A DNA stretch of 63,617 bases, taken from assembly GCA_002457155.1 (NCBI GenBank), contig NTJS01000006.1:1-63617 (forward strand), written 5' to 3'. Origin of the DNA: Marine Group II euryarchaeote MED-G35. GTDB lineage: Archaea > Thermoplasmatota > Poseidoniia > Poseidoniales > Thalassarchaeaceae. The notes beneath the pieces were generated by a model, which was given only the letters and a program-made list of their open reading frames with translations, was not told where the DNA came from and searched no databases. Positions 1-63,617 of this stretch are shown here, piece by piece; position 1 is the first letter of the stretch, and each line of letters opens with the position of its first letter. The position numbers and the translations under genes are program-made.

Positions 1-444
1 CATCAGGTCAACAATTTCATCCTCTTCCTTTACTCTGAATGGGACTTCTACAACCACTGTCTTTGCGCCCGCTCTCTCCGTCACGAAGTCGACTGCATTC
101 CAACATGCCTGGTAGCTGTGGTTGGTGACTAGTATCTCATCACCAGGATTTAGGACAAGGCTTCTGAGTACCGTGTTCACTCCTTCTGTGGTATTCTTCA
201 CGAATGCCATCCCCTCTGGATCCGCATTCATGAATTCTGCAAGTTTATTTATCGAGGAATTAATCATAGGGATGTAATCCCTTTCAAAGAACCTGACCGG
301 GTCACTCTCGATGGTTTCCCTAAGCCTACTTTGTTCTTCAAGAACTGCAATGGGCGTTGCTCCGAAGGAGCCATGATTCAGAAAACAGGTTTCTTTGGAG
401 AGCATCCAGTGCTCAGCCAAATCACTTCTCGGGGGCCTGTTCAC
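1..444 (-). CDS. class V aminotransferase, isopenicillin N epimerase-like (N-terminal part only)
   Basis: About 148 N-terminal residues are present; the rest lies beyond the left window edge. The segment FLNHGSFGATP near residue 20, followed by an EEQSRLRE...DPVRFFERD helix and a NTTEGVNTVLRSL...GDEILVTNHSYQ block, matches the PLP-dependent class V aminotransferases of the isopenicillin N epimerase / cysteine desulfurase type. The PLP lysine is not in the window, so the substrate cannot be judged. The likely GTG start overlaps the TGA of lipB (GTGA), implying translational coupling as the last visible gene of the lipoate/2-oxoacid dehydrogenase operon. An ATG further in (before LSKETC) is an alternative start. 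A role in sulfur supply for lipoyl synthesis is possible but is only inference from position. Confidence 0.75.
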   Translation of the reverse strand, partial: MNRPPRSDLAEHWMLSKETCFLNHGSFGATPIAVLEEQSRLRETIESDPVRFFERDYIPMINSSINKLAEFMNADPEGMAFVKNTTEGVNTVLRSLVLNPGDEILVTNHSYQACWNAVDFVTERAGAKTVVVEVPFRVKEEDEIVDLM

Positions 445-1127
445 ACCAGCATCTCCGGACTCCAATCTACAGGACTCTTCGGTACCCTGCCAAGATTTTC
501 CTCACAAGTCAGTATCAGGCTCTCCTCAACTCTCTCGAAGTTAATCGGAAGCCCCAGTTCGTCTTTCTGATACCCCAGTTTCGAAAGGCTGGTATGAGTT
601 CCTGCGGGAATGCCACAGCATTCCAAGTCCTGCACTCTGGACCCGGGAGTGTCTATGTTGATTGACATCCCATGGCGACTCACCCAATGGAGGAATGATA
701 GCCCGATTGAGCAAATCTTGTGCCCATCGACCCATGCCCCTTGCATCGCCTCATCTCTGTAGGCGGAAACCCCACATTCGGCAAGGGCCCCAATCGCCCA
801 GTTTTCCAGTCTCCGAATTATGCCTCTGATACTCTGTTCTTCGATTTCCCATTTTACAATCGGATATACGATAAGTTGGCCCGGTCCATGCCAAGTAATC
901 CCCCCACCCCTGTCTGTTAGACAAGTTGGATACCCAGCAACGACGACTTTGTCACGGACTGCCTTGGGACCAATCGTCACTATCTCTGGGTGCTGGACAA
1001 AGATCAAGGTATCATTAATCTCGTTTGCAATCCTCCTTTTCTGTAGATCCTTCATTGCCTCAGCCATTTCTTGATAGTCTACTATTCCGCACCTTAGTAC
1101 GTCGAATCCGCCCATCCGATCCCTCAA
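441..1127 (-). CDS. lipB: lipoyl(octanoyl) transferase LipB
   Basis: LipB transfers octanoate from acyl carrier protein to the lipoyl-domain lysine of 2-oxoacid dehydrogenase E2 proteins; LipA then adds sulfur. The 228-aa product has the family signature RGGGITWHGPGQLIVYP (about residues 73-89), the catalytic lysine in GHKICSIG (K137) and the conserved cysteine in ECCGIPAGTHTSL (C171), with usual family length. It overlaps the end of lpdA by four bases (ATGA) and the next gene by GTGA, so it is embedded in one operon with its substrate E2 and with lipA. Both lipoate assembly steps are therefore encoded beside the complex they modify. Confidence 0.93.
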   Translation of the reverse strand: MRDRMGGFDVLRCGIVDYQEMAEAMKDLQKRRIANEINDTLIFVQHPEIVTIGPKAVRDKVVVAGYPTCLTDRGGGITWHGPGQLIVYPIVKWEIEEQSIRGIIRRLENWAIGALAECGVSAYRDEAMQGAWVDGHKICSIGLSFLHWVSRHGMSINIDTPGSRVQDLECCGIPAGTHTSLSKLGYQKDELGLPINFERVEESLILTCEENLGRVPKSPVDWSPEMLV

Positions 1128-2560
1128 TTGATGTGGATGGCATGCCCTAGGGTCTTGAGCACGCTCTCGTGGAATGCCTCGGCCATTGTCGGATGGGCAT
1201 GCACAGTCCCGGCCACGTCCTCAAGTAACGCTCCCATTTCCAGTGCCAACACGAACTCCGCGTGCAACTCTGCCACGTGGCTGCCTACTGCTTGAACTCC
1301 TAGGATTACGTGATCGGACTCTCTGGCTGTTACTCGGATGAAACCCCCAGTCTTCTCGGCCTCTAGGCTCAATGCTCTGCCATTTGCAGCAAGTGGGAAC
1401 TTGCCCACAATGATATCCTCGCCCCTTTCCTTGGCTTCGTCAGGAGTAAGGCCGACAGACACTATCTCAGGTTCGGTAAAGACGATTGCTGGGATAGCTA
1501 CCTTGTCGAATTCTCGTTTGTGGCCAGCAATAATCTCTGCCACCATCTCTCCCTCTGCACTAGCCTTGTGCGCAAGCATCGGCTCTCCCGCGACGTCCCC
1601 AATTGCGAATACTCCCGGAACCGATGTTCTGCATTTCCTATCGGTTCTGATGAATCGTCCCGAACCATCCATCCTAACTCCAGTGTTTTCCAGCCCCCAT
1701 CCTTTGGTATTGGGCTTCCTACCCACCGTGACCAGAACCTTGTCCACCTTCGCCTTGTGCTCAGTTCCATCTTTCTCAAATGTCAACTCGACCTTTTTCG
1801 ATGCCCCCTTGCCCTTGATTTCGACACCCCTGGCCAGTGAATCGGTATGGACTGAAACCTTGTGCTTCTTCAGCCATAGTTCCAGTGGCCTCCTGATTTC
1901 CTGGTCCATAATCGCCAAGACGCTACTCATTCCCTCTACGACAGTAATCTCGGATCCCAGCTTAGCGAGCGCGCACCCCAATTCGAGGCCAATATACCCC
2001 CCTCCAACAATTGCAACACTCTTCGGCAATGATTCTAGATCCAATGCCCCGGTAGAGGATAGGACAAACTCCTCGTCACATGGCATGAATGGCAAATCTA
2101 TGTGGCTAGAACCAGTAGCGATGATGACGTTCTCTGCTTCTATCTTCACACTGTCGCCACCAGAATCGACGGTACAACTCTTGGGGCCATCGAAACTGGC
2201 CCATCCCTTGATCAAGTCCGCTCCAGCTGCTTTGAGAAGACCCTCTACGCCCTTGTTCAATCTATCAACAATGGAGTCCTTCCAAGATACTAGCTCTCCC
2301 ATGTCAACTTCAGCATCACCTTTGACAAACAGGCCCATGTGACCCTCTTCAGCAGAGTGCTGGCGAAGGGACTCAAACCTCTCTGCAGCGTGGATGATTG
2401 CCTTGCTTGGAATACATCCTCTGATTAGGCAAGTCCCTCCTGCCTTGTCACCCTCCACGACAATCGTGTCAAGCCCCAGTTGTGCTGACCGTATTCCCGC
2501 CACGTATCCTCCCGGTCCAGCTCCAATAACCAAGACCTGGCACTTGCGTGTCTCTGCCAT
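1124..2560 (-). CDS. lpdA: dihydrolipoyl dehydrogenase (E3)
   Basis: FAD/NAD-dependent E3 subunit that reoxidises dihydrolipoyl groups of the 2-oxoacid dehydrogenase complex. The 478-aa protein has the N-terminal FAD-binding GAGPGGYVAG motif (residues 13-22), the redox disulfide in GGTCLIRGCIPSK (C44 and C49; most family members read CLNVGC), a second Rossmann motif VGGGYIGLELG, the AIGDVAGEPMLAHKA FAD segment and the C-terminal HPT..E catalytic pair (H456, E461). It lies 9 bp after E2 and overlaps lipB by 4 bp. All catalytic elements are intact. Confidence 0.95.
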   Translation of the reverse strand: MAETRKCQVLVIGAGPGGYVAGIRSAQLGLDTIVVEGDKAGGTCLIRGCIPSKAIIHAAERFESLRQHSAEEGHMGLFVKGDAEVDMGELVSWKDSIVDRLNKGVEGLLKAAGADLIKGWASFDGPKSCTVDSGGDSVKIEAENVIIATGSSHIDLPFMPCDEEFVLSSTGALDLESLPKSVAIVGGGYIGLELGCALAKLGSEITVVEGMSSVLAIMDQEIRRPLELWLKKHKVSVHTDSLARGVEIKGKGASKKVELTFEKDGTEHKAKVDKVLVTVGRKPNTKGWGLENTGVRMDGSGRFIRTDRKCRTSVPGVFAIGDVAGEPMLAHKASAEGEMVAEIIAGHKREFDKVAIPAIVFTEPEIVSVGLTPDEAKERGEDIIVGKFPLAANGRALSLEAEKTGGFIRVTARESDHVILGVQAVGSHVAELHAEFVLALEMGALLEDVAGTVHAHPTMAEAFHESVLKTLGHAIHIN

Positions 2561-2569
2561 TTGATTCCC

Positions 2570-3838
2570 TCACATGAAAATGAGTGCTGGATTTTCCAGC
2601 ATTCTCTTGAGGTGCTGAATCAGGGAAGCCCCGTCCGCCCCATCGACCACACGATGGTCAAACGCGCTTGAAAGGTTCATAATCCTCCTAACAACTATCT
2701 CCCCATCCCTGACAACAGGCATCTCTCTGGCCTTGTGTACGCCGAGAATAGAGACCTCTGGATGATTGATTATCGGAGTAGCCCCCAAGCCACCCTCGCG
2801 CCCCAGGCTTGTAATTGTGAACGTGGATCCGGTAAGCTCGTCTAGACTGGCACTCCCATCTCTCGCAGATCTGGATACTCTCTGCATTTCTGATGCAGCG
2901 CGCCAGATGTCCATTGCCTCAACATGCTTTACTACGGGGACATACAAGCCACGCTCAGTCTGAGTCGCAATTCCCAGGTTCACTGCTCCCTGCCTGTTAA
3001 CAACGCCACCCTCGTCATCGAAGTGTGCATTGCATTCGGGATGTTCAGGAATAATCTTCGCGAGAGACAGCATGATGAATGGCAGGTATGTCAATTTCGG
3101 TTGCGCCTCATCTTTTGTCGAGTTGAGAACCTGCCTCAAAGACTCTAGCTCAGTAATGTCGACCTCTTCGAAATATGAGAAGTGCGGAATCCTGCTCTTT
3201 GAGAGGCTCATTTGCTCAGAGATCTTTCGCCTCAGTCCTACAACCTTCACTGGTGTGACTTCTGTCCTCTTAACTGAGTAGGCCATAGGCGGGGCGCCCG
3301 AAATTGCTCCACCAGCGGCTATGAATGCATCCAAATCAGCATGTCTGATTCTCCCAGCCGGACCCGACCCTCTAACGGTCGACAGGGCAACGTCATTCTC
3401 TCTTGCACGCTTCCTAACTGCAGGACTCGCCAGGACTCGTCCGGTTTTCGGTTGAGATGGCACCTTGGGAGAAGGGGCCGGAGCGGGAGAAGGGGCCGGA
3501 GCGGGAGAAGGGGCCGGAGCGGGAGAAGGGGCCGGAGCGGTATCCGATGTGTCGTCATCACCGTCGGCCACTTCCTCTTCACTTGCTGATACTTCCCCCC
3601 CAGTGTCAATCTCGAGTAGAGTTGTCCCGACTGCAATCATGTCGCCAACCCCTCCGCTTAGGGAATCGACTACTCCGCTCTTCGGGGATGGAATTGTCAC
3701 GGTTGCCTTGTCAGTCATCACATCGACAATAGGATCGTCCTCGGAGACCGAATCGCCAACCGAGACGTGCCATTGGACTACCTCACCTTCTACTACTCCC
3801 TCTCCGATATCGGGCAACTTGAACATGAAATTCCCCAT
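2570..3838 (-). CDS. bkdB: branched-chain/2-oxoacid dehydrogenase E2, dihydrolipoamide acyltransferase
   Basis: Core acyltransferase of the complex, 422 aa. Residues 1-80 are a lipoyl domain with the modifiable lysine in VMTDKATV (K44). Residues about 100-130 form an Ala-Pro-Ser hinge built from perfect tandem repeats, then a peripheral subunit-binding domain (ASPAVRKRA...GSGPAGRI, about residues 138-172), then the catalytic domain ending in HRVVDGADG with catalytic H395 and D399. It sits 1 bp after E1 beta and 9 bp before E3. E1 similarity suggests branched-chain 2-oxoacids as substrate, but E2 alone does not fix specificity. Confidence 0.93.
   Translation of the reverse strand: MGNFMFKLPDIGEGVVEGEVVQWHVSVGDSVSEDDPIVDVMTDKATVTIPSPKSGVVDSLSGGVGDMIAVGTTLLEIDTGGEVSASEEEVADGDDDTSDTAPAPSPAPAPSPAPAPSPAPAPSPKVPSQPKTGRVLASPAVRKRARENDVALSTVRGSGPAGRIRHADLDAFIAAGGAISGAPPMAYSVKRTEVTPVKVVGLRRKISEQMSLSKSRIPHFSYFEEVDITELESLRQVLNSTKDEAQPKLTYLPFIMLSLAKIIPEHPECNAHFDDEGGVVNRQGAVNLGIATQTERGLYVPVVKHVEAMDIWRAASEMQRVSRSARDGSASLDELTGSTFTITSLGREGGLGATPIINHPEVSILGVHKAREMPVVRDGEIVVRRIMNLSSAFDHRVVDGADGASLIQHLKRMLENPALIFM
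3469..3540. repeat. perfect 4 x 18-bp tandem repeat in the E2 linker
   Basis: Four identical 18-bp units (3469-3486, 3487-3504, 3505-3522, 3523-3540). Read on the minus strand they encode a repeated six-residue Ala/Pro/Ser linker (APAPSP register) between the lipoyl and subunit-binding domains of E2. Zero divergence between units implies recent expansion or ongoing slippage; an 18-bp unit keeps the reading frame. Confidence 0.95.
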
Positions 3839-3839
3839 C

Positions 3840-4850
3840 TTACTCCTCCTGTGTTTTCACTATCGCCGCTGCGATTCTAGATGGTCCGGGCATGTAATCC
3901 CATTCAGTAGTATGGGGGAATGGCGTGTCCCATCCAGTGACCCTCTCGATGGGGGCCTCAAGGTGGTAGAAGCACCTCTCCTGTATCGAAGCCGCCATTT
4001 CCGCACCGAAACCACTGGTCTTAGGGGCCTCATGGACTATCACACACCTCCCCGTCTTCTCGATCGAACTTACGATCGACTCTCTGTCCCAAGGAATCAG
4101 AGTCTGCAGGTCAATTAGATCGCATGATACTCCGCTGTCACTGATTGCTTGCTCACAAACATGGACCATGGCACCCCATGAGATTACCGTGCAATCGCTT
4201 CCTTGTTGTGCAAACCTCGCCTCGCCAAGGGGGATTCTGTATTGGCTCTCGGGAACTTCGGCCTCTGGATGATCAGCCCATGTTGGTACGTTGTGGGGGT
4301 CTCCGTAGAATGGTCCCCGATAACACCTCTTCGGCTCGAAGAAAACGACAGGATCATTGCACTCAATTGCGCTAATCAGTAGACCCTTTGCATTGTAAGG
4401 GGTTGAGCAGTAAACCACCTTTAGCCCGGGCGTATGGGTGAATTGAGACTCTGGGGACTGTGAATGGTGATGCCCGCCCCTAATGCCACCACCTGCTGGG
4501 GTCCTAAGTGTGACAGGAGACCAGAACTCTCCTCCCGACCTGTGCCTTACCTTGGCCATCTCGTTCACAATCTGATCATAAGCCGGGAAGATGTAGTCAG
4601 CAAACTGAATTTCCACTACTGGCCTGAGTCCATTTAATCCCATTCCAAAAGCGGTTGCAGCAATGCCTCCTTCCGAAAGAGGCGAGTCGAAAACACGATG
4701 ATCCCCATGCTTCTCTTGCAACCCATCAGTTGTTCTGAATACCCCTCCAAAGTACCCGACGTCTTCCCCGAAGATGATTACATTAGGATCGCTATCCAGC
4801 ATATTGTCGAGAGCGCTGTTTAGTGATTGAATCATATTCATGTTTGCCAT
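3840..4850 (-). CDS. bkdA2: branched-chain 2-oxoacid dehydrogenase E1 beta
   Basis: Beta subunit of the thiamine-diphosphate E1 decarboxylase (336 aa, normal length). It closely follows the branched-chain type: FGEDVGYFGGVFR near residues 27-39, the DSPLSEGGIAATAFGMGL segment, EIQFADYIFPAYDQIVNE, and the C-terminal transketolase-like part VIDLQTLIPWDRE / HEAPKTSGFGAE. The histidines of HHHSQSPE are the expected active-site region. It lies 2 bp after E1 alpha and 1 bp before E2, so the four proteins are probably made from one transcript. The acetoin/pyruvate alternative is less likely given the E1 alpha match. Confidence 0.93.
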   Translation of the reverse strand: MANMNMIQSLNSALDNMLDSDPNVIIFGEDVGYFGGVFRTTDGLQEKHGDHRVFDSPLSEGGIAATAFGMGLNGLRPVVEIQFADYIFPAYDQIVNEMAKVRHRSGGEFWSPVTLRTPAGGGIRGGHHHSQSPESQFTHTPGLKVVYCSTPYNAKGLLISAIECNDPVVFFEPKRCYRGPFYGDPHNVPTWADHPEAEVPESQYRIPLGEARFAQQGSDCTVISWGAMVHVCEQAISDSGVSCDLIDLQTLIPWDRESIVSSIEKTGRCVIVHEAPKTSGFGAEMAASIQERCFYHLEAPIERVTGWDTPFPHTTEWDYMPGPSRIAAAIVKTQEE

Positions 4851-4852
4851 AT

Positions 4853-6088
4853 TCAGCCTCCCATCATCTCGTCATGCTGTTCTCTCAGGTGCCAAGGCAT
4901 TTCTTCGTACACCTCTGTGAAAATAGTATCCGCAGAGGGATATGGGCCGTTTGCCAGATCTCCGAATTTTACCGCCTCCTTGTAAGCATCAATAACCTCT
5001 GAATCGATCCTTTCCTCCAGTTCTTTGTGCCGCTCCTCACTCCACTCTCCCAATTTTATCAGGTGTCCTTTCAGCCTATCCACAGGATCGCCACCAGGCC
5101 ACTTCGTATGCTCTTCCTTGGGCCTATATCTGCTTGGATCGTCACTGCTGCTGTGTGCTCCCGTTCTGTAAGTTAGAACCTCGATGTGAGTGGCCCCAGA
5201 ACCTGCAGCAGCTCTCTCTCGTGCCCACTTGGTTACTGAATATAGCGCTAGGAAATCGTTTCCGTCTACCCTAATGGAAGCAAGCCCGAAGGGGATGCCC
5301 CTCGACGCGAAATCCCCCATTCCGGAAGCGAAGTTGGAATGAGTCGAAATTGCCCATTGGTTGTTAACCACATTCAGAATTACAGGGGCCTTGAACACAC
5401 TTGCGAAGTTTAACGCATAGTGATAATCCCCCTCAGCGCTCGCCCCATCCCCAATCCAGGTAATCGTCACCTCATCCAGTCCCTTGTACCTTGATGCCAA
5501 CCCCACTCCTACGGCCTGGCTGAACTGTGTTCCAACAGGGCTGGAAATAGAAATGAACCTCCCCTCACGATATGAATAGTGTACTGGCATCTGCCTGCCC
5601 TTGATGTTGTCTTCTACGTTTCCAATGCAGTGGCAGATCATACTAACCATCCCCCTGCCTCTGACAAATTGAGCTCCCGGCTGCCTGTAAGTTGGAAAAA
5701 TCCAGTCTTGCTCCTCCAAAGCCATTGTTTGGGCGATAGCAACTGCCTCCTCCCCCAATGAACGCATGTAGAATGACAGTAGGCCAGTCCTCTGCATTTT
5801 CATCATCCTATCGTCGAAGATCCTCAATCTGACCATGTGTTCCAAGCCGGTTCGGAGTTGATCTGAGGAGAGCCTTGGGTCCCATTCCCCAGAGGCATTT
5901 CCGTCGTCATCAAGGACCCTGACTAGGCCCTTTGCTAGGTCCACTGTATCTTGGAAATGACATTTCTTGGGATCGGGCATCGGGTAATCCCCAGGTTTCC
6001 ATGGCCAGTTTTCGAAACTCGATTCCTCCCCTGGCCTGAATGGGGCGTCTGGAACGTGGATTTTCCCACTACTGTCCTTAGTGGCCAT
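4853..6088 (-). CDS. bkdA1: branched-chain 2-oxoacid dehydrogenase E1 alpha
   Basis: Alpha subunit carrying the thiamine diphosphate site (411 aa). The ThDP motif runs from WIGDGASAEGDYHYA to VVNNQWAIST, and the segment IRVDGNDFLALYSVTKWARE is typical of the branched-chain family. The loop YRTGAHSSSDDPSRYR corresponds to the loop that is phosphorylated in eukaryotic BCKDH; no kinase is visible here. GRQMPVHY and SSPVGTQFSQAVG are also family features. It follows lipA by 17 bp. The set E1 alpha, E1 beta, E2 and E3 is complete, so a functional complex is expected; substrate preference is inferred from similarity. Confidence 0.93.
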   Translation of the reverse strand: MATKDSSGKIHVPDAPFRPGEESSFENWPWKPGDYPMPDPKKCHFQDTVDLAKGLVRVLDDDGNASGEWDPRLSSDQLRTGLEHMVRLRIFDDRMMKMQRTGLLSFYMRSLGEEAVAIAQTMALEEQDWIFPTYRQPGAQFVRGRGMVSMICHCIGNVEDNIKGRQMPVHYSYREGRFISISSPVGTQFSQAVGVGLASRYKGLDEVTITWIGDGASAEGDYHYALNFASVFKAPVILNVVNNQWAISTHSNFASGMGDFASRGIPFGLASIRVDGNDFLALYSVTKWARERAAAGSGATHIEVLTYRTGAHSSSDDPSRYRPKEEHTKWPGGDPVDRLKGHLIKLGEWSEERHKELEERIDSEVIDAYKEAVKFGDLANGPYPSADTIFTEVYEEMPWHLREQHDEMMGG

Positions 6089-6105
6089 GTTTCACTCCTC
6101 CCTTA

Positions 6106-7173
6106 TCATGAATTATCAACCTCTGCAACAACCAATCTCTTCTGTGACAGGATGCGACTAACCGCAGAACCCGTAGAGTCTCGTGTAACCACCGGCTCAC
6201 CACCCATTGCTTCCTCCCAAAGAAGTCCTGCTCTGTAGCTAGACCTAACCAGAGGTCCGCTAGCCACAGCACTGAAACCAAGATCCCTGGCGAGTCCATC
6301 CCAGTCTGCAAATCTGTCTGGCTCGGGAAACCTGTCTACTGGGAGGTGCCTGAAGCTAGGCTGCAGATACTGCCCTAGCGTAATCATGTCTACTCCAGCC
6401 TCACGAATCATCACCATGGCCTCTTCAATCTCTTCATCCGTTTCTCCAAGTCCGACCATCAGACTAGTCTTCGTAAGCAGTTCTGGTCGGGTTTCCTTTG
6501 CTTTCCTGAGAATTTCTAGAGATTGTCCGAAGGAGGCCCTTCGATCTCTAACTATTTTGTCTAGACGAGGCACGCACTCGACATTATGTGCGAAAACCCT
6601 CAGAGGCAGATCATCAAGCATTTTCTCGAGAGCGTCGAGATTTCCGTCTAGATCGGAACAAAGCAATTCCAATCCAACATCCGGATTCTTGTTGGAAACC
6701 TCTACGATGCATTCTCTGTAGTGACTTGCTCCTCCGTCTTCAAGGTCATCCCTGTTTACAACAGTAATTACTGCATAACTAAGACCCATCTTGAAAACTG
6801 CATCAGCTAACTCTTTAGGCTCTTCTGCATTTAGTTCTGGAGGGGTCTTAACGGTCCCAACCGCGCAGAATCTACAACCTCTAGTGCAAACTTCACCCGC
6901 CACCATGAAGGTCGCAGTACCACGGCTCCAGCAGTCGTGAACGTTCGGGCACCTGGCCTCCTCGCAGACAGTATTCAATCCATGAGCCACCACATTACTC
7001 TTGGTGGCGTTGTACCTCGACTGAGACTGGCCAGTCGGCAGCGACGTCTTGAACCATGATGGAAGCCTCTTCCTCATGTTTTTCCTTTTTTCCAGGGGGC
7101 TATTCGCACTGGTACTGTCACAACCTCCGGACGTCCCTACTTCGGAATCGATGATTGGCAACCGCCTCTCCAT
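6106..7173 (-). CDS. lipA: lipoyl synthase LipA
   Basis: Radical-SAM enzyme that inserts two sulfurs into octanoyl groups on E2. The open frame extends to 7200. In numbering from that longest frame the auxiliary cluster cysteines are C79, C84 and C90 (CEEARCPNVHDC), the SAM-cluster CxxxCxxC is CTRGCRFC (C105, C109, C112), and the C-terminal RSSYRAG carries the serine cluster ligand. I chose ATG 7173 because a TATA-like GGTTAA lies about 30 bp upstream, fitting a leaderless start; ATG 7200 would overlap that element. ATG 7077 (MRKRLPSWFK) is another candidate because the conserved part begins there and a weak AAGGA precedes it. First gene of the dehydrogenase operon. Confidence 0.93.
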   Translation of the reverse strand: MERRLPIIDSEVGTSGGCDSTSANSPLEKRKNMRKRLPSWFKTSLPTGQSQSRYNATKSNVVAHGLNTVCEEARCPNVHDCWSRGTATFMVAGEVCTRGCRFCAVGTVKTPPELNAEEPKELADAVFKMGLSYAVITVVNRDDLEDGGASHYRECIVEVSNKNPDVGLELLCSDLDGNLDALEKMLDDLPLRVFAHNVECVPRLDKIVRDRRASFGQSLEILRKAKETRPELLTKTSLMVGLGETDEEIEEAMVMIREAGVDMITLGQYLQPSFRHLPVDRFPEPDRFADWDGLARDLGFSAVASGPLVRSSYRAGLLWEEAMGGEPVVTRDSTGSAVSRILSQKRLVVAEVDNS

Positions 7174-7197
7174 CGTTATCAGCGGATAGAAGAACGA

Positions 7198-7209
7198 CAT
7201 TAACCGTTC
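7198..7209 (-). promoter_or_regulatory. probable TATA/BRE element of the lipA-bkd operon
   Basis: Read on the minus strand this is GAACGGTTAATG. GGTTAA lies about 30 bp before ATG 7173. The same GAACGGTTAA decamer occurs before aglB (30599-30608), supporting a promoter role. Prediction only. Confidence 0.45.
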
Positions 7210-7269
7210 TCATTGTGAAGTCCCACTTCTCTGAGTAATCGGTAAAGTGTGTGATCCCCTGCGGACAGT

Positions 7270-8028
7270 ATGCGCGGGACGGTATTGGTAACTGGGGGGG
7301 CCAAAAGGATAGGTCGAGAAATTTGTCTGAGACTTTCAGAAGAGGGATTCTCAATCGCCATCCACTACAGAAATTCCGAGCAAGAGGCAAACCAACTAGT
7401 TGGGGATATCGAGTCCAATGGTGGAAAGGCCAAGTCCCTACAATGCGATCTAAATGATTCTGATTCCGTGAGAGTATTAATTCACAAGGCAAACGAATCA
7501 CTTGGCAATGTTGTTGGAATCGTAAACAACGCCTCATTCTTCTCTTTCGACAGGATTGAAAGCCTCTCAGAAGAACTGTGGACAGAACACATGAGAGTAA
7601 ACGCATTCGCCCCGCTTGTCCTAATCTCCGAGTTGTCAAAGTTTGCCCAAGAAGCCTCATGGGTCGTGAACGTTTTGGATTTCAAGATCGAATCCCCAAA
7701 TGCAGATTATCTCTCATATACGAGTTCAAGATTCGCAATGCACGGCTTGACCTCCGCACTTGCAATTGATCTCGCCCCAAGAATCAGGGTTAATTCCGTT
7801 GCACCAGGGCACGTTCTTACCAGTGATGTTCTAGATGCGGATTCACTCAAGGCAGTGCAATCCCAATCCCCACTTGAGTTCGGACCTTCTGCAAATGACG
7901 TGTCCGAAGCAGTACTCTTCTTGGCGAACTCCCCTTCAATCACCGGTCAAACCATCTTCGTTGACTCTGGTGAGCGCTTTAGACAGATGGGTAAAGATCC
8001 GGCATTCGACAAGGAGAGAATAAATTGA
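7270..8028 (+). CDS. SDR oxidoreductase, pteridine reductase (FolM/PTR1)-like
   Basis: A 252-aa short-chain dehydrogenase with an N-terminal NAD(P)-binding motif TGGAKRIG (residues 8-15), NNAS (86-89) and VAPG. The residue usually serine is D137, 13 residues before Y150, an Asp-Tyr arrangement resembling pteridine reductases such as PTR1. The lysine expected four residues after the tyrosine is arginine here (Y150-T-S-S-R154). Its TTGA overlap with the dihydroneopterin aldolase gene supports a role in reduced pterin/folate metabolism, probably dihydrobiopterin- or dihydromonapterin-type reduction. Upstream, GGTAAAGT at 7241-7248 lies about 27 bp before the ATG and is a plausible TATA box for a leaderless transcript, divergent from lipA. 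Confidence 0.8.
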   Translation: MRGTVLVTGGAKRIGREICLRLSEEGFSIAIHYRNSEQEANQLVGDIESNGGKAKSLQCDLNDSDSVRVLIHKANESLGNVVGIVNNASFFSFDRIESLSEELWTEHMRVNAFAPLVLISELSKFAQEASWVVNVLDFKIESPNADYLSYTSSRFAMHGLTSALAIDLAPRIRVNSVAPGHVLTSDVLDADSLKAVQSQSPLEFGPSANDVSEAVLFLANSPSITGQTIFVDSGERFRQMGKDPAFDKERIN

Positions 8029-8444
8029 CAATTACAACCCACCATCTTAGTTCCATAATCGGAAACCTCGAGTCTAATGGATGGACGACATTACGACTCG
8101 AAGACGTAGTACTGGATCTAGACATAGGTGCGCACGATTACGAGAAGGGGGTGAAGCAACCGGTGAGATTCGATATCGAAGTTTTGCTTGAAGGCTCAGA
8201 CTCCCCGATCAATGATCAAATTGGAGACGTTCTAGACTACGAGTATCTGTACCGCTCAATAGAAACAGCCACTTCTAAGAGGAATACTCTAATGGAGACA
8301 ATTGCCTCTTCAATACTGGATTCCATACTACTTCCAGAGGATGTTGTAGCGGGAGTGGTATGCTTGACCAAGACTTCCCCCATGGGCTTTGATGGTAAGT
8401 TTGGCTGCACTCTAGCAAGAGTAAAACCCGAATTTGATAATTAA
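8025..8444 (+). CDS. folB: dihydroneopterin aldolase FolB/FolX family
   Basis: 139-aa member of the dihydroneopterin aldolase/epimerase family. The block LRLEDVVLDLDIGAHDYEKG (residues 23-42) with the following KQPVRFDIEV, the central VLDYEYLYRSIE, METIASSI and the C-terminal CLTKTSPM lysine are family hallmarks. The start is TTG 8025, which overlaps the TGA of the upstream reductase; AAGGAGAG at 8011-8018 is a good ribosome binding site for it. Pairing with a pterin reductase resembles bacterial FolX/FolM pairs, so epimerase activity is an alternative to aldolase. The stop codon ends exactly where the oppositely oriented tRNA begins. Confidence 0.88.
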   Translation: MTITTHHLSSIIGNLESNGWTTLRLEDVVLDLDIGAHDYEKGVKQPVRFDIEVLLEGSDSPINDQIGDVLDYEYLYRSIETATSKRNTLMETIASSILDSILLPEDVVAGVVCLTKTSPMGFDGKFGCTLARVKPEFDN

Positions 8445-8530
8445 TGGTGCAGGGGATGGGATTCGAACCCATGAAGCACTAAGCACCGGAGCTTAAGTCC
8501 GGCCCCTTTGACCAACTCGGGTACCCCTGC
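8445..8530 (-). tRNA. tRNA-Leu (anticodon UAA), CCA encoded
   Basis: Minus-strand cloverleaf: acceptor GCAGGGG (8530-8524) pairs with CCCCTGC (8455-8449), discriminator A at 8448, then genomically encoded CCA (8447-8445). The anticodon stem CCGGA/TCCGG frames loop CTTAAGC, giving anticodon TAA. The T arm ATGGG-TTCGAAT-CCCAT is perfect. A 13-nt segment between the anticodon and T stems is the long variable arm expected of class II tRNA-Leu. No intron was seen. Its 3' end abuts the stop codon of folB. Confidence 0.95.
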
Positions 8531-8646
8531 AGCCTAACGAGCATCGACTTTCGATTTCAACCGAGCGGACGATAACGTGCTATAACCGACGCATCCAGTA
8601 CTCTAGACTCCCGAACTCTTTAACATCCCGGATACGGCGCACAATC

Positions 8647-11583
8647 GTGCGAAATCGCAACCCCCGCCTCTTTGTACGTAAAACTACACTGGTCTCACTG
8701 TCATTGGCATTATTGATGCTGATTCCCACTGGCTTCGATTTGGAATCTTCAGAACTCCCCGATTACAAGGCATTCAATGCCTCAGAAAGTGCACCAGACG
8801 CCAACTTGTACAAGCTATACTTCGTACAACCGGGTCAGAACCAGACTGCTGGAATGGACGGACTGATCAGTACTCAACCACCCGAGGGGGACGAGGATCA
8901 GGAAGTAGCAAGCGCATTGGATGATGATGTCCAATTCATGACCATTTCATTGATGTCATCGATGGAATTCTTTGGGAGGAAGTTCCATGCAAATGATTCA
9001 CATTACATCCCAGTTGAGTTATTCCTCAAGTCTGAAGGATCTCAGAATTCAAATGTCGATTGGACAGTTTCCATTATGACTTCCGAGAGAACCATCGGCT
9101 CCACAACTTACTCCGGTTCCGTGTGCTCTTCATCATTTGGCAGTAGTTGCGATTTTGATCACGAGATTATCGACGTAGGGATTGGCAATTCCGAATCATT
9201 CCAAGTTGGGAAGAACGAGCGACTGATAATCAGGGTCAGAGCCAGCATGTCGGGATGCGACAGTAGCGACAGCCCGTTCGGGTCAAGCTGTTCTGCAGAT
9301 GTTGCATTCAACAACATCGATAATGAGCCAAACAAATTCTCCAAGATGGAGGCAAACGGAAATGCACTGATGAACAGCATCATCGTAGTCCAGAGGAAAG
9401 GTGCAAACATGGTCGATGGTTCTGAGATAGACTGGTACCCGAATGACATTGTCGAAGACAGGGAGATGCAGTTCTCCATAGATGCAATCAGCTCATTTGG
9501 GAGGGCGGACATTTCCAGGGTCGACATCCTGATGAGGGGCCCGGATGGAAACTATGAGGTCGACGAAAGAATGACTGGCGATTTGGAGGACATAGAGGAT
9601 TCCAGCACAGGGGTCTTTGGCAAATTCCTTTTCACCTACGATAGTGGACTTTCTCCTGGAGAGTATACTGTATTTCTCAGGATCAGGGATGTCGGTGGTA
9701 ACGAAATTGAAATCGAGCACGAACCAATAGAGATGCATCAGTTCGGAGTATCACTGAAGCACAGGTTCGATCGTTCAGTTGAGTACTTCGCCCCCGGGAA
9801 GGTCACCCCCATCCCCATGGTTCTTGTTCATAGGGGGGACTCCACCAAGTCGATGAACGTAGAACTTGAGGTTTTGACCAATTTGGGCAGCTCTTGGTTG
9901 GTTGAGTTCGACTCACCAGCAGGATACGAGATGAGCTCTGGAGGTACGGTGATTAATCCAACTGTGACTCTCACGGCCCCGGATGATCTGACCGGGATGC
10001 CGAAGAAGATTGAGATCCGAGCGGTCGCCGAGGCCGATGTGGAGGGGGTTATCTCGGTTGTCCATCAGGATACTCTCGTACTAAACGTGGAGAAGATTGA
10101 CGTCTACCAGCCTCCGGTAGTTTCAGTCTGGTCTGATGATCACAAAACTCCAATAGCGAACTCTTCCAGAGGTGATGCCCTGGATTCTACCATCCCCAGA
10201 TTCGCCGAGTATGGAGAATTCAACCCGTTTATTTTGGAGATTTTCAATACTGGTTTCGATGCTGATACATTCAGGATCGACATTCTGAAGAGGTCGAAAT
10301 CAATCTTCCAATTGCACGATAATCTAACTGGGCAGAGGATACTTCAAGATGAGGGGGACGGGACCTTTCATACTCCTTTACTAGAGAGGCACAGCACAAA
10401 GGTCCTGATACTCGGGGTGAAGCCAAGCTTGGACAGGGAGGATGAGGATATTGGGGAGATTGAGATAGAAGTAATCAGTGGAGGGAACGCCTCTTCCACA
10501 ACTACCGTTTCATTCACAATCCAGAGAACATATGGGATAAGGGGCGAGGTCTCACAGGATTGTGACGGGACTCCTCTAGGACATATGAAGGTGGCACTTT
10601 GTGCGCCCGGACAGGATAGGCCTGAATTGGACTTCAGGGCACGACTGACGAATAGTGAGACAGATCTTGAGGCAGCATCATGGTGGCTGCTTCAGAACCC
10701 CGCATCATTGGTGGAAAATACCGATAGAAACTCTGCGTATGGTCAATGGGAGTTCAGAATTACAAATTCGGACGGAGAAGCAGTTCCTCGAGTTTCCCTT
10801 GGGCCAGGGGACTTCACAGAGGTCTTCATCAGCGTAACCCTGACTAATCAGGTAGAGGTTGGGAATCATACTGTCTTCCTGAGGATTGTTGAGGACATAG
10901 AAGAAGACGAACCAAGATATTTCGATCTCCCTATGACCTTCGAAATTGAATCCGATCAACCGATGTTGGAGATTGTTCAGGTTTCCCAGAATACTAAACT
11001 TGCACCTGGAAATGACTATTCTATCCAGATGAAGGTGAAGAATGAAGGAAACAGTCCAATGACTGTTCTCCTGGAAGCTGACGTGGACGAGAGTGGATGG
11101 GATGTGAGCATCGGTGGCCTTTCGGGTTCCCCTCTGATAGAAATTGAAGCGTTTGATGAGGCCACATTTACTGTCGAGGTTTCCGTTTCTAGTTCGGCAA
11201 ACAACGGGGACTCAATTTCGATTACAGTTACTGCCACCCCACTAGACACAGAGCAGAGTTTCCCAGAGTCTCTAACTGCCAAGTTCACTCTTACGGCAAT
11301 AGTAGAGATCGGATCATTCGTCGATATAATTCTTAACGAAATGGCCCATCCCAGGCCAATCACTCTTGTTCTGGTTTTGGTCAGTACCATATTGCTGTTC
11401 GCTGGTATCCAGAGCAGGCTCAATAGGAGAAGGTGGGCAGCACAGATGAAGATGCTGGAGACTCTATCTGATGATGGGGTTGAAGTCCAAGAAACGACCC
11501 CTGAGATTCCCGCACCAGTCACCGTGGAGGAAGAAACTAGAGACGTAGATAAGTACGACGATGACGATGTCGAACTATTATAG
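8647..11583 (+). CDS. large membrane-anchored surface protein with Ig-like/CARDB-like domains
   Basis: 978 aa. An N-terminal hydrophobic segment (about residues 12-28, TTLVSLSLALLMLIP) looks like a signal peptide. A long beta-rich ectodomain follows, with repeated modules such as NTGFDADTFRIDIL and KVKNEGNSPMTVLL that resemble NEW3/CARDB-type adhesion folds. One TM helix lies at about 904-921, followed by a basic stop-transfer and a 57-aa acidic cytoplasmic tail ending DDDDVELL. No enzymatic motif was recognised. The start is GTG 8647; TTTAAC at 8619-8624 lies 28 bp upstream and fits a leaderless archaeal promoter. It precedes the giant transglutaminase protein by 75 bp. Function beyond cell-surface structure or adhesion is unknown. 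Confidence 0.8.
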   Translation: MRNRNPRLFVRKTTLVSLSLALLMLIPTGFDLESSELPDYKAFNASESAPDANLYKLYFVQPGQNQTAGMDGLISTQPPEGDEDQEVASALDDDVQFMTISLMSSMEFFGRKFHANDSHYIPVELFLKSEGSQNSNVDWTVSIMTSERTIGSTTYSGSVCSSSFGSSCDFDHEIIDVGIGNSESFQVGKNERLIIRVRASMSGCDSSDSPFGSSCSADVAFNNIDNEPNKFSKMEANGNALMNSIIVVQRKGANMVDGSEIDWYPNDIVEDREMQFSIDAISSFGRADISRVDILMRGPDGNYEVDERMTGDLEDIEDSSTGVFGKFLFTYDSGLSPGEYTVFLRIRDVGGNEIEIEHEPIEMHQFGVSLKHRFDRSVEYFAPGKVTPIPMVLVHRGDSTKSMNVELEVLTNLGSSWLVEFDSPAGYEMSSGGTVINPTVTLTAPDDLTGMPKKIEIRAVAEADVEGVISVVHQDTLVLNVEKIDVYQPPVVSVWSDDHKTPIANSSRGDALDSTIPRFAEYGEFNPFILEIFNTGFDADTFRIDILKRSKSIFQLHDNLTGQRILQDEGDGTFHTPLLERHSTKVLILGVKPSLDREDEDIGEIEIEVISGGNASSTTTVSFTIQRTYGIRGEVSQDCDGTPLGHMKVALCAPGQDRPELDFRARLTNSETDLEAASWWLLQNPASLVENTDRNSAYGQWEFRITNSDGEAVPRVSLGPGDFTEVFISVTLTNQVEVGNHTVFLRIVEDIEEDEPRYFDLPMTFEIESDQPMLEIVQVSQNTKLAPGNDYSIQMKVKNEGNSPMTVLLEADVDESGWDVSIGGLSGSPLIEIEAFDEATFTVEVSVSSSANNGDSISITVTATPLDTEQSFPESLTAKFTLTAIVEIGSFVDIILNEMAHPRPITLVLVLVSTILLFAGIQSRLNRRRWAAQMKMLETLSDDGVEVQETTPEIPAPVTVEEETRDVDKYDDDDVELL

Positions 11584-11590
11584 TCTGCAA

Positions 11591-11610
11591 ATGTACGAAC
11601 GACGCTCCAT
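11591..11610 (+). promoter_or_regulatory. shared upstream element of calcium-repeat giants (copy 1)
   Basis: ATGTACGAACGACGCTCCAT matches 49668-49687 at 19 of 20 positions. It ends 48 bp before ATG 11659; the second copy ends 47 bp before ATG 49735. A TTAAG TATA-like element follows within 10 bp. Likely a binding site next to the TATA box; prediction only. Confidence 0.6.
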
Positions 11611-11658
11611 TCTTCTTAAGACCCAAAGTTAGCGGCCTACAATACGGGACTGGCATTT

Positions 11659-14600
11659 ATGCATATGGCAAATCCAAATTATGGAGAATCCGTGCCCTCG
11701 GCCAAGAAGAGATCAGCCTCACTTCTGACCTTCTTGATGCTAATGTCGGGAGTGGCCTCCATGCAGTTAGCCGTCTTCGAGGCCTCTGCTACTGTGAACG
11801 ACCAGGATGCAGACGGACTTCCGTATGGGATTGAGTTTCTGATAAACACTCAGCCACAGGATTGGGACTCGGATAACGATGGGCTCCCTGATGGATGGGA
11901 ATGGCAATATGGTTTAGACCCCCTATCATCATCTGGAGACAACGGCTCCACCGGTGACCCCGACTCCGACGGTCTCACAAATCTGAACGAGTATCTTTAC
12001 GGAATCCCCTCTGGTTGGGATGAGCCATCTACTACAAACATCCTGGACAATGGGGTTTGGTGGAATGGAACTATTCCTGTTTCAAACTGGGATGAGGAGA
12101 GCGCCATGCAAGTGATTCAGGGTACTGGGTCAGACGGAGCGGACGAGGACCCGGTTGGAAACATCTGCACAGATACGTTCGACAACGATCACGATGGAAT
12201 GGTTGATTCCAATGATCCAGACTTCGATGGGGATGCTGATTGTAGCTCCAATGATGATGATGGGGACGGAATCGAAGATGAGGATCCCAATGGTTGGGAT
12301 ACCGATGGGGACGGAATGCCAGATGGGTGGGAGGCAGCAAATGGCCTTGACCCGACCTCGAATTCAAACCAAGATGGGACTTTTGGGGACCCAGACTCAG
12401 ATGGGCTATCAAACATCTACGAGTACGTCAACCCTGCATGGGGGACTAGGAATGGAACGACATTCCCGCCAACACAGTACTTCAGACCCGGCCCAATCAA
12501 CATGACGGTAACTGAGTCCCCCTGTAATCCAGTACTTTCCCTCGGTCCGGGCGGGTGTGGAATTTTTACCGCTGAGGTCGATGGCATTACCCAGACCGAC
12601 CCACAGAACAACGATACCGATGGGGATGGTCTGAATGACTCTCTAGAGGGGCTCATCTTACTTACTGACCCAACCTCTCCGGACACTGACTCGGATGGAA
12701 TTCTTGATGGAATCGAGTACAATGGCTCGTACGGTGATCCGGCCCAAGGGTCAGACCCTAGGAATAACAACACAGATGGAGACCATTTGGATGATGGAGA
12801 CGAAGATCTGAATGGTAATGGGGTGATTGATCCCGGTGAGACGGATCCAACGAGAATCAACGACGAGGGCGATTTCGATGGTGATGGGATACAAAACTGG
12901 GAGGAGAACAACTCCTGCACTCTATGGAACGTTTCCGACTCAGATGGAGGTGGAATAAGTGACGGAAACGAAGGCTTCCCAGGGCAGACCGATCCGTGCA
13001 CATCAATTTTCGAACTCGTTTTCACAATTATTTCATGGGATGGAGATGCCGACACACTAACAATCAACTCCACAGAAGGGATCAATCCAGATCCGGTGGA
13101 TTGGAGGGGGAATGCGCCAATGGCTTACTTCGTATCTCCTAATGGTACTAGGACCTCGTTTAGCTATGCCTCCCTGGAGGAGCCATCCTTCCTGAAAGGG
13201 GTGGATACAGAACCCCCAATCGGCACAGCAACGATTTTGTTCACCAATGGATCTTGGTGTTGGGATGCTTCTGTCAATGCCACTAACGACCCATGGTGCG
13301 ATGATGACTACAAGGACTCGGATGGAGATGGCCTCGCAGACTGGGAAGAATTGACAGCAGCATGGGGGTTCCTATCTGACCCGACACTATACGATACCGA
13401 TGGCGACGGGGTCAATGACCTTTCTGAAACTCTGAATCTAACTGACCCAAGAGAGCCTTGTCACAACCTCCTTGATTCCGATGAGGATGGTCTCAACAAC
13501 TATTTCGAGAATACCACAGGATGCTCAATGATTTTTGGAATCGGGGGTTTTGGATTCGGAGGAAATTTCACATCTGACGTTTGGTTCACTCTTTGGAACG
13601 TAGCAGATACTGACAATGGAGGGGTCGAGGACGGGCAGGAATACCTAGACGGGACAAACCCTCAAGACAATCCTGATGACGATATCAACCCCCTCGATAC
13701 TGATGGAGATGGCATACCAGATCTAATCGAGCAGGATATAGGAACTGACTGGCTCGACCCTGATTCCGATGGGGGGGGCATCCCTGATGGCGAAGAATGC
13801 CCGGAGGATTTCTGGGTTCTGGACTGCATTGGTTCTCCTGGCGATCCTTTCGACCCCATTGACGACATACAAGAGAACGCACTGATGTTCACTGCCACCA
13901 ATAGTTCTGAGGGACTAGATCCAACCGTCAAACACTACTGGAGATGGCATACCTATGACTTCTACACCGGAGTCTCGTGGGGCGTGAATAGCACCCTCGT
14001 GGGCAATACCCAAGTTACTCCGGAATTCTCCACAGAACAAGGAGTGGCAGACCAGTCTTTCTGGAATCACTCAGGACCACTATCTTGGGAGATAATTTTC
14101 GATGAAGCTGGATACGTAGGTCCCGGGCAGGAACTCATACAACCTCACAATGTGGTGAATTTCACGGCATGGGTGGATAGTTCCGCCGGTCTCAACTTCT
14201 CCAACTACACTCGTGACATAATCGTCGATAGTGCCGTCATCGAAGCTCTGTATGTCAACGCTCCAGAGGTGATACTATCTGCTGTAATTCGTGAGAATTC
14301 GACAGCATTCGCTGATTCCGATTACGGCAAGGACTTACCTCAAGACTTCTTGAACAACTCAGGTTTCGTCGCTAACCTCACTCAGGATGTTCTAGATCAG
14401 TCGGGGGCAATCTCAGCTTGGGAAAAGGTCACCGCTATCCAGAATTTCATAGTGAACGGTAATGAAACAATCTCTTTCCTGAGGAATCACTACGGTTCGG
14501 GTAGGGAAAGTGGCCTTGGAATAGATAGTGATGTTTCTCATTGGATTCTAAACTCATCTAGGGAAGGAGACTGTGATGAGTTTACTTCGGTCTTCGTGAC

Positions 14601-17600
14601 TATGCTTAGGATGGCAGGCATCCCTGCACGTAAGGTCACTGGCTTTTCAGGTGGCTCATGGGATGGCAAGGCATTCAAAGTGTACGGTAAAGACTTCACT
14701 AGATGGGCCGAGGTTCATCTCCAGACCAATCAGAACCAAGGTGAGCTAGATCTTGGTTGGATTCCCTTCGAAGCTTGTCCCCCGATGTCTGAAGTAAGTG
14801 TTAATGTGGAGTCTTGGGGGCCAACGTCAATTGAGAGGAATACAACGACATCAGAACAAATCTGGGTCGCGGGGACCTTGGAGTTTGTAGAAAACCAGAC
14901 TCTGGTGGATAACATATCACTCTCTATGTACCTCGTCGAACCCAGTCAATCCGAAGAGGTGCCCGGAAGTGCCGCCATATTGGAGCACATTGTGGCCAAT
15001 GTGACAACGGATGAAAATGGCTCATTCAATCTAACAGGTCTACCTCCTCAAGTAATACAACCAGGTTTCGGGTCTTTGGTAATCCTCACCACCGAGATGG
15101 GATATGTCGGCATCCAAGGGATTTCCATGCCATGGCAAATCAATATCACAGATGACGTATCCCTGTCCATCACCAGTCCAATTCCAGTAGGCCAACCAAT
15201 GCTAGGGATCGGAGTCAACTCGTCAATAACCGGACAACTTTCTTGGGCAAGTTCACCTTTCTTGGACCCTTCAATTGTGGATGACCTGCAGGTCGTTCTG
15301 AACTACTCTTCGGATGTAGATGGAGAAGTGTCGGTTGTTTCCGGAGTATCCGGAGGGGGATATTACGAGTTCATAGTTCCAATCGATGAGACAGAACCTC
15401 TCGGATTAATGGACGCTGCAATTTCATTCCAAGGTTGGCATTTCGACGATCTGAACAACGCCACTCCCCCATCTTACCACGCACTTCCGGGTATCCTACC
15501 CTTCATGCTGAACATCACGTTATCCCCGAACCTAACAGTAGAGATTCATTCCCAAGGACAGAATAACTCGATTCTGGAGATTGGAAGCAATATCTATCTG
15601 AATGGCACAGTACTGAGTAGAGGTCCATCTCCTACACCGCTAAATGGGACATTGATTCTAGAGATGCGAAGAGCTGACATATCTGGTCCCTTCCAAGAGT
15701 TGACCACATGGTACCTCAATGATTCCTCATGGAGTTCCACTCCTGGAGATTTCTCAATCGTTTGGCCCTTCTCTGCCTCTGACGTCCCCCTCCCTGCGGG
15801 TCCAGTCGATGTACGTCTGCAGTTCGACTCCGATGACTTGAATTCGAATGACCAAGAACAATTTATAGATATCTACGGGATACGTAGTTTCGTTGTTTTC
15901 AACTACGAACTTCCCTTCGCCATCAGGGGGAGGGAGTATGCCGTTGACGTATTCTTAGAGGATCACACTGGCTCGTCATTTGCCCCATTTGATGGCGAAT
16001 ATACCTTAATTTTCGATGACGATCTCGTTTGGAACGAAACCGATCCTGACGCTGGACGGGTAACTCCAACCTTCACCCCATCCTTTGGCATGATTCCTGG
16101 GGACTATGATTGGAACCTCAGCTATGGGGGCTCCACTTGGCTTAGCCCCAATTCTACATCGGACGCTTTAAGGGTCCGAGGAATGGCCAATGCATCTGCC
16201 AGCGTCTCTAATGATTGGTCAGTGAGAGGCTCGACAAACTGGGTCTCTGGATTCGCAAGAGATATGGTGCTGCAGAACCAGATTACCGGAAACAACACTT
16301 CAGTAACTGTGCGTCTTCTAGTGCCCTCGACCCTACCCCCCACTCCCGGCGGATTCCCAGCAGCCCCCACGATCTTCAATATCGCAAACGGTTGGGTGGA
16401 CGAATTAACAGGTGCATACAATCTTTCATTCGAGATTCCACAGGGCATTCCTTCGGGCGTATATGAGATTGATGTCACTCTGAGTTTCTCTGGTAACCCC
16501 CCAGTGGGTGGAAGCTACTACAACGCAGGAGATCCAACAACAATCAGTTTAGGAGTGCAGACGGAGTTTGTAGTCGAGACCGACCCCCAGTCTTCGATAG
16601 TTACTGCCGGTGAAGAATTGATCCTCCAATCTGCTGTAACAGATGTTGAGGACCCAACCGCAGCACTGTCTGGTGTGGCTTTGGATCTCTACTTCGACTG
16701 GGGTGGACCTCTTCAGACAATACTCCAATCCGGAACTACGGACTCCGAAGGAATTGTCTCCTTCGATCCAATTGTCCCTTCCACAGCTCCACCTGGATTT
16801 TATGACATTAGGGTGCACGCAGCTGACGACCTTTCTGATAACCTTACAACGCCCGAAGCAGGAAGGTGGCTCGGGAACGAGAGTTTCGTGAATCTAACAG
16901 TACAGGTTTTCAGCTCAGTTGAGATAACCTCAATTCCTTCCCAAGTTACTGCACTACAATCCTTCAACCTCGTGGGCAATGTGATGGATTCAGTAGATGC
17001 CAATAGGACCGTGGACGGCCCAGTTGGCATCAATGTATTCTTCCTCGACGAACCAGAAGAACTTCTGATCAATAATCAAACTACGAATATGACTGGAGCG
17101 TTCAATCTCATAGTTCCAACCGATACCCTAGGCAACGGTGTCCTCAGAGGAGACAGGACCCTAGTCGTTAGCGTAGTCAACGGCTCCACACCATTCTACC
17201 TGACTGGCAATGGGGATGCATCAATACTAGTGATGGGAATTTCCCAATTCGTCGACTCCAATCCGTTTGTGAATACCATTGTGGACCGGGGCGAATCGAT
17301 CACCATTACGACTAGGCTTGTGGAGTTCAGCAACAACGAGAACCCGCTTTCGGGCTTCGAAGTTTGGGCCCTTTTCCATGATACTTGGCTCGATCCCGGA
17401 GTTACAGCTGCTGATGGCAGCATTGCCTTCGAATTCGAAGTTCCTCATGACCACCCACTCGGACTTGTGAATGTCACCTTCGTCTTCAACGGTTCAGTTG
17501 ACCTCCACCCAGCAGTGCTGACCCTGAATACCATCACAGTGAGATCTACAGCTACGATGGTAATAGATCCGATAACTACGAACCCTCTTCCAGGAGAATT

Positions 17601-20600
17601 CTTCAACGTCACAGGCTCTTTGACATCTAGCAACGGCTCGGGACTATCTGACAGTTCTGGTAATCCCCTGAATCCGACACTGACATTCTCTATTGATGAT
17701 GAATCAAGTACATTCATCGTTTCCCAGGTTACATTCAATGCAGACGGAACTTGGTTGGCGGAACTTAGACTCGACTTATCATTCCCACGAGGTCCACATG
17801 GATTGGATGTTTCCTTTACACCCCAGGTGACATATTTCTCCTCTGCATCTGGATTTACTACCTTCGATAGCAGAGGCTTTTCGGTTCTAACTATAGAAAG
17901 CCCAGATGATCTTGACCCTGACAACAGGACAATCAGAGGGGACGCTTTCGATATCTCTCTCTCCCTGATAGATAACGCGGGTGGGCCTGTGATATCCGCC
18001 ACCATAGTGGTAAGAATCGACGATATCACCGTATGGGGCGGACTGACTGATTCGAACGGAACCGCCTCAGCATCAATACTTGTTAGGCCAGAAAGAGACC
18101 CCGGGCCAATGGTGGTCACAGCAACATTCTCAGGAATCAATGGTACTACCGGCCTTCTTGGTGATGAGACTTGGACAAGGGTAATCGTCCTGGCTCCCAC
18201 GAATCTAGTCCTGAAAGAAGCATCCTCCCCCTCCTTAGCCGGTGGGTCGGTAACTCTGGTCGGTTCACTTTTGGATGAAAGGGGACAACTCCTGAAGGCC
18301 GAAGGAAACACCAGTGGCGGACTGATTCACCTGTACATTGATGGGATTGACGTTGGGCCAGCTTACACTACTTTCTCCAATGCTTCCACGGGGCAGTGGT
18401 CCATCACATACCTAATTCCTTCAGAAATGGACTTCGGGTCCCATACGGCTCGAGTAGATTTCCTAGGCGGATTTTCTTGGGTAGATCCAATGGGCCAAGG
18501 TGACTCCCTCAATCCAGAATACTACTTGAGTTCCTCTGACTCAATGGCATTCAATGTGACCCAACCAACTCAAGTGGTAATTTCCACCCCTCCTGCAGAA
18601 ATTGACAGAACAGAGGTAGCAGTAGTAGAGGGCGTACTGACAGATGGCGTCGGCCGAGCCATCCCAAGTAGAGATCTCGTCATGTCGGTAGACGGGCAGG
18701 AAATAACAGCAATATCTGCGGATGTAAACGGTTCATTCACAGGTTTTGTCCCAATTGCATCAGACATGGCATTGGGGCCAATTGTAATCGGCATAGGGTT
18801 CGCTGGAGAGGATTTCCTACTCCCATCAGAATCATCCGTGGTATTCACTGTCTTTTCCCCAGTTTTCGTCACAATGGATCCAATAGGGCCAATTGCCGTA
18901 GGTGACGCCATGTTGATTTCGGGTTCTGCCAAGGATAACTTGGAGGATGGTTGGCTAGGAAGCCAAACAATCGAGATTTTCGTCGATGGGGTACTAGTGG
19001 GGATTACTAGCAGTCAGGAAAACGGTCTTTGGTCATTGGAGTGGACGATTCCCGATTCTATGGACATTGGGAACCATTCCATTTCTGCAATTTCTCCAGC
19101 ACAAGGATTCTACAGGCAGGGCATCATAGAGTCGAATTTCACCGTCTCTTACCATACCTCAATTTCACACCAGGTTGAACAGACGTATGTTACTAGAGGA
19201 GGGCATTGGAACTTCAGTGGCAGACTTTTCGAATCTGACACTGGTTTTGAGCAAGGACTTGAGGGAAGGGAGATTTCAGTACTTTTGGACGGCACCCCTG
19301 TCGAATTGGTAGTCACAGAAGAGGGAGGAGTATTCTCCTACAGCCATAGGGTGCAATACGCATTGAGCAGAGGTTCTCACAACGTCTCTTTCCTGTTCGG
19401 TGGCGAGTTCCTCTACCTCTCCACAGGAGCAGTTTCGCAGGTCTTTGTCCTGTCAGACATCGTTGTCGAGGTACAACCAATCACCAACACGATCATTCGA
19501 GGCGACGCGTCTCCATCCAGCTCGATAATGATACAGGGACTCGTAAGGGAGCTAGGAGGCGAATCCGCAATCTTCGCCAACCTATCCATGAGCCTAACTT
19601 GGGGGGAATCCAACCTCCCAATCACTTCAGGGCCGTGGGATAATCCGAGTACGATGAACTTCCAGATTAGAGCAAAGGCCCAGGAATTCATGCATCCAGG
19701 TGAGAACATCATCACTATAGTTGTCGATTCCGACCAGTCGAGGTTCCTGAATGGCGTTTCCAAGGAAATCGAGATTCTCGTAATGATAGAGGTTGACTTC
19801 GTATACTCTGAATTGGACCTCTCAAACGGTCAGAGGCTGATTAGGGGGACTGTAAATGCCACTGCTAGGGATACCGGCGCTCCACTGGAGGGACTTTCCC
19901 TAACTGCTAGCCTGATGAATGGCAGCACTACTCATTTCTCAGTCTCTAAACTAACCGGGGAAGACGGTGTCTTCCTGTACGAATTCAAGTCAATGGCCCC
20001 CCTGCCCTCCTTGTCCGAACAATCGCTTCCACCAGAGGGATGGGGTCTCCTAAGTGTGATGATTGGCTCGGACTCGGAGTTCATCGATCCGGGGAGCCTC
20101 GCTCTGCTGCCCTCTTCGGGTATCGCCATATCTTACGAGGAACAAGAGGACGACTCTCTCTTTGGCAGCGCAACTGTTGCATTCGGTGCACTGTTGGTAG
20201 CAGCAATCGCCATCGCAATCGGCGCCATCGCTTTCAATACGAAGAGGAAATCAACAATCAGGGAACTAGCCAAGGTTTTGGGTCAGACCGTGGAGATGCT
20301 GGCATCTGGCGATGAATACCGACGAGCTATCTTCCTATGCTACGAGAATATGTGTTCAGTTCTAATGCGCCGAGGTTTTCTACGAAGGAACTTCGAGACA
20401 GTTAGAGAGTTCGAGCACGCAATCAGAGAGGCTCTGCCAATCAGCGAGGCTTCCTTGGTGTCTTTGGATCGAATTTTCGAGGAGGCCAGATACTCAAGTC
20501 ACATTCTTGGAGACACTCATAGGGACAACGCACAACTAGCTCTCTCTTCGGTCATGCAGGAGATTGAGGCGATTCAAGACATTCCAGCCAGGGATTTACG

Positions 20601-20619
20601 CTTGGAGATTGAGGAGTGA
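11659..20619 (+). CDS. giant surface protein: TSP3-like calcium repeats, transglutaminase, Ig-like stalk, TM, DUF4129-like tail
   Basis: 2,986 aa. After a signal peptide (about residues 22-42), residues about 45-730 carry many D-rich calcium-binding repeats (DSDGLPDGWE.YGLDP type). A transglutaminase-like domain follows at about 860-1045 with Cys972 in GDCDEFTSVFV, His1020 in WAEVHL and the third catalytic position apparently Glu1038 (GWIPFEA) rather than the usual Asp. Residues about 1060-2830 are about 15-20 Ig-like/invasin-like modules. One TM helix (about 2837-2859) leads to a 127-aa cytoplasmic domain with RRGFLRRNFETVREFE and FEEARYSSH, strongly resembling DUF4129. Transglutaminase plus DUF4129 is the combination seen in bacterial TgpA-type proteins, here split across the membrane by a giant stalk. 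It ends 1 bp from the convergent downstream gene. Peptide crosslinking or hydrolysis at the surface is inferred. Confidence 0.88.
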   Translation: MHMANPNYGESVPSAKKRSASLLTFLMLMSGVASMQLAVFEASATVNDQDADGLPYGIEFLINTQPQDWDSDNDGLPDGWEWQYGLDPLSSSGDNGSTGDPDSDGLTNLNEYLYGIPSGWDEPSTTNILDNGVWWNGTIPVSNWDEESAMQVIQGTGSDGADEDPVGNICTDTFDNDHDGMVDSNDPDFDGDADCSSNDDDGDGIEDEDPNGWDTDGDGMPDGWEAANGLDPTSNSNQDGTFGDPDSDGLSNIYEYVNPAWGTRNGTTFPPTQYFRPGPINMTVTESPCNPVLSLGPGGCGIFTAEVDGITQTDPQNNDTDGDGLNDSLEGLILLTDPTSPDTDSDGILDGIEYNGSYGDPAQGSDPRNNNTDGDHLDDGDEDLNGNGVIDPGETDPTRINDEGDFDGDGIQNWEENNSCTLWNVSDSDGGGISDGNEGFPGQTDPCTSIFELVFTIISWDGDADTLTINSTEGINPDPVDWRGNAPMAYFVSPNGTRTSFSYASLEEPSFLKGVDTEPPIGTATILFTNGSWCWDASVNATNDPWCDDDYKDSDGDGLADWEELTAAWGFLSDPTLYDTDGDGVNDLSETLNLTDPREPCHNLLDSDEDGLNNYFENTTGCSMIFGIGGFGFGGNFTSDVWFTLWNVADTDNGGVEDGQEYLDGTNPQDNPDDDINPLDTDGDGIPDLIEQDIGTDWLDPDSDGGGIPDGEECPEDFWVLDCIGSPGDPFDPIDDIQENALMFTATNSSEGLDPTVKHYWRWHTYDFYTGVSWGVNSTLVGNTQVTPEFSTEQGVADQSFWNHSGPLSWEIIFDEAGYVGPGQELIQPHNVVNFTAWVDSSAGLNFSNYTRDIIVDSAVIEALYVNAPEVILSAVIRENSTAFADSDYGKDLPQDFLNNSGFVANLTQDVLDQSGAISAWEKVTAIQNFIVNGNETISFLRNHYGSGRESGLGIDSDVSHWILNSSREGDCDEFTSVFVTMLRMAGIPARKVTGFSGGSWDGKAFKVYGKDFTRWAEVHLQTNQNQGELDLGWIPFEACPPMSEVSVNVESWGPTSIERNTTTSEQIWVAGTLEFVENQTLVDNISLSMYLVEPSQSEEVPGSAAILEHIVANVTTDENGSFNLTGLPPQVIQPGFGSLVILTTEMGYVGIQGISMPWQINITDDVSLSITSPIPVGQPMLGIGVNSSITGQLSWASSPFLDPSIVDDLQVVLNYSSDVDGEVSVVSGVSGGGYYEFIVPIDETEPLGLMDAAISFQGWHFDDLNNATPPSYHALPGILPFMLNITLSPNLTVEIHSQGQNNSILEIGSNIYLNGTVLSRGPSPTPLNGTLILEMRRADISGPFQELTTWYLNDSSWSSTPGDFSIVWPFSASDVPLPAGPVDVRLQFDSDDLNSNDQEQFIDIYGIRSFVVFNYELPFAIRGREYAVDVFLEDHTGSSFAPFDGEYTLIFDDDLVWNETDPDAGRVTPTFTPSFGMIPGDYDWNLSYGGSTWLSPNSTSDALRVRGMANASASVSNDWSVRGSTNWVSGFARDMVLQNQITGNNTSVTVRLLVPSTLPPTPGGFPAAPTIFNIANGWVDELTGAYNLSFEIPQGIPSGVYEIDVTLSFSGNPPVGGSYYNAGDPTTISLGVQTEFVVETDPQSSIVTAGEELILQSAVTDVEDPTAALSGVALDLYFDWGGPLQTILQSGTTDSEGIVSFDPIVPSTAPPGFYDIRVHAADDLSDNLTTPEAGRWLGNESFVNLTVQVFSSVEITSIPSQVTALQSFNLVGNVMDSVDANRTVDGPVGINVFFLDEPEELLINNQTTNMTGAFNLIVPTDTLGNGVLRGDRTLVVSVVNGSTPFYLTGNGDASILVMGISQFVDSNPFVNTIVDRGESITITTRLVEFSNNENPLSGFEVWALFHDTWLDPGVTAADGSIAFEFEVPHDHPLGLVNVTFVFNGSVDLHPAVLTLNTITVRSTATMVIDPITTNPLPGEFFNVTGSLTSSNGSGLSDSSGNPLNPTLTFSIDDESSTFIVSQVTFNADGTWLAELRLDLSFPRGPHGLDVSFTPQVTYFSSASGFTTFDSRGFSVLTIESPDDLDPDNRTIRGDAFDISLSLIDNAGGPVISATIVVRIDDITVWGGLTDSNGTASASILVRPERDPGPMVVTATFSGINGTTGLLGDETWTRVIVLAPTNLVLKEASSPSLAGGSVTLVGSLLDERGQLLKAEGNTSGGLIHLYIDGIDVGPAYTTFSNASTGQWSITYLIPSEMDFGSHTARVDFLGGFSWVDPMGQGDSLNPEYYLSSSDSMAFNVTQPTQVVISTPPAEIDRTEVAVVEGVLTDGVGRAIPSRDLVMSVDGQEITAISADVNGSFTGFVPIASDMALGPIVIGIGFAGEDFLLPSESSVVFTVFSPVFVTMDPIGPIAVGDAMLISGSAKDNLEDGWLGSQTIEIFVDGVLVGITSSQENGLWSLEWTIPDSMDIGNHSISAISPAQGFYRQGIIESNFTVSYHTSISHQVEQTYVTRGGHWNFSGRLFESDTGFEQGLEGREISVLLDGTPVELVVTEEGGVFSYSHRVQYALSRGSHNVSFLFGGEFLYLSTGAVSQVFVLSDIVVEVQPITNTIIRGDASPSSSIMIQGLVRELGGESAIFANLSMSLTWGESNLPITSGPWDNPSTMNFQIRAKAQEFMHPGENIITIVVDSDQSRFLNGVSKEIEILVMIEVDFVYSELDLSNGQRLIRGTVNATARDTGAPLEGLSLTASLMNGSTTHFSVSKLTGEDGVFLYEFKSMAPLPSLSEQSLPPEGWGLLSVMIGSDSEFIDPGSLALLPSSGIAISYEEQEDDSLFGSATVAFGALLVAAIAIAIGAIAFNTKRKSTIRELAKVLGQTVEMLASGDEYRRAIFLCYENMCSVLMRRGFLRRNFETVREFEHAIREALPISEASLVSLDRIFEEARYSSHILGDTHRDNAQLALSSVMQEIEAIQDIPARDLRLEIEE

Positions 20620-20620
20620 C

Positions 20621-21073
20621 TCAATCCAACTTGATTGTAATGAACTCCCCTTCCCAAAATGCTTCTGAAACGCGCCTTTCCCTTGGTAGCCGGAATGACC
20701 TGATCAATCCTCCAAACCTCTCCGGAGAAATAACTCTTACAATCTGATAATCATCGTCGTTCGTAGTGTCGATGGTGAACTCACTCTTGTTGGTAGCTAG
20801 TAAAGGTAGTCTAATCTCAGATTCCGACCATTCCCCTCCGAACTCAGAGACAAACTCGCCCAAAGTGGAAACAGACTCGCTTAGGACTCTAGACTCGATT
20901 TCAGAGACTAATGAGTCATGCACCCCCATTACTTCAGAGAGATGAGGTAACTCATTTAGGAATCCCCGATGCATGGACTCTGCATCTGTATCAAGACCTA
21001 CCTTCAGATCGGCAAGACCACCAATTGACTCTATTTCTGCGTCCGATTGGACATCAACCCTAGTCCATTCCAT
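20621..21073 (-). CDS. hypothetical protein, 150 aa
   Basis: Unrecognised soluble acidic protein. The N-terminal half appears helical (DAESMHRGFLNELPHLSEVM); the C-terminal half appears beta-rich, ending FWEGEFITIKLD. There is no signal peptide, TM segment or cysteine motif. It lies 40 bp downstream of the XPD-like helicase on the same strand, so the two may be co-transcribed and a helicase accessory role is possible but not shown. Codon use and composition look like the neighbours, so it is probably a real gene. Confidence 0.6.
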   Translation of the reverse strand: MEWTRVDVQSDAEIESIGGLADLKVGLDTDAESMHRGFLNELPHLSEVMGVHDSLVSEIESRVLSESVSTLGEFVSEFGGEWSESEIRLPLLATNKSEFTIDTTNDDDYQIVRVISPERFGGLIRSFRLPRERRVSEAFWEGEFITIKLD

Positions 21074-21113
21074 GCATTGCCCAGTTAATCCACTCGCATG
21101 AACCCATTGTTGT

Positions 21114-23150
21114 TCAAATCTCGAAAAACGCCTTGACTCGCTCTGCTGTTCTTTCAGGTTTCGATGTCCGCATCTTCTGCATCGCGGGCATACATTCGCT
21201 GACCCTCTTCTCCAGAAGCCTCTTCTCTAGGAGAATAACAATCGCCCTGTCCTCTTTCTTCCTAATTGGCCTTCCGAGGGCCTGAAGAATACTGTTAACA
21301 GCTGGCTGTAGACTTGCGTACTTCCATGCCCTATTCCTATCATACTTCTTCGAATAGTACTCTAGCAAGGCATCTTGTTTGGCGCTTGGGGGTGGCAAAG
21401 GAAGACCAACGCAAACCAGAGCACTCAGAACATTTTCCGAGTAATCAATCCCCTCGGAAAGCTTTCCGCTCAGGACCCCGAAAAGAGCAGATCCACCCAT
21501 TTGCTTATGCTCATAGAGTTTAGAGATCAAACTCTCTACTCCCGATTTACTCATTCGCTGCTCTTCCTTGATTATTTTCTTTGGACTCCAACTATTCTCA
21601 AATTCCCCATGAATCCTATCGAGCATAGAATAGCTGGGGGCAAAAATCGCAACATTTCCTTCCGTGTTGTCTATTACCGACTTTACATGGCTAATTATTG
21701 ATGAAAAGCTCCCCTCTCTTTCAGTGTACTTGCTTGTCACATCACTAGCAATTAGTACTGGTCTATTGCCCAAGGGGAACCCCGAAGAATACTCAATACA
21801 TGAAGAACGAATCCTCGGTATGCCTAGTATCTCTGCGTACATTTCTGGAGGGAATAGGGTTCCAGACATCAGTATAGAACCTCGGCATTGTTCGAAGATT
21901 GGTTCACCAACTACACTCGGATCCAGTAGATGACTAGTCACCCTTGGCTCATCGAGCAGTTCATCGAAGACTAAGGCCAATGCGGAATTTTTTCTATATC
22001 TGATACAAATTTCCAATATCTCAGAAAGCCTCGTACAGTCATTCTGTTCATCTTCCTCCGAATCCTCATCTTCTTCGATTACGACTGACAACAATCGTGC
22101 AATCATCATCCTCAGACGAGATATATCGTCCTCGGGATCTTCTTCTAGAATCCCGCCTATAGCCTTTGAAACAACATCTAGGAAATCTTGAGTGGCCACT
22201 CTTACGTCGTCCCCTTTTGTCTGTTTATTCTCGGCTTTCTTTTCTTCGAACCACTCCCTCATGCCCGCATCATCCCTCAATGCTCGGATTTGCTTCTCCA
22301 GAGATTTCGCTTCTCTAAGCTGATTTGACTCAGGCATCTCCAAATCCGCCTCTCTTTTCTCCATGCTCTCTTTGTATTCTTCAACATCAGACAAAGCTCT
22401 TTGGAAAACCCTCTCGGTAACTCTCCTCTCAAGGCCACTCCTAATCCGATCCGGAAGGTTATGTGCCTCATCGACGATTAGAATTGTATTTTCCAAATCT
22501 ACGCCCATTACTGGGAGTGAAGCATCCCTGACTCCCTCTACGAAAACATGGTTGTAGTCACAGACGATTACCCTGGTGTTTTTTGCCGCCTCTCTGGCAG
22601 TTGCCCATGCACACACATCCGTTTTCCTGACTCTCTTTAGAACCTGATCAACATGCCGTGGTTCGGAATGGATGAACTCTTCCAAATCTGCCCTCAGGAA
22701 CCTCCTCTCTGACTCAGTTACTCCTATTTCGCAATTGCATTTCCCTGTGGACCTGTCCACTACTTTGCACATCCCCTCTCTCCCAATGATATCTACTACT
22801 TTCACTCTGGAGAATCCAGGTGGCAGCCTCTTGTTGATTTCACGAATCGTGTCAACAACAATCCTGTGTTGGGATTGCCTCCCTGTCAGAAACATAATTT
22901 TTGGAATTTCTGGGGTTTCACTTTGATTCGCAGCATTGAGTGCGGATGCCAGCGCTGCTGCTGTCTTTCCAATACCGGTGGGTGCTGCCGCAAGTAGGAA
23001 ACCCCCATTCTTCAATGCGTCAATACCATCAGAAATCATCCCTATCTGGGACTCCCTAGGAGTCTCATGAGCGAAGAAAAGACTGCCATCGGACACTCCT
23101 TCACCAGACATGGAGATGAACTGGGGAATTGACCGTCCATAAGTTTGCAT
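21114..23150 (-). CDS. XPD/DinG-like Fe-S superfamily 2 helicase
   Basis: 678-aa ATP-dependent 5'-3' DNA helicase candidate of the Rad3/XPD/DinG group. Walker A is APTGIGKT (56-63) and the DEAH box is VDEAHN (226-231). Four cysteines, C128, C138, C140 and C180, sit between motifs I and II, where XPD-type helicases hold a 4Fe-4S cluster. The C-terminal motif VI region is ALGRPIRKKEDRA. An acidic insertion around EEDEDSEEDEQND lies in the middle. Function is probably repair or R-loop/G4 processing; XPD versus DinG assignment is not resolved. Start ATG 23150; ATG 23111 (MSGEGV) is possible. Confidence 0.87.
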   Translation of the reverse strand: MQTYGRSIPQFISMSGEGVSDGSLFFAHETPRESQIGMISDGIDALKNGGFLLAAAPTGIGKTAAALASALNAANQSETPEIPKIMFLTGRQSQHRIVVDTIREINKRLPPGFSRVKVVDIIGREGMCKVVDRSTGKCNCEIGVTESERRFLRADLEEFIHSEPRHVDQVLKRVRKTDVCAWATAREAAKNTRVIVCDYNHVFVEGVRDASLPVMGVDLENTILIVDEAHNLPDRIRSGLERRVTERVFQRALSDVEEYKESMEKREADLEMPESNQLREAKSLEKQIRALRDDAGMREWFEEKKAENKQTKGDDVRVATQDFLDVVSKAIGGILEEDPEDDISRLRMMIARLLSVVIEEDEDSEEDEQNDCTRLSEILEICIRYRKNSALALVFDELLDEPRVTSHLLDPSVVGEPIFEQCRGSILMSGTLFPPEMYAEILGIPRIRSSCIEYSSGFPLGNRPVLIASDVTSKYTEREGSFSSIISHVKSVIDNTEGNVAIFAPSYSMLDRIHGEFENSWSPKKIIKEEQRMSKSGVESLISKLYEHKQMGGSALFGVLSGKLSEGIDYSENVLSALVCVGLPLPPPSAKQDALLEYYSKKYDRNRAWKYASLQPAVNSILQALGRPIRKKEDRAIVILLEKRLLEKRVSECMPAMQKMRTSKPERTAERVKAFFEI

Positions 23151-23189
23151 CCCAATTCATAGCATTCCATCTGGGATGATTCGGGTTGC

Positions 23190-23208
23190 CCCGCACGCGT
23201 GGTGCGGG
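23190..23208. terminator. GC-rich hairpin after the 64-aa gene
   Basis: CCCGCAC (23190-23196) pairs perfectly with GTGCGGG (23202-23208) around a 5-nt loop. It lies 20 bp after the stop of the small minus-strand gene and 40 bp before the helicase start. No clear T-run follows, so terminator is a weak guess; an RNA-processing or leader structure is also possible. Confidence 0.35.
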
Positions 23209-23227
23209 ACGGTGTGTGTGTTGAGTT

Positions 23228-23422
23228 CTAACTCCGATCTGCTTTCCTGGCGATACGAGGGGCTTCGCTGGGGTCGTAACCAACTGCGTTGCTAAGCTTC
23301 TTCGCCCTGTCTCTGATGTTCCTCAGTCCGTTGCCAAATCTCCTGGCATCGCTTGATTGGTGGTTGGGGGAGCGGACACGCCGCTCCCCCGAGTTCTCCC
23401 TGTGCATCCCAACTTCGCCCAT
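23228..23422 (-). CDS. small basic protein, 64 aa
   Basis: Unrecognised. The frame begins 11 bp after the stop of the RHH regulator and is preceded by an excellent ribosome binding site (AGGAGAG, 5-6 nt before ATG), which argues that it is translated. The product is Arg/Lys-rich with a predicted helix RRFGNGLRNIRDRAKKLSNA and no signal peptide or TM segment. A perfect 10-bp inverted repeat lies within its coding sequence. Possible partner of the RHH protein, for example a second component of a two-gene module; this is inference from position. Confidence 0.6.
   Translation of the reverse strand: MGEVGMHRENSGERRVRSPNHQSSDARRFGNGLRNIRDRAKKLSNAVGYDPSEAPRIARKADRS
23366..23390. repeat. perfect 10-bp inverted repeat, 5-nt loop
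   Basis: GGGGGAGCGG (23366-23375), loop acacg, CCGCTCCCCC (23381-23390). It would form a very stable hairpin in either transcript and lies inside the N-terminal coding region of the 64-aa gene. Confidence 0.9.
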
Positions 23423-23433
23423 ATCTCTCTCTC

Positions 23434-23781
23434 CTAAGCGTTTGAATCCTCATCGTGTCTGAAGCGCAACTCATCCATGCGCTTTCTCAGTAGGTCCACT
23501 ACTGTGGCCCCTTCGATCATCTCCTTGCGAATCATCTCCCTTGCAGATTGCCTTAGAACAACATCCGCCGGCTCACCAACAATCTTGCAGTAGTCCCTCA
23601 GCCTGACAGTTAACTCCGGGCCTAGGTCCACTTCCACTCGATCTCCCTTTCCAGGAAGGGGTGTCGACAGCATCCGCCTCACTGCCTCTCTAATCACGTC
23701 GGACCTGTTTCTCATCCCATCGAAGCCCACGAGTCTGTCTAGTTCCAGCAGGTGGTCCTCTGGAATCCTCAGCGAAACCAT
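23434..23781 (-). CDS. ribbon-helix-helix (CopG/Arc-type) regulator
   Basis: 115 aa from ATG 23781. MVSLRIPEDHLLELDRLV followed by RNRSDVIREAVRRML is a classic N-terminal RHH DNA-binding unit; the C-terminal half is a helical domain of unknown function ending RMDELRFRHDEDSNA. The open frame runs to 23865, but that would put the start in the putative operator; a strong AGGAGGTG lies about 15 nt before ATG 23781, and the GTG inside that motif is another candidate. It is followed after 11 bp by the 64-aa gene. Autoregulation through the repeats at 23843-23877 is likely, since RHH proteins commonly bind direct or inverted repeats. Confidence 0.82.
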   Translation of the reverse strand: MVSLRIPEDHLLELDRLVGFDGMRNRSDVIREAVRRMLSTPLPGKGDRVEVDLGPELTVRLRDYCKIVGEPADVVLRQSAREMIRKEMIEGATVVDLLRKRMDELRFRHDEDSNA

Positions 23782-23842
23782 TGGACTGTTGCCGGGCACC
23801 TCCTGTTCCTCCTGAGTCTGCGAGAGACGCGTACAGGATATA

Positions 23843-23877
23843 ATTGTATTGCAATTGAAATGCAAATGAAATACAAT
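23843..23877. promoter_or_regulatory. candidate RHH operator: nested tandem and inverted repeats
   Basis: An outer dyad ATTGTATT (23843-23850) / AATACAAT (23870-23877) encloses two head-to-tail 11-bp repeats, GCAATTGAAAT (23851-23861) and GCAAATGAAAT (23862-23872), with one mismatch. The 11-bp period puts both on one face of the helix. It sits in the divergent region between the RHH gene and the HD phosphohydrolase gene and could control both. Confidence 0.6.
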
Positions 23878-23903
23878 AATGATATTATGGAAACATCCTA
23901 TTG

Positions 23904-25277
23904 ATGGCCCCTAACGAGCGATTCAAGGCACATGGTCGTCTGGCATCGCATGGTGTAACTGTGAAAGTCATCAACGATGCAATACACGGCCAATTCAAAC
24001 TCGAGGGAGTTGCTCAGGATCTCCTTTCCACTCCTGAGATGAACAAACTAAGTCACATTAAGCAACTAGGTTTGGCTCATTTGGTTTTCCCAGGTGCACA
24101 TCATACTAGGTTTGAGCACTCACTTGGGGCCTCGCACATCGCAGGTAGAATGGCCGACTCCCTTTCAATGGAAAGTATCGACACGGACACCCTGCAGGTC
24201 GCTGCTATGCTCCATGACGTTGGTCATGGCCCCTACTCGCACACATTGGAGCATATTCTGGCCGATAGAGGGGGGATGGATCACATGGAGGTCACAAAAG
24301 GAATCATCCTCGGGGAATATGACGTAATCGTTGATGGAGAAGGAGAGTCAATAGACGAAAGGAAATCAATTCCCGGTATTCTGGAGGATAATGGCCTAGA
24401 TCCAAAGCTAGTTTCCTCACTGATCACCGGCCCCGATGCATCAGGGACGGAGAGGTCATTGCTTAGTTGGACAGAGGGCAGAGAGGATTTCTCTGGGGAG
24501 GATAAGACATTGGCACAACTTGTTCACGGACCAGTAGATTGCGATCAACTGGACTATTTGCTGAGAGATTCACACTTCACAGGAGTAAAGCATGGGGTGG
24601 TTGACCACAACCGACTAATTGAGTGCTTACGTAGTCAGGGTGGAGACATTGTTGTTGAGCAGGGTGGCCTGTCGGCACTAGAGGGCATGTTGGTTGCCAG
24701 GGGACTAATGTACAGTGCGGTTTACTTCCACAGAGTTACACGAGTAACAGAGGTAATGCTTTCTCGTGCAGTCGAGAGGGCAGGCGATGCATTGCCGGAC
24801 TCTATCGATCTTCAGAGGAGAGTAGACGCGGAGATTTGGGGGGCTCTTGACAAGGCAGGTGGTTTCTCTAGGGACATGATTACACGACTCAAGTATCGGA
24901 ACTTGCTGAAAGTTTGCCTGAGTCGTAGGAAGGATGACATGGGACCCGAGCAGATAGAAAGGCTAGCATCAATAGCCAATGAATTGGGTGTCAGGAGGGA
25001 AATAGAAGATGAGATAGCATTCCGTGCAGGTCTGGAACCAGGATATGTTGCAATCGATGTCCCAAGTGTGAAACTCCTTCTCTCCGAGCCTAGAATGGCT
25101 CAAGTCGATGTCAAGGTATTTGGCGATGATGGCAAGACTAGGTGGCTCAAGGAAGTCACCCCTATGGCCGAAGCACTGAGAAAGAGGCAAGTCAGTCAAG
25201 AAGCAGTCTACGTCATGACTTTGCCAGGAAACGAGAAAAGAGTGGCCGAAATCGCTAATCAGATACTGTTCGAATAA
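23904..25277 (+). CDS. HD-domain phosphohydrolase (dNTPase/SAMHD1-like superfamily)
   Basis: 457 aa from ATG 23904 (an in-frame TTG lies immediately before). Metal-binding HD elements are visible: HHTRFEHSLGASHIAGRM (about 67-84), LHDVGHGPYSHTLEHIL (about 104-120, with the HD pair) and DQLDYLLRDSHFTG near residue 208. This arrangement is typical of the dGTPase/HD phosphohydrolase superfamily that cleaves nucleotide triphosphates, but the substrate cannot be set from sequence. It is divergent from the RHH gene and shares its putative operator region. The C-terminal third (after about residue 330) is less conserved and may be regulatory. Confidence 0.88.
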   Translation: MAPNERFKAHGRLASHGVTVKVINDAIHGQFKLEGVAQDLLSTPEMNKLSHIKQLGLAHLVFPGAHHTRFEHSLGASHIAGRMADSLSMESIDTDTLQVAAMLHDVGHGPYSHTLEHILADRGGMDHMEVTKGIILGEYDVIVDGEGESIDERKSIPGILEDNGLDPKLVSSLITGPDASGTERSLLSWTEGREDFSGEDKTLAQLVHGPVDCDQLDYLLRDSHFTGVKHGVVDHNRLIECLRSQGGDIVVEQGGLSALEGMLVARGLMYSAVYFHRVTRVTEVMLSRAVERAGDALPDSIDLQRRVDAEIWGALDKAGGFSRDMITRLKYRNLLKVCLSRRKDDMGPEQIERLASIANELGVRREIEDEIAFRAGLEPGYVAIDVPSVKLLLSEPRMAQVDVKVFGDDGKTRWLKEVTPMAEALRKRQVSQEAVYVMTLPGNEKRVAEIANQILFE

Positions 25278-25374
25278 CGCCACATTGACTGATTGCTTAC
25301 TTGGAACATTGAAAAGGGTAACAAAGGCAGGGGCGCCCGCCCAATCAGGGTTCAACATAATCGTTGGTGACCAA

Positions 25375-26730
25375 ATGGACAATGCGATAAAATCAGTTTA
25401 CGAGACAGTGACAGCAAGAGACCCAGACCAGCCAGAGTTCCATCAGGCCGTCGAAGAAGTACTCGACAGCCTAGCGCCGGTGATTTCTGAGTACCCGGAA
25501 TACATTGACGTTGTACAAGGTATGGTTGAGCCTGAGAGGGTAATCCAGTTCAGGGTGCCCTGGTACGACGATGAGGGAAACCTCCACGTAAACCGAGGTT
25601 TCAGGATCCAGTTCAACAGTGCTATTGGGCCTTACAAAGGAGGCCTTAGGTTCCATCCAAGTGTCAATCTGTCAATTCTGAAGTTCCTGGGATTCGAGCA
25701 GGTGTTCAAGAACAGCCTAACTGGTTTGCCAATGGGTGGAGGAAAGGGAGGTTCAGATTTCAATCCCAAAGGGAAGTCGGACTCAGAGGTAAAGAGATTC
25801 TGTCAATCATTCATGAGCGAGCTCTGGAGGCATATTGGCGCTAATCTAGATGTTCCAGCTGGGGACATCGGAGTAGGTGGCAGGGAGATTGGATACCTAT
25901 TCGGAATGTACAGGAAAATTGCAAACGAGTTCACTGGAGTTCTAACTGGCAAGGGACTCTCCTACGGGGGTTCTCTAATCAGGCCAGAGGCAACGGGATA
26001 CGGTTTGGTTTACTTTGCAAGAGAGATGCTGGCAACCAAGGACAAGTCGTTTGCTGGGGCAACAGTCGCAATCAGCGGTTCGGGCAACGTAGCTCAGTTC
26101 GCCTGCGAGAAGGTCCTAGACCTAGGCGGCAAGCCAGTCACCATGTCAGATAGCAGTGGCTACATCTACGATACTGCTGGTATCGATCGTGAGAAGCTTG
26201 CTTGGGTTATGGATCTAAAGAACAACAGAAGAGGGCGAATGAAGGAGTATGCAGAACACTTTGACGGAGTCGAGTACACAGAATCAAAGCCCGAGCCAAA
26301 TCATAACGAACTCTGGAGCACCAATGTCGACGTCGCTCTTCCTTGCGCAACTCAGAACGAGATAAACGCTGCAGAGGCTCAGATGCTCGTAGAGCATGGA
26401 GCAATTGCGGTGGCCGAGGGGGCAAACATGCCATGCACTGCAGAAGCAGTCGAGGTTTTGCAAGAGAATGGCATTCTCTTCGCACCAGGTAAGGCTAGCA
26501 ATGCCGGTGGAGTCGCAACATCTGGTTTGGAGATGAGTCAGAATAGCCTGAGAATGAGCTGGACCAGGGAAGAGGTCGATCAGAAACTCGAGGGCATCAT
26601 GGTGAACATCCACAAGAATGCTTTCGAGACTGCTGAGAGGTACGGCATGCCAGGAAACTACGTTGCTGGCGCCAATATCGCCGGTTTCCTGAAGATCGCA
26701 GAATCTACGATGTCTCAGGGAATTCTCTGA
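25375..26730 (+). CDS. gdhA: glutamate dehydrogenase
   Basis: Hexameric-type glutamate dehydrogenase linking 2-oxoglutarate and ammonia to glutamate. From ATG 25375 the protein is 451 aa, the normal length; the frame extends upstream to 25285 but that N-terminus is not family-like, and GGTGA at 25366-25370 sits 4 nt before the chosen ATG. Motifs include YKGGLRFHPSVNLS, the catalytic-lysine segment MGGGKGGSDFNPKGKS, VPAGDIGVGGREIGYLFG, a Rossmann motif AISGSGNVAQF and APGKASNAGGVATSGLEMSQN. The stop lies inside the 3' end of the convergent downstream gene (16-bp overlap). NADP preference is likely by subfamily but not proven. Confidence 0.95.
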   Translation: MDNAIKSVYETVTARDPDQPEFHQAVEEVLDSLAPVISEYPEYIDVVQGMVEPERVIQFRVPWYDDEGNLHVNRGFRIQFNSAIGPYKGGLRFHPSVNLSILKFLGFEQVFKNSLTGLPMGGGKGGSDFNPKGKSDSEVKRFCQSFMSELWRHIGANLDVPAGDIGVGGREIGYLFGMYRKIANEFTGVLTGKGLSYGGSLIRPEATGYGLVYFAREMLATKDKSFAGATVAISGSGNVAQFACEKVLDLGGKPVTMSDSSGYIYDTAGIDREKLAWVMDLKNNRRGRMKEYAEHFDGVEYTESKPEPNHNELWSTNVDVALPCATQNEINAAEAQMLVEHGAIAVAEGANMPCTAEAVEVLQENGILFAPGKASNAGGVATSGLEMSQNSLRMSWTREEVDQKLEGIMVNIHKNAFETAERYGMPGNYVAGANIAGFLKIAESTMSQGIL

Positions 26731-28430
26731 TAATCCTCATCTTGGTCCTCTTCCCTCTCATTGTATATTGAGAATAGAAAGTAACCCCCTACAGATGCTG
26801 CTATTGCTAAGGCGATAAGGGCTGGAATAATTGTGAAACTCTCTTCATCATCGACCATCGTCCAATTAACACTCTGACTAGTCGTCTGCCCCCCTCCGAA
26901 TGCGAACTCATCCACGAGTTGAGTCGGTGTCAGAATCCTGCATGAAATCGAGTCCTCACCGGGAACTGATACCCTCCAACTGAAAGAAATCGTAACCTTC
27001 TCCCCCGGCCCTATTACTGCGTTAGGGAATGAAGGTGAGATTTGCGCCGTAGCATTGGTACTGAGATCCTCACAATTGATTGCCAATGATGCAGCTGCAG
27101 ACCCTGAATTCGAGATTTCTGCATCAACATTCACAGAATCACCGACGGAGGCACCGTTCAGTGCCCCGTCCTCTCCGACCACAGAAAGACTATCCCAAAT
27201 CACCATCGGAGTTCCGCTTTCCACCTTTACTTCAGAATCCCAGACAAGTTCGAATTGCCCCCCTCCATAGTCTCCTATGCCTGACTCCTCTGGATTCCAT
27301 GCAGTTCTGTAGTCTGTAATGGTGACAATCGCCTGCTCACTCCAGATCGGGTTTTCCTCCCAAGTGTTGTCTTCTGACCATGCTATCTCGACCACTCTCT
27401 CCCTTCCACCATCGATGAAGGAAACTCCCATTTCGTTACTGAAGTTTGAATAGCTAGGAAATTTGTGCATCCCGGTGATATCGTATGTGACGAACATCGC
27501 ATCGAAGGAAAGACTCTGCCTGGATATCCTCCTCTCCCACTTGTCGGTCAATCCGCCGGAACCGCTCACACCTTCCCCCCATATGATTGATGAATATGCC
27601 ATTGCCCTGACGTCATGGTCATCTGTGCTGTTTGTGAATTGCGTATTCCCCCCTAGGTGAATTCCTGCATCATCGCTAGTAAGTATGATGGGTCCGACCC
27701 TATCAAGAGATGAATCGTTGATGTGAACACTTCCTGATGAGGAGATCTGCCCCCCGAATAATGAAGAGGAAATTGACTCCATGGAACCATCAATATCGAT
27801 AGTGAAACCAGGTTCGCCATTCACCATCATATTTCTATGCGATAAATCTGCAGCATTGACCCACGTCCGATTCTGCCCCTCCCTCTCAACACTGATCTCG
27901 CTAAGTGAAATCGGATGGCAAAGCGGGCCAGTAAACCCCACCCAAGCATCAACCGGGCCGTTTCCGAGCGGAATGAAGTCCTCATCGCCACTCAGATCCT
28001 TAGTGTCGTTCCCAAAATGAGCAACTACGCCGTCCAGCGTGAATCCTTGAATAGGTCTTAGATACATCCTAACATTCTGGTTGGAGGATGAAGAGGCCAA
28101 TACTGCTGATCTGTTCCCTTCGTCACAATATCCGAATCCGGCTAATCCAGATGGGGGTTGGCTTGCACTTATTCCTGAATTCTCCAGAGACAACGAAGAT
28201 GTTGAATCGACAAAGATATTGACTCCACTGCTAATATCTACTTGCGAATTAACGAAAGATAGTGAACCCCCGTTTACTACTCTGACATTCTGAGACAGCG
28301 TCATGTCGTTCGACCAAGTCATATTCGACTCGATGATGATGTCATCCCCTTCCGCTACGGCACTACTCGGAATGAAGGCCACTGAGAATAATAGTACGAG
28401 GCACAACATAATCGGATTTCTTCTGTTCAT
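26715..28430 (-). CDS. membrane-anchored surface protein, hypothetical
   Basis: 571 aa from ATG 28430, where a signal peptide (MNRRNPIMLCLVLLFSVAFIPSSAVA) begins; the frame upstream to 28508 would add 26 non-signal residues. After the signal there is a serine-rich region with beta-helix-like short strands (SLSFVNSQVDIS, SLSLENSGIS), then Ig-like modules. A C-terminal TM helix (IIPALIALAIAASVGGYFLF) and a short acidic tail (EREEDQDEDYQRIP) complete the same plan as the protein at 8647. No enzyme motif was recognised. It overlaps the gdhA stop region by 16 bp and is divergent from carS. Confidence 0.75.
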   Translation of the reverse strand: MNRRNPIMLCLVLLFSVAFIPSSAVAEGDDIIIESNMTWSNDMTLSQNVRVVNGGSLSFVNSQVDISSGVNIFVDSTSSLSLENSGISASQPPSGLAGFGYCDEGNRSAVLASSSSNQNVRMYLRPIQGFTLDGVVAHFGNDTKDLSGDEDFIPLGNGPVDAWVGFTGPLCHPISLSEISVEREGQNRTWVNAADLSHRNMMVNGEPGFTIDIDGSMESISSSLFGGQISSSGSVHINDSSLDRVGPIILTSDDAGIHLGGNTQFTNSTDDHDVRAMAYSSIIWGEGVSGSGGLTDKWERRISRQSLSFDAMFVTYDITGMHKFPSYSNFSNEMGVSFIDGGRERVVEIAWSEDNTWEENPIWSEQAIVTITDYRTAWNPEESGIGDYGGGQFELVWDSEVKVESGTPMVIWDSLSVVGEDGALNGASVGDSVNVDAEISNSGSAAASLAINCEDLSTNATAQISPSFPNAVIGPGEKVTISFSWRVSVPGEDSISCRILTPTQLVDEFAFGGGQTTSQSVNWTMVDDEESFTIIPALIALAIAASVGGYFLFSIYNEREEDQDEDYQRIP

Positions 28431-28548
28431 TGCCAATCCGTCACGACAGAGGGCCATGAATATCACCCCTGCGGGCTCAATCTTTCTACAGATTTTCCAC
28501 TCCCACAATCGTGCGAAGGTTCATCCTCCGAATTTCACTGCCACAGTC

Positions 28549-29232
28549 ATGTCTTCGGATTCACTTCCTTGGGATGACCCCCTAATCGCACCACTTCTGG
28601 TGCTCTGGCTATATCTCCCGGGATATCTTTCCAACACTGCAGCAATGCTAGGGGGGAAGTGGATTCCAGATTTGACAGGAATCCCCGTTTTCACTATTGA
28701 TGGAGGCAGGGTGATGTCAGATGGGAATCGAGTTTTGGGCGATGGAAAGACCTGGAATGGCCTAATTGGGGGAACCATTGGAGGTGGACTATTAGGAGTC
28801 CTAACTCATTCAATTTCGAATGGAAACTCAGTTGATTCGGCTCCATTCCTCGACCCCCTCTCGACATATGGGACAAACTCCTCAGAGATCTCGGATGCGT
28901 GGTTCTACTTCGGAGGGGAATCGGTTACCGCATTCACAATCGGCTGTGTACTTGGATTGGGGTGCATGGTGGGGGACTCAGCGGGTTCCTTCGTCAAGCG
29001 GAGACTCGGGCACAAGAGGGAAGGTAGCGTCAGTTCAAAGGCCCCTTTGCTTGACACCATCCCTTTCGCAGCCTCTGCTTTCGTCTTCGGACAATTCCTA
29101 CTCGCACCGTCCATTGTGGGTAGCTCCGAACTCCTAATGGGGATGGTAGTACTCCTCCTTGCAACTCCAATTCTACACAGGTCTTTCAATATCATCGGAT
29201 TTCGATTGGGGCTCAAGTCGGTGCCATACTAG
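28549..29232 (+). CDS. carS: CDP-archaeol synthase
   Basis: CarS transfers CMP from CTP to unsaturated archaetidic acid, an essential step of archaeal ether-lipid synthesis. The 227-aa protein has several TM segments and the family signatures YLPGYLSNTAAML, a DGGRV...DGNRVLGDGKTWNG block and GDSAGSFVKRRLG. The open frame runs upstream to 28303, but the first 82 residues do not fit; ATG 28549 starts just before the conserved part. It is the clearest archaeal lipid marker in the window. Confidence 0.9.
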   Translation: MSSDSLPWDDPLIAPLLVLWLYLPGYLSNTAAMLGGKWIPDLTGIPVFTIDGGRVMSDGNRVLGDGKTWNGLIGGTIGGGLLGVLTHSISNGNSVDSAPFLDPLSTYGTNSSEISDAWFYFGGESVTAFTIGCVLGLGCMVGDSAGSFVKRRLGHKREGSVSSKAPLLDTIPFAASAFVFGQFLLAPSIVGSSELLMGMVVLLLATPILHRSFNIIGFRLGLKSVPY

Positions 29233-29280
29233 GAAAAATCTCATGTGTGAACTTTATCACTAGAATAGCGAGCACGAATC

Positions 29281-30552
29281 ATGGCCGGAATGGAAGTATT
29301 GGTGGTTGGTTCTGGTGGCCGAGAACACGCATTGGCACTGGGTCTTTCTCAGAGTGATTCCGTTTCTTCAGTCCACTGCACACCTGGAAATGCTGGCACA
29401 TCAATGGTAGCCACCAATCACGGAATCCTGGTTTCTGACATCGAGGGAATCGTCAGCCTAGCAAAGCAATTGATGGTATCATTGGTTGTTGTTGGTCCCG
29501 AGGCACCACTAGTGAATGGACTATCAGATAGGCTAAGACAGGAATCAATACCCAGCTTCGGCCCTCATTCCGAGGGAGCACTCCTAGAAGGATCCAAGAC
29601 TTATGCAAAGACGATCATGGAGTCACTCGGAGTCCCAACAGGGAGATTCGAGAGGATTGATGAAATTGACTCAATAGAGGCCAGCTTGGAATCATTTGAA
29701 CCCCCATGGGTCATCAAGAGAGACGTACTCGCGGGAGGAAAGGGAGTTACTGTTACCTCCTCGAGAAAAGACGCGCATGAAGCACTGAGAAATGGGGTTG
29801 AGACAGATGGTTTTGTCCTCATGGAAGAGCATCTTTCAGGAGAGGAGGCCTCAGTCTTAGTGATCATGGACGAGTCTGGCTATGTGATGCTTCCAGCAAG
29901 CCAGGACCACAAGAGAGTAGGAAATAATGACGAAGGCCCAAACACCGGGGGGATGGGTGCATATGCGCCCGCCCCAGTCGTAACGCCATCAGTATTGGCC
30001 AGAACAAGGGAAGAGATAGTAGAACCAATGCACCACCATCTAAGAAATTCGGAGATACCCTATCGTGGTTGCCTATACGTTGGTCTGATGATTGATGAAG
30101 ATGGAGCTCCGAGTGTTGTCGAGTTCAATGTAAGGCTGGGAGATCCGGAGGCCCAGGTCACTATTCCGTTGTTCCAGTCAGATTTGGGACTGGTTCTTCT
30201 TGCAGCCGCGCAGGGAAATCTTGCAGACATTGATGTTGAATTCAAAAAAGTCCACGCTGCAACAGTTGTCTTAGCATCAGAGGGATATCCTGGGGATGTT
30301 TTTTCTGGTAGGTTGATCGAAGGTTGGGATGCGACAATAGAAGAAGGACAGGTTCTCGGTTTTGTCCATCTTGCTGGAGCAAACAGGAAAGATTCAGGAG
30401 AACTAATTTCAACTGGGGGGCGGGTGCTCTCGGCAACTGGAATTGCGCCTACACTCGGTGAGGCATTGGAGGCCTCATATCAGATAATTGGGGGAATCGA
30501 ACTGGAAGGCTCCCATTATAGAGAAGACATCGGTTTTCGTGCACTTCCGTGA
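29281..30552 (+). CDS. purD: phosphoribosylamine-glycine ligase
   Basis: GAR synthetase, second step of de novo purine synthesis. 423 aa, usual length. N-terminal VLVVGSGGREHALA, an ATP-grasp core (VIKRDVLAGGKGVTV, LMEEHLSGEEASVLV), SQDHKRVGNNDEGPNTGGMG and VEFNVRLGDPEAQVTIP are all intact. ATG 29281 is preceded by TTTATC (29253-29258), 28 bp upstream, consistent with a leaderless transcript; ATG 29290 is an alternative. Confidence 0.95.
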   Translation: MAGMEVLVVGSGGREHALALGLSQSDSVSSVHCTPGNAGTSMVATNHGILVSDIEGIVSLAKQLMVSLVVVGPEAPLVNGLSDRLRQESIPSFGPHSEGALLEGSKTYAKTIMESLGVPTGRFERIDEIDSIEASLESFEPPWVIKRDVLAGGKGVTVTSSRKDAHEALRNGVETDGFVLMEEHLSGEEASVLVIMDESGYVMLPASQDHKRVGNNDEGPNTGGMGAYAPAPVVTPSVLARTREEIVEPMHHHLRNSEIPYRGCLYVGLMIDEDGAPSVVEFNVRLGDPEAQVTIPLFQSDLGLVLLAAAQGNLADIDVEFKKVHAATVVLASEGYPGDVFSGRLIEGWDATIEEGQVLGFVHLAGANRKDSGELISTGGRVLSATGIAPTLGEALEASYQIIGGIELEGSHYREDIGFRALP

Positions 30553-30589
30553 TGAAAAATAGCACCAATCTAGGGGTTCTTTTACCAAT

Positions 30590-30610
30590 CCGTTCTACGA
30601 ACGGTTAAAA
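30590..30610 (+). promoter_or_regulatory. aglB promoter: 15-bp palindrome joined to a TATA box
   Basis: CCGTTC (30590-30595), spacer TAC, GAACGG (30599-30604) is a perfect dyad, followed directly by TTAAAA (30605-30610). TTAAAA begins 26 bp before ATG 30631, fitting a leaderless start. A factor bound to the dyad would overlap the BRE. Confidence 0.55.
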
Positions 30611-30630
30611 CAAGCGTTTTGGTCGGCGCG

Positions 30631-33600
30631 ATGCTGAGTCATTGGCAAATAGGTCCGGTGGATGGGATGGAAGAGGAGAAAGATACAATTCAAGTTGTTC
30701 AATTCAACAACCTTGTCGCACCAGTTGCTATCACTCTGGCACTACTTGGATTGGCTATCGTCGCTTCCTCTCTGGAAGGCAGAGAAGTTGACGGCGATTT
30801 CCTCTCTACAGCCATCCTAATCTCACTATCGGTGCTAATTCCGGCATGTATTGGCAGGACTTCCTGGCTGTTACCTCTTGATTCCGGAGCCCTTCGTGTC
30901 GGCGCTATCACTCTCGCCCTATCGCTAATAGGAATATCCGCAAATTTAGCAGATTCAGAAAATTTCAACCATATGTTCGTTGCCACATTCGTTTTCGTTG
31001 GATTCGCTTCAGCGTCATTAAACGAATCAGAACGATTTGAAGAGTCTGCCACCTTCCTCTCAATTGTTCTGGGGATGCGCCTTGCGGCATTCTATGCAGG
31101 GGGGCTCATTATCGCTCAAAGTGACTCTCTTGCTGTAATAGACACAGTCAGGGAATCAATCGGAGCTGCATTCTTCTCATTCTGGCTCTCTTCAATATCA
31201 CTCGGTTTCCTTGTGATGGTCGGACTAAGGGGGACAATGGAGAATCGGGGCAAGGGGAATCTAATGGCCAATCTTCCAAACATTAGGGAGAACCCAGAGG
31301 TAGGGGTATACGCATCCCTAGTCTTCGCTAGCTTCTTGGTTCCACTAATCTGGATTGGCCAGATTGGCTCTCTCCAGGATTTCTCTCAGCAGAACCACAT
31401 TGGATTGGCATGGGCATCATTCTCTGCATTAGTGATTTTCATTCATGCATTCTTCAGAGCAGAGGGATGGCACGTATTGGGTGCACTACTGGCAGTGAAC
31501 TGGATTCTTTACTCCATTGGCCATATTCATGAGATTGGTAACGAACTACCATCCTTATTCTCCGAGGACGGATTCATTGGCTCCTTCACCTGGTTCTTCC
31601 TATGGTTCTGGATGAACTTCTTCACCCTCTTCTTCGCTTCCAGAGGAGTTTTCGGAGATATCGCCCCTAGAAGGGAGAGGAGCGGCTTCAGAGTCTGGTG
31701 GGATGTCAACTCCTACGCAGTTATGGTTTCTCTTGCTTTCTTGATAGCACTCATCGTTAGAACCGCATGGAACGTAATCCCGGCAATGAATGCGAATGGA
31801 ACCGGGCTATGGGACATGACTGGTGGTTCCGACCCCTGGTACATGAAGAGAGTAGTGGACTATGTTATCGCTGAGAGGAGCCATCTGATTTTCGATCATG
31901 ATAGGGCTTACCCATCCGGGGGGATTAATCCAAGGCCCCCGCTCTTCTCTTGGTCCCTAGCCCTGGGTGGTCTGGCTCTCTCTTGGATTCTTGAAATGCC
32001 GGCCGACCAAGCAGTGTGGTGGTCCATGGCGGCACTACCCGCAGTCTACGGCGCCCTGATAGTCCTCCCAATTGCTGGGATAGCCTCACGCGCACACAGC
32101 AGGAGGGCTGGCATCATTGCAGCTTGGCTGATAGCCCTAATGCCAGGTCACATGAGCCGCTCAACATTCGCAATGTCGGACCACGACTCCTTCGCAATGC
32201 TTTTCCTGGCCATCGCATTCTACTATTGGATCAGGGCGATCGAGCATATCGATCACAATAAAATCTTCAAGTCAACTAGCACAAACCCTCTGTACATTTT
32301 CGCAGGAATGAGGGAGACGTGGAAGAGGAACCCTTCATTGATGGCAAATGCATCAATGGCCGGAATCGCTTTCTCAATCATGGCCCTTGGGTGGAAAGGA
32401 TTCGTTTACGGTCCGGGAATCCTCTTCCTAGCTTACTCATTCCAAGTTGCGATTAACATATTCAAAGGAAGGGATAGCCTTCAATTCACCTCTGCGGCTC
32501 TTCAAATGATGCTAGTCGCAATCCTCATACCGACTCCATTCTATGCTTGGCCGGGAATGAATCTCCTTTTCGCACCCAGTGGAATGCAACCTATGTTCTA
32601 CATAATTGGATTCACATTTGCCATGGGATGGGTGTCTAGCTCATTCAGGGACAAGCCTTGGTTGTTGGTAGTCCTAGGGGGTAGCGCATTATTCGGTTCG
32701 ATCCTCGCTTTGCTATACATTCTTCAGGTTAGAGATCTTTTCAATGGATGGGACATTCTCTTTACTGGCGGTTTTTACTTCTCCAAGAACAAGATCTTCG
32801 GAACTATCGGTGAGGCGCAAGCTCCTGAGAGGGGTGTTCTTTTCGCATCTTACGGTCCCATAGTGGCTCTAATCGCAATAGGTTGCGCATTCTTGCTATT
32901 GTGGAGAGGCAGTAGGAAGAATAAGTCAGATCTAACTCTTCTTGGACTCTGGACCATTATCGCAACATACATGGCATGGTCAGCCGGCCGTTTCATAATC
33001 AACGCCACCCCAGTAATTGCAGTAGTAGGGGGAATCGGGATTTCCATGCTATGGGGGGCAGCAAGTTTACCAGCCTTCACCAAGGTATGGAGAAACTCTG
33101 GAATTGGGACTCCAAGGACCCGTTTCAAGTCTCTATGGCCGGCCACCAAAGCACGTCCAGGAGTTCCGGCCATGGTCATGGTTTTGCTCCTCATCACATC
33201 TCAACATGCGACTTATGGGATCGATGCTGGAATCCCAAGAGGGGACCAGTCTGCAAACGAAATCGATCAGAGCCTATACGACATTGTCCCGGACATACTG
33301 AGACAAGACTTGCTAGGTCTCTTTTCAGTCATGAATAGCGAGACGTACGACCAAAGCGATTCTGGCCTATGGTACATGGGTACTTTCGGCCCAAGCTTCA
33401 ATTCACAGGGCTGGAATGAGGCATACGATTGGCTCTCTCAGCAGGATAGCGAAACGCCATTCAGCGATCGTCCCGCCTTCGTTTCCTGGTGGGACTATGG
33501 TTTCCAAGCCCTGGCTTCCGGTCAGCATCCCACGGTTGCCGACAACTTCCAATCTGGAATACCAAACAGTGGGGCAATGCTACTATCGGGAGGCCAGGAA

Positions 33601-36600
33601 GATACACTTTCGCTGTTCATAACAACCTTAGCGATGGGTGACAAGAGCATCAACAATGGCCAACTAGGCGATTCCTTCCTATCCGTCCTAGGAGGGCACA
33701 TGACTCCAGAACAGGTCCAGGAGTTCGAAGATATCACTTCCAACAACAACAAGGGGTTTGTCCAAGACCGTTTGATGGCTGTCGTTGCGGAATATGGGGA
33801 TTCCGAATTGCTTCAGGGTAAATCCCTGGACAGCAATGGGCTGACATGCTCCAATCCTTGTTTGGATACCTATGTTGTATTGGTAAACGGGGAACCATTC
33901 GGTGAAGCCACCACCAATTCATCCGAGGCAATGGCACTCTTCGATCAGGCTCGCGGGTCATCATCCGAATTCGAATTGGCAGAATTCGATGACGCAAGTC
34001 ACTACGATATGGCAGGATACCGATATACCAGAGACATCATTGACGACTACGATGATCTCTCGACCGCTCTCCACAGGACAAATGCCAGGTTCGGATTGGC
34101 TCGTGCGTTCCTAATAACTGCCTTCTCGCTCGATGATCTCGTACAGATATATGATGGAATCTCATCAATCGACACGTACGAGGTCTCAGATTACGAAGAG
34201 TCGCATGGGAGCACAACCTCGAGGAACCACGAGATTCGGTACTTCGCTGTAGATAACCGGCTATATCCACTTGGAGGGATGTACTACCAGGACTATCAGT
34301 CGTACCATAGGGGACAAACTACTGGAATCTTCCATGCTCCAACCCATCTTTCTGGACTCGACATCGACTCATACATTACAACAACTTACGAAACAAACCA
34401 GGGCGATCATACGCCTGAGGAGTTCCAAAGCACGTACTTAGAGGACCTCAAGGCTCAGGCTTCCGGAGCATCTACTGCCGAGGACATGATTCAGATGACG
34501 GATATGAAATATCAGCATCTGGACAGTTTCTTCGACACGATGATCGCAAGGACATATGTCGGGTACGGGACTTCCACGTTGGGGCTTCCATCGATAAGTG
34601 GCCAAGTTGGGGATGCCGACACGCCTTCTACTTGGATTCTACCAAACTCAATTACGGGAACCCCAGGGAGCTATTTGCAGGGGGCAATGGCACTTCCAGG
34701 GGCAATGATGAACCACTTCGTACTATCCAACTGGTACGATCCGACAAACGGTACTTCCTGCGAAGAAATTCAGATAACAGGTTCTGCTTCAACAGTAGCG
34801 GGCAGTTCTCAACTTTCGGACGTCTCACTCTATTCGGAGGACAGTCTCTCATCAGGATGGTCCCAGATTCAATCAGGAGGCCCTTGGAAGGTGACCCAAG
34901 TGGAAGAGGGGGTTATTCCCATGAACACTTCAACTATCAATTATGACTCCGACGAAGAGACGCTCTCAATCAGTTCAGCAGCCTCATCTTCTGCTAATGA
35001 TACTGAATTCACCCTAACAGGAAAGGTGGACAAGTATTGCGGCTCTATTTATGATTCCAACAGAAATGTAAAGATTCTGAAGTACTACAGCGGCGCAACA
35101 CTACAGGGCACTGTCACGCTAGATGGAGTCGGACCAGTACCCAATGCAAGGATCCTAATTGAGAGAGACGCTTTCAGCGGAGATGAGTCCGCGGACGAAG
35201 ACGGCAATGTCGTTGACAACGACTCCAGAACATACTGGATACCCATTGGGAGTACACAAGCAGACGAGGAAGGCCACTTCTCTTTCACTGCTCCATCTGG
35301 AAAGATCCGAGTCTCTGCTTTCACAGGCGATCCAGACTTGGATGCAGCCAGAACATCCCTGTTATCAGGTTCCGCCAACCTAATGTCAGAACTTTTCTCA
35401 GAGACATCCCAGAACCGTGCGGTAAACCCAGTAACTGGAATCCTGGGTAATGTCTACGGGTCAACATGGCTCTCTGAGACAATAGTGAACATTTCTGGAT
35501 CCGATGGACACAGCAATGGACAATCCGTAATCGAGGCTCCAATATCGGTATCGCCATCAACCGCTTCAGGGATACTCTCATGGTCGGGCGAACTTGATTT
35601 CGACGGGGACCCCGTTCTTTCTGCTAACATTACCCTCACTCCTTCTTCAGTAGACGTAGTGATCCAACCCTATGAGGTCATGACTTCTGATGGGAGCATG
35701 GTTGGGGAAGACTTGAGATTCAGTGGAACAGGAGAGGTCACATTCCTGGGAGAGGGAACTATGGAGAGCATGGGGGCAGTATCTGTTCACGACTTCACTG
35801 GCACCCATACTCAAGCTGTATTCGATAACCACAGCATTACTGGAGAGGGGCAATTCTCTGGAAAGGGTATGATCGATGGCACACTATTGGGCGAGTTCCC
35901 AGATTGCTCTGGAGATTCAGTCCCCGAGGGTTCTGATGCATGCATTAACGATGATGGCCACTATCTCTTGGAAGGAATAGCAAACGGCTCTGGAAAGTTC
36001 ACATCACAGGGAGTCAGTGAATTCACCAGGGAGCTCTCACAGGCCACATTCATCGGTTCAGGTAACTTCGCCACGGCTCCTTCAGATGACCTTGTCACAT
36101 TTGGGACAATTAATGGAACTGGTACTTTCTCGGGCCACGGATCGTTCAGTGGGCCTATGGTCCGACCTGGTTCCTTCCACATCGTCGACGCCCTTCCCGG
36201 CGAGTACGTCGTTTCAGTGGATTTCGGAACCGGGGATCCTGTGGAGATCGCGCAACCATTCGTAATCCCCCTGACTTCTTCTGAGATTCAGACTCCGGTA
36301 TCTATCACTGGAGGCGCGATCAAGGGAACTGTCTCGTTTTTCACTGGCAGGCCATTGTCGAGTGAGGTTTCGATTTTCTCAATCAATGGCTCTAGTGAGG
36401 ATTCCAATGAAGAGTGCCATGGCGTCATCACCCAACCATGTTTCATCATTCCTGACGAAAGTGGTTCTTTCGAGGTCGGACCAATAGTCCCAGGTTCTTA
36501 CATAGCAGAGGTAGATATCGATGACGACGGATTCCCAGAGATCTCCCATGCATTCTCATTCGTATCCGGATTAGCATCCCTGGTGTCCTTCCCTTCTGAA

Positions 36601-39600
36601 GTACCTCAAACATCTGACATCACATTCACCCTCTCCGATGACGGAACCAGTGTCGATGACCTTCAATTGCAATTCATACCAGAGGACCTTTCCAGAAGTG
36701 CAGTCACAGCAATGTTCGACAATGAGTCTAAGACTTACCACGCCGAGTTAAATCCAGGAATTTGGATACTCAATTACACACTCAGTGATGAGAAGCAACT
36801 GTGGCAGCGCATTTCTATGGGGAGTATCGATGTAAACGACTCTTTCGAGTTCTTGGTTAGCCAGGTCGTAAGTGGGGTTGTGATCGACTCAGTTAAGGGT
36901 GACGAAATCTCAGATCCAATGTTGTCCAGAGTGACCAACCAGGAGGTTTTGTTCCAATGGCAAGGCTTCACTCTCAAATCTGTAACTGACTCATTCGGAG
37001 AATTCAGCGTTATCCTTCCTCAAGGTGCCTTTGTCCATGCAACCGTGGAGAGAATGGTCGGAGCAGGCGGATTCTTCTCCAACGGAACGAGCTTTCAAGT
37101 GACAGATTCGATGGAAAATATCACAATAAAACTCACAGACTCAACAATGGTCCTCGGAGAAGTAAGCCTCAATCGTGAAGGAAACACGTACAATCAAGGA
37201 TTCTCCGGGTGGACTCCCGTATTTGCCAAAGCAAACAACTTGGACGGAACAACAGACGCCGTTTGGAGGGAAGAGGTGGATGACCTCGGACGATTCGACA
37301 TGCTGCTGCCTCTGGGCAACTGGTCTTTCACATTGGAAGCGGGCAGCGAAATGACCGCCAATGTCGTAGTCAAGGAAATCAACACCACATCAGATCCGAT
37401 GGTCGAGCTCCTTGTCCTTCCGACAAATAGTACTGTGGAGATAGATTTCTTCATCGATCATATAGGAGATAACAACGCATCCAATGGAACTCCAGTTTCC
37501 TATCCATTCGAGATTAAGCCCCTGTCACCCAATGGTGCCGGTTACACCGTCCTAAGAGATGGTTCGGAGTGGACTCAAACAGGATTGGCGGAAGTATCTC
37601 TTGAACCGGGAAGGTATCGAATAGTTGTTGAGAGGGCCAACTCTTCTGCAGACGATCCATTCGATACCTTGTATGACACAAATGACATCTTCGAAGTCGA
37701 GATCGGGTCTTCTTCTACAGTCAAGCGTTCTGTGGGATTCGAACCAAGATGGTTAGTTAACATCACATTCCGGAATGAGAGCGGCCAATTACTAGAAAAC
37801 CACGAAGTTAAACTCGAGAACGTCGAAAATGGTTGGATACAAACTTACACTACCAACGAAGATGGAGTGTTGGTTGAGTACATTGAAGAGGGAGATTGGA
37901 TCGTAATTGTAGATGAATTCGAGACAAACTCGGGAGTGTATGAGGGATTGCGAAGGGCGATTTCCACTTCTCAATCGACGGCAGGATCCAGGTCAAACTT
38001 CCAGACAGCCGAACTTGCCTCTGTTACTGTGACCCTCCAATCAACTTCGGATGTGGCAGCACCCGAGTTGGTTGATCTCACGATATCTTCACAAGAAGGT
38101 CTTGGATCATTCATAAGTTCGATCGGAGGATTTGATCAACCCCTGGAAATAAGGCTTGTACCCGGTTTGTGGACCGTTGAGATTAATCAGACCAACCAAG
38201 ATGGCGTAATGACTCTCTTGGAGAATTCTTCGTTGGTTGAATCCGGTGTCACCGTAGGGCCCAATCACCAAGTATTCTTGACCGTACAGAAACTAGTAAG
38301 CCTTAGTGGCAAGGTATTCTGGGACCTCGATGATGATGGTGCCCCAGGTTTCTCAGAGGGTCTTTCTAATGCCTCAGTAAACATTACCGGGAACCTTGAT
38401 TCCCCGACTCATCACCTAATTTCAGATAATGACGGAGTCTGGTCCACATTCCTTCCAGTCCAAAGCTCATGGAACATCACCGTAGAGAGAGAGGGCTTCG
38501 GAACGCAGACTTCCCCAATCGAAATCGGAGAAATCTCGGTAACCGAAAATATCGAGATTTCAGCCGGCGAGGTTGAAATCTCTGGCAGCATTTCGTATCC
38601 CGACCAGACATGCATTTCTAGCGGTGAGTGGCAAGTTCAGATGATTCCATCCCATGGAATTTCAAGAGAACGCCTAACAGTGCCTGGAAATTCTCTGGGA
38701 GAGTGGTCTGCCATGATCCAACCTGGCAGTTGGGTGGCAATGGCAACATCTACATCAGAGGCTTCCGAATGCATCGATCTGATTTCTATCGAACCTCTGG
38801 AAGTTGGGGTCGATGGAGGTTCAGTCGAATCAGAACTAACAGTTGGAGGGACTCTCAGACTTGAGACCAGTTGGTTGGACTTTAATGGCAACGCGCATGA
38901 TCTTACCGAGGTTGAGGATTATGACCTAGTCATAGAATACGGCCCAATTTCATGGTCCGAGGAACTAGGAAGCGATGGAGTCCTGAATCTATTAATAATG
39001 CCGGGAACGGTACAAACCTCCAGTACTTTCGAGTTGAACGAGGGCGTTCGAAACGTATCCTACTCAGGCGGCAAGGGAATTTCAATCAGGGCAGGACAGG
39101 TAAGTCCGATGAACACCCTAAGCATCGATAGGGTCTCCAAGCAGAGCGTCACCACAACAGTACTAGGGCTCGATAGGGTTGAGGTTCAAGAGGTCGATAC
39201 CACTTGCACCAACGACGATGACGGTGACGGCGTAATCAATGGCGAAGACGCATTCCCTACCGACTCCACCGAAACCTCGGACAACGACAATGATGGAATA
39301 GGAGACAACCAAGATCCCGATGACGACAACGATGGCGATCTTGACGACGATGACGACTTCCCTCTAGGACAAGGGCTGCCTACAAACTCAGCAGAGGGTT
39401 GCAAATACCAGAGCGCTGAGTTCGCTGTCTCGATTGAATACGACGGACACAACTCATTCGACGAATATACTCTCGTTGGAACAGTCCCCGGTGCCGATGG
39501 GGTTGATTGGAGTGTCCAGTTCCAGAATTCATCAGGAGAATGGTTGGATTCCGTAACATTCGACTTGGGTCTGTCTGATTCAGACCTTACTGAACAAATC

Positions 39601-40551
39601 AGTGTCCGCGTTACTCCTGCCAATGTTGGTGTTGCGCATCACTTCCCAGATGGGCACTTGGTCCTGATCAAGATGTCCACGGAACTCGGATACTCAACCC
39701 AAGTAGAATTGAGGGTGGATGTCCCAGAATACAACGGTATTGAACTAAATGAACCAGAAAACCTCTTCTTCGGAAGGGAGGAAACAGCCATTACGATTGA
39801 GATTCCATTCAAGAACACTGGAAACTCAGACGAGTTGTTCTACTTCGAATTCGGAAGTTCAGAGTGGTGGCAATTCGCCGGCCCAACGACCCAACCAGCA
39901 TCCCCATTCTCCGATGGCACTGCAACCTTCACGCTAGTACGTCCCTCTGAACCAGAACTGCCTTCCCCCTACGCTGAAGAAATCACATTCACTGTTTCGG
40001 ATCTGGATAACAATACTTACTCAGGCTCAACTGTAGTGGAGACCGACTCGCCAGTACTCTCCATAGTGGGAGATACGGCAAGGATCCTTGGAGGCAATGG
40101 CTTCGCTTCTTATGGTCAAATAGAGAGCTACTCGGTCAACATTTCCAACAGCGGGAATGTAGACGCTGAGACTGTCACCTTAGTGGCTACCCTATGCTCC
40201 GACATTGGTTGCGAAAATGAGGTAGGCGTCAACTCCACATCCAGCGGTTCAGTGTCAGCAATGAGCGAATCAACATTTTACATCACCATGGACTACACCC
40301 AGTTTACCGAGTCCAAGAAGTACTGGATAATCTTCTCAATAGACGGCGAATTGCTAGATGAACAGTCAGAGTCTTGCACATCGCCGAGATCAGAAGGCCA
40401 GGCATCTTGCGTCTTCGAGGCTCAGCTATGGACCAGTTCCGAAGCGAATGACAATCTGAAGTACCTGGCATACGCATTTCTCATTATGCTCATTGCAGCA
40501 CTCCTTTACTTTACTAGAAGGCCGGGTAGACGAGTCAGCGCCCCGTTCTAA
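30631..40551 (+). CDS. aglB: AglB/STT3-type oligosaccharyltransferase with giant surface ectodomain
   Basis: 3,306 aa, about three times the length of usual AglB. The N-terminal region is multi-TM with AglB/STT3 hallmarks: TGGSDPWYMKRVVDYVI, MSDHDSF, and the catalytic-face motif WWDYG at 953-957. A luminal domain continues to about 1,480. The remaining about 1,800 residues are an added exterior part: prealbumin/CNA-B-like modules, a Gly-rich GxGxF segment (about 1701-1849), an SdrD_B-like module (about 2560-2630), a TSP3-like Asp-rich calcium segment (about 2856-2914), further Ig-like modules and a final TM helix with a short basic tail. No frameshift or stop interrupts the fusion. I chose ATG 30631 over TTG 30619 from the TATA spacing. 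It is followed closely by a membrane subtilase. N-glycosylation of surface proteins is the expected role; the tail function is unknown. Confidence 0.9.
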   Translation: MLSHWQIGPVDGMEEEKDTIQVVQFNNLVAPVAITLALLGLAIVASSLEGREVDGDFLSTAILISLSVLIPACIGRTSWLLPLDSGALRVGAITLALSLIGISANLADSENFNHMFVATFVFVGFASASLNESERFEESATFLSIVLGMRLAAFYAGGLIIAQSDSLAVIDTVRESIGAAFFSFWLSSISLGFLVMVGLRGTMENRGKGNLMANLPNIRENPEVGVYASLVFASFLVPLIWIGQIGSLQDFSQQNHIGLAWASFSALVIFIHAFFRAEGWHVLGALLAVNWILYSIGHIHEIGNELPSLFSEDGFIGSFTWFFLWFWMNFFTLFFASRGVFGDIAPRRERSGFRVWWDVNSYAVMVSLAFLIALIVRTAWNVIPAMNANGTGLWDMTGGSDPWYMKRVVDYVIAERSHLIFDHDRAYPSGGINPRPPLFSWSLALGGLALSWILEMPADQAVWWSMAALPAVYGALIVLPIAGIASRAHSRRAGIIAAWLIALMPGHMSRSTFAMSDHDSFAMLFLAIAFYYWIRAIEHIDHNKIFKSTSTNPLYIFAGMRETWKRNPSLMANASMAGIAFSIMALGWKGFVYGPGILFLAYSFQVAINIFKGRDSLQFTSAALQMMLVAILIPTPFYAWPGMNLLFAPSGMQPMFYIIGFTFAMGWVSSSFRDKPWLLVVLGGSALFGSILALLYILQVRDLFNGWDILFTGGFYFSKNKIFGTIGEAQAPERGVLFASYGPIVALIAIGCAFLLLWRGSRKNKSDLTLLGLWTIIATYMAWSAGRFIINATPVIAVVGGIGISMLWGAASLPAFTKVWRNSGIGTPRTRFKSLWPATKARPGVPAMVMVLLLITSQHATYGIDAGIPRGDQSANEIDQSLYDIVPDILRQDLLGLFSVMNSETYDQSDSGLWYMGTFGPSFNSQGWNEAYDWLSQQDSETPFSDRPAFVSWWDYGFQALASGQHPTVADNFQSGIPNSGAMLLSGGQEDTLSLFITTLAMGDKSINNGQLGDSFLSVLGGHMTPEQVQEFEDITSNNNKGFVQDRLMAVVAEYGDSELLQGKSLDSNGLTCSNPCLDTYVVLVNGEPFGEATTNSSEAMALFDQARGSSSEFELAEFDDASHYDMAGYRYTRDIIDDYDDLSTALHRTNARFGLARAFLITAFSLDDLVQIYDGISSIDTYEVSDYEESHGSTTSRNHEIRYFAVDNRLYPLGGMYYQDYQSYHRGQTTGIFHAPTHLSGLDIDSYITTTYETNQGDHTPEEFQSTYLEDLKAQASGASTAEDMIQMTDMKYQHLDSFFDTMIARTYVGYGTSTLGLPSISGQVGDADTPSTWILPNSITGTPGSYLQGAMALPGAMMNHFVLSNWYDPTNGTSCEEIQITGSASTVAGSSQLSDVSLYSEDSLSSGWSQIQSGGPWKVTQVEEGVIPMNTSTINYDSDEETLSISSAASSSANDTEFTLTGKVDKYCGSIYDSNRNVKILKYYSGATLQGTVTLDGVGPVPNARILIERDAFSGDESADEDGNVVDNDSRTYWIPIGSTQADEEGHFSFTAPSGKIRVSAFTGDPDLDAARTSLLSGSANLMSELFSETSQNRAVNPVTGILGNVYGSTWLSETIVNISGSDGHSNGQSVIEAPISVSPSTASGILSWSGELDFDGDPVLSANITLTPSSVDVVIQPYEVMTSDGSMVGEDLRFSGTGEVTFLGEGTMESMGAVSVHDFTGTHTQAVFDNHSITGEGQFSGKGMIDGTLLGEFPDCSGDSVPEGSDACINDDGHYLLEGIANGSGKFTSQGVSEFTRELSQATFIGSGNFATAPSDDLVTFGTINGTGTFSGHGSFSGPMVRPGSFHIVDALPGEYVVSVDFGTGDPVEIAQPFVIPLTSSEIQTPVSITGGAIKGTVSFFTGRPLSSEVSIFSINGSSEDSNEECHGVITQPCFIIPDESGSFEVGPIVPGSYIAEVDIDDDGFPEISHAFSFVSGLASLVSFPSEVPQTSDITFTLSDDGTSVDDLQLQFIPEDLSRSAVTAMFDNESKTYHAELNPGIWILNYTLSDEKQLWQRISMGSIDVNDSFEFLVSQVVSGVVIDSVKGDEISDPMLSRVTNQEVLFQWQGFTLKSVTDSFGEFSVILPQGAFVHATVERMVGAGGFFSNGTSFQVTDSMENITIKLTDSTMVLGEVSLNREGNTYNQGFSGWTPVFAKANNLDGTTDAVWREEVDDLGRFDMLLPLGNWSFTLEAGSEMTANVVVKEINTTSDPMVELLVLPTNSTVEIDFFIDHIGDNNASNGTPVSYPFEIKPLSPNGAGYTVLRDGSEWTQTGLAEVSLEPGRYRIVVERANSSADDPFDTLYDTNDIFEVEIGSSSTVKRSVGFEPRWLVNITFRNESGQLLENHEVKLENVENGWIQTYTTNEDGVLVEYIEEGDWIVIVDEFETNSGVYEGLRRAISTSQSTAGSRSNFQTAELASVTVTLQSTSDVAAPELVDLTISSQEGLGSFISSIGGFDQPLEIRLVPGLWTVEINQTNQDGVMTLLENSSLVESGVTVGPNHQVFLTVQKLVSLSGKVFWDLDDDGAPGFSEGLSNASVNITGNLDSPTHHLISDNDGVWSTFLPVQSSWNITVEREGFGTQTSPIEIGEISVTENIEISAGEVEISGSISYPDQTCISSGEWQVQMIPSHGISRERLTVPGNSLGEWSAMIQPGSWVAMATSTSEASECIDLISIEPLEVGVDGGSVESELTVGGTLRLETSWLDFNGNAHDLTEVEDYDLVIEYGPISWSEELGSDGVLNLLIMPGTVQTSSTFELNEGVRNVSYSGGKGISIRAGQVSPMNTLSIDRVSKQSVTTTVLGLDRVEVQEVDTTCTNDDDGDGVINGEDAFPTDSTETSDNDNDGIGDNQDPDDDNDGDLDDDDDFPLGQGLPTNSAEGCKYQSAEFAVSIEYDGHNSFDEYTLVGTVPGADGVDWSVQFQNSSGEWLDSVTFDLGLSDSDLTEQISVRVTPANVGVAHHFPDGHLVLIKMSTELGYSTQVELRVDVPEYNGIELNEPENLFFGREETAITIEIPFKNTGNSDELFYFEFGSSEWWQFAGPTTQPASPFSDGTATFTLVRPSEPELPSPYAEEITFTVSDLDNNTYSGSTVVETDSPVLSIVGDTARILGGNGFASYGQIESYSVNISNSGNVDAETVTLVATLCSDIGCENEVGVNSTSSGSVSAMSESTFYITMDYTQFTESKKYWIIFSIDGELLDEQSESCTSPRSEGQASCVFEAQLWTSSEANDNLKYLAYAFLIMLIAALLYFTRRPGRRVSAPF

Positions 40552-40572
40552 TACTACTTGCCACAGCGCACA

Positions 40573-41829
40573 ATGGGGACAAACATGCGTGGAATCTCAC
40601 GTCTCGAATTGATGCCTGAACCTGAAGACCCCAGTCTACTTACTGCCGTAGACAGCGATGCACCGGGCTATCCAGGAGAGGCCTACGGCATCAGTGACGA
40701 AGAGGCTAGGATGCTGAGATGGCCAATGGGGCCAATAATGAGATTCTTATGGCCTTGGGGGGCAGTTGGATTCTCCGCAATAGTCGTCTCTATTTTGCTC
40801 CTTTATCCCTCGATATACTCGCTTATTGGAGAGGTTCTGGATTCGGAATGGGCTTTCGAAGATAGCGGCATCAGGGATCTCCAGGAATCTGGAAGCCTAG
40901 GTGAAGGAGTCAGAGTATGTATGGTCGACACCGGCATAGACATCTCTCATCCAGACCTATCGCATCTAACGTTATCCGGATTTCGTGACTTCTATAGCGA
41001 AAAAGACTCTCCAGTAAGAGACATCGGGACAAATAGTCACGGAACCCTGATGGCGGGACTTCTTGCTGCCAATGGCTCATTCACTGGCGCTGCCCCAAGC
41101 GTTTCACTTTCGATTGCGATTTCTCTCGGGCCAGACGGAAAATCTGCAAACGAGAGGATGGTCTCCCAAGCGATTAGGTGGTGCCGCATTTCTCAGGACT
41201 CTGACATAATTTCTCTAAGTCTGGGAACTGCTCCCGGATCTAGCTTCTCAGCATCATCTGACACCCTTGATGCGGTCAGAGAGGCATTAGGTGATGGGAT
41301 TTTCGTAATCGCAGCCGCCGGAAACAGTGACTCAAAACAGAACCTCTCCGACGTCTCTTCCCCTGCTAGCCTATCTGGTGTGATTGCAGTAGGGGCACAT
41401 GATAGAAATGGGGATCCGTGGGTTGACAGTGCTGAAGGAGCACAAATCGATCCAGAAACTGGTGAGGAACGAATATTCCCAAACCAGAAACCCGAGATCG
41501 TAGCTCCCGGTGTCGATCTTTGGTCTTGCAGAGACAGTGACCGTGACCCCCCATACGCATTCTCAACCGGTACCAGCGATTCTACGGTATTGGTTACAGG
41601 GGCCCTCGCCTTGATCCTCTCATTGTATCGAGAGGAAATTGCGGGAGAAAATGGAATCATCGACCAACATGAAATGGATTTAGTCAAGGTCGCGCTTGCA
41701 AACTCGGCACGAACCGACTCAAGCCAATCTGAAGGCCACGACCCGAAGAAAGGCTATGGGCTCCTTGATGCCCAAGACTGGTCTAGACAAGTAGAAATTG
41801 AATTCGGGATAAACCAAGAAAACATATGA
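40573..41829 (+). CDS. membrane-anchored subtilisin-like serine protease (S8)
   Basis: An N-terminal hydrophilic stretch, one TM segment (about residues 65-85 counted from a TTG at 40558) and an external S8 domain. The catalytic triad is intact: D124 in MVDTGID, H161 in NSHGTLMAG, S340 in FSTGTSDST, with the oxyanion asparagine in AAAGN. It lacks a large propeptide. Starts at TTG 40558, ATG 40573 and ATG 40585 are all possible; no clear ribosome binding site decides between them. It begins just after the aglB stop, so it is probably co-expressed with the oligosaccharyltransferase and acts on exported or glycosylated surface proteins. Confidence 0.87.
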   Translation: MGTNMRGISRLELMPEPEDPSLLTAVDSDAPGYPGEAYGISDEEARMLRWPMGPIMRFLWPWGAVGFSAIVVSILLLYPSIYSLIGEVLDSEWAFEDSGIRDLQESGSLGEGVRVCMVDTGIDISHPDLSHLTLSGFRDFYSEKDSPVRDIGTNSHGTLMAGLLAANGSFTGAAPSVSLSIAISLGPDGKSANERMVSQAIRWCRISQDSDIISLSLGTAPGSSFSASSDTLDAVREALGDGIFVIAAAGNSDSKQNLSDVSSPASLSGVIAVGAHDRNGDPWVDSAEGAQIDPETGEERIFPNQKPEIVAPGVDLWSCRDSDRDPPYAFSTGTSDSTVLVTGALALILSLYREEIAGENGIIDQHEMDLVKVALANSARTDSSQSEGHDPKKGYGLLDAQDWSRQVEIEFGINQENI

Positions 41830-41863
41830 ATTGAGGATAATTGATGAAACTCCTTGTCCCTAT

Positions 41864-41871
41864 GGTTAAAT
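41864..41871 (+). promoter_or_regulatory. predicted TATA element GGTTAAAT
   Basis: GGTTAAAT; its TTAAA begins 30 bp before ATG 41896, giving a leaderless start. Resembles the lipA and aglB elements. Confidence 0.45.
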
Positions 41872-41895
41872 TGTTTAGATGTAGTCCGATGCATT

Positions 41896-44800
41896 ATGGC
41901 GCGGGAAGATAAATTGCGGTCATTCTCATTAACAGGTCTATTCTTGTTGAGCATATTACTTTCATTGGCCTTGCCAGCAGGTACCGTTGCCGCATCAAAC
42001 GAGACAACAACGGGGACAATTACCGGTACTGAGACTTGGGCAGGAGTACACACCCTTACCGGAGATGTCACAATAGCCCCCGGTGCAAAATTGATCATTA
42101 ATCCAGGGGCAACTATTGAGTTCCCCAACGGTACCCATCTGGATGTACGGGGAAGCCTGTGTGCCGGCGTCTCTTCATGTGGAGCTTCTTCAAACGCTGG
42201 GCCTGCAATGAGAATAACCCTGAGGTGGAGTGAACCCCTCAATTCGAGTGCAACCGGGGAATGCTATGGTATGAGTTCTGGCAACCAAGAGATATGGATA
42301 GATGATCCTTCATGCAGCGAGGGCGTTCTAATGAGGAGTTCGATAGATCTTTCTGAAACTGGTCTCAGATATGTCACATTCGATAGTGCATGGGGGATTC
42401 CTCAGTATGTCTCTGCAGTGGGTGAATTCCGCTATGGGGCACTCGTTCTAGACGGAGCTAGCCCAACTCTTACCGAACTTTCATTCAATCAGATTAACAC
42501 CTCCAGTGTCCTGACAACCAACCTCGCCCAACCAACTTTCAGTGGAGGGGAATTTGTCGTAGGGGCCGACGAGAGTAAGAGCATCGTCGGGGCAGCACTG
42601 CAGATTTACTCCTCGGGATCCTCAGTAAGCCCATTCTCTCTGTCTGATATTTCACTCACAGGAACCGACAATGGATGCGGGAATAGGGATGGGGGGAGGC
42701 ACACAATTTGGGCCGAGGACTCATTTATCGAGATAGATAATGCTGAAATCTCATCAGGAGATTTTGGAATCGGGCTTTGGACATCCGCGGGAAGCGTGAC
42801 AAACACGCAGATAAATGTGAACTGTAACGGCATCGATCTAAATGGAAAGAAGGCAGTAGGGGGGACTTCATTCGACTTTGAAATCTTGAACAATGAAATA
42901 ACTACGGTCGACGGAGCAGGAGTTTTTGCATCAGCCGGGGCACTAGTGTCCTTGATAGACAACGATATTGGCGGAGCGGCATCTGGTTCCGGAATAGCTG
43001 TTTACAATAGCGTGGCCCACATTCACGAAAACGAAATTGGACCAATAGGGGGCTACTTTGGATTGTGGTTGGGTGGCTCGTACGACGTTATCGCTGAGAA
43101 TAACTCTATTTTCGACACCACTCTAACCCCAGTGGTTGCTGGGATGTACTCATACGCCATTCAAGCAGCATCTAGGCTGTACCTAGCAAACAACTCAATC
43201 TCCTATGAGGGTACTGGGACCTGCAGCAGTGAAACCAATTGGGGAGGCGAGTTTTCTTGTCCCGTCTTGCATGCATACGTGACAGGAGTTACCATGTATG
43301 ACAACATCATCACTGCCGGTGGAACGGCCGATGGGATTCGAGCAGTGGGGTCCCTGTTGGATATTCAGAGGAACTCATTCGATGTGCAAAAGACTGGTGC
43401 AGTGATCAAGAACTACGACAGTGGATATGCCGAATCACAGCAATTCGGGTCACTAGCATACTTCTCTGAAAACGACTGGAACCAGGCTGAGACAGTGTAC
43501 AACGTGACAAAAAGCTCAGTAACCGCCCAGTCAGAGTACATACCCTCCCCTCCCAGCGGGGAATACCCAGTCCGCCTATCATGGCCAGACCAGGAGGCTT
43601 GGCCAGACAATGAATTCCAAGGAGCGATAATCCCAACGCCAGTAAAGGACTGCAACAATTGCCAGAACATGACGCCGAGGGACTTCCCATTGGGCGTCAG
43701 CATGGATAACAACTCAACGGTATTCACTTTTGCAGATTTGACGAACTTGGACTTGTCCAAGGTCAAGATTGCAACACAGCCAACCCACTTCGCAGTACAG
43801 GTCAGCAGAGCCGAACTCGTTCGATTCCAGGCACTAATTGATGGTGAAAAGGTAAGCGATGCATTGGTCATTGTGGAGGATGCACTCGGTAACGACCTGT
43901 ATCGCGTAAATACTGGTGGAGATGGTTTCACCCCATGGATCGCCCTCCCATCAAACTTTCACCTCGACTTCAGAGGACTTGGCGGAGGAGATAATCCGGA
44001 TGGGTTTGCGGATGATGAGTACGAGGACTCTTGTTCAGACGGGATTGACAACGATGGCGACCTCACCATCGACACCGCAGATTCCAGTTGCGATTATTCA
44101 GCAGGAACCAGGGAACTTTCACTTTACAGATATACTGCCTATAGATTTGGATATGGCTACTACTCCGGGCAGTTCACCCTTGAGGAGAACTCGCTCGAGG
44201 AGACTGCTCACCTTGAGAACGAAGCTCCAACGGTGATAGTTACCGAGAATGATGGGCATTCATTCAGAAGAGTGGTCAACATCACTGGAAGCGCTCACGA
44301 TGGGACATTAGCAAACAGTTACCTGACTGACGAGAGGGCTCAGTGGGACCAGGGTGGCTATGTTCATGCCGTCCAAGTGAGGAATCCATTCACCGGTTCT
44401 TGGGAGGATGCCGAATTCGCGGTTGATACTAGCGGTGCAGATGAGGGCGAGGTCACACGCTTCAACAGGCCTTTCGGCTCTTGGTACTACAATATTGACA
44501 TGACAGGACTCGCAGGTGAAGGAGATTACACATTCGAATTCAGGGCATTTGATGGTATAGACCACAGTCCTGTGGTTTCGCGGACAATCAAACTCAATAC
44601 TCAACCCCCCAGCATTTTCGTCACCACTCCCAGTTCATTCTCATCTCACGATGAAGGTTCTGTAGTCTTCGATGGCTATTCCCAGGACCCTTATGGGTGC
44701 CCGGACAATTGCAACACCGACATTGGCCTAGTATACATGCAGATTTCGGGACCAAATTACCAAGTTACCAGCCCAGTTGAGACTAATTCCGATGGGACTT

Positions 44801-46173
44801 GGGATTGGGAATGGGACTTCAGCACCCGGCCCAGGGAACTAACGACCTACACCTTCACGATTTGGGCATCAGATTCAGATTTCTGTAATGGGGAACTGGA
44901 CGAGTGCCAGCCAGTAGTACTGACCCTTACAATCGATAACAGGAATAGCCAACCCACAATTAGCATCAATCAGCCAATTTCGGGAACAAGAATTTCCACC
45001 TCTTTGGATACCTCCCTAACCGGTGTTGCTAGGGACTTCGATGGAGGGGTTACAAGAGTAGATCTGGAAGTAATAGACGTAGCAAATGACTTTGTCACAG
45101 TTTATGAGGCCAGCACGAGTGAATTCTCCGAAGATGGAATTTGGGAGATTGAGTGGGACACTACTCAACTCCGTCACGATGCAGAGTATCTGCTAAAATT
45201 CCGCTCTTATGATGGAATTGACTATAGCGATTGGGACGACGTAACCATTGTTGTCGACAATCCTCCAAATGTGAATAATAACCAACCCAAATTCGACTCA
45301 TCAGGATGGCAAAGCGAGATCATCCTATATTGCGACTCCGAATCAAACTCTGTCGACAAGTGTACCACAGTGGAGATAGATCTGAAGGAGTATTTCTCCG
45401 ACGCAGACAGCACAGAGTGGCAGTCCGACATACAATTCTACTCTGTTTACAACGACACATCAATCCAATCTGACGATAGACACGCTCTTGTCGTCGGTGT
45501 CGGATCAGATGGAATTGCTCGTTACGACCCCGCAGACATGTTGTTTTTCGACGATGACATGGAGTCTTGGACTCTGAATGATGTGATTTTCATCGCCACC
45601 GATAGCTGGGATTCTCGAGCCAACTCATATCCTGTCAGCTTCAGAGTCGTCCCCCTCCAATTCACGATTCAGGAGCCCGAGCAGTCTTGGGTCGAAGTGG
45701 ATGAAATGGCAATATATTCCGGCATCGGACTTCCCGGCAAGCAAGTTTCTGTTTTGATAGGTGGTAATCCAGTCAACACCACGCTCGTCTCTGAAGACGG
45801 ATCATGGGAGTTGGGAATTCCAGCTTCTAGAATAAAGGGGGACTCATCAATACCCAAATTCACTTATGCCGGAACAGAGACAGAAGTTAGCGCAATTAGC
45901 AAGGGAGAGCCAACGCCCGAATCAACAAACTGGGGATTGATTGGAGTAGTTTCTGTTTTGGCCATCCTGTCTCTGGCTGCTCTTGCTTACTTCACTGGAT
46001 TCATAGGAATTGAGATTGAAGAAGATGATGAGTACAAGACCCCTGCCCAAATACCGAAGGACTACGGTGACGAGGAAGAAGAGAGTGCTCTGGAGAGGTA
46101 TGATGACCACCCAGGTTGGCTTTGGGATGCAGCTTCCGAGGAATGGGTCCCAGATCCGGATTTCCAAGAATAA
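41896..46173 (+). CDS. surface protein with beta-helix and Ig-like domains, C-terminal TM
   Basis: 1,425 aa from ATG 41896 (the frame is open to 41854, but the signal peptide and TATA spacing favour ATG 41896). A signal peptide is followed by a right-handed beta-helix-like region with short Asn/Gly-rich turns (HENEIGPIGGYFGLW, IAENNSIFDTT), a short calcium-type segment (DGIDNDGDLTIDTADSSCD), several Ig/cadherin-like modules (DWDDVTIVVDN), a TM helix near residues 1350-1370 and an acidic tail. The tail ends in HPGWLWDAASEEWVPDPD, a Trp-rich cytoplasmic motif of unknown role. Function is probably polysaccharide binding or adhesion; no catalytic residues were identified. Confidence 0.8.
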   Translation: MAREDKLRSFSLTGLFLLSILLSLALPAGTVAASNETTTGTITGTETWAGVHTLTGDVTIAPGAKLIINPGATIEFPNGTHLDVRGSLCAGVSSCGASSNAGPAMRITLRWSEPLNSSATGECYGMSSGNQEIWIDDPSCSEGVLMRSSIDLSETGLRYVTFDSAWGIPQYVSAVGEFRYGALVLDGASPTLTELSFNQINTSSVLTTNLAQPTFSGGEFVVGADESKSIVGAALQIYSSGSSVSPFSLSDISLTGTDNGCGNRDGGRHTIWAEDSFIEIDNAEISSGDFGIGLWTSAGSVTNTQINVNCNGIDLNGKKAVGGTSFDFEILNNEITTVDGAGVFASAGALVSLIDNDIGGAASGSGIAVYNSVAHIHENEIGPIGGYFGLWLGGSYDVIAENNSIFDTTLTPVVAGMYSYAIQAASRLYLANNSISYEGTGTCSSETNWGGEFSCPVLHAYVTGVTMYDNIITAGGTADGIRAVGSLLDIQRNSFDVQKTGAVIKNYDSGYAESQQFGSLAYFSENDWNQAETVYNVTKSSVTAQSEYIPSPPSGEYPVRLSWPDQEAWPDNEFQGAIIPTPVKDCNNCQNMTPRDFPLGVSMDNNSTVFTFADLTNLDLSKVKIATQPTHFAVQVSRAELVRFQALIDGEKVSDALVIVEDALGNDLYRVNTGGDGFTPWIALPSNFHLDFRGLGGGDNPDGFADDEYEDSCSDGIDNDGDLTIDTADSSCDYSAGTRELSLYRYTAYRFGYGYYSGQFTLEENSLEETAHLENEAPTVIVTENDGHSFRRVVNITGSAHDGTLANSYLTDERAQWDQGGYVHAVQVRNPFTGSWEDAEFAVDTSGADEGEVTRFNRPFGSWYYNIDMTGLAGEGDYTFEFRAFDGIDHSPVVSRTIKLNTQPPSIFVTTPSSFSSHDEGSVVFDGYSQDPYGCPDNCNTDIGLVYMQISGPNYQVTSPVETNSDGTWDWEWDFSTRPRELTTYTFTIWASDSDFCNGELDECQPVVLTLTIDNRNSQPTISINQPISGTRISTSLDTSLTGVARDFDGGVTRVDLEVIDVANDFVTVYEASTSEFSEDGIWEIEWDTTQLRHDAEYLLKFRSYDGIDYSDWDDVTIVVDNPPNVNNNQPKFDSSGWQSEIILYCDSESNSVDKCTTVEIDLKEYFSDADSTEWQSDIQFYSVYNDTSIQSDDRHALVVGVGSDGIARYDPADMLFFDDDMESWTLNDVIFIATDSWDSRANSYPVSFRVVPLQFTIQEPEQSWVEVDEMAIYSGIGLPGKQVSVLIGGNPVNTTLVSEDGSWELGIPASRIKGDSSIPKFTYAGTETEVSAISKGEPTPESTNWGLIGVVSVLAILSLAALAYFTGFIGIEIEEDDEYKTPAQIPKDYGDEEEESALERYDDHPGWLWDAASEEWVPDPDFQE

Positions 46174-46201
46174 TGTAGATTCCAAGTTCTACTAACATTT
46201 G

Positions 46202-46207
46202 TATATT
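46202..46207 (+). promoter_or_regulatory. predicted TATA box TATATT
   Basis: TATATT begins 27 bp before ATG 46229, consistent with a leaderless transcript for the STAND regulator. Confidence 0.45.
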
Positions 46208-46228
46208 GAGTGAGATAGTGTTGGGTAT

Positions 46229-48757
46229 ATGGCAACGAGTGCTTCAACACGTCCAGGAGTCCAAGAGAGGATTTTCCTTCACCTTAGTGACTACGTAGAC
46301 CATAGTGACAAGGTCGAAGTCCCATTTGCATTGTCCCAGATGGGGATAGCCAACGCTGTGTCAATCGCTCGCTCTAATGTGCCTCGTGCAATTTCTGGAA
46401 TGAAGGAAGCAGGACATCTTATCGAGAGGCAGGCACATGTAACTGGGGTATCTAGGAAAAGGAAGGCATACTTCCTAACTGATGAGGGAGCCAAGGTTGC
46501 AGACGAGATATGGACAAGGGTTTCAGAGACAAATGTAAGGGTAGTTTTCTCCGACGGTCGTTCTGAGAATACTTCCCTGGTCGAAGCAATCGAGTCCTCA
46601 GATTTACCTCTAAGGCATGTCGATATGTTGAGATATATGGATGATTCAGGCACTATCGACCTATCAGGACTGACTCCCGAATTGGTCGAGAGGGATCTGT
46701 CGAAACACATTGAGAAGCAGTTAGTATCGTATCTGAACGACCTTCCAAGAACAAGAAGATTCTATGGGAGGGAAAAGGAACTAGATGTGATGGCAAATCT
46801 CCTGGAAGCCAAGTCCGCTTCGATACTTGTTCCAGGAATAGCCGGAATCGGAAAGACCGCTCTTTCGACAAAAATACTCGACAGATTTACTCACAGGAGA
46901 AATCTGCTCTATCATCGGTGTCAGGATTGGGAGGGTTCCCGAGCATTCCTCGAGGCATGTGCAGAATGGCTCTCTGCGGTGGGAAATAATGACCTTTCTG
47001 ACTATCTTGCTTCATCACCAGTACCCCAAACGAACATGGCCGTCAATCTAATCGCAAACGGTTTGTCCGAAGCTCCATCTTTGATTGTAATAGACGATCT
47101 GCACAAGGTTGGTGATGAAACCCTTTACTCCATTCTCAGGGAACTTACCCTTAGGATTAACACACTGAAGGAAGTTGGGTTAGTAATGTTCTCCCGTTCC
47201 TTCAGGATGGTGGTCCCAGAATCAGACCAGTCGGGGAATATCGTAACCCTGGTAATGCCCCTTCAGGGATTGGACGCCGAGTCAAGTAGGCAGATTCTGA
47301 CAGCAATGCCAAAAATGGATTCGGATCAGTTTACTCACATATATTCTCTATCTAGGGGGCACCCACTTATTCTAGAGTTGATCAATAGGGGAAATGTGGC
47401 CGAGACATTCCATGCCACACTGGAGGCCTTCGTTGAAAAGGAGATTTTCAGTAGACTCTCAGGTCCTGAGAAACGCCTACTAGGTGCCATTGCAGTTTTC
47501 CGTGAGCCCATTCCTGTTCACGCAATCCATCAAGCAGAGGGAAGCGTAGACCTACTGGACGACTTAGTCGAGAAGGGTTTGGCACGCCAATCTGATGCTG
47601 AGAATTTTGATGTTCACGATCTCGTTCGTGAATTCTTGTTAAGATCGATGGACAAGGAAATGAAGAATTCCCTCCATTCCTCGGCTGTGAATTGGTACAG
47701 GGATAAGAAGGATGATGCTGCAGATCGTATTGAGTTCATCTACCACCTCAGCCATACAGGAGACGAGGATGGCATCGCTGAGGTCCTCGTTTCGGAGGGT
47801 CATGGATTGGTTAGCACCGGTCACACCGAATTACTCACTATTCTAAATTCTCTCGAAAGCAGCGATTTTGATTCCAAAAGCAGAGGCCTAATTAGGGAAC
47901 TAAAGGGAGATATTCTGACTATCCAAGGTAGGTGGGATGAAGCCGAAGAAGAATACGATGCCGCTACAAAACACATTGGCAGCGGTAAACCAGGCCACGA
48001 ACTTGCACGCCTGCTTTCAGCAAGGGCTGATATTGCGGTAAAGAGAGGGGCAATGGACGATGCACTCGAACTTCACCGAAAAGCCTTGGAAATCCAGATA
48101 GGCATTAGGGATGCCGTTGGAGCAGCAAGAAGCTACAACAATATGGGGCATATATTCCGTCGAAGGAGGGACACTCGTAGAGCCTTAGAGGTGTATGGGA
48201 ATGTCGAGAATCTTCTTGAAAAGGAGAAAGACCCAGGTTTGAATGATGCTAGAATTAGGCTGGCATCGGCCTTCATAGAGATGGGGGAGTTAGACAGAGC
48301 ACGGGAGCACGCCCTTTCTGCTTATGAGGGCACTAAGGATTCAAACCAAGATTTCACCCATGCTAGATCAAGAGCAGTCCTAGGGAGGTACTATGCCAAG
48401 ATCTCAGATAACGACCTTGCACTATTCCATTACTCCGGGGCCCTGGAGACTCTCTCTGACCAAAACGACCCACAAAGTACAGTGGAGGTAGAGATGCTGC
48501 TCGGACAGGTGCTAATTGATGCAGGGCGTAGAGAGGAAGCTGCAGAGCACTATCTCAATGGCCTAGCAGTCGCCGAATCAAACGACTTCCGTATGCTCCA
48601 GGGAGAATTACTAGCAAGGCTAGGCGAGGTAGAGTCCGATCGCTCTCAGAGGATGGACTATCTCCAGAGATCTCTTTCTCTATTCAGAGACCTAGGCGCT
48701 GTAGGGAGGATGAAAGAGGTACAGAATTCAGTCCACAGAGCAGTGATGGGGAGATAG
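46229..48757 (+). CDS. winged-helix STAND ATPase with TPR repeats (signal-integrating regulator)
   Basis: 842 aa. Residues 1-100 look like a winged-helix DNA-binding domain (VSIARSNVPRAISGMKEAGHLIERQ, wing RKRKAYFLTDEGAKV). A STAND/NB-ARC-type ATPase follows, with P-loop PGIAGIGKT (202-210), Walker B LIVIDDLHK (about 285) and a further winged-helix region (HDLVREFLLRSM). The C-terminal 300 residues are helical TPR-like repeats (ALELHRKALEIQIGIRDAVGAARSYNNMGHIFRR). Proteins with this plan, such as MalT-type regulators, switch by nucleotide-driven oligomerisation on sensing a ligand. It lies between surface-protein genes and could regulate them; that is inference. Its stop directly abuts the stop of the convergent hydrolase gene. 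Confidence 0.85.
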   Translation: MATSASTRPGVQERIFLHLSDYVDHSDKVEVPFALSQMGIANAVSIARSNVPRAISGMKEAGHLIERQAHVTGVSRKRKAYFLTDEGAKVADEIWTRVSETNVRVVFSDGRSENTSLVEAIESSDLPLRHVDMLRYMDDSGTIDLSGLTPELVERDLSKHIEKQLVSYLNDLPRTRRFYGREKELDVMANLLEAKSASILVPGIAGIGKTALSTKILDRFTHRRNLLYHRCQDWEGSRAFLEACAEWLSAVGNNDLSDYLASSPVPQTNMAVNLIANGLSEAPSLIVIDDLHKVGDETLYSILRELTLRINTLKEVGLVMFSRSFRMVVPESDQSGNIVTLVMPLQGLDAESSRQILTAMPKMDSDQFTHIYSLSRGHPLILELINRGNVAETFHATLEAFVEKEIFSRLSGPEKRLLGAIAVFREPIPVHAIHQAEGSVDLLDDLVEKGLARQSDAENFDVHDLVREFLLRSMDKEMKNSLHSSAVNWYRDKKDDAADRIEFIYHLSHTGDEDGIAEVLVSEGHGLVSTGHTELLTILNSLESSDFDSKSRGLIRELKGDILTIQGRWDEAEEEYDAATKHIGSGKPGHELARLLSARADIAVKRGAMDDALELHRKALEIQIGIRDAVGAARSYNNMGHIFRRRRDTRRALEVYGNVENLLEKEKDPGLNDARIRLASAFIEMGELDRAREHALSAYEGTKDSNQDFTHARSRAVLGRYYAKISDNDLALFHYSGALETLSDQNDPQSTVEVEMLLGQVLIDAGRREEAAEHYLNGLAVAESNDFRMLQGELLARLGEVESDRSQRMDYLQRSLSLFRDLGAVGRMKEVQNSVHRAVMGR

Positions 48758-49564
48758 TCACGCTGCTACAATGCTATTCGGCTCAGTTTGGCCCGTCCAA
48801 TAACTAAATTCGGGACCAAGTTGCTTAGAAATAGAGATATTTCCAGCAAACTCATCGCCTATTGACATCAGAACTTCGCTCTCAGCCAAATGGGGTGCGT
48901 TATTCTTCTCTGAAAGGTGACAAAGGACAATACTCTCCAAATCGTCGTGTAAAACTTCCAGAAGTATCTCTCCAGCTTGCCTATTGGAAAGGTGCCCACC
49001 CCTTCCCGAAATCCTCCTCTTCAGAGAGTCAGGATAAGGCCCTCCAACAAGCCTCTGATGGTCGTAGTTTGCTTCAATAGAAATGTGTTTGCAACCAGAT
49101 AAATGTTTGATTAGGTCTTGCGGCGCTTCTCCCAAATCTGTAACAATTGCAGCCCGATCTCCATCCCCATCACTGGCAATTAGGGCCACATTATCCGCAT
49201 CATCATGAGGTACCGGGACCGGCAACATACTGAGCTCTGATGAGAACTGAACCCTCTCTAGATTACCAAATGTCGTACATTCTTCCACAAAATCCCAACC
49301 CATTTTCGATGCAGTTCCTAGATTACAGTGTAGTTTGGAATCCCACTTCTTTGAGGCTCTAAGTGCCGAACCAGAGTGATCCTTGTGATGATGAGTTACC
49401 ACAATAGAATCAATAGCATTCGGCTCAAATCCTGCTATGCCAAGCCTCTTTTCCGTCTGTTTGAGGCTGAAACCACAATCGACTAGAACATTGCAGTCTC
49501 CAGAACTGACAATGGTTGCATTTCCACGACTGCCAGAACCCAAGTGAGTTATCCCAATCCCCAT
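48758..49564 (-). CDS. metallo-beta-lactamase fold hydrolase, YycJ-like
   Basis: About 268 aa from ATG 49564, where the conserved THLGSGSRGNATIV begins; the frame extends to 49636. The metal site THHHKDH is intact, followed by LVDCGFS-type and LCHLSEKNNAPHLAE segments seen in YycJ/WalJ-type proteins. These are probable phosphodiesterases or nucleases; the exact substrate is unknown. Convergent, stop-to-stop, with the STAND gene. Divergent from the large calcium-repeat gene, with the shared promoter element of that gene between them. Confidence 0.87.
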   Translation of the reverse strand: MGIGITHLGSGSRGNATIVSSGDCNVLVDCGFSLKQTEKRLGIAGFEPNAIDSIVVTHHHKDHSGSALRASKKWDSKLHCNLGTASKMGWDFVEECTTFGNLERVQFSSELSMLPVPVPHDDADNVALIASDGDGDRAAIVTDLGEAPQDLIKHLSGCKHISIEANYDHQRLVGGPYPDSLKRRISGRGGHLSNRQAGEILLEVLHDDLESIVLCHLSEKNNAPHLAESEVLMSIGDEFAGNISISKQLGPEFSYWTGQTEPNSIVAA

Positions 49565-49667
49565 ATTCACGTGCGGTTCCAGACGACCTTTCAACAAATC
49601 CATGCTCATGGTCCAATAATTGCTATTTTCAAACACCAGAATCCATTCTAGGCCCTTCTAACGACAT

Positions 49668-49687
49668 ATGTCCGAACGACGCTCCAT
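49668..49687 (+). promoter_or_regulatory. shared upstream element of calcium-repeat giants (copy 2)
   Basis: ATGTCCGAACGACGCTCCAT, 19 of 20 identical to 11591-11610, 47 bp before ATG 49735. A TATA-like ATAAAT (49695-49700) follows at once, as in copy 1. Confidence 0.6.
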
Positions 49688-49734
49688 CACCATGATAAAT
49701 CTCTGAACACGGGATTTTGCATAGAGGTGGGCGG

Positions 49735-52700
49735 ATGCGTAGGAAGCAAACAGCTTTACTAGTCACAATGTTGATTTTTTCTAGCCTTGCATTCATCTCT
49801 CAGACTCGTCCACAATCTCCAGTATCATCCACAGACCCAAATCTGGCAGAGGGTACAGAATCTCCAGTAACCGACCAAGACGGAGACTTAATTCCTGATC
49901 TATTTGAGGTAATTTTTGGAGAATCTGTGGAAATTGAGACTGCAACATTCCAGGGTACCATACCCGGCCTCAATCCATCTGATTCTACTGATAATTCAAC
50001 TGACTACGACAGAGATGGATTAACTGCCTTGCAAGAATATTGCTGGCCTTATACTTTGGATAAGTGCTTCGAAGAACGCAATACACTAACAGGAAAATCC
50101 CCAGAGGAAAGCGAATCTGGATTGAGAGAATATCTTGATCCACGATCTTCGGATACCGATGGCGATGGCTTGCCTGATGGATATGAAGTACACATGTGCA
50201 CTTTGGGGGGCCTATACAAAAAAGATCCAAATGACCCTTTGAATTCAAACAATTTCTGGGAATGCCGATATTTCGATCCACTCGATCCTAGCGATATCAA
50301 TATCGATTTTGACAGATGTGAGGCGGACTTCAGTTGGGGTTGCGGGGATGGATTCGATTTCAATAGCGATGGGAACATTGACCTTGGAGAAATGTTCACC
50401 AATGTGGAGGAATACTCACTGGGGACTCCCGATGACTGGATTACCGAGAGAGACGGACTCTGGTGTTGGGGTTCAATTCAAGGACTCTCTGAAGATTCTT
50501 GTCAGACCCAGTTTGAGAGGCCAACCGGAGAATCCGGATGGATGGGATCCGATCCTAGATTCTCTGACTCTGACTACTACTTCTGGGATGAAATAGCCCC
50601 TGCTCCATTAGATGTATTGGGAGATGGAATTCCTGATGGTTGGGAGGCCCAATATGGACTAGATCCTTTGAATTCCAGCGATGCGATAATTGACAGCGAT
50701 TTAGATGGATGGGACAAAGACAAGGACGGCTTCATTACGGAGGATGTAACTATAGGGACATCTCAGTGGGGCGAGTCATTCAGTAATTTCGAAGAGTACT
50801 CAGTGGACTTCGATGACAATTCAGGGGTTATCCCTGGAGTAAGGGGAATTGAGATTTCTTCCAATTCCGATAATCTGATCAATTTCGATCATTCAACCGC
50901 AATAAGGCTAGTTGACTCTGCCGTACACAGTATAATTTCAGACCAACCAAGGGAGAGGTTGTTGGTTGGAAGTAAATTTGGGATTACGGCATTAGATCCA
51001 TTCAGAGGAATTTCTACTTCATTTGAATTCCCCTCGGGGATTGAATTACACACAATGGAAAGGAACTCTGTAGGAAACATAGATTTCCTAATGTTGGGGT
51101 CTAATATAGGTCTGCACACGGTGATTCTAGAAAACGGCCTCCCAGTTATGAATTCTTTAACTACTCATGAACTGGGAGAAGCAGCTGTTCTATTTCGACT
51201 CGCCTCCGACTCATTTGATCCAGGGATCCTGATCATGGGCAAGGATGGTGCCTGGAGGACGACATTCTCTGAGGCCGAACAATCTCTTTCCACTTCCGAA
51301 ATGATCTTTGTAGAGTCACTATCATCAATGCTAAGCAAGTCTAACGCGACCGCAACTTCTGCAGGACATGCCAAGATTTTTGGAAGAACTCCAATTTTAC
51401 TAATAGGGACTGATTTCGGCCTAATTGCCTGGAATTCTACAGATGGCTCTGACAACAATGGGATGCCATGGTGGGTTTTCACAAGAAATAATGCCGATGA
51501 ATTCGTTAGCCCAGATATCCTGGATACCACTAAGACAGCAACTGTCAATTCCATAATGGTGGAAATTTCTGAACAGGGCTCCGACGATGTGTGGTTGGGG
51601 ATGGGAGGGGGGCTCCATCTAATCACAATGGACCTATTTATTTCCCAACCGAAGGAGGCTATCGACAACGAGAGAATGCTCAATCTAGATGGTCTACTAA
51701 CCGGTGCTAATGATATTCGCTCTATCCTTACTCTTGAGGGGATGATTGTTCTAGGTTCTTCAGACGGAACCTGGTGCCTAGAAGGGGGTTCGGACGGGAT
51801 TCTGGATATTCGTCAGAATCAGACAGATATCCCCGGACTGGTTACCTCACTCACTACTCTGGAAAGAGAAGGGCAAATCTGGGTTTTCGCCGGCGTCTCA
51901 CCTGGAAGATTCATGAATATAGCTCCTATGAACCCACATTCATATGATTCTGACCTTGATGGGATTCCTGATGGTTGGGAGTTCGCATACGGTCTCGACC
52001 CCACGGATCCATTTGACGCCTCTAGGGATCATGATGCCGACGGAGTCTCCATCGGCGGTGGCAGCGGCCCTGGATTCGACAGATTGTGGACCAACTTGGA
52101 AGAGTATAGGTTCGTCACTCCCTCGAATTTTGGACAAAACGGAACCGACCCCAGAATTGCAGACTCCGATGGTGACGGATTAACTGATGGCGAGGAGTAT
52201 TGGGGTTGGTTCATTGACTCAACATCATTCGAGTGCTACTACCTCAATCAGAATTATCTTTGCGATTCCGACGTTGGTACCTCTGCAGAAGAAGTTCACC
52301 TCGGTGGCTGGACCGGAACAGGTTCGAGTGGCGGCAGCGATCTACCGACCGATCCGACGAACCCAGACTCAGACGGAGATGGTATGCCAGATGGATGGGA
52401 AATCAAACATCGTCGATGGATTGGAGACATCTACACAGGAGGTAATGAATGGACATTGGACCCCAATAACCCAAACGATGCTTCTGGTGATGCCGATGGG
52501 GACGGACTAACCAATCTATGCGAGTATGAGTGGGAAAGGCTTCTCGAAAGGTCAATTTCCAACGGGATTATCTCTCATGGCGAATCTCCTGATTCAGTAC
52601 AAAATTGGACTCCAACCGATCCAAATTCTGTAGATTCAGATTCGGACTCACTGCCCGATGGTTGGGAAGCTCGCTATTCATGCAACTGGCCATCTTCGAA

Positions 52701-55446
52701 TTCAGGAATCAATCCTATGAATGGCTCTGATGTATTGAATAACCCCGATGGCGATGGATTCGATGTCAACAAGAATGGGATTATTGAATCCGAAGAAGCA
52801 TTTGTAAATTGGATGGAATATCATATAAAATCCGGCATCTTGCTTTCTGATTCAATATATTCAGGAAGCATGTATCCAGATAATCACACATCATCATTGC
52901 CACATTATTCATGGCAAGGCCTGGCAGACGAATCATTCGGAGAAAGAACGGGCGAATACTACCTATCTCTGTGGACAGGATTGCCAAACGAAGACATCGG
53001 TTCCTCAGATCCGTTAAATTCCGACTCTGATAACGACGGCATGCCTGATGGGTGGGAGGTCTTCCATGCAAGATGGAGTCTTTTCGATAGTGATTGGACA
53101 CTCAATCCAGTCAATGGAGGGGATGGTCTTGGAGATCCAGACTTGGATGGAATGTCAAATTGGGAAGAGTACAACGCAATCGATAGCGATATTAGTGAAT
53201 CAGACCCTTCCATCTCATCGCCCCAATTCTACCTGACCGATGCTGCCGGGGCTCTACTAGAGACCCCATGGATTGGCGCCGACTCGGCTCTTTCGTTTGG
53301 TCATTTCTTGACAAAAGATCAATCTAATCTGACAGGAACTTCTGCTGACCCCAACAATCCAGATACTGATGGAGATGGTTTGCTGGACGGGATTGAAGTG
53401 ATTTTCACAACTTGGAATTCAAGTGCTGGCGTTTGGACCCTAAATCCACTAATCCCCGATCAGGGTGGGTTCGACTCCGATGGCGATGGTATTGGTGATC
53501 TGGTTGAACTAAACCTGACTGCAAACCTCCCCATAAACGGGGAATCTTATCCTATGGGGGCACCAACGTTTGGCGTTGAATCGAGAGAAATAGATGAGAT
53601 GGCTTTCGAAAACAGGGTATTTAGGATTCTTTTCAGTAAAGAAGGAAGGGCCGAGCTAGGAATGGAGCAATACTTGGAGTGGAAATCTGGTTTGCCAGCA
53701 AAGCCGATGCTCCAGGCAATCTTTGGAATCACGGATCCAAAGGATCAGGATACTGATAGGGATGGGATGAGCGATGGATACGAGTATTGGTTCTCGGAGT
53801 GGGATCTAGAGGAAAACCATTGGACAATGAATCCTCTGACCGATTCAGACGTAGATTTCGATTCCGACGACGACTCATTCGATTGCAACGGAGATGGGGA
53901 AATCTCTGACTCTGAATCTTTCGATAATTTGGCAGAGTACGACTCTAGGTGGTATGGGAAGAGGTTGGAGGTAGGAAACGTCCCAAATGGGACTTCTGCA
54001 GTTTCATATGGAGCCGATGCAGCAAATGCCTTCATTGAAGAGGATGGTCTTTCTAATCAATCCGCATGGGGTCAACTTTACTCCTTGTTCTCATCCAAAA
54101 GCCTCAGTTCTTCTGAAAAGGTCGGCCTGATTAACCAGGTCGACCCAGACAACTTCAACAAATCCCTAATTGGAATCAGTGACCCCACTCACGATGATTC
54201 GGATGGAGACGGAATGCCAGATGGCTGGGAATACTGCTACTCAATTTACGACGAGGTCTTACCAGTCAACTCATTCCGTTGGTCATTAAACCCCCTCAAC
54301 CCACTCGATGTTAATTATGATCCAGATGCAGATGGTTGGTTGGACAGGGAGATATTAGATACTCCTGCAGTCCAAGGAAATTGGGATTCCAGAATCTTCA
54401 CACCACTATCGGAAGACCAGCAATTCGGAAATGGAGCCAGCTCACTTTATTTCACAAATATTATGGAATATGATAACGGAACTGGGCCCTTGGATCCAGA
54501 TTCAGACTCCGACTCAATTATGATGACTCCAGTCATAGTAGATGGTGTGGTAATTGACTATCGACAAGACATGAGTCTTTCAGACGGCAGAGAGATGTTC
54601 AAGTATGGGACAAATCCACTTGACAATGATTCTGATGGAGACATGATGCCTGACTTCTATGAGTATTATAGGGGTTGGAATGAGACCAACGATAACTGGT
54701 CTTCTTTCATGAAAATCAAAGTTCAGTGGACCGAGGTGACTCCTCAGAACTGGAAGCCAATAAAATTCTCAGATGGTGAGATTACAAGGCCAGATTTGGA
54801 CTGGATCTGGTTTACTCATGATCCAACCGATCCCTCGGATGCCACACAAGACGCAGATAATGATGGCGAGTGGGACTGTACGGGGAGCAGTTGCGATTAC
54901 GTCCCATACAACAATTTCCAAGAGTATTATGCAGTTGTCAATGCGACCCTATCTTCACCTTCGATTGTCAGGGCTTCAACTTTGTTTGATTGCTCCGGAG
55001 AAGAGGTGGAAGAATGGTGGCAGCTTCGCGAGACTCTCCTTGGGACCTGTTCAGGTTCAAACTCCCTATCTTCCAACTATCTGCGAATCAACAAAATCAA
55101 TGACGATGACCCACTCTATGCTTTGATAGTTCAAGATAATGACTTGACATACTTAGATGTAAACTCTAGTGATGACATCATTCATGTCAATGGGGGATGG
55201 ACGGATGAATTCAACAGGCTCGCAGGTGATAGAAATCACTTGCCAAATCCTGGACTAGGAGAATATGCATTTGGTTGGTGGATTCTAGATATTGATGGAG
55301 ACTTGGTTGCCGAGGGTACTGACCCCACAAATTGGGATACCGATGGTGACTGGTTGAATGACTTCTTTGAGATCGACGACGATCTACTTGATGGAATAAG
55401 GGGCAATAGCGGTTCACCGATTCGCTACGACGACAGGACTTCATGA
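49735..55446 (+). CDS. secreted giant with TSP3-like calcium repeats and propeller-like segment
   Basis: 1,903 aa from ATG 49735, chosen because GAGGTG at 49724-49729 lies 5 nt upstream; the frame also opens at TTG 49717. A signal peptide (QTALLVTMLIFSSLAF) is followed by many long calcium-type repeats of the form DSDGDGMPDGWE...LNP.N, each with Asp-rich loops and a Trp core. Residues about 380-730 differ and look like a beta-propeller (RLLVGSKFGITALD, VWLGMGGGLHLITMD). No C-terminal TM helix or sorting signal was seen, so it is probably released or attached by another route. It is coupled by an ATGA overlap to the 173-aa gene behind it. Surface scaffold or adhesin is inferred. Confidence 0.85.
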   Translation: MRRKQTALLVTMLIFSSLAFISQTRPQSPVSSTDPNLAEGTESPVTDQDGDLIPDLFEVIFGESVEIETATFQGTIPGLNPSDSTDNSTDYDRDGLTALQEYCWPYTLDKCFEERNTLTGKSPEESESGLREYLDPRSSDTDGDGLPDGYEVHMCTLGGLYKKDPNDPLNSNNFWECRYFDPLDPSDINIDFDRCEADFSWGCGDGFDFNSDGNIDLGEMFTNVEEYSLGTPDDWITERDGLWCWGSIQGLSEDSCQTQFERPTGESGWMGSDPRFSDSDYYFWDEIAPAPLDVLGDGIPDGWEAQYGLDPLNSSDAIIDSDLDGWDKDKDGFITEDVTIGTSQWGESFSNFEEYSVDFDDNSGVIPGVRGIEISSNSDNLINFDHSTAIRLVDSAVHSIISDQPRERLLVGSKFGITALDPFRGISTSFEFPSGIELHTMERNSVGNIDFLMLGSNIGLHTVILENGLPVMNSLTTHELGEAAVLFRLASDSFDPGILIMGKDGAWRTTFSEAEQSLSTSEMIFVESLSSMLSKSNATATSAGHAKIFGRTPILLIGTDFGLIAWNSTDGSDNNGMPWWVFTRNNADEFVSPDILDTTKTATVNSIMVEISEQGSDDVWLGMGGGLHLITMDLFISQPKEAIDNERMLNLDGLLTGANDIRSILTLEGMIVLGSSDGTWCLEGGSDGILDIRQNQTDIPGLVTSLTTLEREGQIWVFAGVSPGRFMNIAPMNPHSYDSDLDGIPDGWEFAYGLDPTDPFDASRDHDADGVSIGGGSGPGFDRLWTNLEEYRFVTPSNFGQNGTDPRIADSDGDGLTDGEEYWGWFIDSTSFECYYLNQNYLCDSDVGTSAEEVHLGGWTGTGSSGGSDLPTDPTNPDSDGDGMPDGWEIKHRRWIGDIYTGGNEWTLDPNNPNDASGDADGDGLTNLCEYEWERLLERSISNGIISHGESPDSVQNWTPTDPNSVDSDSDSLPDGWEARYSCNWPSSNSGINPMNGSDVLNNPDGDGFDVNKNGIIESEEAFVNWMEYHIKSGILLSDSIYSGSMYPDNHTSSLPHYSWQGLADESFGERTGEYYLSLWTGLPNEDIGSSDPLNSDSDNDGMPDGWEVFHARWSLFDSDWTLNPVNGGDGLGDPDLDGMSNWEEYNAIDSDISESDPSISSPQFYLTDAAGALLETPWIGADSALSFGHFLTKDQSNLTGTSADPNNPDTDGDGLLDGIEVIFTTWNSSAGVWTLNPLIPDQGGFDSDGDGIGDLVELNLTANLPINGESYPMGAPTFGVESREIDEMAFENRVFRILFSKEGRAELGMEQYLEWKSGLPAKPMLQAIFGITDPKDQDTDRDGMSDGYEYWFSEWDLEENHWTMNPLTDSDVDFDSDDDSFDCNGDGEISDSESFDNLAEYDSRWYGKRLEVGNVPNGTSAVSYGADAANAFIEEDGLSNQSAWGQLYSLFSSKSLSSSEKVGLINQVDPDNFNKSLIGISDPTHDDSDGDGMPDGWEYCYSIYDEVLPVNSFRWSLNPLNPLDVNYDPDADGWLDREILDTPAVQGNWDSRIFTPLSEDQQFGNGASSLYFTNIMEYDNGTGPLDPDSDSDSIMMTPVIVDGVVIDYRQDMSLSDGREMFKYGTNPLDNDSDGDMMPDFYEYYRGWNETNDNWSSFMKIKVQWTEVTPQNWKPIKFSDGEITRPDLDWIWFTHDPTDPSDATQDADNDGEWDCTGSSCDYVPYNNFQEYYAVVNATLSSPSIVRASTLFDCSGEEVEEWWQLRETLLGTCSGSNSLSSNYLRINKINDDDPLYALIVQDNDLTYLDVNSSDDIIHVNGGWTDEFNRLAGDRNHLPNPGLGEYAFGWWILDIDGDLVAEGTDPTNWDTDGDWLNDFFEIDDDLLDGIRGNSGSPIRYDDRTS

Positions 55447-55964
55447 CCTCAACAATTCATTTGCTTCCTTCTCCTCAGATATTCATGACCGAGGGCACGC
55501 GAAACATTCCCGGACCCGAAGAACCGGTGAACGAAAAGCTCCTTTTCCTCAGAGAGAACATGGTTCACTTGACAAATCAACTCAGCATGCCAATAATAGA
55601 AGTCGCCCTTGTCATCTCGAAGTACATCCGAATCGTTATGGATTCTCTCCACAAAGCCGCCATTGAGGAAGGAGAGGAATTGCCTGACATACTCCTCAAT
55701 CCACTTCCTAGAAATTCTTCACAGTCTGAAACGACCTCCGGAATCGCTTCATTCCCACTTGAGAAGTTAATTGACAGAGTCGATCAAGATAGGATGGATA
55801 TACTGGATACTCTGGTTAGGACAATACTCAATGAGAGCCAACTGGAATTTGTTTCTGCACTTCGCGAGTTTAGAGATTGGGAACTCGAAATCCGAAATCA
55901 ACTTTCAGACGTTTCAAGTCCCGGGGGACTCTTTAGCCCACTCTCACTAGATGATGACTTCTAG
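55443..55964 (+). CDS. helical protein of unknown function, 173 aa
   Basis: Unrecognised, mostly alpha-helical, acidic, no signal peptide. Its ATG overlaps the stop of the calcium-repeat giant (ATGA), so translation is probably coupled. Helices such as LLFLRENMVHLTNQLSMPII and RMDILDTLVRTILN suggest a cytosolic partner or regulator. An internal ATG (55488, MTEGTRN) is an alternative start. It overlaps the convergent membrane-protein gene by 4 bp. Confidence 0.65.
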   Translation: MTSTIHLLPSPQIFMTEGTRNIPGPEEPVNEKLLFLRENMVHLTNQLSMPIIEVALVISKYIRIVMDSLHKAAIEEGEELPDILLNPLPRNSSQSETTSGIASFPLEKLIDRVDQDRMDILDTLVRTILNESQLEFVSALREFRDWELEIRNQLSDVSSPGGLFSPLSLDDDF

Positions 55965-56293
55965 CCGTTCACTGATTCTGAAGATGCTACTATCCCACTG
56001 GAAACCCACCAAGCATCTGCTATCGACCAAACGAAAAGAAAAGGCCACAGAAATGCTGGAATTAGTGGGAACTGAATTAGAAACCACTCACCTGCCTTCC
56101 TATGTTGGCGATTGAAATGTTGCCCTAGGAAGAGAAAGGGAACAAGTGAAAGTGCCACGGCAAAAAGTGGACGTATTGCCCCCCATGGTCCAACGCCTCC
56201 ACTCAACTCGTCCCAAATAGTAGAAACCACGCCCAGAGGCCTGAAATCATCGTCTTCTGCAGACTCCACTTTGACTACGAACTCCCCTTCCAC
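55961..56293 (-). CDS. small membrane protein, 110 aa
   Basis: GTG start at 56293. Two hydrophobic segments (RPLFAVALSLVPFLFLG and PLIPAFLWPFLFVWSIADAWWV) follow a polar N-terminus (DDDFRPLG). Unrecognised family. Convergent 4-bp overlap with the 173-aa gene; divergent from pcp. Confidence 0.6.
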   Translation of the reverse strand: MEGEFVVKVESAEDDDFRPLGVVSTIWDELSGGVGPWGAIRPLFAVALSLVPFLFLGQHFNRQHRKAGEWFLIQFPLIPAFLWPFLFVWSIADAWWVSSGIVASSESVNG

Positions 56294-56363
56294 GTTGCTT
56301 GCGATAATTGTAAGCGGATGAATTTGCCGACCAATATATCATAGAAAACGAGAACAATGGACG

Positions 56364-56966
56364 GTGTTTGCGAATACCATGCATGAGGGGGTCATAGTCA
56401 CTGGATTTGAGCCATTTTCAAATTACAAGAGCAATATATCTCAACAGGTTGTAAATTTAATTTCTACAGCATCCAACTTCGATTTCAATATCAGCACTTC
56501 AATCCTATCAGTAGACGAAATCGGCTCAAGGGTGATTTCTGACAGGATAGAACATGGGGAAAATATAGGTGCAGTACTCCATCTCGGTTTCTCTGAAAAT
56601 GCAAATGAGATTCTTCTCGAGAGATACGCTAGAAATCATTTTCAGATGAAAATTGCAGATAACTCTGGAAGGAGACTCTCTTCTGGAGAGGTGTCCCCAG
56701 GAAAATCAATTCTTGAAACAAAAGTTCCAAGAAACTTCATCGAAAATCATCTAGAGGGAATTTCAAAAATCAGATGGAACGAAGACGCGGGGGGCTTTGT
56801 ATGCAATGAGACATATTTTCGTTCACTATTAGCATCCTCAGAAAGACGACTACCGGTTGTACTTTTCATTCACCTTCCAAGCGAGAAAATACTCCCTCTC
56901 GAAGAACAATATGCCATCATTATATCGATATGTGAATCCCTGAATAGGGTACTTGATTCGAACTAA
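56364..56966 (+). CDS. pcp: pyroglutamyl-peptidase I (C15)
   Basis: 200-aa cysteine peptidase that removes N-terminal pyroglutamate. The triad is intact: E86 in LLERYARN, C147 in GGFVCNETY, H170 in LFIHLPS, with VTGFEPFSN at the N-terminus. GTG 56364 is favoured because TATATC (56335-56340) begins 29 bp upstream; ATG 56379 is an alternative. It overlaps the convergent UPF0201 gene by 4 bp. A cytosolic role in peptide turnover is expected. Confidence 0.9.
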   Translation: MFANTMHEGVIVTGFEPFSNYKSNISQQVVNLISTASNFDFNISTSILSVDEIGSRVISDRIEHGENIGAVLHLGFSENANEILLERYARNHFQMKIADNSGRRLSSGEVSPGKSILETKVPRNFIENHLEGISKIRWNEDAGGFVCNETYFRSLLASSERRLPVVLFIHLPSEKILPLEEQYAIIISICESLNRVLDSN

Positions 56967-57469
56967 CTATCTCTTCGCCCTCTTCTAGATTCGAACCATT
57001 CCATGGCTTCCCCAGTTTCCGTCATTGCTAATTCGTCACCAACTTCCCTTGGCACGATGTCCCTCCCTTTATGCCAGGTAACCTGCTCCAGCCATAGAAC
57101 AATGTCACGCCCAGTCAAAGAAATCTCTATGGTACCTCCAAGGGGACTCTCTTCCAAAACAAAGGAGGCCTTACCTATGGATGCAGATTGCCTCGAGAGG
57201 CTGAAAATGGTCCCTTCTTCATCAGCCTGCATTGCCATAGCATCAAGAGCTGTGTCTAGCACTCGGTTCTCTCTCAATATCGACATCAGATTGTTGAGTG
57301 AGTCTGCTTTTCCACATATTTCCTCAGAATCTCTTATTATTGGGAAATCCGAATGTTCAGGAGTATTATCCGGACTCCAATCTGGAAAAATTGAACGCAC
57401 GGAATCGATAACTTTGCCCGGGTCATCATGACTTCTGACAATTGTAGAAACTAAGATCTCTGGCTCCAC
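56963..57469 (-). CDS. UPF0201 family RNA-binding-like protein
   Basis: 168 aa, GTG start. The N-terminal VSTIVRSHDDPGKVIDSVRSIFPDW and following REVGD-type tail resemble the archaeal UPF0201 group, with a predicted RNA-binding fold. Function is not established. The longer C-terminal part (EEGTIFSLSRQSASIGKA, DIVLWLEQVTW) carries the rest of the fold. Its start directly abuts the start of the divergent 57470 gene. Confidence 0.7.
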   Translation of the reverse strand: MEPEILVSTIVRSHDDPGKVIDSVRSIFPDWSPDNTPEHSDFPIIRDSEEICGKADSLNNLMSILRENRVLDTALDAMAMQADEEGTIFSLSRQSASIGKASFVLEESPLGGTIEISLTGRDIVLWLEQVTWHKGRDIVPREVGDELAMTETGEAMEWFESRRGRRDS

Positions 57470-58300
57470 ATGTACTCGAACAAATGGAAACTAATAGTGC
57501 TAACCGGTCAGAAATCGGTTTGCGCGAATATTCAAACCATTAACAATCGACGATTAGATGTGGCACAACGTTCTGGACTAGTTTCATTAGCTCTTGTTTT
57601 GATTCCGAATATCGTCCTTTTTTCTTTCAGAGTTCTCTCTCCTGGACTCCATGAAGCACTTTCAAACGATGATTTCGACCAAACAGTAGCACACTTACTG
57701 GCCCTCATAATCGGACTAATTATGGCATACCGATATTCGGTGGTCCACGATCACGAATTCCGTCGCTCTAAGGCAATCAGTGCTCTATCAAAGACTTACA
57801 AATTGGAGGATAGAGGACTTTGGGAAAAGGGAGAAGTAGCAATACAGAAGCTAGAAGCAAGGGCATATTCTGATTTCAAAGGAAGAAAGGCTACCGTCTC
57901 CAGACGGAGAATGCAGGGTAGGATCGGCGAGATTAATCGAGAATCTCCGGAGCTGGATCAAAAGTTAGGGGACCATTCAGGATTTACTGTTGCAGTCGAT
58001 GGAATTGAGCAGAAAAATGAAATTGTCCAAGAACCACTCCAAGACAAACCAAATCTAATCTTTCGATTTTCAAAATTCTTTTCCTCTTCAATCGAAAGAA
58101 CCGCGACTAGGAGGAACGAAAGAAGGAAGAAAGAAGAACTCCAGAAAAGCGAGTCTGTTCCCCCATTCGAGGAAGATGCGGACTCTAGATGGACAATCCC
58201 ACAAGGGACCCAGATGAAAACTAGGTTATGCTCGAGTTGTTCAACGTATAATGAAGCAGAATCAAACTATTGCTCATCCTGTGGATCATTAATCGCTTGA
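57470..58300 (+). CDS. membrane protein with C-terminal zinc ribbon
   Basis: 276 aa as drawn from ATG 57470, but that start abuts the divergent gene start; GTG 57560 (before AQRSGLVSLAL) is a plausible alternative. Two TM segments (SLALVLIPNIVLFSFRVL and LLALIIGLIMAYRYSV) are followed by a long charged, coiled-coil-like cytosolic region and a zinc ribbon CSSC...CSSC at the C-terminus. Unrecognised family; zinc-ribbon membrane proteins often tether ribosomal or other complexes, but no partner is evident. Followed by dnaJ after 49 bp. Confidence 0.7.
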   Translation: MYSNKWKLIVLTGQKSVCANIQTINNRRLDVAQRSGLVSLALVLIPNIVLFSFRVLSPGLHEALSNDDFDQTVAHLLALIIGLIMAYRYSVVHDHEFRRSKAISALSKTYKLEDRGLWEKGEVAIQKLEARAYSDFKGRKATVSRRRMQGRIGEINRESPELDQKLGDHSGFTVAVDGIEQKNEIVQEPLQDKPNLIFRFSKFFSSSIERTATRRNERRKKEELQKSESVPPFEEDADSRWTIPQGTQMKTRLCSSCSTYNEAESNYCSSCGSLIA

Positions 58301-58349
58301 TTGGGGAACGGTTGATATGACTCCTTTAGGAGCCTAAGCCGGGAACGTT

Positions 58350-59492
58350 ATGGCCAGTAAGCGAGACTATTACGATATTCTGGAAGTTGACAAAGACTCA
58401 TCAGAGGACCAAATAAAACAGTCTTTCCGTTCCCTTGCAAGAAAGTTTCACCCCGATAAGAATCCAAATGACGAAGAAGCAGAGACAAAATTCAAGGAAA
58501 TCCAAGAGGCATATGCAATCTTATCAAATCCGGAAGAAAGGCGAAAGTACGATGTTTTCGGACACGAAAGACCCGGTGGTTCGCCATTCGGCTCTCGGGG
58601 ATTTCAGGGAGTGGACATTAGTTTCGATGATCTATTCGGAGGTGGTTTCGAATCAATTTTTAGCCAATTCTTTGGCGGGCAACAGAGTGATAGATCACGT
58701 GGTTCAGATTTGTTGGTAAGGCATACGGTACCCTTTCAGGCTTCAATGGACGGCCTGGAAGAAGAAATAGAAATTGAAGTTCTGAAGGACTGCAACAGTT
58801 GCCGTGGCTCCGGTTCCGCAAAGGAGGGAGGATCGCGCCAATGTCCTTCATGCGAGGGAAGAGGAAGGATAGATGAGATTTCTATGATAGGCCCTTTCCG
58901 ACAACGGGTGAGAAAGGATTGTGCTTCATGTAGGGGTTCGGGAAGATTGATTTCCAACCCCTGTCATGATTGTGGGGGCGATGGCAGAGCCCTACAAACA
59001 AATCGTGTGAAGTTCTCGGTTATGCCTGGGATATCTTCTGGTAACCGCCTTAGAATGCGTGGACAAGGAGAGTCTTCAACATCGCTCAATGGCAGTCCCG
59101 GGGACCTTTACATAGAAATTGATGTTGAAACCCATCCATGGTTCGAAAGGGACGGGCCAGACCTGCTCATGGCCCTGCCCCTGAACTTCGCCGACTTGAC
59201 TCTTGGGACCACTATCGAGATTCCACATATTGATTCTGACGATCTAAGGATCACAGTGCCTCCTGGTTCTAATCCAGGGGAAACAATTTCGATTCCGGGA
59301 AGGGGACTGCCACACAATAATCATGGATCGAGGAGAGGGTCGGTAACCACCGTACTAAGACTTCTATCTCCGACTAAGCCTTCTCGCAAGCTGAAGAAGA
59401 AAATCAACGAAATAAGAGCCGAATTAGAGGATTCTATTCCGCCCGTCGAGCAGAGGATAAGAGACGAAGCCAGAACGAGAAGAGGGCGATGA
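58350..59492 (+). CDS. dnaJ: DnaJ co-chaperone
   Basis: 380-aa type I J-protein that activates Hsp70. J domain with HPD at 34-36, Gly/Phe region, zinc fingers of the CxxCxGxG type (CNSCRGSG, CPSCEGRG, CASCRGSG, CHDCGGDG) and the C-terminal substrate domain. dnaK and grpE are not in the window. GAACGGTTGATATG at 58307-58320 lies 30-45 bp upstream and a CTCCTTTAGGAG hairpin follows; both could be promoter parts. It ends 4 bp before the convergent downstream gene. Confidence 0.95.
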   Translation: MASKRDYYDILEVDKDSSEDQIKQSFRSLARKFHPDKNPNDEEAETKFKEIQEAYAILSNPEERRKYDVFGHERPGGSPFGSRGFQGVDISFDDLFGGGFESIFSQFFGGQQSDRSRGSDLLVRHTVPFQASMDGLEEEIEIEVLKDCNSCRGSGSAKEGGSRQCPSCEGRGRIDEISMIGPFRQRVRKDCASCRGSGRLISNPCHDCGGDGRALQTNRVKFSVMPGISSGNRLRMRGQGESSTSLNGSPGDLYIEIDVETHPWFERDGPDLLMALPLNFADLTLGTTIEIPHIDSDDLRITVPPGSNPGETISIPGRGLPHNNHGSRRGSVTTVLRLLSPTKPSRKLKKKINEIRAELEDSIPPVEQRIRDEARTRRGR

Positions 59493-59496
59493 AAGA

Positions 59497-60600
59497 TCAC
59501 TCTTCTCCCATTTCTATCGAATTTGTTGGAACCGCTGCTATCGGTTTCCCATCCACTAGTCCGGAAATTTGCATATTGACCACGGGCGGATTTCCCAGAG
59601 TTTCGATTTGAACGAATGTGGTCGACCCCTCTTCAAGATCGCCCAAGAAAACCTCGTCATCTCGGAAAATCATTTCTGGAACAACGCTCTGGATTGAAGT
59701 GACTTCACCTAACGGCGAGAATATTCTGATAGCAGCCATTTCCCAACTAAATGACTCTGTCCTGACTCCAATTAGAAGTGAATTGCTAGAATCCTCAAAT
59801 CTCCAAACACATATGTCGATATTTTCAGTAAAATGCCTGATCTCAGGTTTCCCCAATTCCTCCGAAGCAGAATTCCATGAACCCTCTCCGAGTATGGATA
59901 GAGCTACAGTAATTTCTTCTCGACCCTTTGCCAGGTCGTTGATCGAGAACCTATCTCTTAGGGCATTCAAGATGTGCTTCTCATTTTCTACTAATTCCTC
60001 ATCTTTTTTTGACGAAAATAAATCACCCCTATTCCACCATAAAACGATTACTAGTGGTAGTATTAGGAATAGGCCAGCAGCCACATAGAATGGAGTAAAC
60101 ATCCATGCTAAATTGACAAATTCCCCTTCGCCCTCGAAAGAACCCCTATTTTCCAGAGTGAATCGATATGCAACCTCTTCCTCGAAGCCACCGTTCCTCT
60201 CTAGTCTTATTGCGTGCATTCCAGGATCAAGCCCCAATTCACCCACATCGCCATCCGCAAACTCGACAATCGTCCAAGTGCTTTGATTCAGTCTCTGTAC
60301 ACTAATTCTAACAGATTCGTTATTAGAAACCCAAAATCCAACCATCGTCCAATTCGTTGAAGATATTTGCAGAGCAAATACATCGACAGAGTCATTCACG
60401 GGGAATGTTCCGATGGTCGTGGAATTATTAGGCGAGATAATTTGCCATTGTTCGCCTATTTCACTGGACTCCCATAACTTCCCCGGTGCATCTCCCGACT
60501 CCTCAATTATCGAATTCTGCTGCTCTTCCCCAGCACAAGAAAATGTGAAAATTGAAGTGACAATTATCGAAGTAATTACCAGGCTGGCCCCACGCATCAT
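59497..60600 (-). CDS. membrane lipoprotein-like hypothetical protein
   Basis: 367 aa. An N-terminal signal-like segment ends in TFSCAGE, a possible lipobox, so membrane anchoring through a lipid is conceivable. A periplasm-like beta-rich part, a TM segment near residues 170-195 (PFYVAAGLFLILPLVIVLWW) and a cytosolic C-terminal half (KHILNALRDRFSINDLAKGRE) follow. Family not recognised. It is divergent from arcS with a 59-bp gap. Confidence 0.7.
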   Translation of the reverse strand: MMRGASLVITSIIVTSIFTFSCAGEEQQNSIIEESGDAPGKLWESSEIGEQWQIISPNNSTTIGTFPVNDSVDVFALQISSTNWTMVGFWVSNNESVRISVQRLNQSTWTIVEFADGDVGELGLDPGMHAIRLERNGGFEEEVAYRFTLENRGSFEGEGEFVNLAWMFTPFYVAAGLFLILPLVIVLWWNRGDLFSSKKDEELVENEKHILNALRDRFSINDLAKGREEITVALSILGEGSWNSASEELGKPEIRHFTENIDICVWRFEDSSNSLLIGVRTESFSWEMAAIRIFSPLGEVTSIQSVVPEMIFRDDEVFLGDLEEGSTTFVQIETLGNPPVVNMQISGLVDGKPIAAVPTNSIEMGEE

Positions 60601-60659
60601 GCTCGGGAAGACAACTAGGCCTTAGAATCCTTCAAGCGAAATGCTTCCATCGGCAGCCA

Positions 60660-62438
60660 ATGGGTGAGCGGCCAATAGGAAGGAGCGTGATCTCCAGAGA
60701 TAGGTTCTCCAGACTATTTTCCCTTGGAGATAGGAATGATCCTTCATCATTTGCGCCGGGATTAATTATTGGCGACGATGATCCAGATTTCCCAGTTTCA
60801 ATCGCTCCATTTTCTTCTTCGATGGATAATTCCACTATTCCCTCATCAATGAAGGTATCAACTCGTGCCAATCTCTGTTTCCCATTTGATTCTCTAGACA
60901 CATGGGAATCTTCCCAGGGGTTAGTCCTTCCACCGAGTCTCGTGGAGTCAAATTCAGGCGAATTTGGCACGGGGGCCGAGTTAGTTCCGGTAACATGGAA
61001 CTCATTACATCACGATCAGTCTCTACTCACTATAGGGCTACAACCATCAGTAATAGTATTGACAGACTCCCCACAACTATCAAGCAGTCTTGGTTTGTTA
61101 GAACAGGCTCTATTGACGATAAGGACCAATTTTCCGTCTTCACTTATTTGGACCCCAGGGATCGGAGGTCCGGATAATTGTGCGCTTCTCTCATGGATGG
61201 GGGTAGACATTTTTGACTTGGCTCGTTCCAGACAATCATCTTCACTAGGCGTACTACTTTCTGAAACCGGCCCTAGATTTCCTGAACAATCAACAAACGA
61301 AGATTCGTCAATGGAGTCCCAAAAGGAGATGTGGGTTAGAGCAATTTCGGCCACTAGGTCCGCAATTAGAGATGGTACACTCAGGGATCTGGCCGAGAGA
61401 CAGAGCACTTCGAGTCCCCGATCTGTCGAACATCTGAGAAGGCATGACCAACTCTCATTTGAGATTTCCAAGCAAATTGGCTTGTCCAGAAGTTCTGTAG
61501 ATTTCGGGAAAAAACTCCGCTGCCACTCCTTTGAGAGTAGGGGTGATGTTACCATTAGGAACTGGAGAGAAGCTATTTCCGAGAATTATGAACCACCTTC
61601 TCGGCAATGTGATGTTCTCGTCCTACTTCCATGTTCTGCAAAGAAGCCGTACAGACTCTCCCAAAGCCATTCTAGATTCCGACGTGCAATTGGAAATTCA
61701 CGTGCCCATGAGGTAATGGTGACAGCCCCTTTAGGGTTAGTTCCAAGAGATTTGGAAGATTTGTGGCCCGCTGCACACTATGACATTCCAGTGACAGGAG
61801 ATTGGGACAACGATGAATTGTCGATAATTAGGAGAATGCTTAACAGACTTGTAGAAAGAGTGGGTTACTCAACAATTGTGAACCATTCCGGAATCGAATT
61901 ACTCCTCGCAGACCGACTTGTAATTGATACTAGGATGGGTGAAAGTGCAGGTTCTAGCGAATCTCTGGAAAGACTACAGGATGCAATCTCATCCTCATTC
62001 TCGGAAGATGGCGGGGAAACTGATTTCAGCGTTAGACAGGAGAAGATAAAATCAATTTCTAGGTTCCAGTTTGGCTCAGACAAATGGCTTGATGACTGTG
62101 AAATTAGAGGTAGGCCCCCAATTTTCACTATCACAAAGGATGGTGTGCAAATGGCAAAATGGGATCCTCGGAGGGGGAGATTCTTACTTTCCAAATCAAG
62201 CCTCGAAACCATGAGGGAGCTAAAACTACTCAAGTCGGTGGAAATCAATCCCGGATTAGACTGGGTTGGAGACATATTTCCAAGCATGATCGCGCACCAT
62301 GACCGCTCAATCTTAGTTGGTGACGAGATTCTGGTGATACAGGAAGGCAAACTCCTAGGCTCTGCCAGATCAGTTGCCCCAGGGTGGGAATGGCCACTAG
62401 GTCCCGGCAAACTGGCCAAATCGAGACACCGACTCTGA
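60660..62438 (+). CDS. arcS: archaeosine synthase ArcS (TgtA2-like)
   Basis: 592 aa. ArcS completes archaeosine (G+) formation at position 15 of archaeal tRNAs. The signature PCSAKKPYRLSQSH (324-337) is characteristic of the ArcS core domain. The N-terminal about 300 residues are related to tRNA-guanine transglycosylase and are expected to be non-catalytic for base exchange. A C-terminal PUA RNA-binding domain (about 505-590) is visible (FTITKDGVQMAKWDP...ILVGDEILVIQ). Codon use is normal. Confidence 0.88.
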   Translation: MGERPIGRSVISRDRFSRLFSLGDRNDPSSFAPGLIIGDDDPDFPVSIAPFSSSMDNSTIPSSMKVSTRANLCFPFDSLDTWESSQGLVLPPSLVESNSGEFGTGAELVPVTWNSLHHDQSLLTIGLQPSVIVLTDSPQLSSSLGLLEQALLTIRTNFPSSLIWTPGIGGPDNCALLSWMGVDIFDLARSRQSSSLGVLLSETGPRFPEQSTNEDSSMESQKEMWVRAISATRSAIRDGTLRDLAERQSTSSPRSVEHLRRHDQLSFEISKQIGLSRSSVDFGKKLRCHSFESRGDVTIRNWREAISENYEPPSRQCDVLVLLPCSAKKPYRLSQSHSRFRRAIGNSRAHEVMVTAPLGLVPRDLEDLWPAAHYDIPVTGDWDNDELSIIRRMLNRLVERVGYSTIVNHSGIELLLADRLVIDTRMGESAGSSESLERLQDAISSSFSEDGGETDFSVRQEKIKSISRFQFGSDKWLDDCEIRGRPPIFTITKDGVQMAKWDPRRGRFLLSKSSLETMRELKLLKSVEINPGLDWVGDIFPSMIAHHDRSILVGDEILVIQEGKLLGSARSVAPGWEWPLGPGKLAKSRHRL

Positions 62439-62476
62439 TTGCTCAGATTCGATTGATATGGCGTAGCGGTTAAAGA

Positions 62477-62507
62477 GGGAGAGCAGGTCGCCCTGCTGCC
62501 CGAGGTG
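62477..62507 (+). promoter_or_regulatory. S15 leader hairpin plus ribosome binding site
   Basis: AGCAGG (62482-62487) pairs with CCTGCT (62492-62497) around TCGC; GGG (62477-62479) and CCC (62499-62501) extend the stem past small bulges. The Shine-Dalgarno GAGGTG (62502-62507) follows at once, 5 nt before the TTG start. A fold here could gate translation. Confidence 0.5.
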
Positions 62508-62512
62508 TACAA

Positions 62513-62968
62513 TTGTCAAGGATGCACAGTAAAGGTAAGGGGGCCAGTGGGTCTAGCAAGCCACATTCAAAGACCCCTCCCGAGTGGTCAAATTCCGACA
62601 AGAAAGAGATCGAGGAGTTAATTGTTAAACTATCCGAGGAAGGTCATACTAACGCTTCAATTGGCTCTATGCTAAGGGATAAGCACGGAGTTCCAGACGT
62701 TAGACTAGTCACCGGAGAGAGAATTTCTCAGACTTTGAATAGGCTAGGCAAATCGTCTGGCATCCCAGAGGATCTAATGAGCCTAATGCGCCGCGCTCTG
62801 CGACTGATCGACCACCTTTCTAAGAATTCCAAGGACATCCACAACAGGAGACAACTGGAACTATGTGAGTCAAAGATCAGGAGACTTTCGAGGTATTACA
62901 GAGAAAACAATCAGATTGACTCGGATTGGACTTACAAGAGAGACCAACTAAGACTGATGGTCGAATAA
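62513..62968 (+). CDS. rps15: 30S ribosomal protein S15 (archaeal uS15)
   Basis: 151 aa, archaeal length with an N-terminal extension. MSRMHSKGKGASGSSKP matches the archaeal/eukaryal N-terminus, and LRDKHGVPDVR, LMRRALRLIDHL and KDIHNRRQLELCESKIRRL are core features. The start is TTG 62513, supported by the GAGGTG site; ATG 62522 would remove the conserved first residues. S15 binds 16S rRNA early in 30S assembly. Confidence 0.95.
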   Translation: MSRMHSKGKGASGSSKPHSKTPPEWSNSDKKEIEELIVKLSEEGHTNASIGSMLRDKHGVPDVRLVTGERISQTLNRLGKSSGIPEDLMSLMRRALRLIDHLSKNSKDIHNRRQLELCESKIRRLSRYYRENNQIDSDWTYKRDQLRLMVE

Positions 62969-63005
62969 ACAGTAGTGATTTGTACTCGTCTCCAATCGAA
63001 GGAGG

Positions 63006-63617
63006 GTGGAGTCAGTTATCGACCAGGATATTTTCTCTCCAGTTCGGGATTCAATCCAATTTTTCGCTAATGAATTAATCAGCAGCAGTAAGCCAATTCT
63101 ACTGATTTCAAAACCAAATTTGGAAGGGTCCCTCTCTCTGGCTCCTATTGAATCTGCCTTGCTTGATGCGAGAATCCCATATAAGCGTAGATTTTCAAAA
63201 GCGAATCCAGATCATGCTCCCTTTATCCAAATTACAGATGATATTGCTTCGACAAAAACAGAACTCTCTGGGCTGTCAATTTCTACAACCGTAGTCGACG
63301 GACTAAGGGGTAGGTTTGGGGATTTTCGTAAGGGGCCACTTAGTGCAGTTGCCCAGGCTCACGTTCTTGCTATGGAGCTAAATCCCCGGAGCCTTCGACT
63401 TAGGCGGATGCGCCCATGGATGTTGTCTGGTAATTGGATCAACGAAGCACTGGACACAACATATGACCCAGTTTACTCCTCTCTGCGGGATCATCTTTCA
63501 ACAGAGGGATCAATCCGAGTAATTCCGGTGACAGAAGTTCCAAATCTTCATTTCAATAACTATCCATGGCTAGAACCCAGTGAGATGGAGGAAGCCACCA
63601 GGGAATGGGGCAATTCA
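63006..63617 (+). CDS. possible degenerate DHH/RecJ-Cdc45-like protein (start only, cut by window end)
   Basis: An open frame of 204 codons runs to the window end from GTG 63006. The stretch KPILLISKPNLEGSLSLAP near residues 30-48 sits where DHH/RecJ phosphoesterases carry the first metal motif, but the D-x-D residues are absent. A DHH-family nuclease (GAN) or Cdc45-like relative often lies next to S15 in archaeal genomes, so an inactive homolog serving in the replication helicase complex is possible. The C-terminal part is missing, so this call is tentative; it could be an unrelated protein. Confidence 0.55.
   Translation, partial: MESVIDQDIFSPVRDSIQFFANELISSSKPILLISKPNLEGSLSLAPIESALLDARIPYKRRFSKANPDHAPFIQITDDIASTKTELSGLSISTTVVDGLRGRFGDFRKGPLSAVAQAHVLAMELNPRSLRLRRMRPWMLSGNWINEALDTTYDPVYSSLRDHLSTEGSIRVIPVTEVPNLHFNNYPWLEPSEMEEATREWGNS

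Follow-up and report, generated by a model that had tools for sequence, protein, structure and literature searches.

The window (the whole stretch of DNA analysed, 63,617 nucleotides) carries a giant aglB, in which one unbroken reading frame joins an STT3-type catalytic core to a long array of transthyretin (TTR)/prealbumin-like units and a last transmembrane helix; from its sequence, the product is a predicted enzyme and the organism's only detected AglB oligosaccharyltransferase. By profile comparison the gene is not an oddity of one genome: a homologous extension is present in many families of the phylum, and its spread suggests that the giant layout is old in the phylum and is a built-in accessory part, not a sequencing error. 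For the function of the array, the reading that we prefer, at a probability of roughly 45%, is that of a built-in accessory ectodomain that would act in cis and handle acceptor proteins. The gene and its neighbours are laid out as follows.

29281..30552, + strand: purD (GARS), conserved upstream neighbour
30667..31665, + strand: N-terminal multi-helix domain, residues 13-345, found in the host order and without a match in the sister order; 30667 is the probable start
31684..33120, + strand: STT3/AglB membrane module, residues 352-830, with D401, D517, D519 and E728
33121..35070, + strand: AglB C-terminal globular catalytic part, residues ~831-1480, boundary inferred
33487..33501, + strand: WWDYG motif, residues 953-957
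35083..35379, + strand: TTR unit 1, residues 1485-1583, from profile-profile comparison
35428..36270, + strand: glycine-rich insert, residues ~1600-1880, with probably little counterpart in other giants, judging from weaker segment matches
36292..39165, + strand: ~10 further TTR units, residues 1888-2845
39181..39405, + strand: optional calcium-binding-type aspartate repeats, residues 2851-2925
39406..40425, + strand: two Ig-like domains, residues ~2926-3265, read from sequence
40456..40512, + strand: last transmembrane helix, residues 3276-3294
40513..40551, + strand: short basic tail (contains RRPGRRVSAPF), predicted cytosolic, and stop codon
40558..41829, + strand: membrane-anchored subtilase (S8), conserved downstream neighbour; its longest frame starts 6 bases past the aglB stop and its first ATG is at 40573
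41854..46173, + strand: secreted NosD/Big_7-like protein with a C-terminal transmembrane helix, next conserved neighbour

The aglB frame (30619-40551, + strand) is open throughout and, read from the ATG at 30631, gives 3,306 residues. M13 (ATG 30667) is an invariant column across 23 rows (for the 22 rows besides the window protein, the first Met of the frame was taken as the start), so ATG 30667 is probably the natural start, giving 3,294 residues. An earlier note had described a single uninterrupted frame joining AglB/STT3 to a long extension, with WWDYG at 953-957, and both points were borne out: the fusion is seen from 30619/30631 to 40551, and the motif lies at these residues of the 3,306-residue translation. 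Of the modules that it had listed, the analysis recovered prealbumin-like units (~11 at 1485-1583 and 1888-2845 by profile-profile comparison, counted as profile matches above 50% probability with overlapping ones merged by eye), a calcium-repeat stretch that is present (~2851-2925) yet optional among relatives, two Ig-like domains and a second anchoring helix, hydrophobic, at 3276-3294. That first reading did not include residues 13-345, which form a separate multi-helix domain.

The catalytic core matches STT3 (PF02516) at residues 400-634 with 41.9 bits against a Pfam cut-off of 24.5, and AglB_core at 948-983 with a score under its cut-off. Among ten PDB matches, nine are labelled oligosaccharyl transferase and one uncharacterized, with Archaeoglobus fulgidus AglB on top. 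The reference catalytic acidic residues of the A. fulgidus enzyme are D47, D161 and E360 (PMC7226087); by motif context their counterparts are D401, D517 and E728, all of which are in the window protein together with D519 and WWDYG. D519 takes the place of His163, and R510 that of Arg154, a position held by His in many relatives. The columns of D517, D519, E728 and WWDYG do not vary in a 24-member core alignment (16 from the host order, 2 from the sister order and 6 others), and that of D401 shows conservation of 90% or more. The 255 residues that follow WWDYG in the window protein contain neither DXXKXXX(M/I) nor MXXIXXX(I/V/W), and DK-like strings are found in 4 of 15 rows; variants of the DK/MI motifs are described as hardly findable without a structure (PMC3703281). 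A single STT3 match was found in the organism's own assembly, which is 67.6% complete. The N-terminal multi-helix domain was found, in a search within the class, in 48 of 49 host-order genomes and in none of 21 sister-order genomes, with 17-27% identity between the two families of the host order. No convincing Pfam family was found for it in 23 members, and its profile gave no signal against those of the giants or of six other N-termini (L123, where the STT3 start was not located, was left out). We considered whether it arose as an incomplete copy of the STT3 membrane module and rejected this, the profile comparison giving no signal.

That the frame is an assembly artefact fusing two genes is, in our estimate, next to impossible. 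The earlier note had proposed that related genomes with the parts as separate genes would reveal such an error; instead the relatives use one frame, in single-contig genomes too. The core was matched in 141 of 145 host-order genomes, the four others (G005, G106, G129 and G143) being 75-92% complete. Named genomes were scanned, and the best 80 of the 508 relatives make up the named loci (their records bear titles such as Candidatus Poseidoniales, Thalassarchaeaceae, Marine Group II, Euryarchaeota and similar ones); the nearest of these best 80 is 99% identical. The locus end cuts 17 of the 80 (including L223); of the 63 uncut loci, 58 carry a frame no shorter than 3,000 residues. The intact frames come from many records and include single-cell genomes (the AG- isolates L154, L155, L165, L188 and L191) and L208, whose isolate name suggests that it derives from long reads. 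What speaks for an artefact is that five uncut loci have interrupted frames, as does the single-contig genome G002; these breaks, however, are an in-frame stop or frame-shifts within otherwise matching DNA, the rest of the gene lying in other frames at L176, L185 and L224 and the frame ending near the contig end at L170. At L159 one in-frame stop (L159:3359-3361), seen also as one TAA in G086, breaks aglB; in G002, a genome of the host order, aglB (L112:4443-14020) is split into two overlapping halves of 1,603 and 1,624 residues. With intact frames across the order and giants on single-contig genomes, we ruled the artefact out.

Beyond the host order, 16 of the 19 sister-order frames listed have 2,293-2,375 residues, and the remaining three have 2,065, 1,893 and 956. 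A sample of 60 loci plus 14 more, chosen to span families and lengths, contains outside the host order 39 giants, 2,062-2,744 residues long, and 11 short forms with 926-1,429; L112, whose frame is split, and L255, which lacks an exact WWDYG, are not counted. When called by a mean hydropathy above 1.6, the last helix is present in 23/23 host-order members, in 38/39 giants outside the order and in none of the 11 short forms; the only miss among the 62 giant rows is L115, which is cut by its contig end. Tails are net-positive in all 23 host-order members and in 39 of 40 rows for the outside giants plus the window protein. Giants are also encoded on single-contig genomes, among them two of 1,564,906 and 1,486,778 bases.

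The extensions themselves are homologous by profile comparison: taken without the core, the window extension matches those of other giants at E 1e-77 and those of the sister order at 3e-31. Successive segments find their best matches in the same order across giants, but shifted registers score nearly as high for some segments, as these are repeats, so unit-by-unit colinearity is not firm; the segment at residues 1550-1850 has weaker matches to other giants. When five other large window proteins were compared with the giants' extension as a control, four gave E of 0.01 or above and the fifth, 8647-11583, gave 6e-7. This last is a 978-residue protein with weak NEW3/Ig-like matches that resembles the last Ig-like part of AglB. 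When window segments were searched as single sequences against other giants, matches beyond the order came from the catalytic C-terminal part alone, and neither the N-terminal domain nor the distal segments gave any. The extension profile of the other giants, scored on three candidates in each genome, finds 181 of 194 phylum genomes at E of 1e-10 or below, a figure that counts matches of the Ig-like end to other frames of ~430-2,330 residues. Among the matches listed, short AglB frames cover roughly the first 200-350 profile positions. On a 74-row core tree (63 giants and 11 short forms) the giants need two changes, L134 being a long branch, and a single origin of the giant form is possible. 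One genome, G227, has a second strong array in a frame of 1,315 and two STT3 matches.

Within the extension, sequence is loosely kept. Identity between the two host-order families reaches 54-68% in the best core windows and 13-36% in the distal array; residues 1501-1575, in the first TTR unit, are 54% identical. In the calcium-repeat stretch, 19% of positions are filled between the two families. CarboxypepD_reg at 2576-2635 is barely over its cut-off (33.5 vs 32.3), and a TTR profile of our own, built from 12 seeds, was too weak to find a unit in the window protein at the first round. Length is nearly constant, at 2,247 +/- 49 residues from WWDYG to the end in 23 members. Loose sequence at a near-constant length suggests that the distal array is a modular arm, not a second enzyme, although near-constant length is also seen in a 2,986-residue protein encoded at 11659-20619 and is thus not special to AglB.

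We counted N-glycosylation sequons to place the array relative to the membrane. The window extension holds 31, against 18.2 +/- 3.8 in shuffled sequences, and an excess over expectation is found in 16/16 rows, two of which are short forms. The 12 cytosolic proteins of the window hold 10 sequons where 20.9 are expected. Five other secreted window proteins hold 119 against 68.9, with nearly all of the excess coming from 11659-20619; the other four are near expectation, so that an excess is no general mark of secretion here. The sequon excess and the basic tail together favour an array that probably lies outside and carries glycans, with the last residues inside; from hydropathy, we infer a membrane anchor at either end of the chain.

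The protein encoded at 11659-20619 is secreted and transglutaminase-like, with 76 sequons where 28.4 are expected, and makes a candidate for the main glycoprotein. It was matched in 60/60 host-order genomes searched, with near-constant length where whole. An in-frame TGA flagged in many of its orthologues proved to be the ordinary terminal stop at the six loci read.

The order purD, aglB, S8 subtilase, NosD-like secreted protein is found in both families of the host order. The same-strand neighbours at 81 loci include purD at 75, the subtilase at 66 and the NosD-like protein at 63, several of the loci being too short for all three; none of the three was found at L114 and L249, the two loci inspected outside the host order. 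The S8 subtilase has one hydrophobic helix, and its D, H and S catalytic motifs were read from sequence. The NosD-like protein (41854-46173; 1,439 residues) has a C-terminal helix followed by a long acidic tail.

One functional proposal of the earlier note, that the enzyme might reach substrates far outside the membrane, finds no support and is unlikely. The active site lies in the membrane-bound core, the glycan donor is lipid-linked (PMC7226087) and the extension appears to be anchored at both ends, so the arm cannot carry the active site outward. The accessory reading is compatible with this geometry: a chain that starts and ends in the membrane would leave the array as a loop or arm beside the active site and the exporter, where it could hold or present emerging surface proteins near the active site and keep glycosylated segments from sliding back; separate lumenal subunits such as Ost1/ribophorin I have been proposed for such jobs in eukaryotes. 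This reading comes near another suggestion of the earlier note, that the enzyme may bind the protein scaffold on which it acts. Among the points against an accessory role are that short AglB forms exist in the phylum, which makes AglB possible without the full arm, and that a fast-evolving distal array also fits a plain spacer.

Such a spacer, or a structural surface element, is the alternative in which the array is an envelope rod or loop that the enzyme merely anchors, and which covers the membrane or sets spacing in cells whose wall is slight or absent; the earlier note, too, had raised a structural part in the surface. Generic scaffold-type units, low identity, near-constant length and many sequons would all suit it, as would the case of Cuniculiplasma (Thermoplasmata), for which an AglB and no distinct S-layer are described (PMC5155288). 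Many families of the phylum nevertheless keep extension and enzyme in one chain, and on balance we consider a structural role rather unlikely. A transferase is usually too scarce to build a coat, which also counts against it. A processed precursor appears improbable: here the chain would be cut, perhaps by the adjoining subtilase, into the enzyme and a C-terminally anchored surface protein. A membrane-anchored protease with D, H and S motifs does lie directly downstream, on the same strand in 66/81 loci, yet it was not found at L114 and L249, both of which carry giants, and it may serve other secreted proteins; moreover, we know of no cleavage site in the chain.

We give still less credit to a passive ornament, a neutral tail added by domain shuffling with no role in glycosylation. 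The 13-36% distal identity between families and the existence of short forms are what such a tail would predict. However, one would expect a neutral tail of ~5 kb to disappear, and the extension is homologous across the phylum, near-constant in length within the order and closed by the last helix in 61/62 giant rows.

Archaeal oligosaccharyltransferases (OSTs) are described as single-subunit enzymes (PMC7226087), and the three AglBs of A. fulgidus have 591, 593 and 868 residues (PMC3703281). A doubly anchored form of 2,000-3,300 residues means that 'single subunit' need not equal the catalytic core alone. Whether accessory OST functions can arise in cis thereby becomes a testable question, as does the way in which wall-poor or planktonic archaea add glycans to very large surface proteins. 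We found no description of a giant AglB in the literature within our scope, which leaves out most subscription journals and is weak evidence of absence, and none in the available passages of PMC5155288, PMC4973528, PMC2952790, PMC8241124, PMC5898192, PMC8745461, PMC7226087 and PMC3703281. According to its Methods, one evolutionary study removed sequences that were too long (PMC4973528); our guess is that this filter may have dropped giant AglBs.

Among known systems, archaeal AglB-L of A. fulgidus (PDB 3waj/5gmy, 868-875 residues) shares with the window protein the STT3 module, the catalytic acidic residues and WWDYG. CC, IS and P1 units make up its C-terminal domain; the consulted part of PMC3703281 describes for it neither a TTR array nor a last helix nor additional helices at the N-terminus. 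The window protein resembles TIGR04154 (archaeosortase-associated oligosaccharyl transferase) in that this family is its best NCBIfam match (residues 364-986, 169.4 bits), but it scores far under the curated cut-off of 450, and membership was rejected.

NOMO has a lumenal layout with a C-terminal helix. This subunit of the BOS complex of the eukaryotic translocon (PDB 9c7v), whose partners are nicalin and TMEM147, resembles the extension in its tandem TTR-like units; it is a separate protein, unlike the array fused to AglB, and the sequence likeness is unspecific. Against PDB, the window distal profile has NOMO2 first at E 0.098, and a profile of 20 other giants finds NOMO2 at 2e-35, ahead of the first non-NOMO chain at 5e-9. 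Pfam matches in these 20 giants are CarboxypepD_reg and SdrD_B (20/20 each), NOMO_5th (18/20) and NOMO1-like_9th (11/20). A control made from a non-AglB membrane protein with three units (one phylum family, 12 rows) has NOMO2 first too, at E 5e-27, and a single-sequence search with the extension of one other giant found no PDB chain at E of 0.01 or below. Orthology to NOMO was rejected given the window value of 0.098 and the same top match in the control; as far as these profiles go, the likeness is one of domain type and layout and is not evidence of orthology. L244:1318-2364 encodes a conserved 349-residue membrane protein of one phylum family; it consists of three TTR units followed by a C-terminal helix with a charged tail, and NOMO and EMC7 domains are among its Pfam matches.

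Searching PDB with extension profiles found no chain of a eukaryotic OST accessory subunit at E of 1 or below. Ost1/ribophorin I, Wbp1/OST48 and Swp1/ribophorin II resemble the giant form in having lumenal domains beside STT3, and Ost1 and Wbp1 have a single membrane helix each (PMC7226087); they are separate chains, and the extension has no sequence match to them in PDB. A role of the holding or presenting type beside STT3 has been proposed for Ost1, although the roles of the accessory subunits are described as largely unclear and Swp1, Wbp1 and Ost1 as lacking chaperone-like folds (PMC7226087). A broader evolutionary scenario, which we advance tentatively and hold to be doubtful, is that the phylum inherited a single-chain OST holoenzyme with a translocon-side ectodomain in cis, to which the planktonic marine order would have added the N-terminal module; the giant AglB would then be a fused counterpart of the multi-subunit OST/translocon assembly of eukaryotes.
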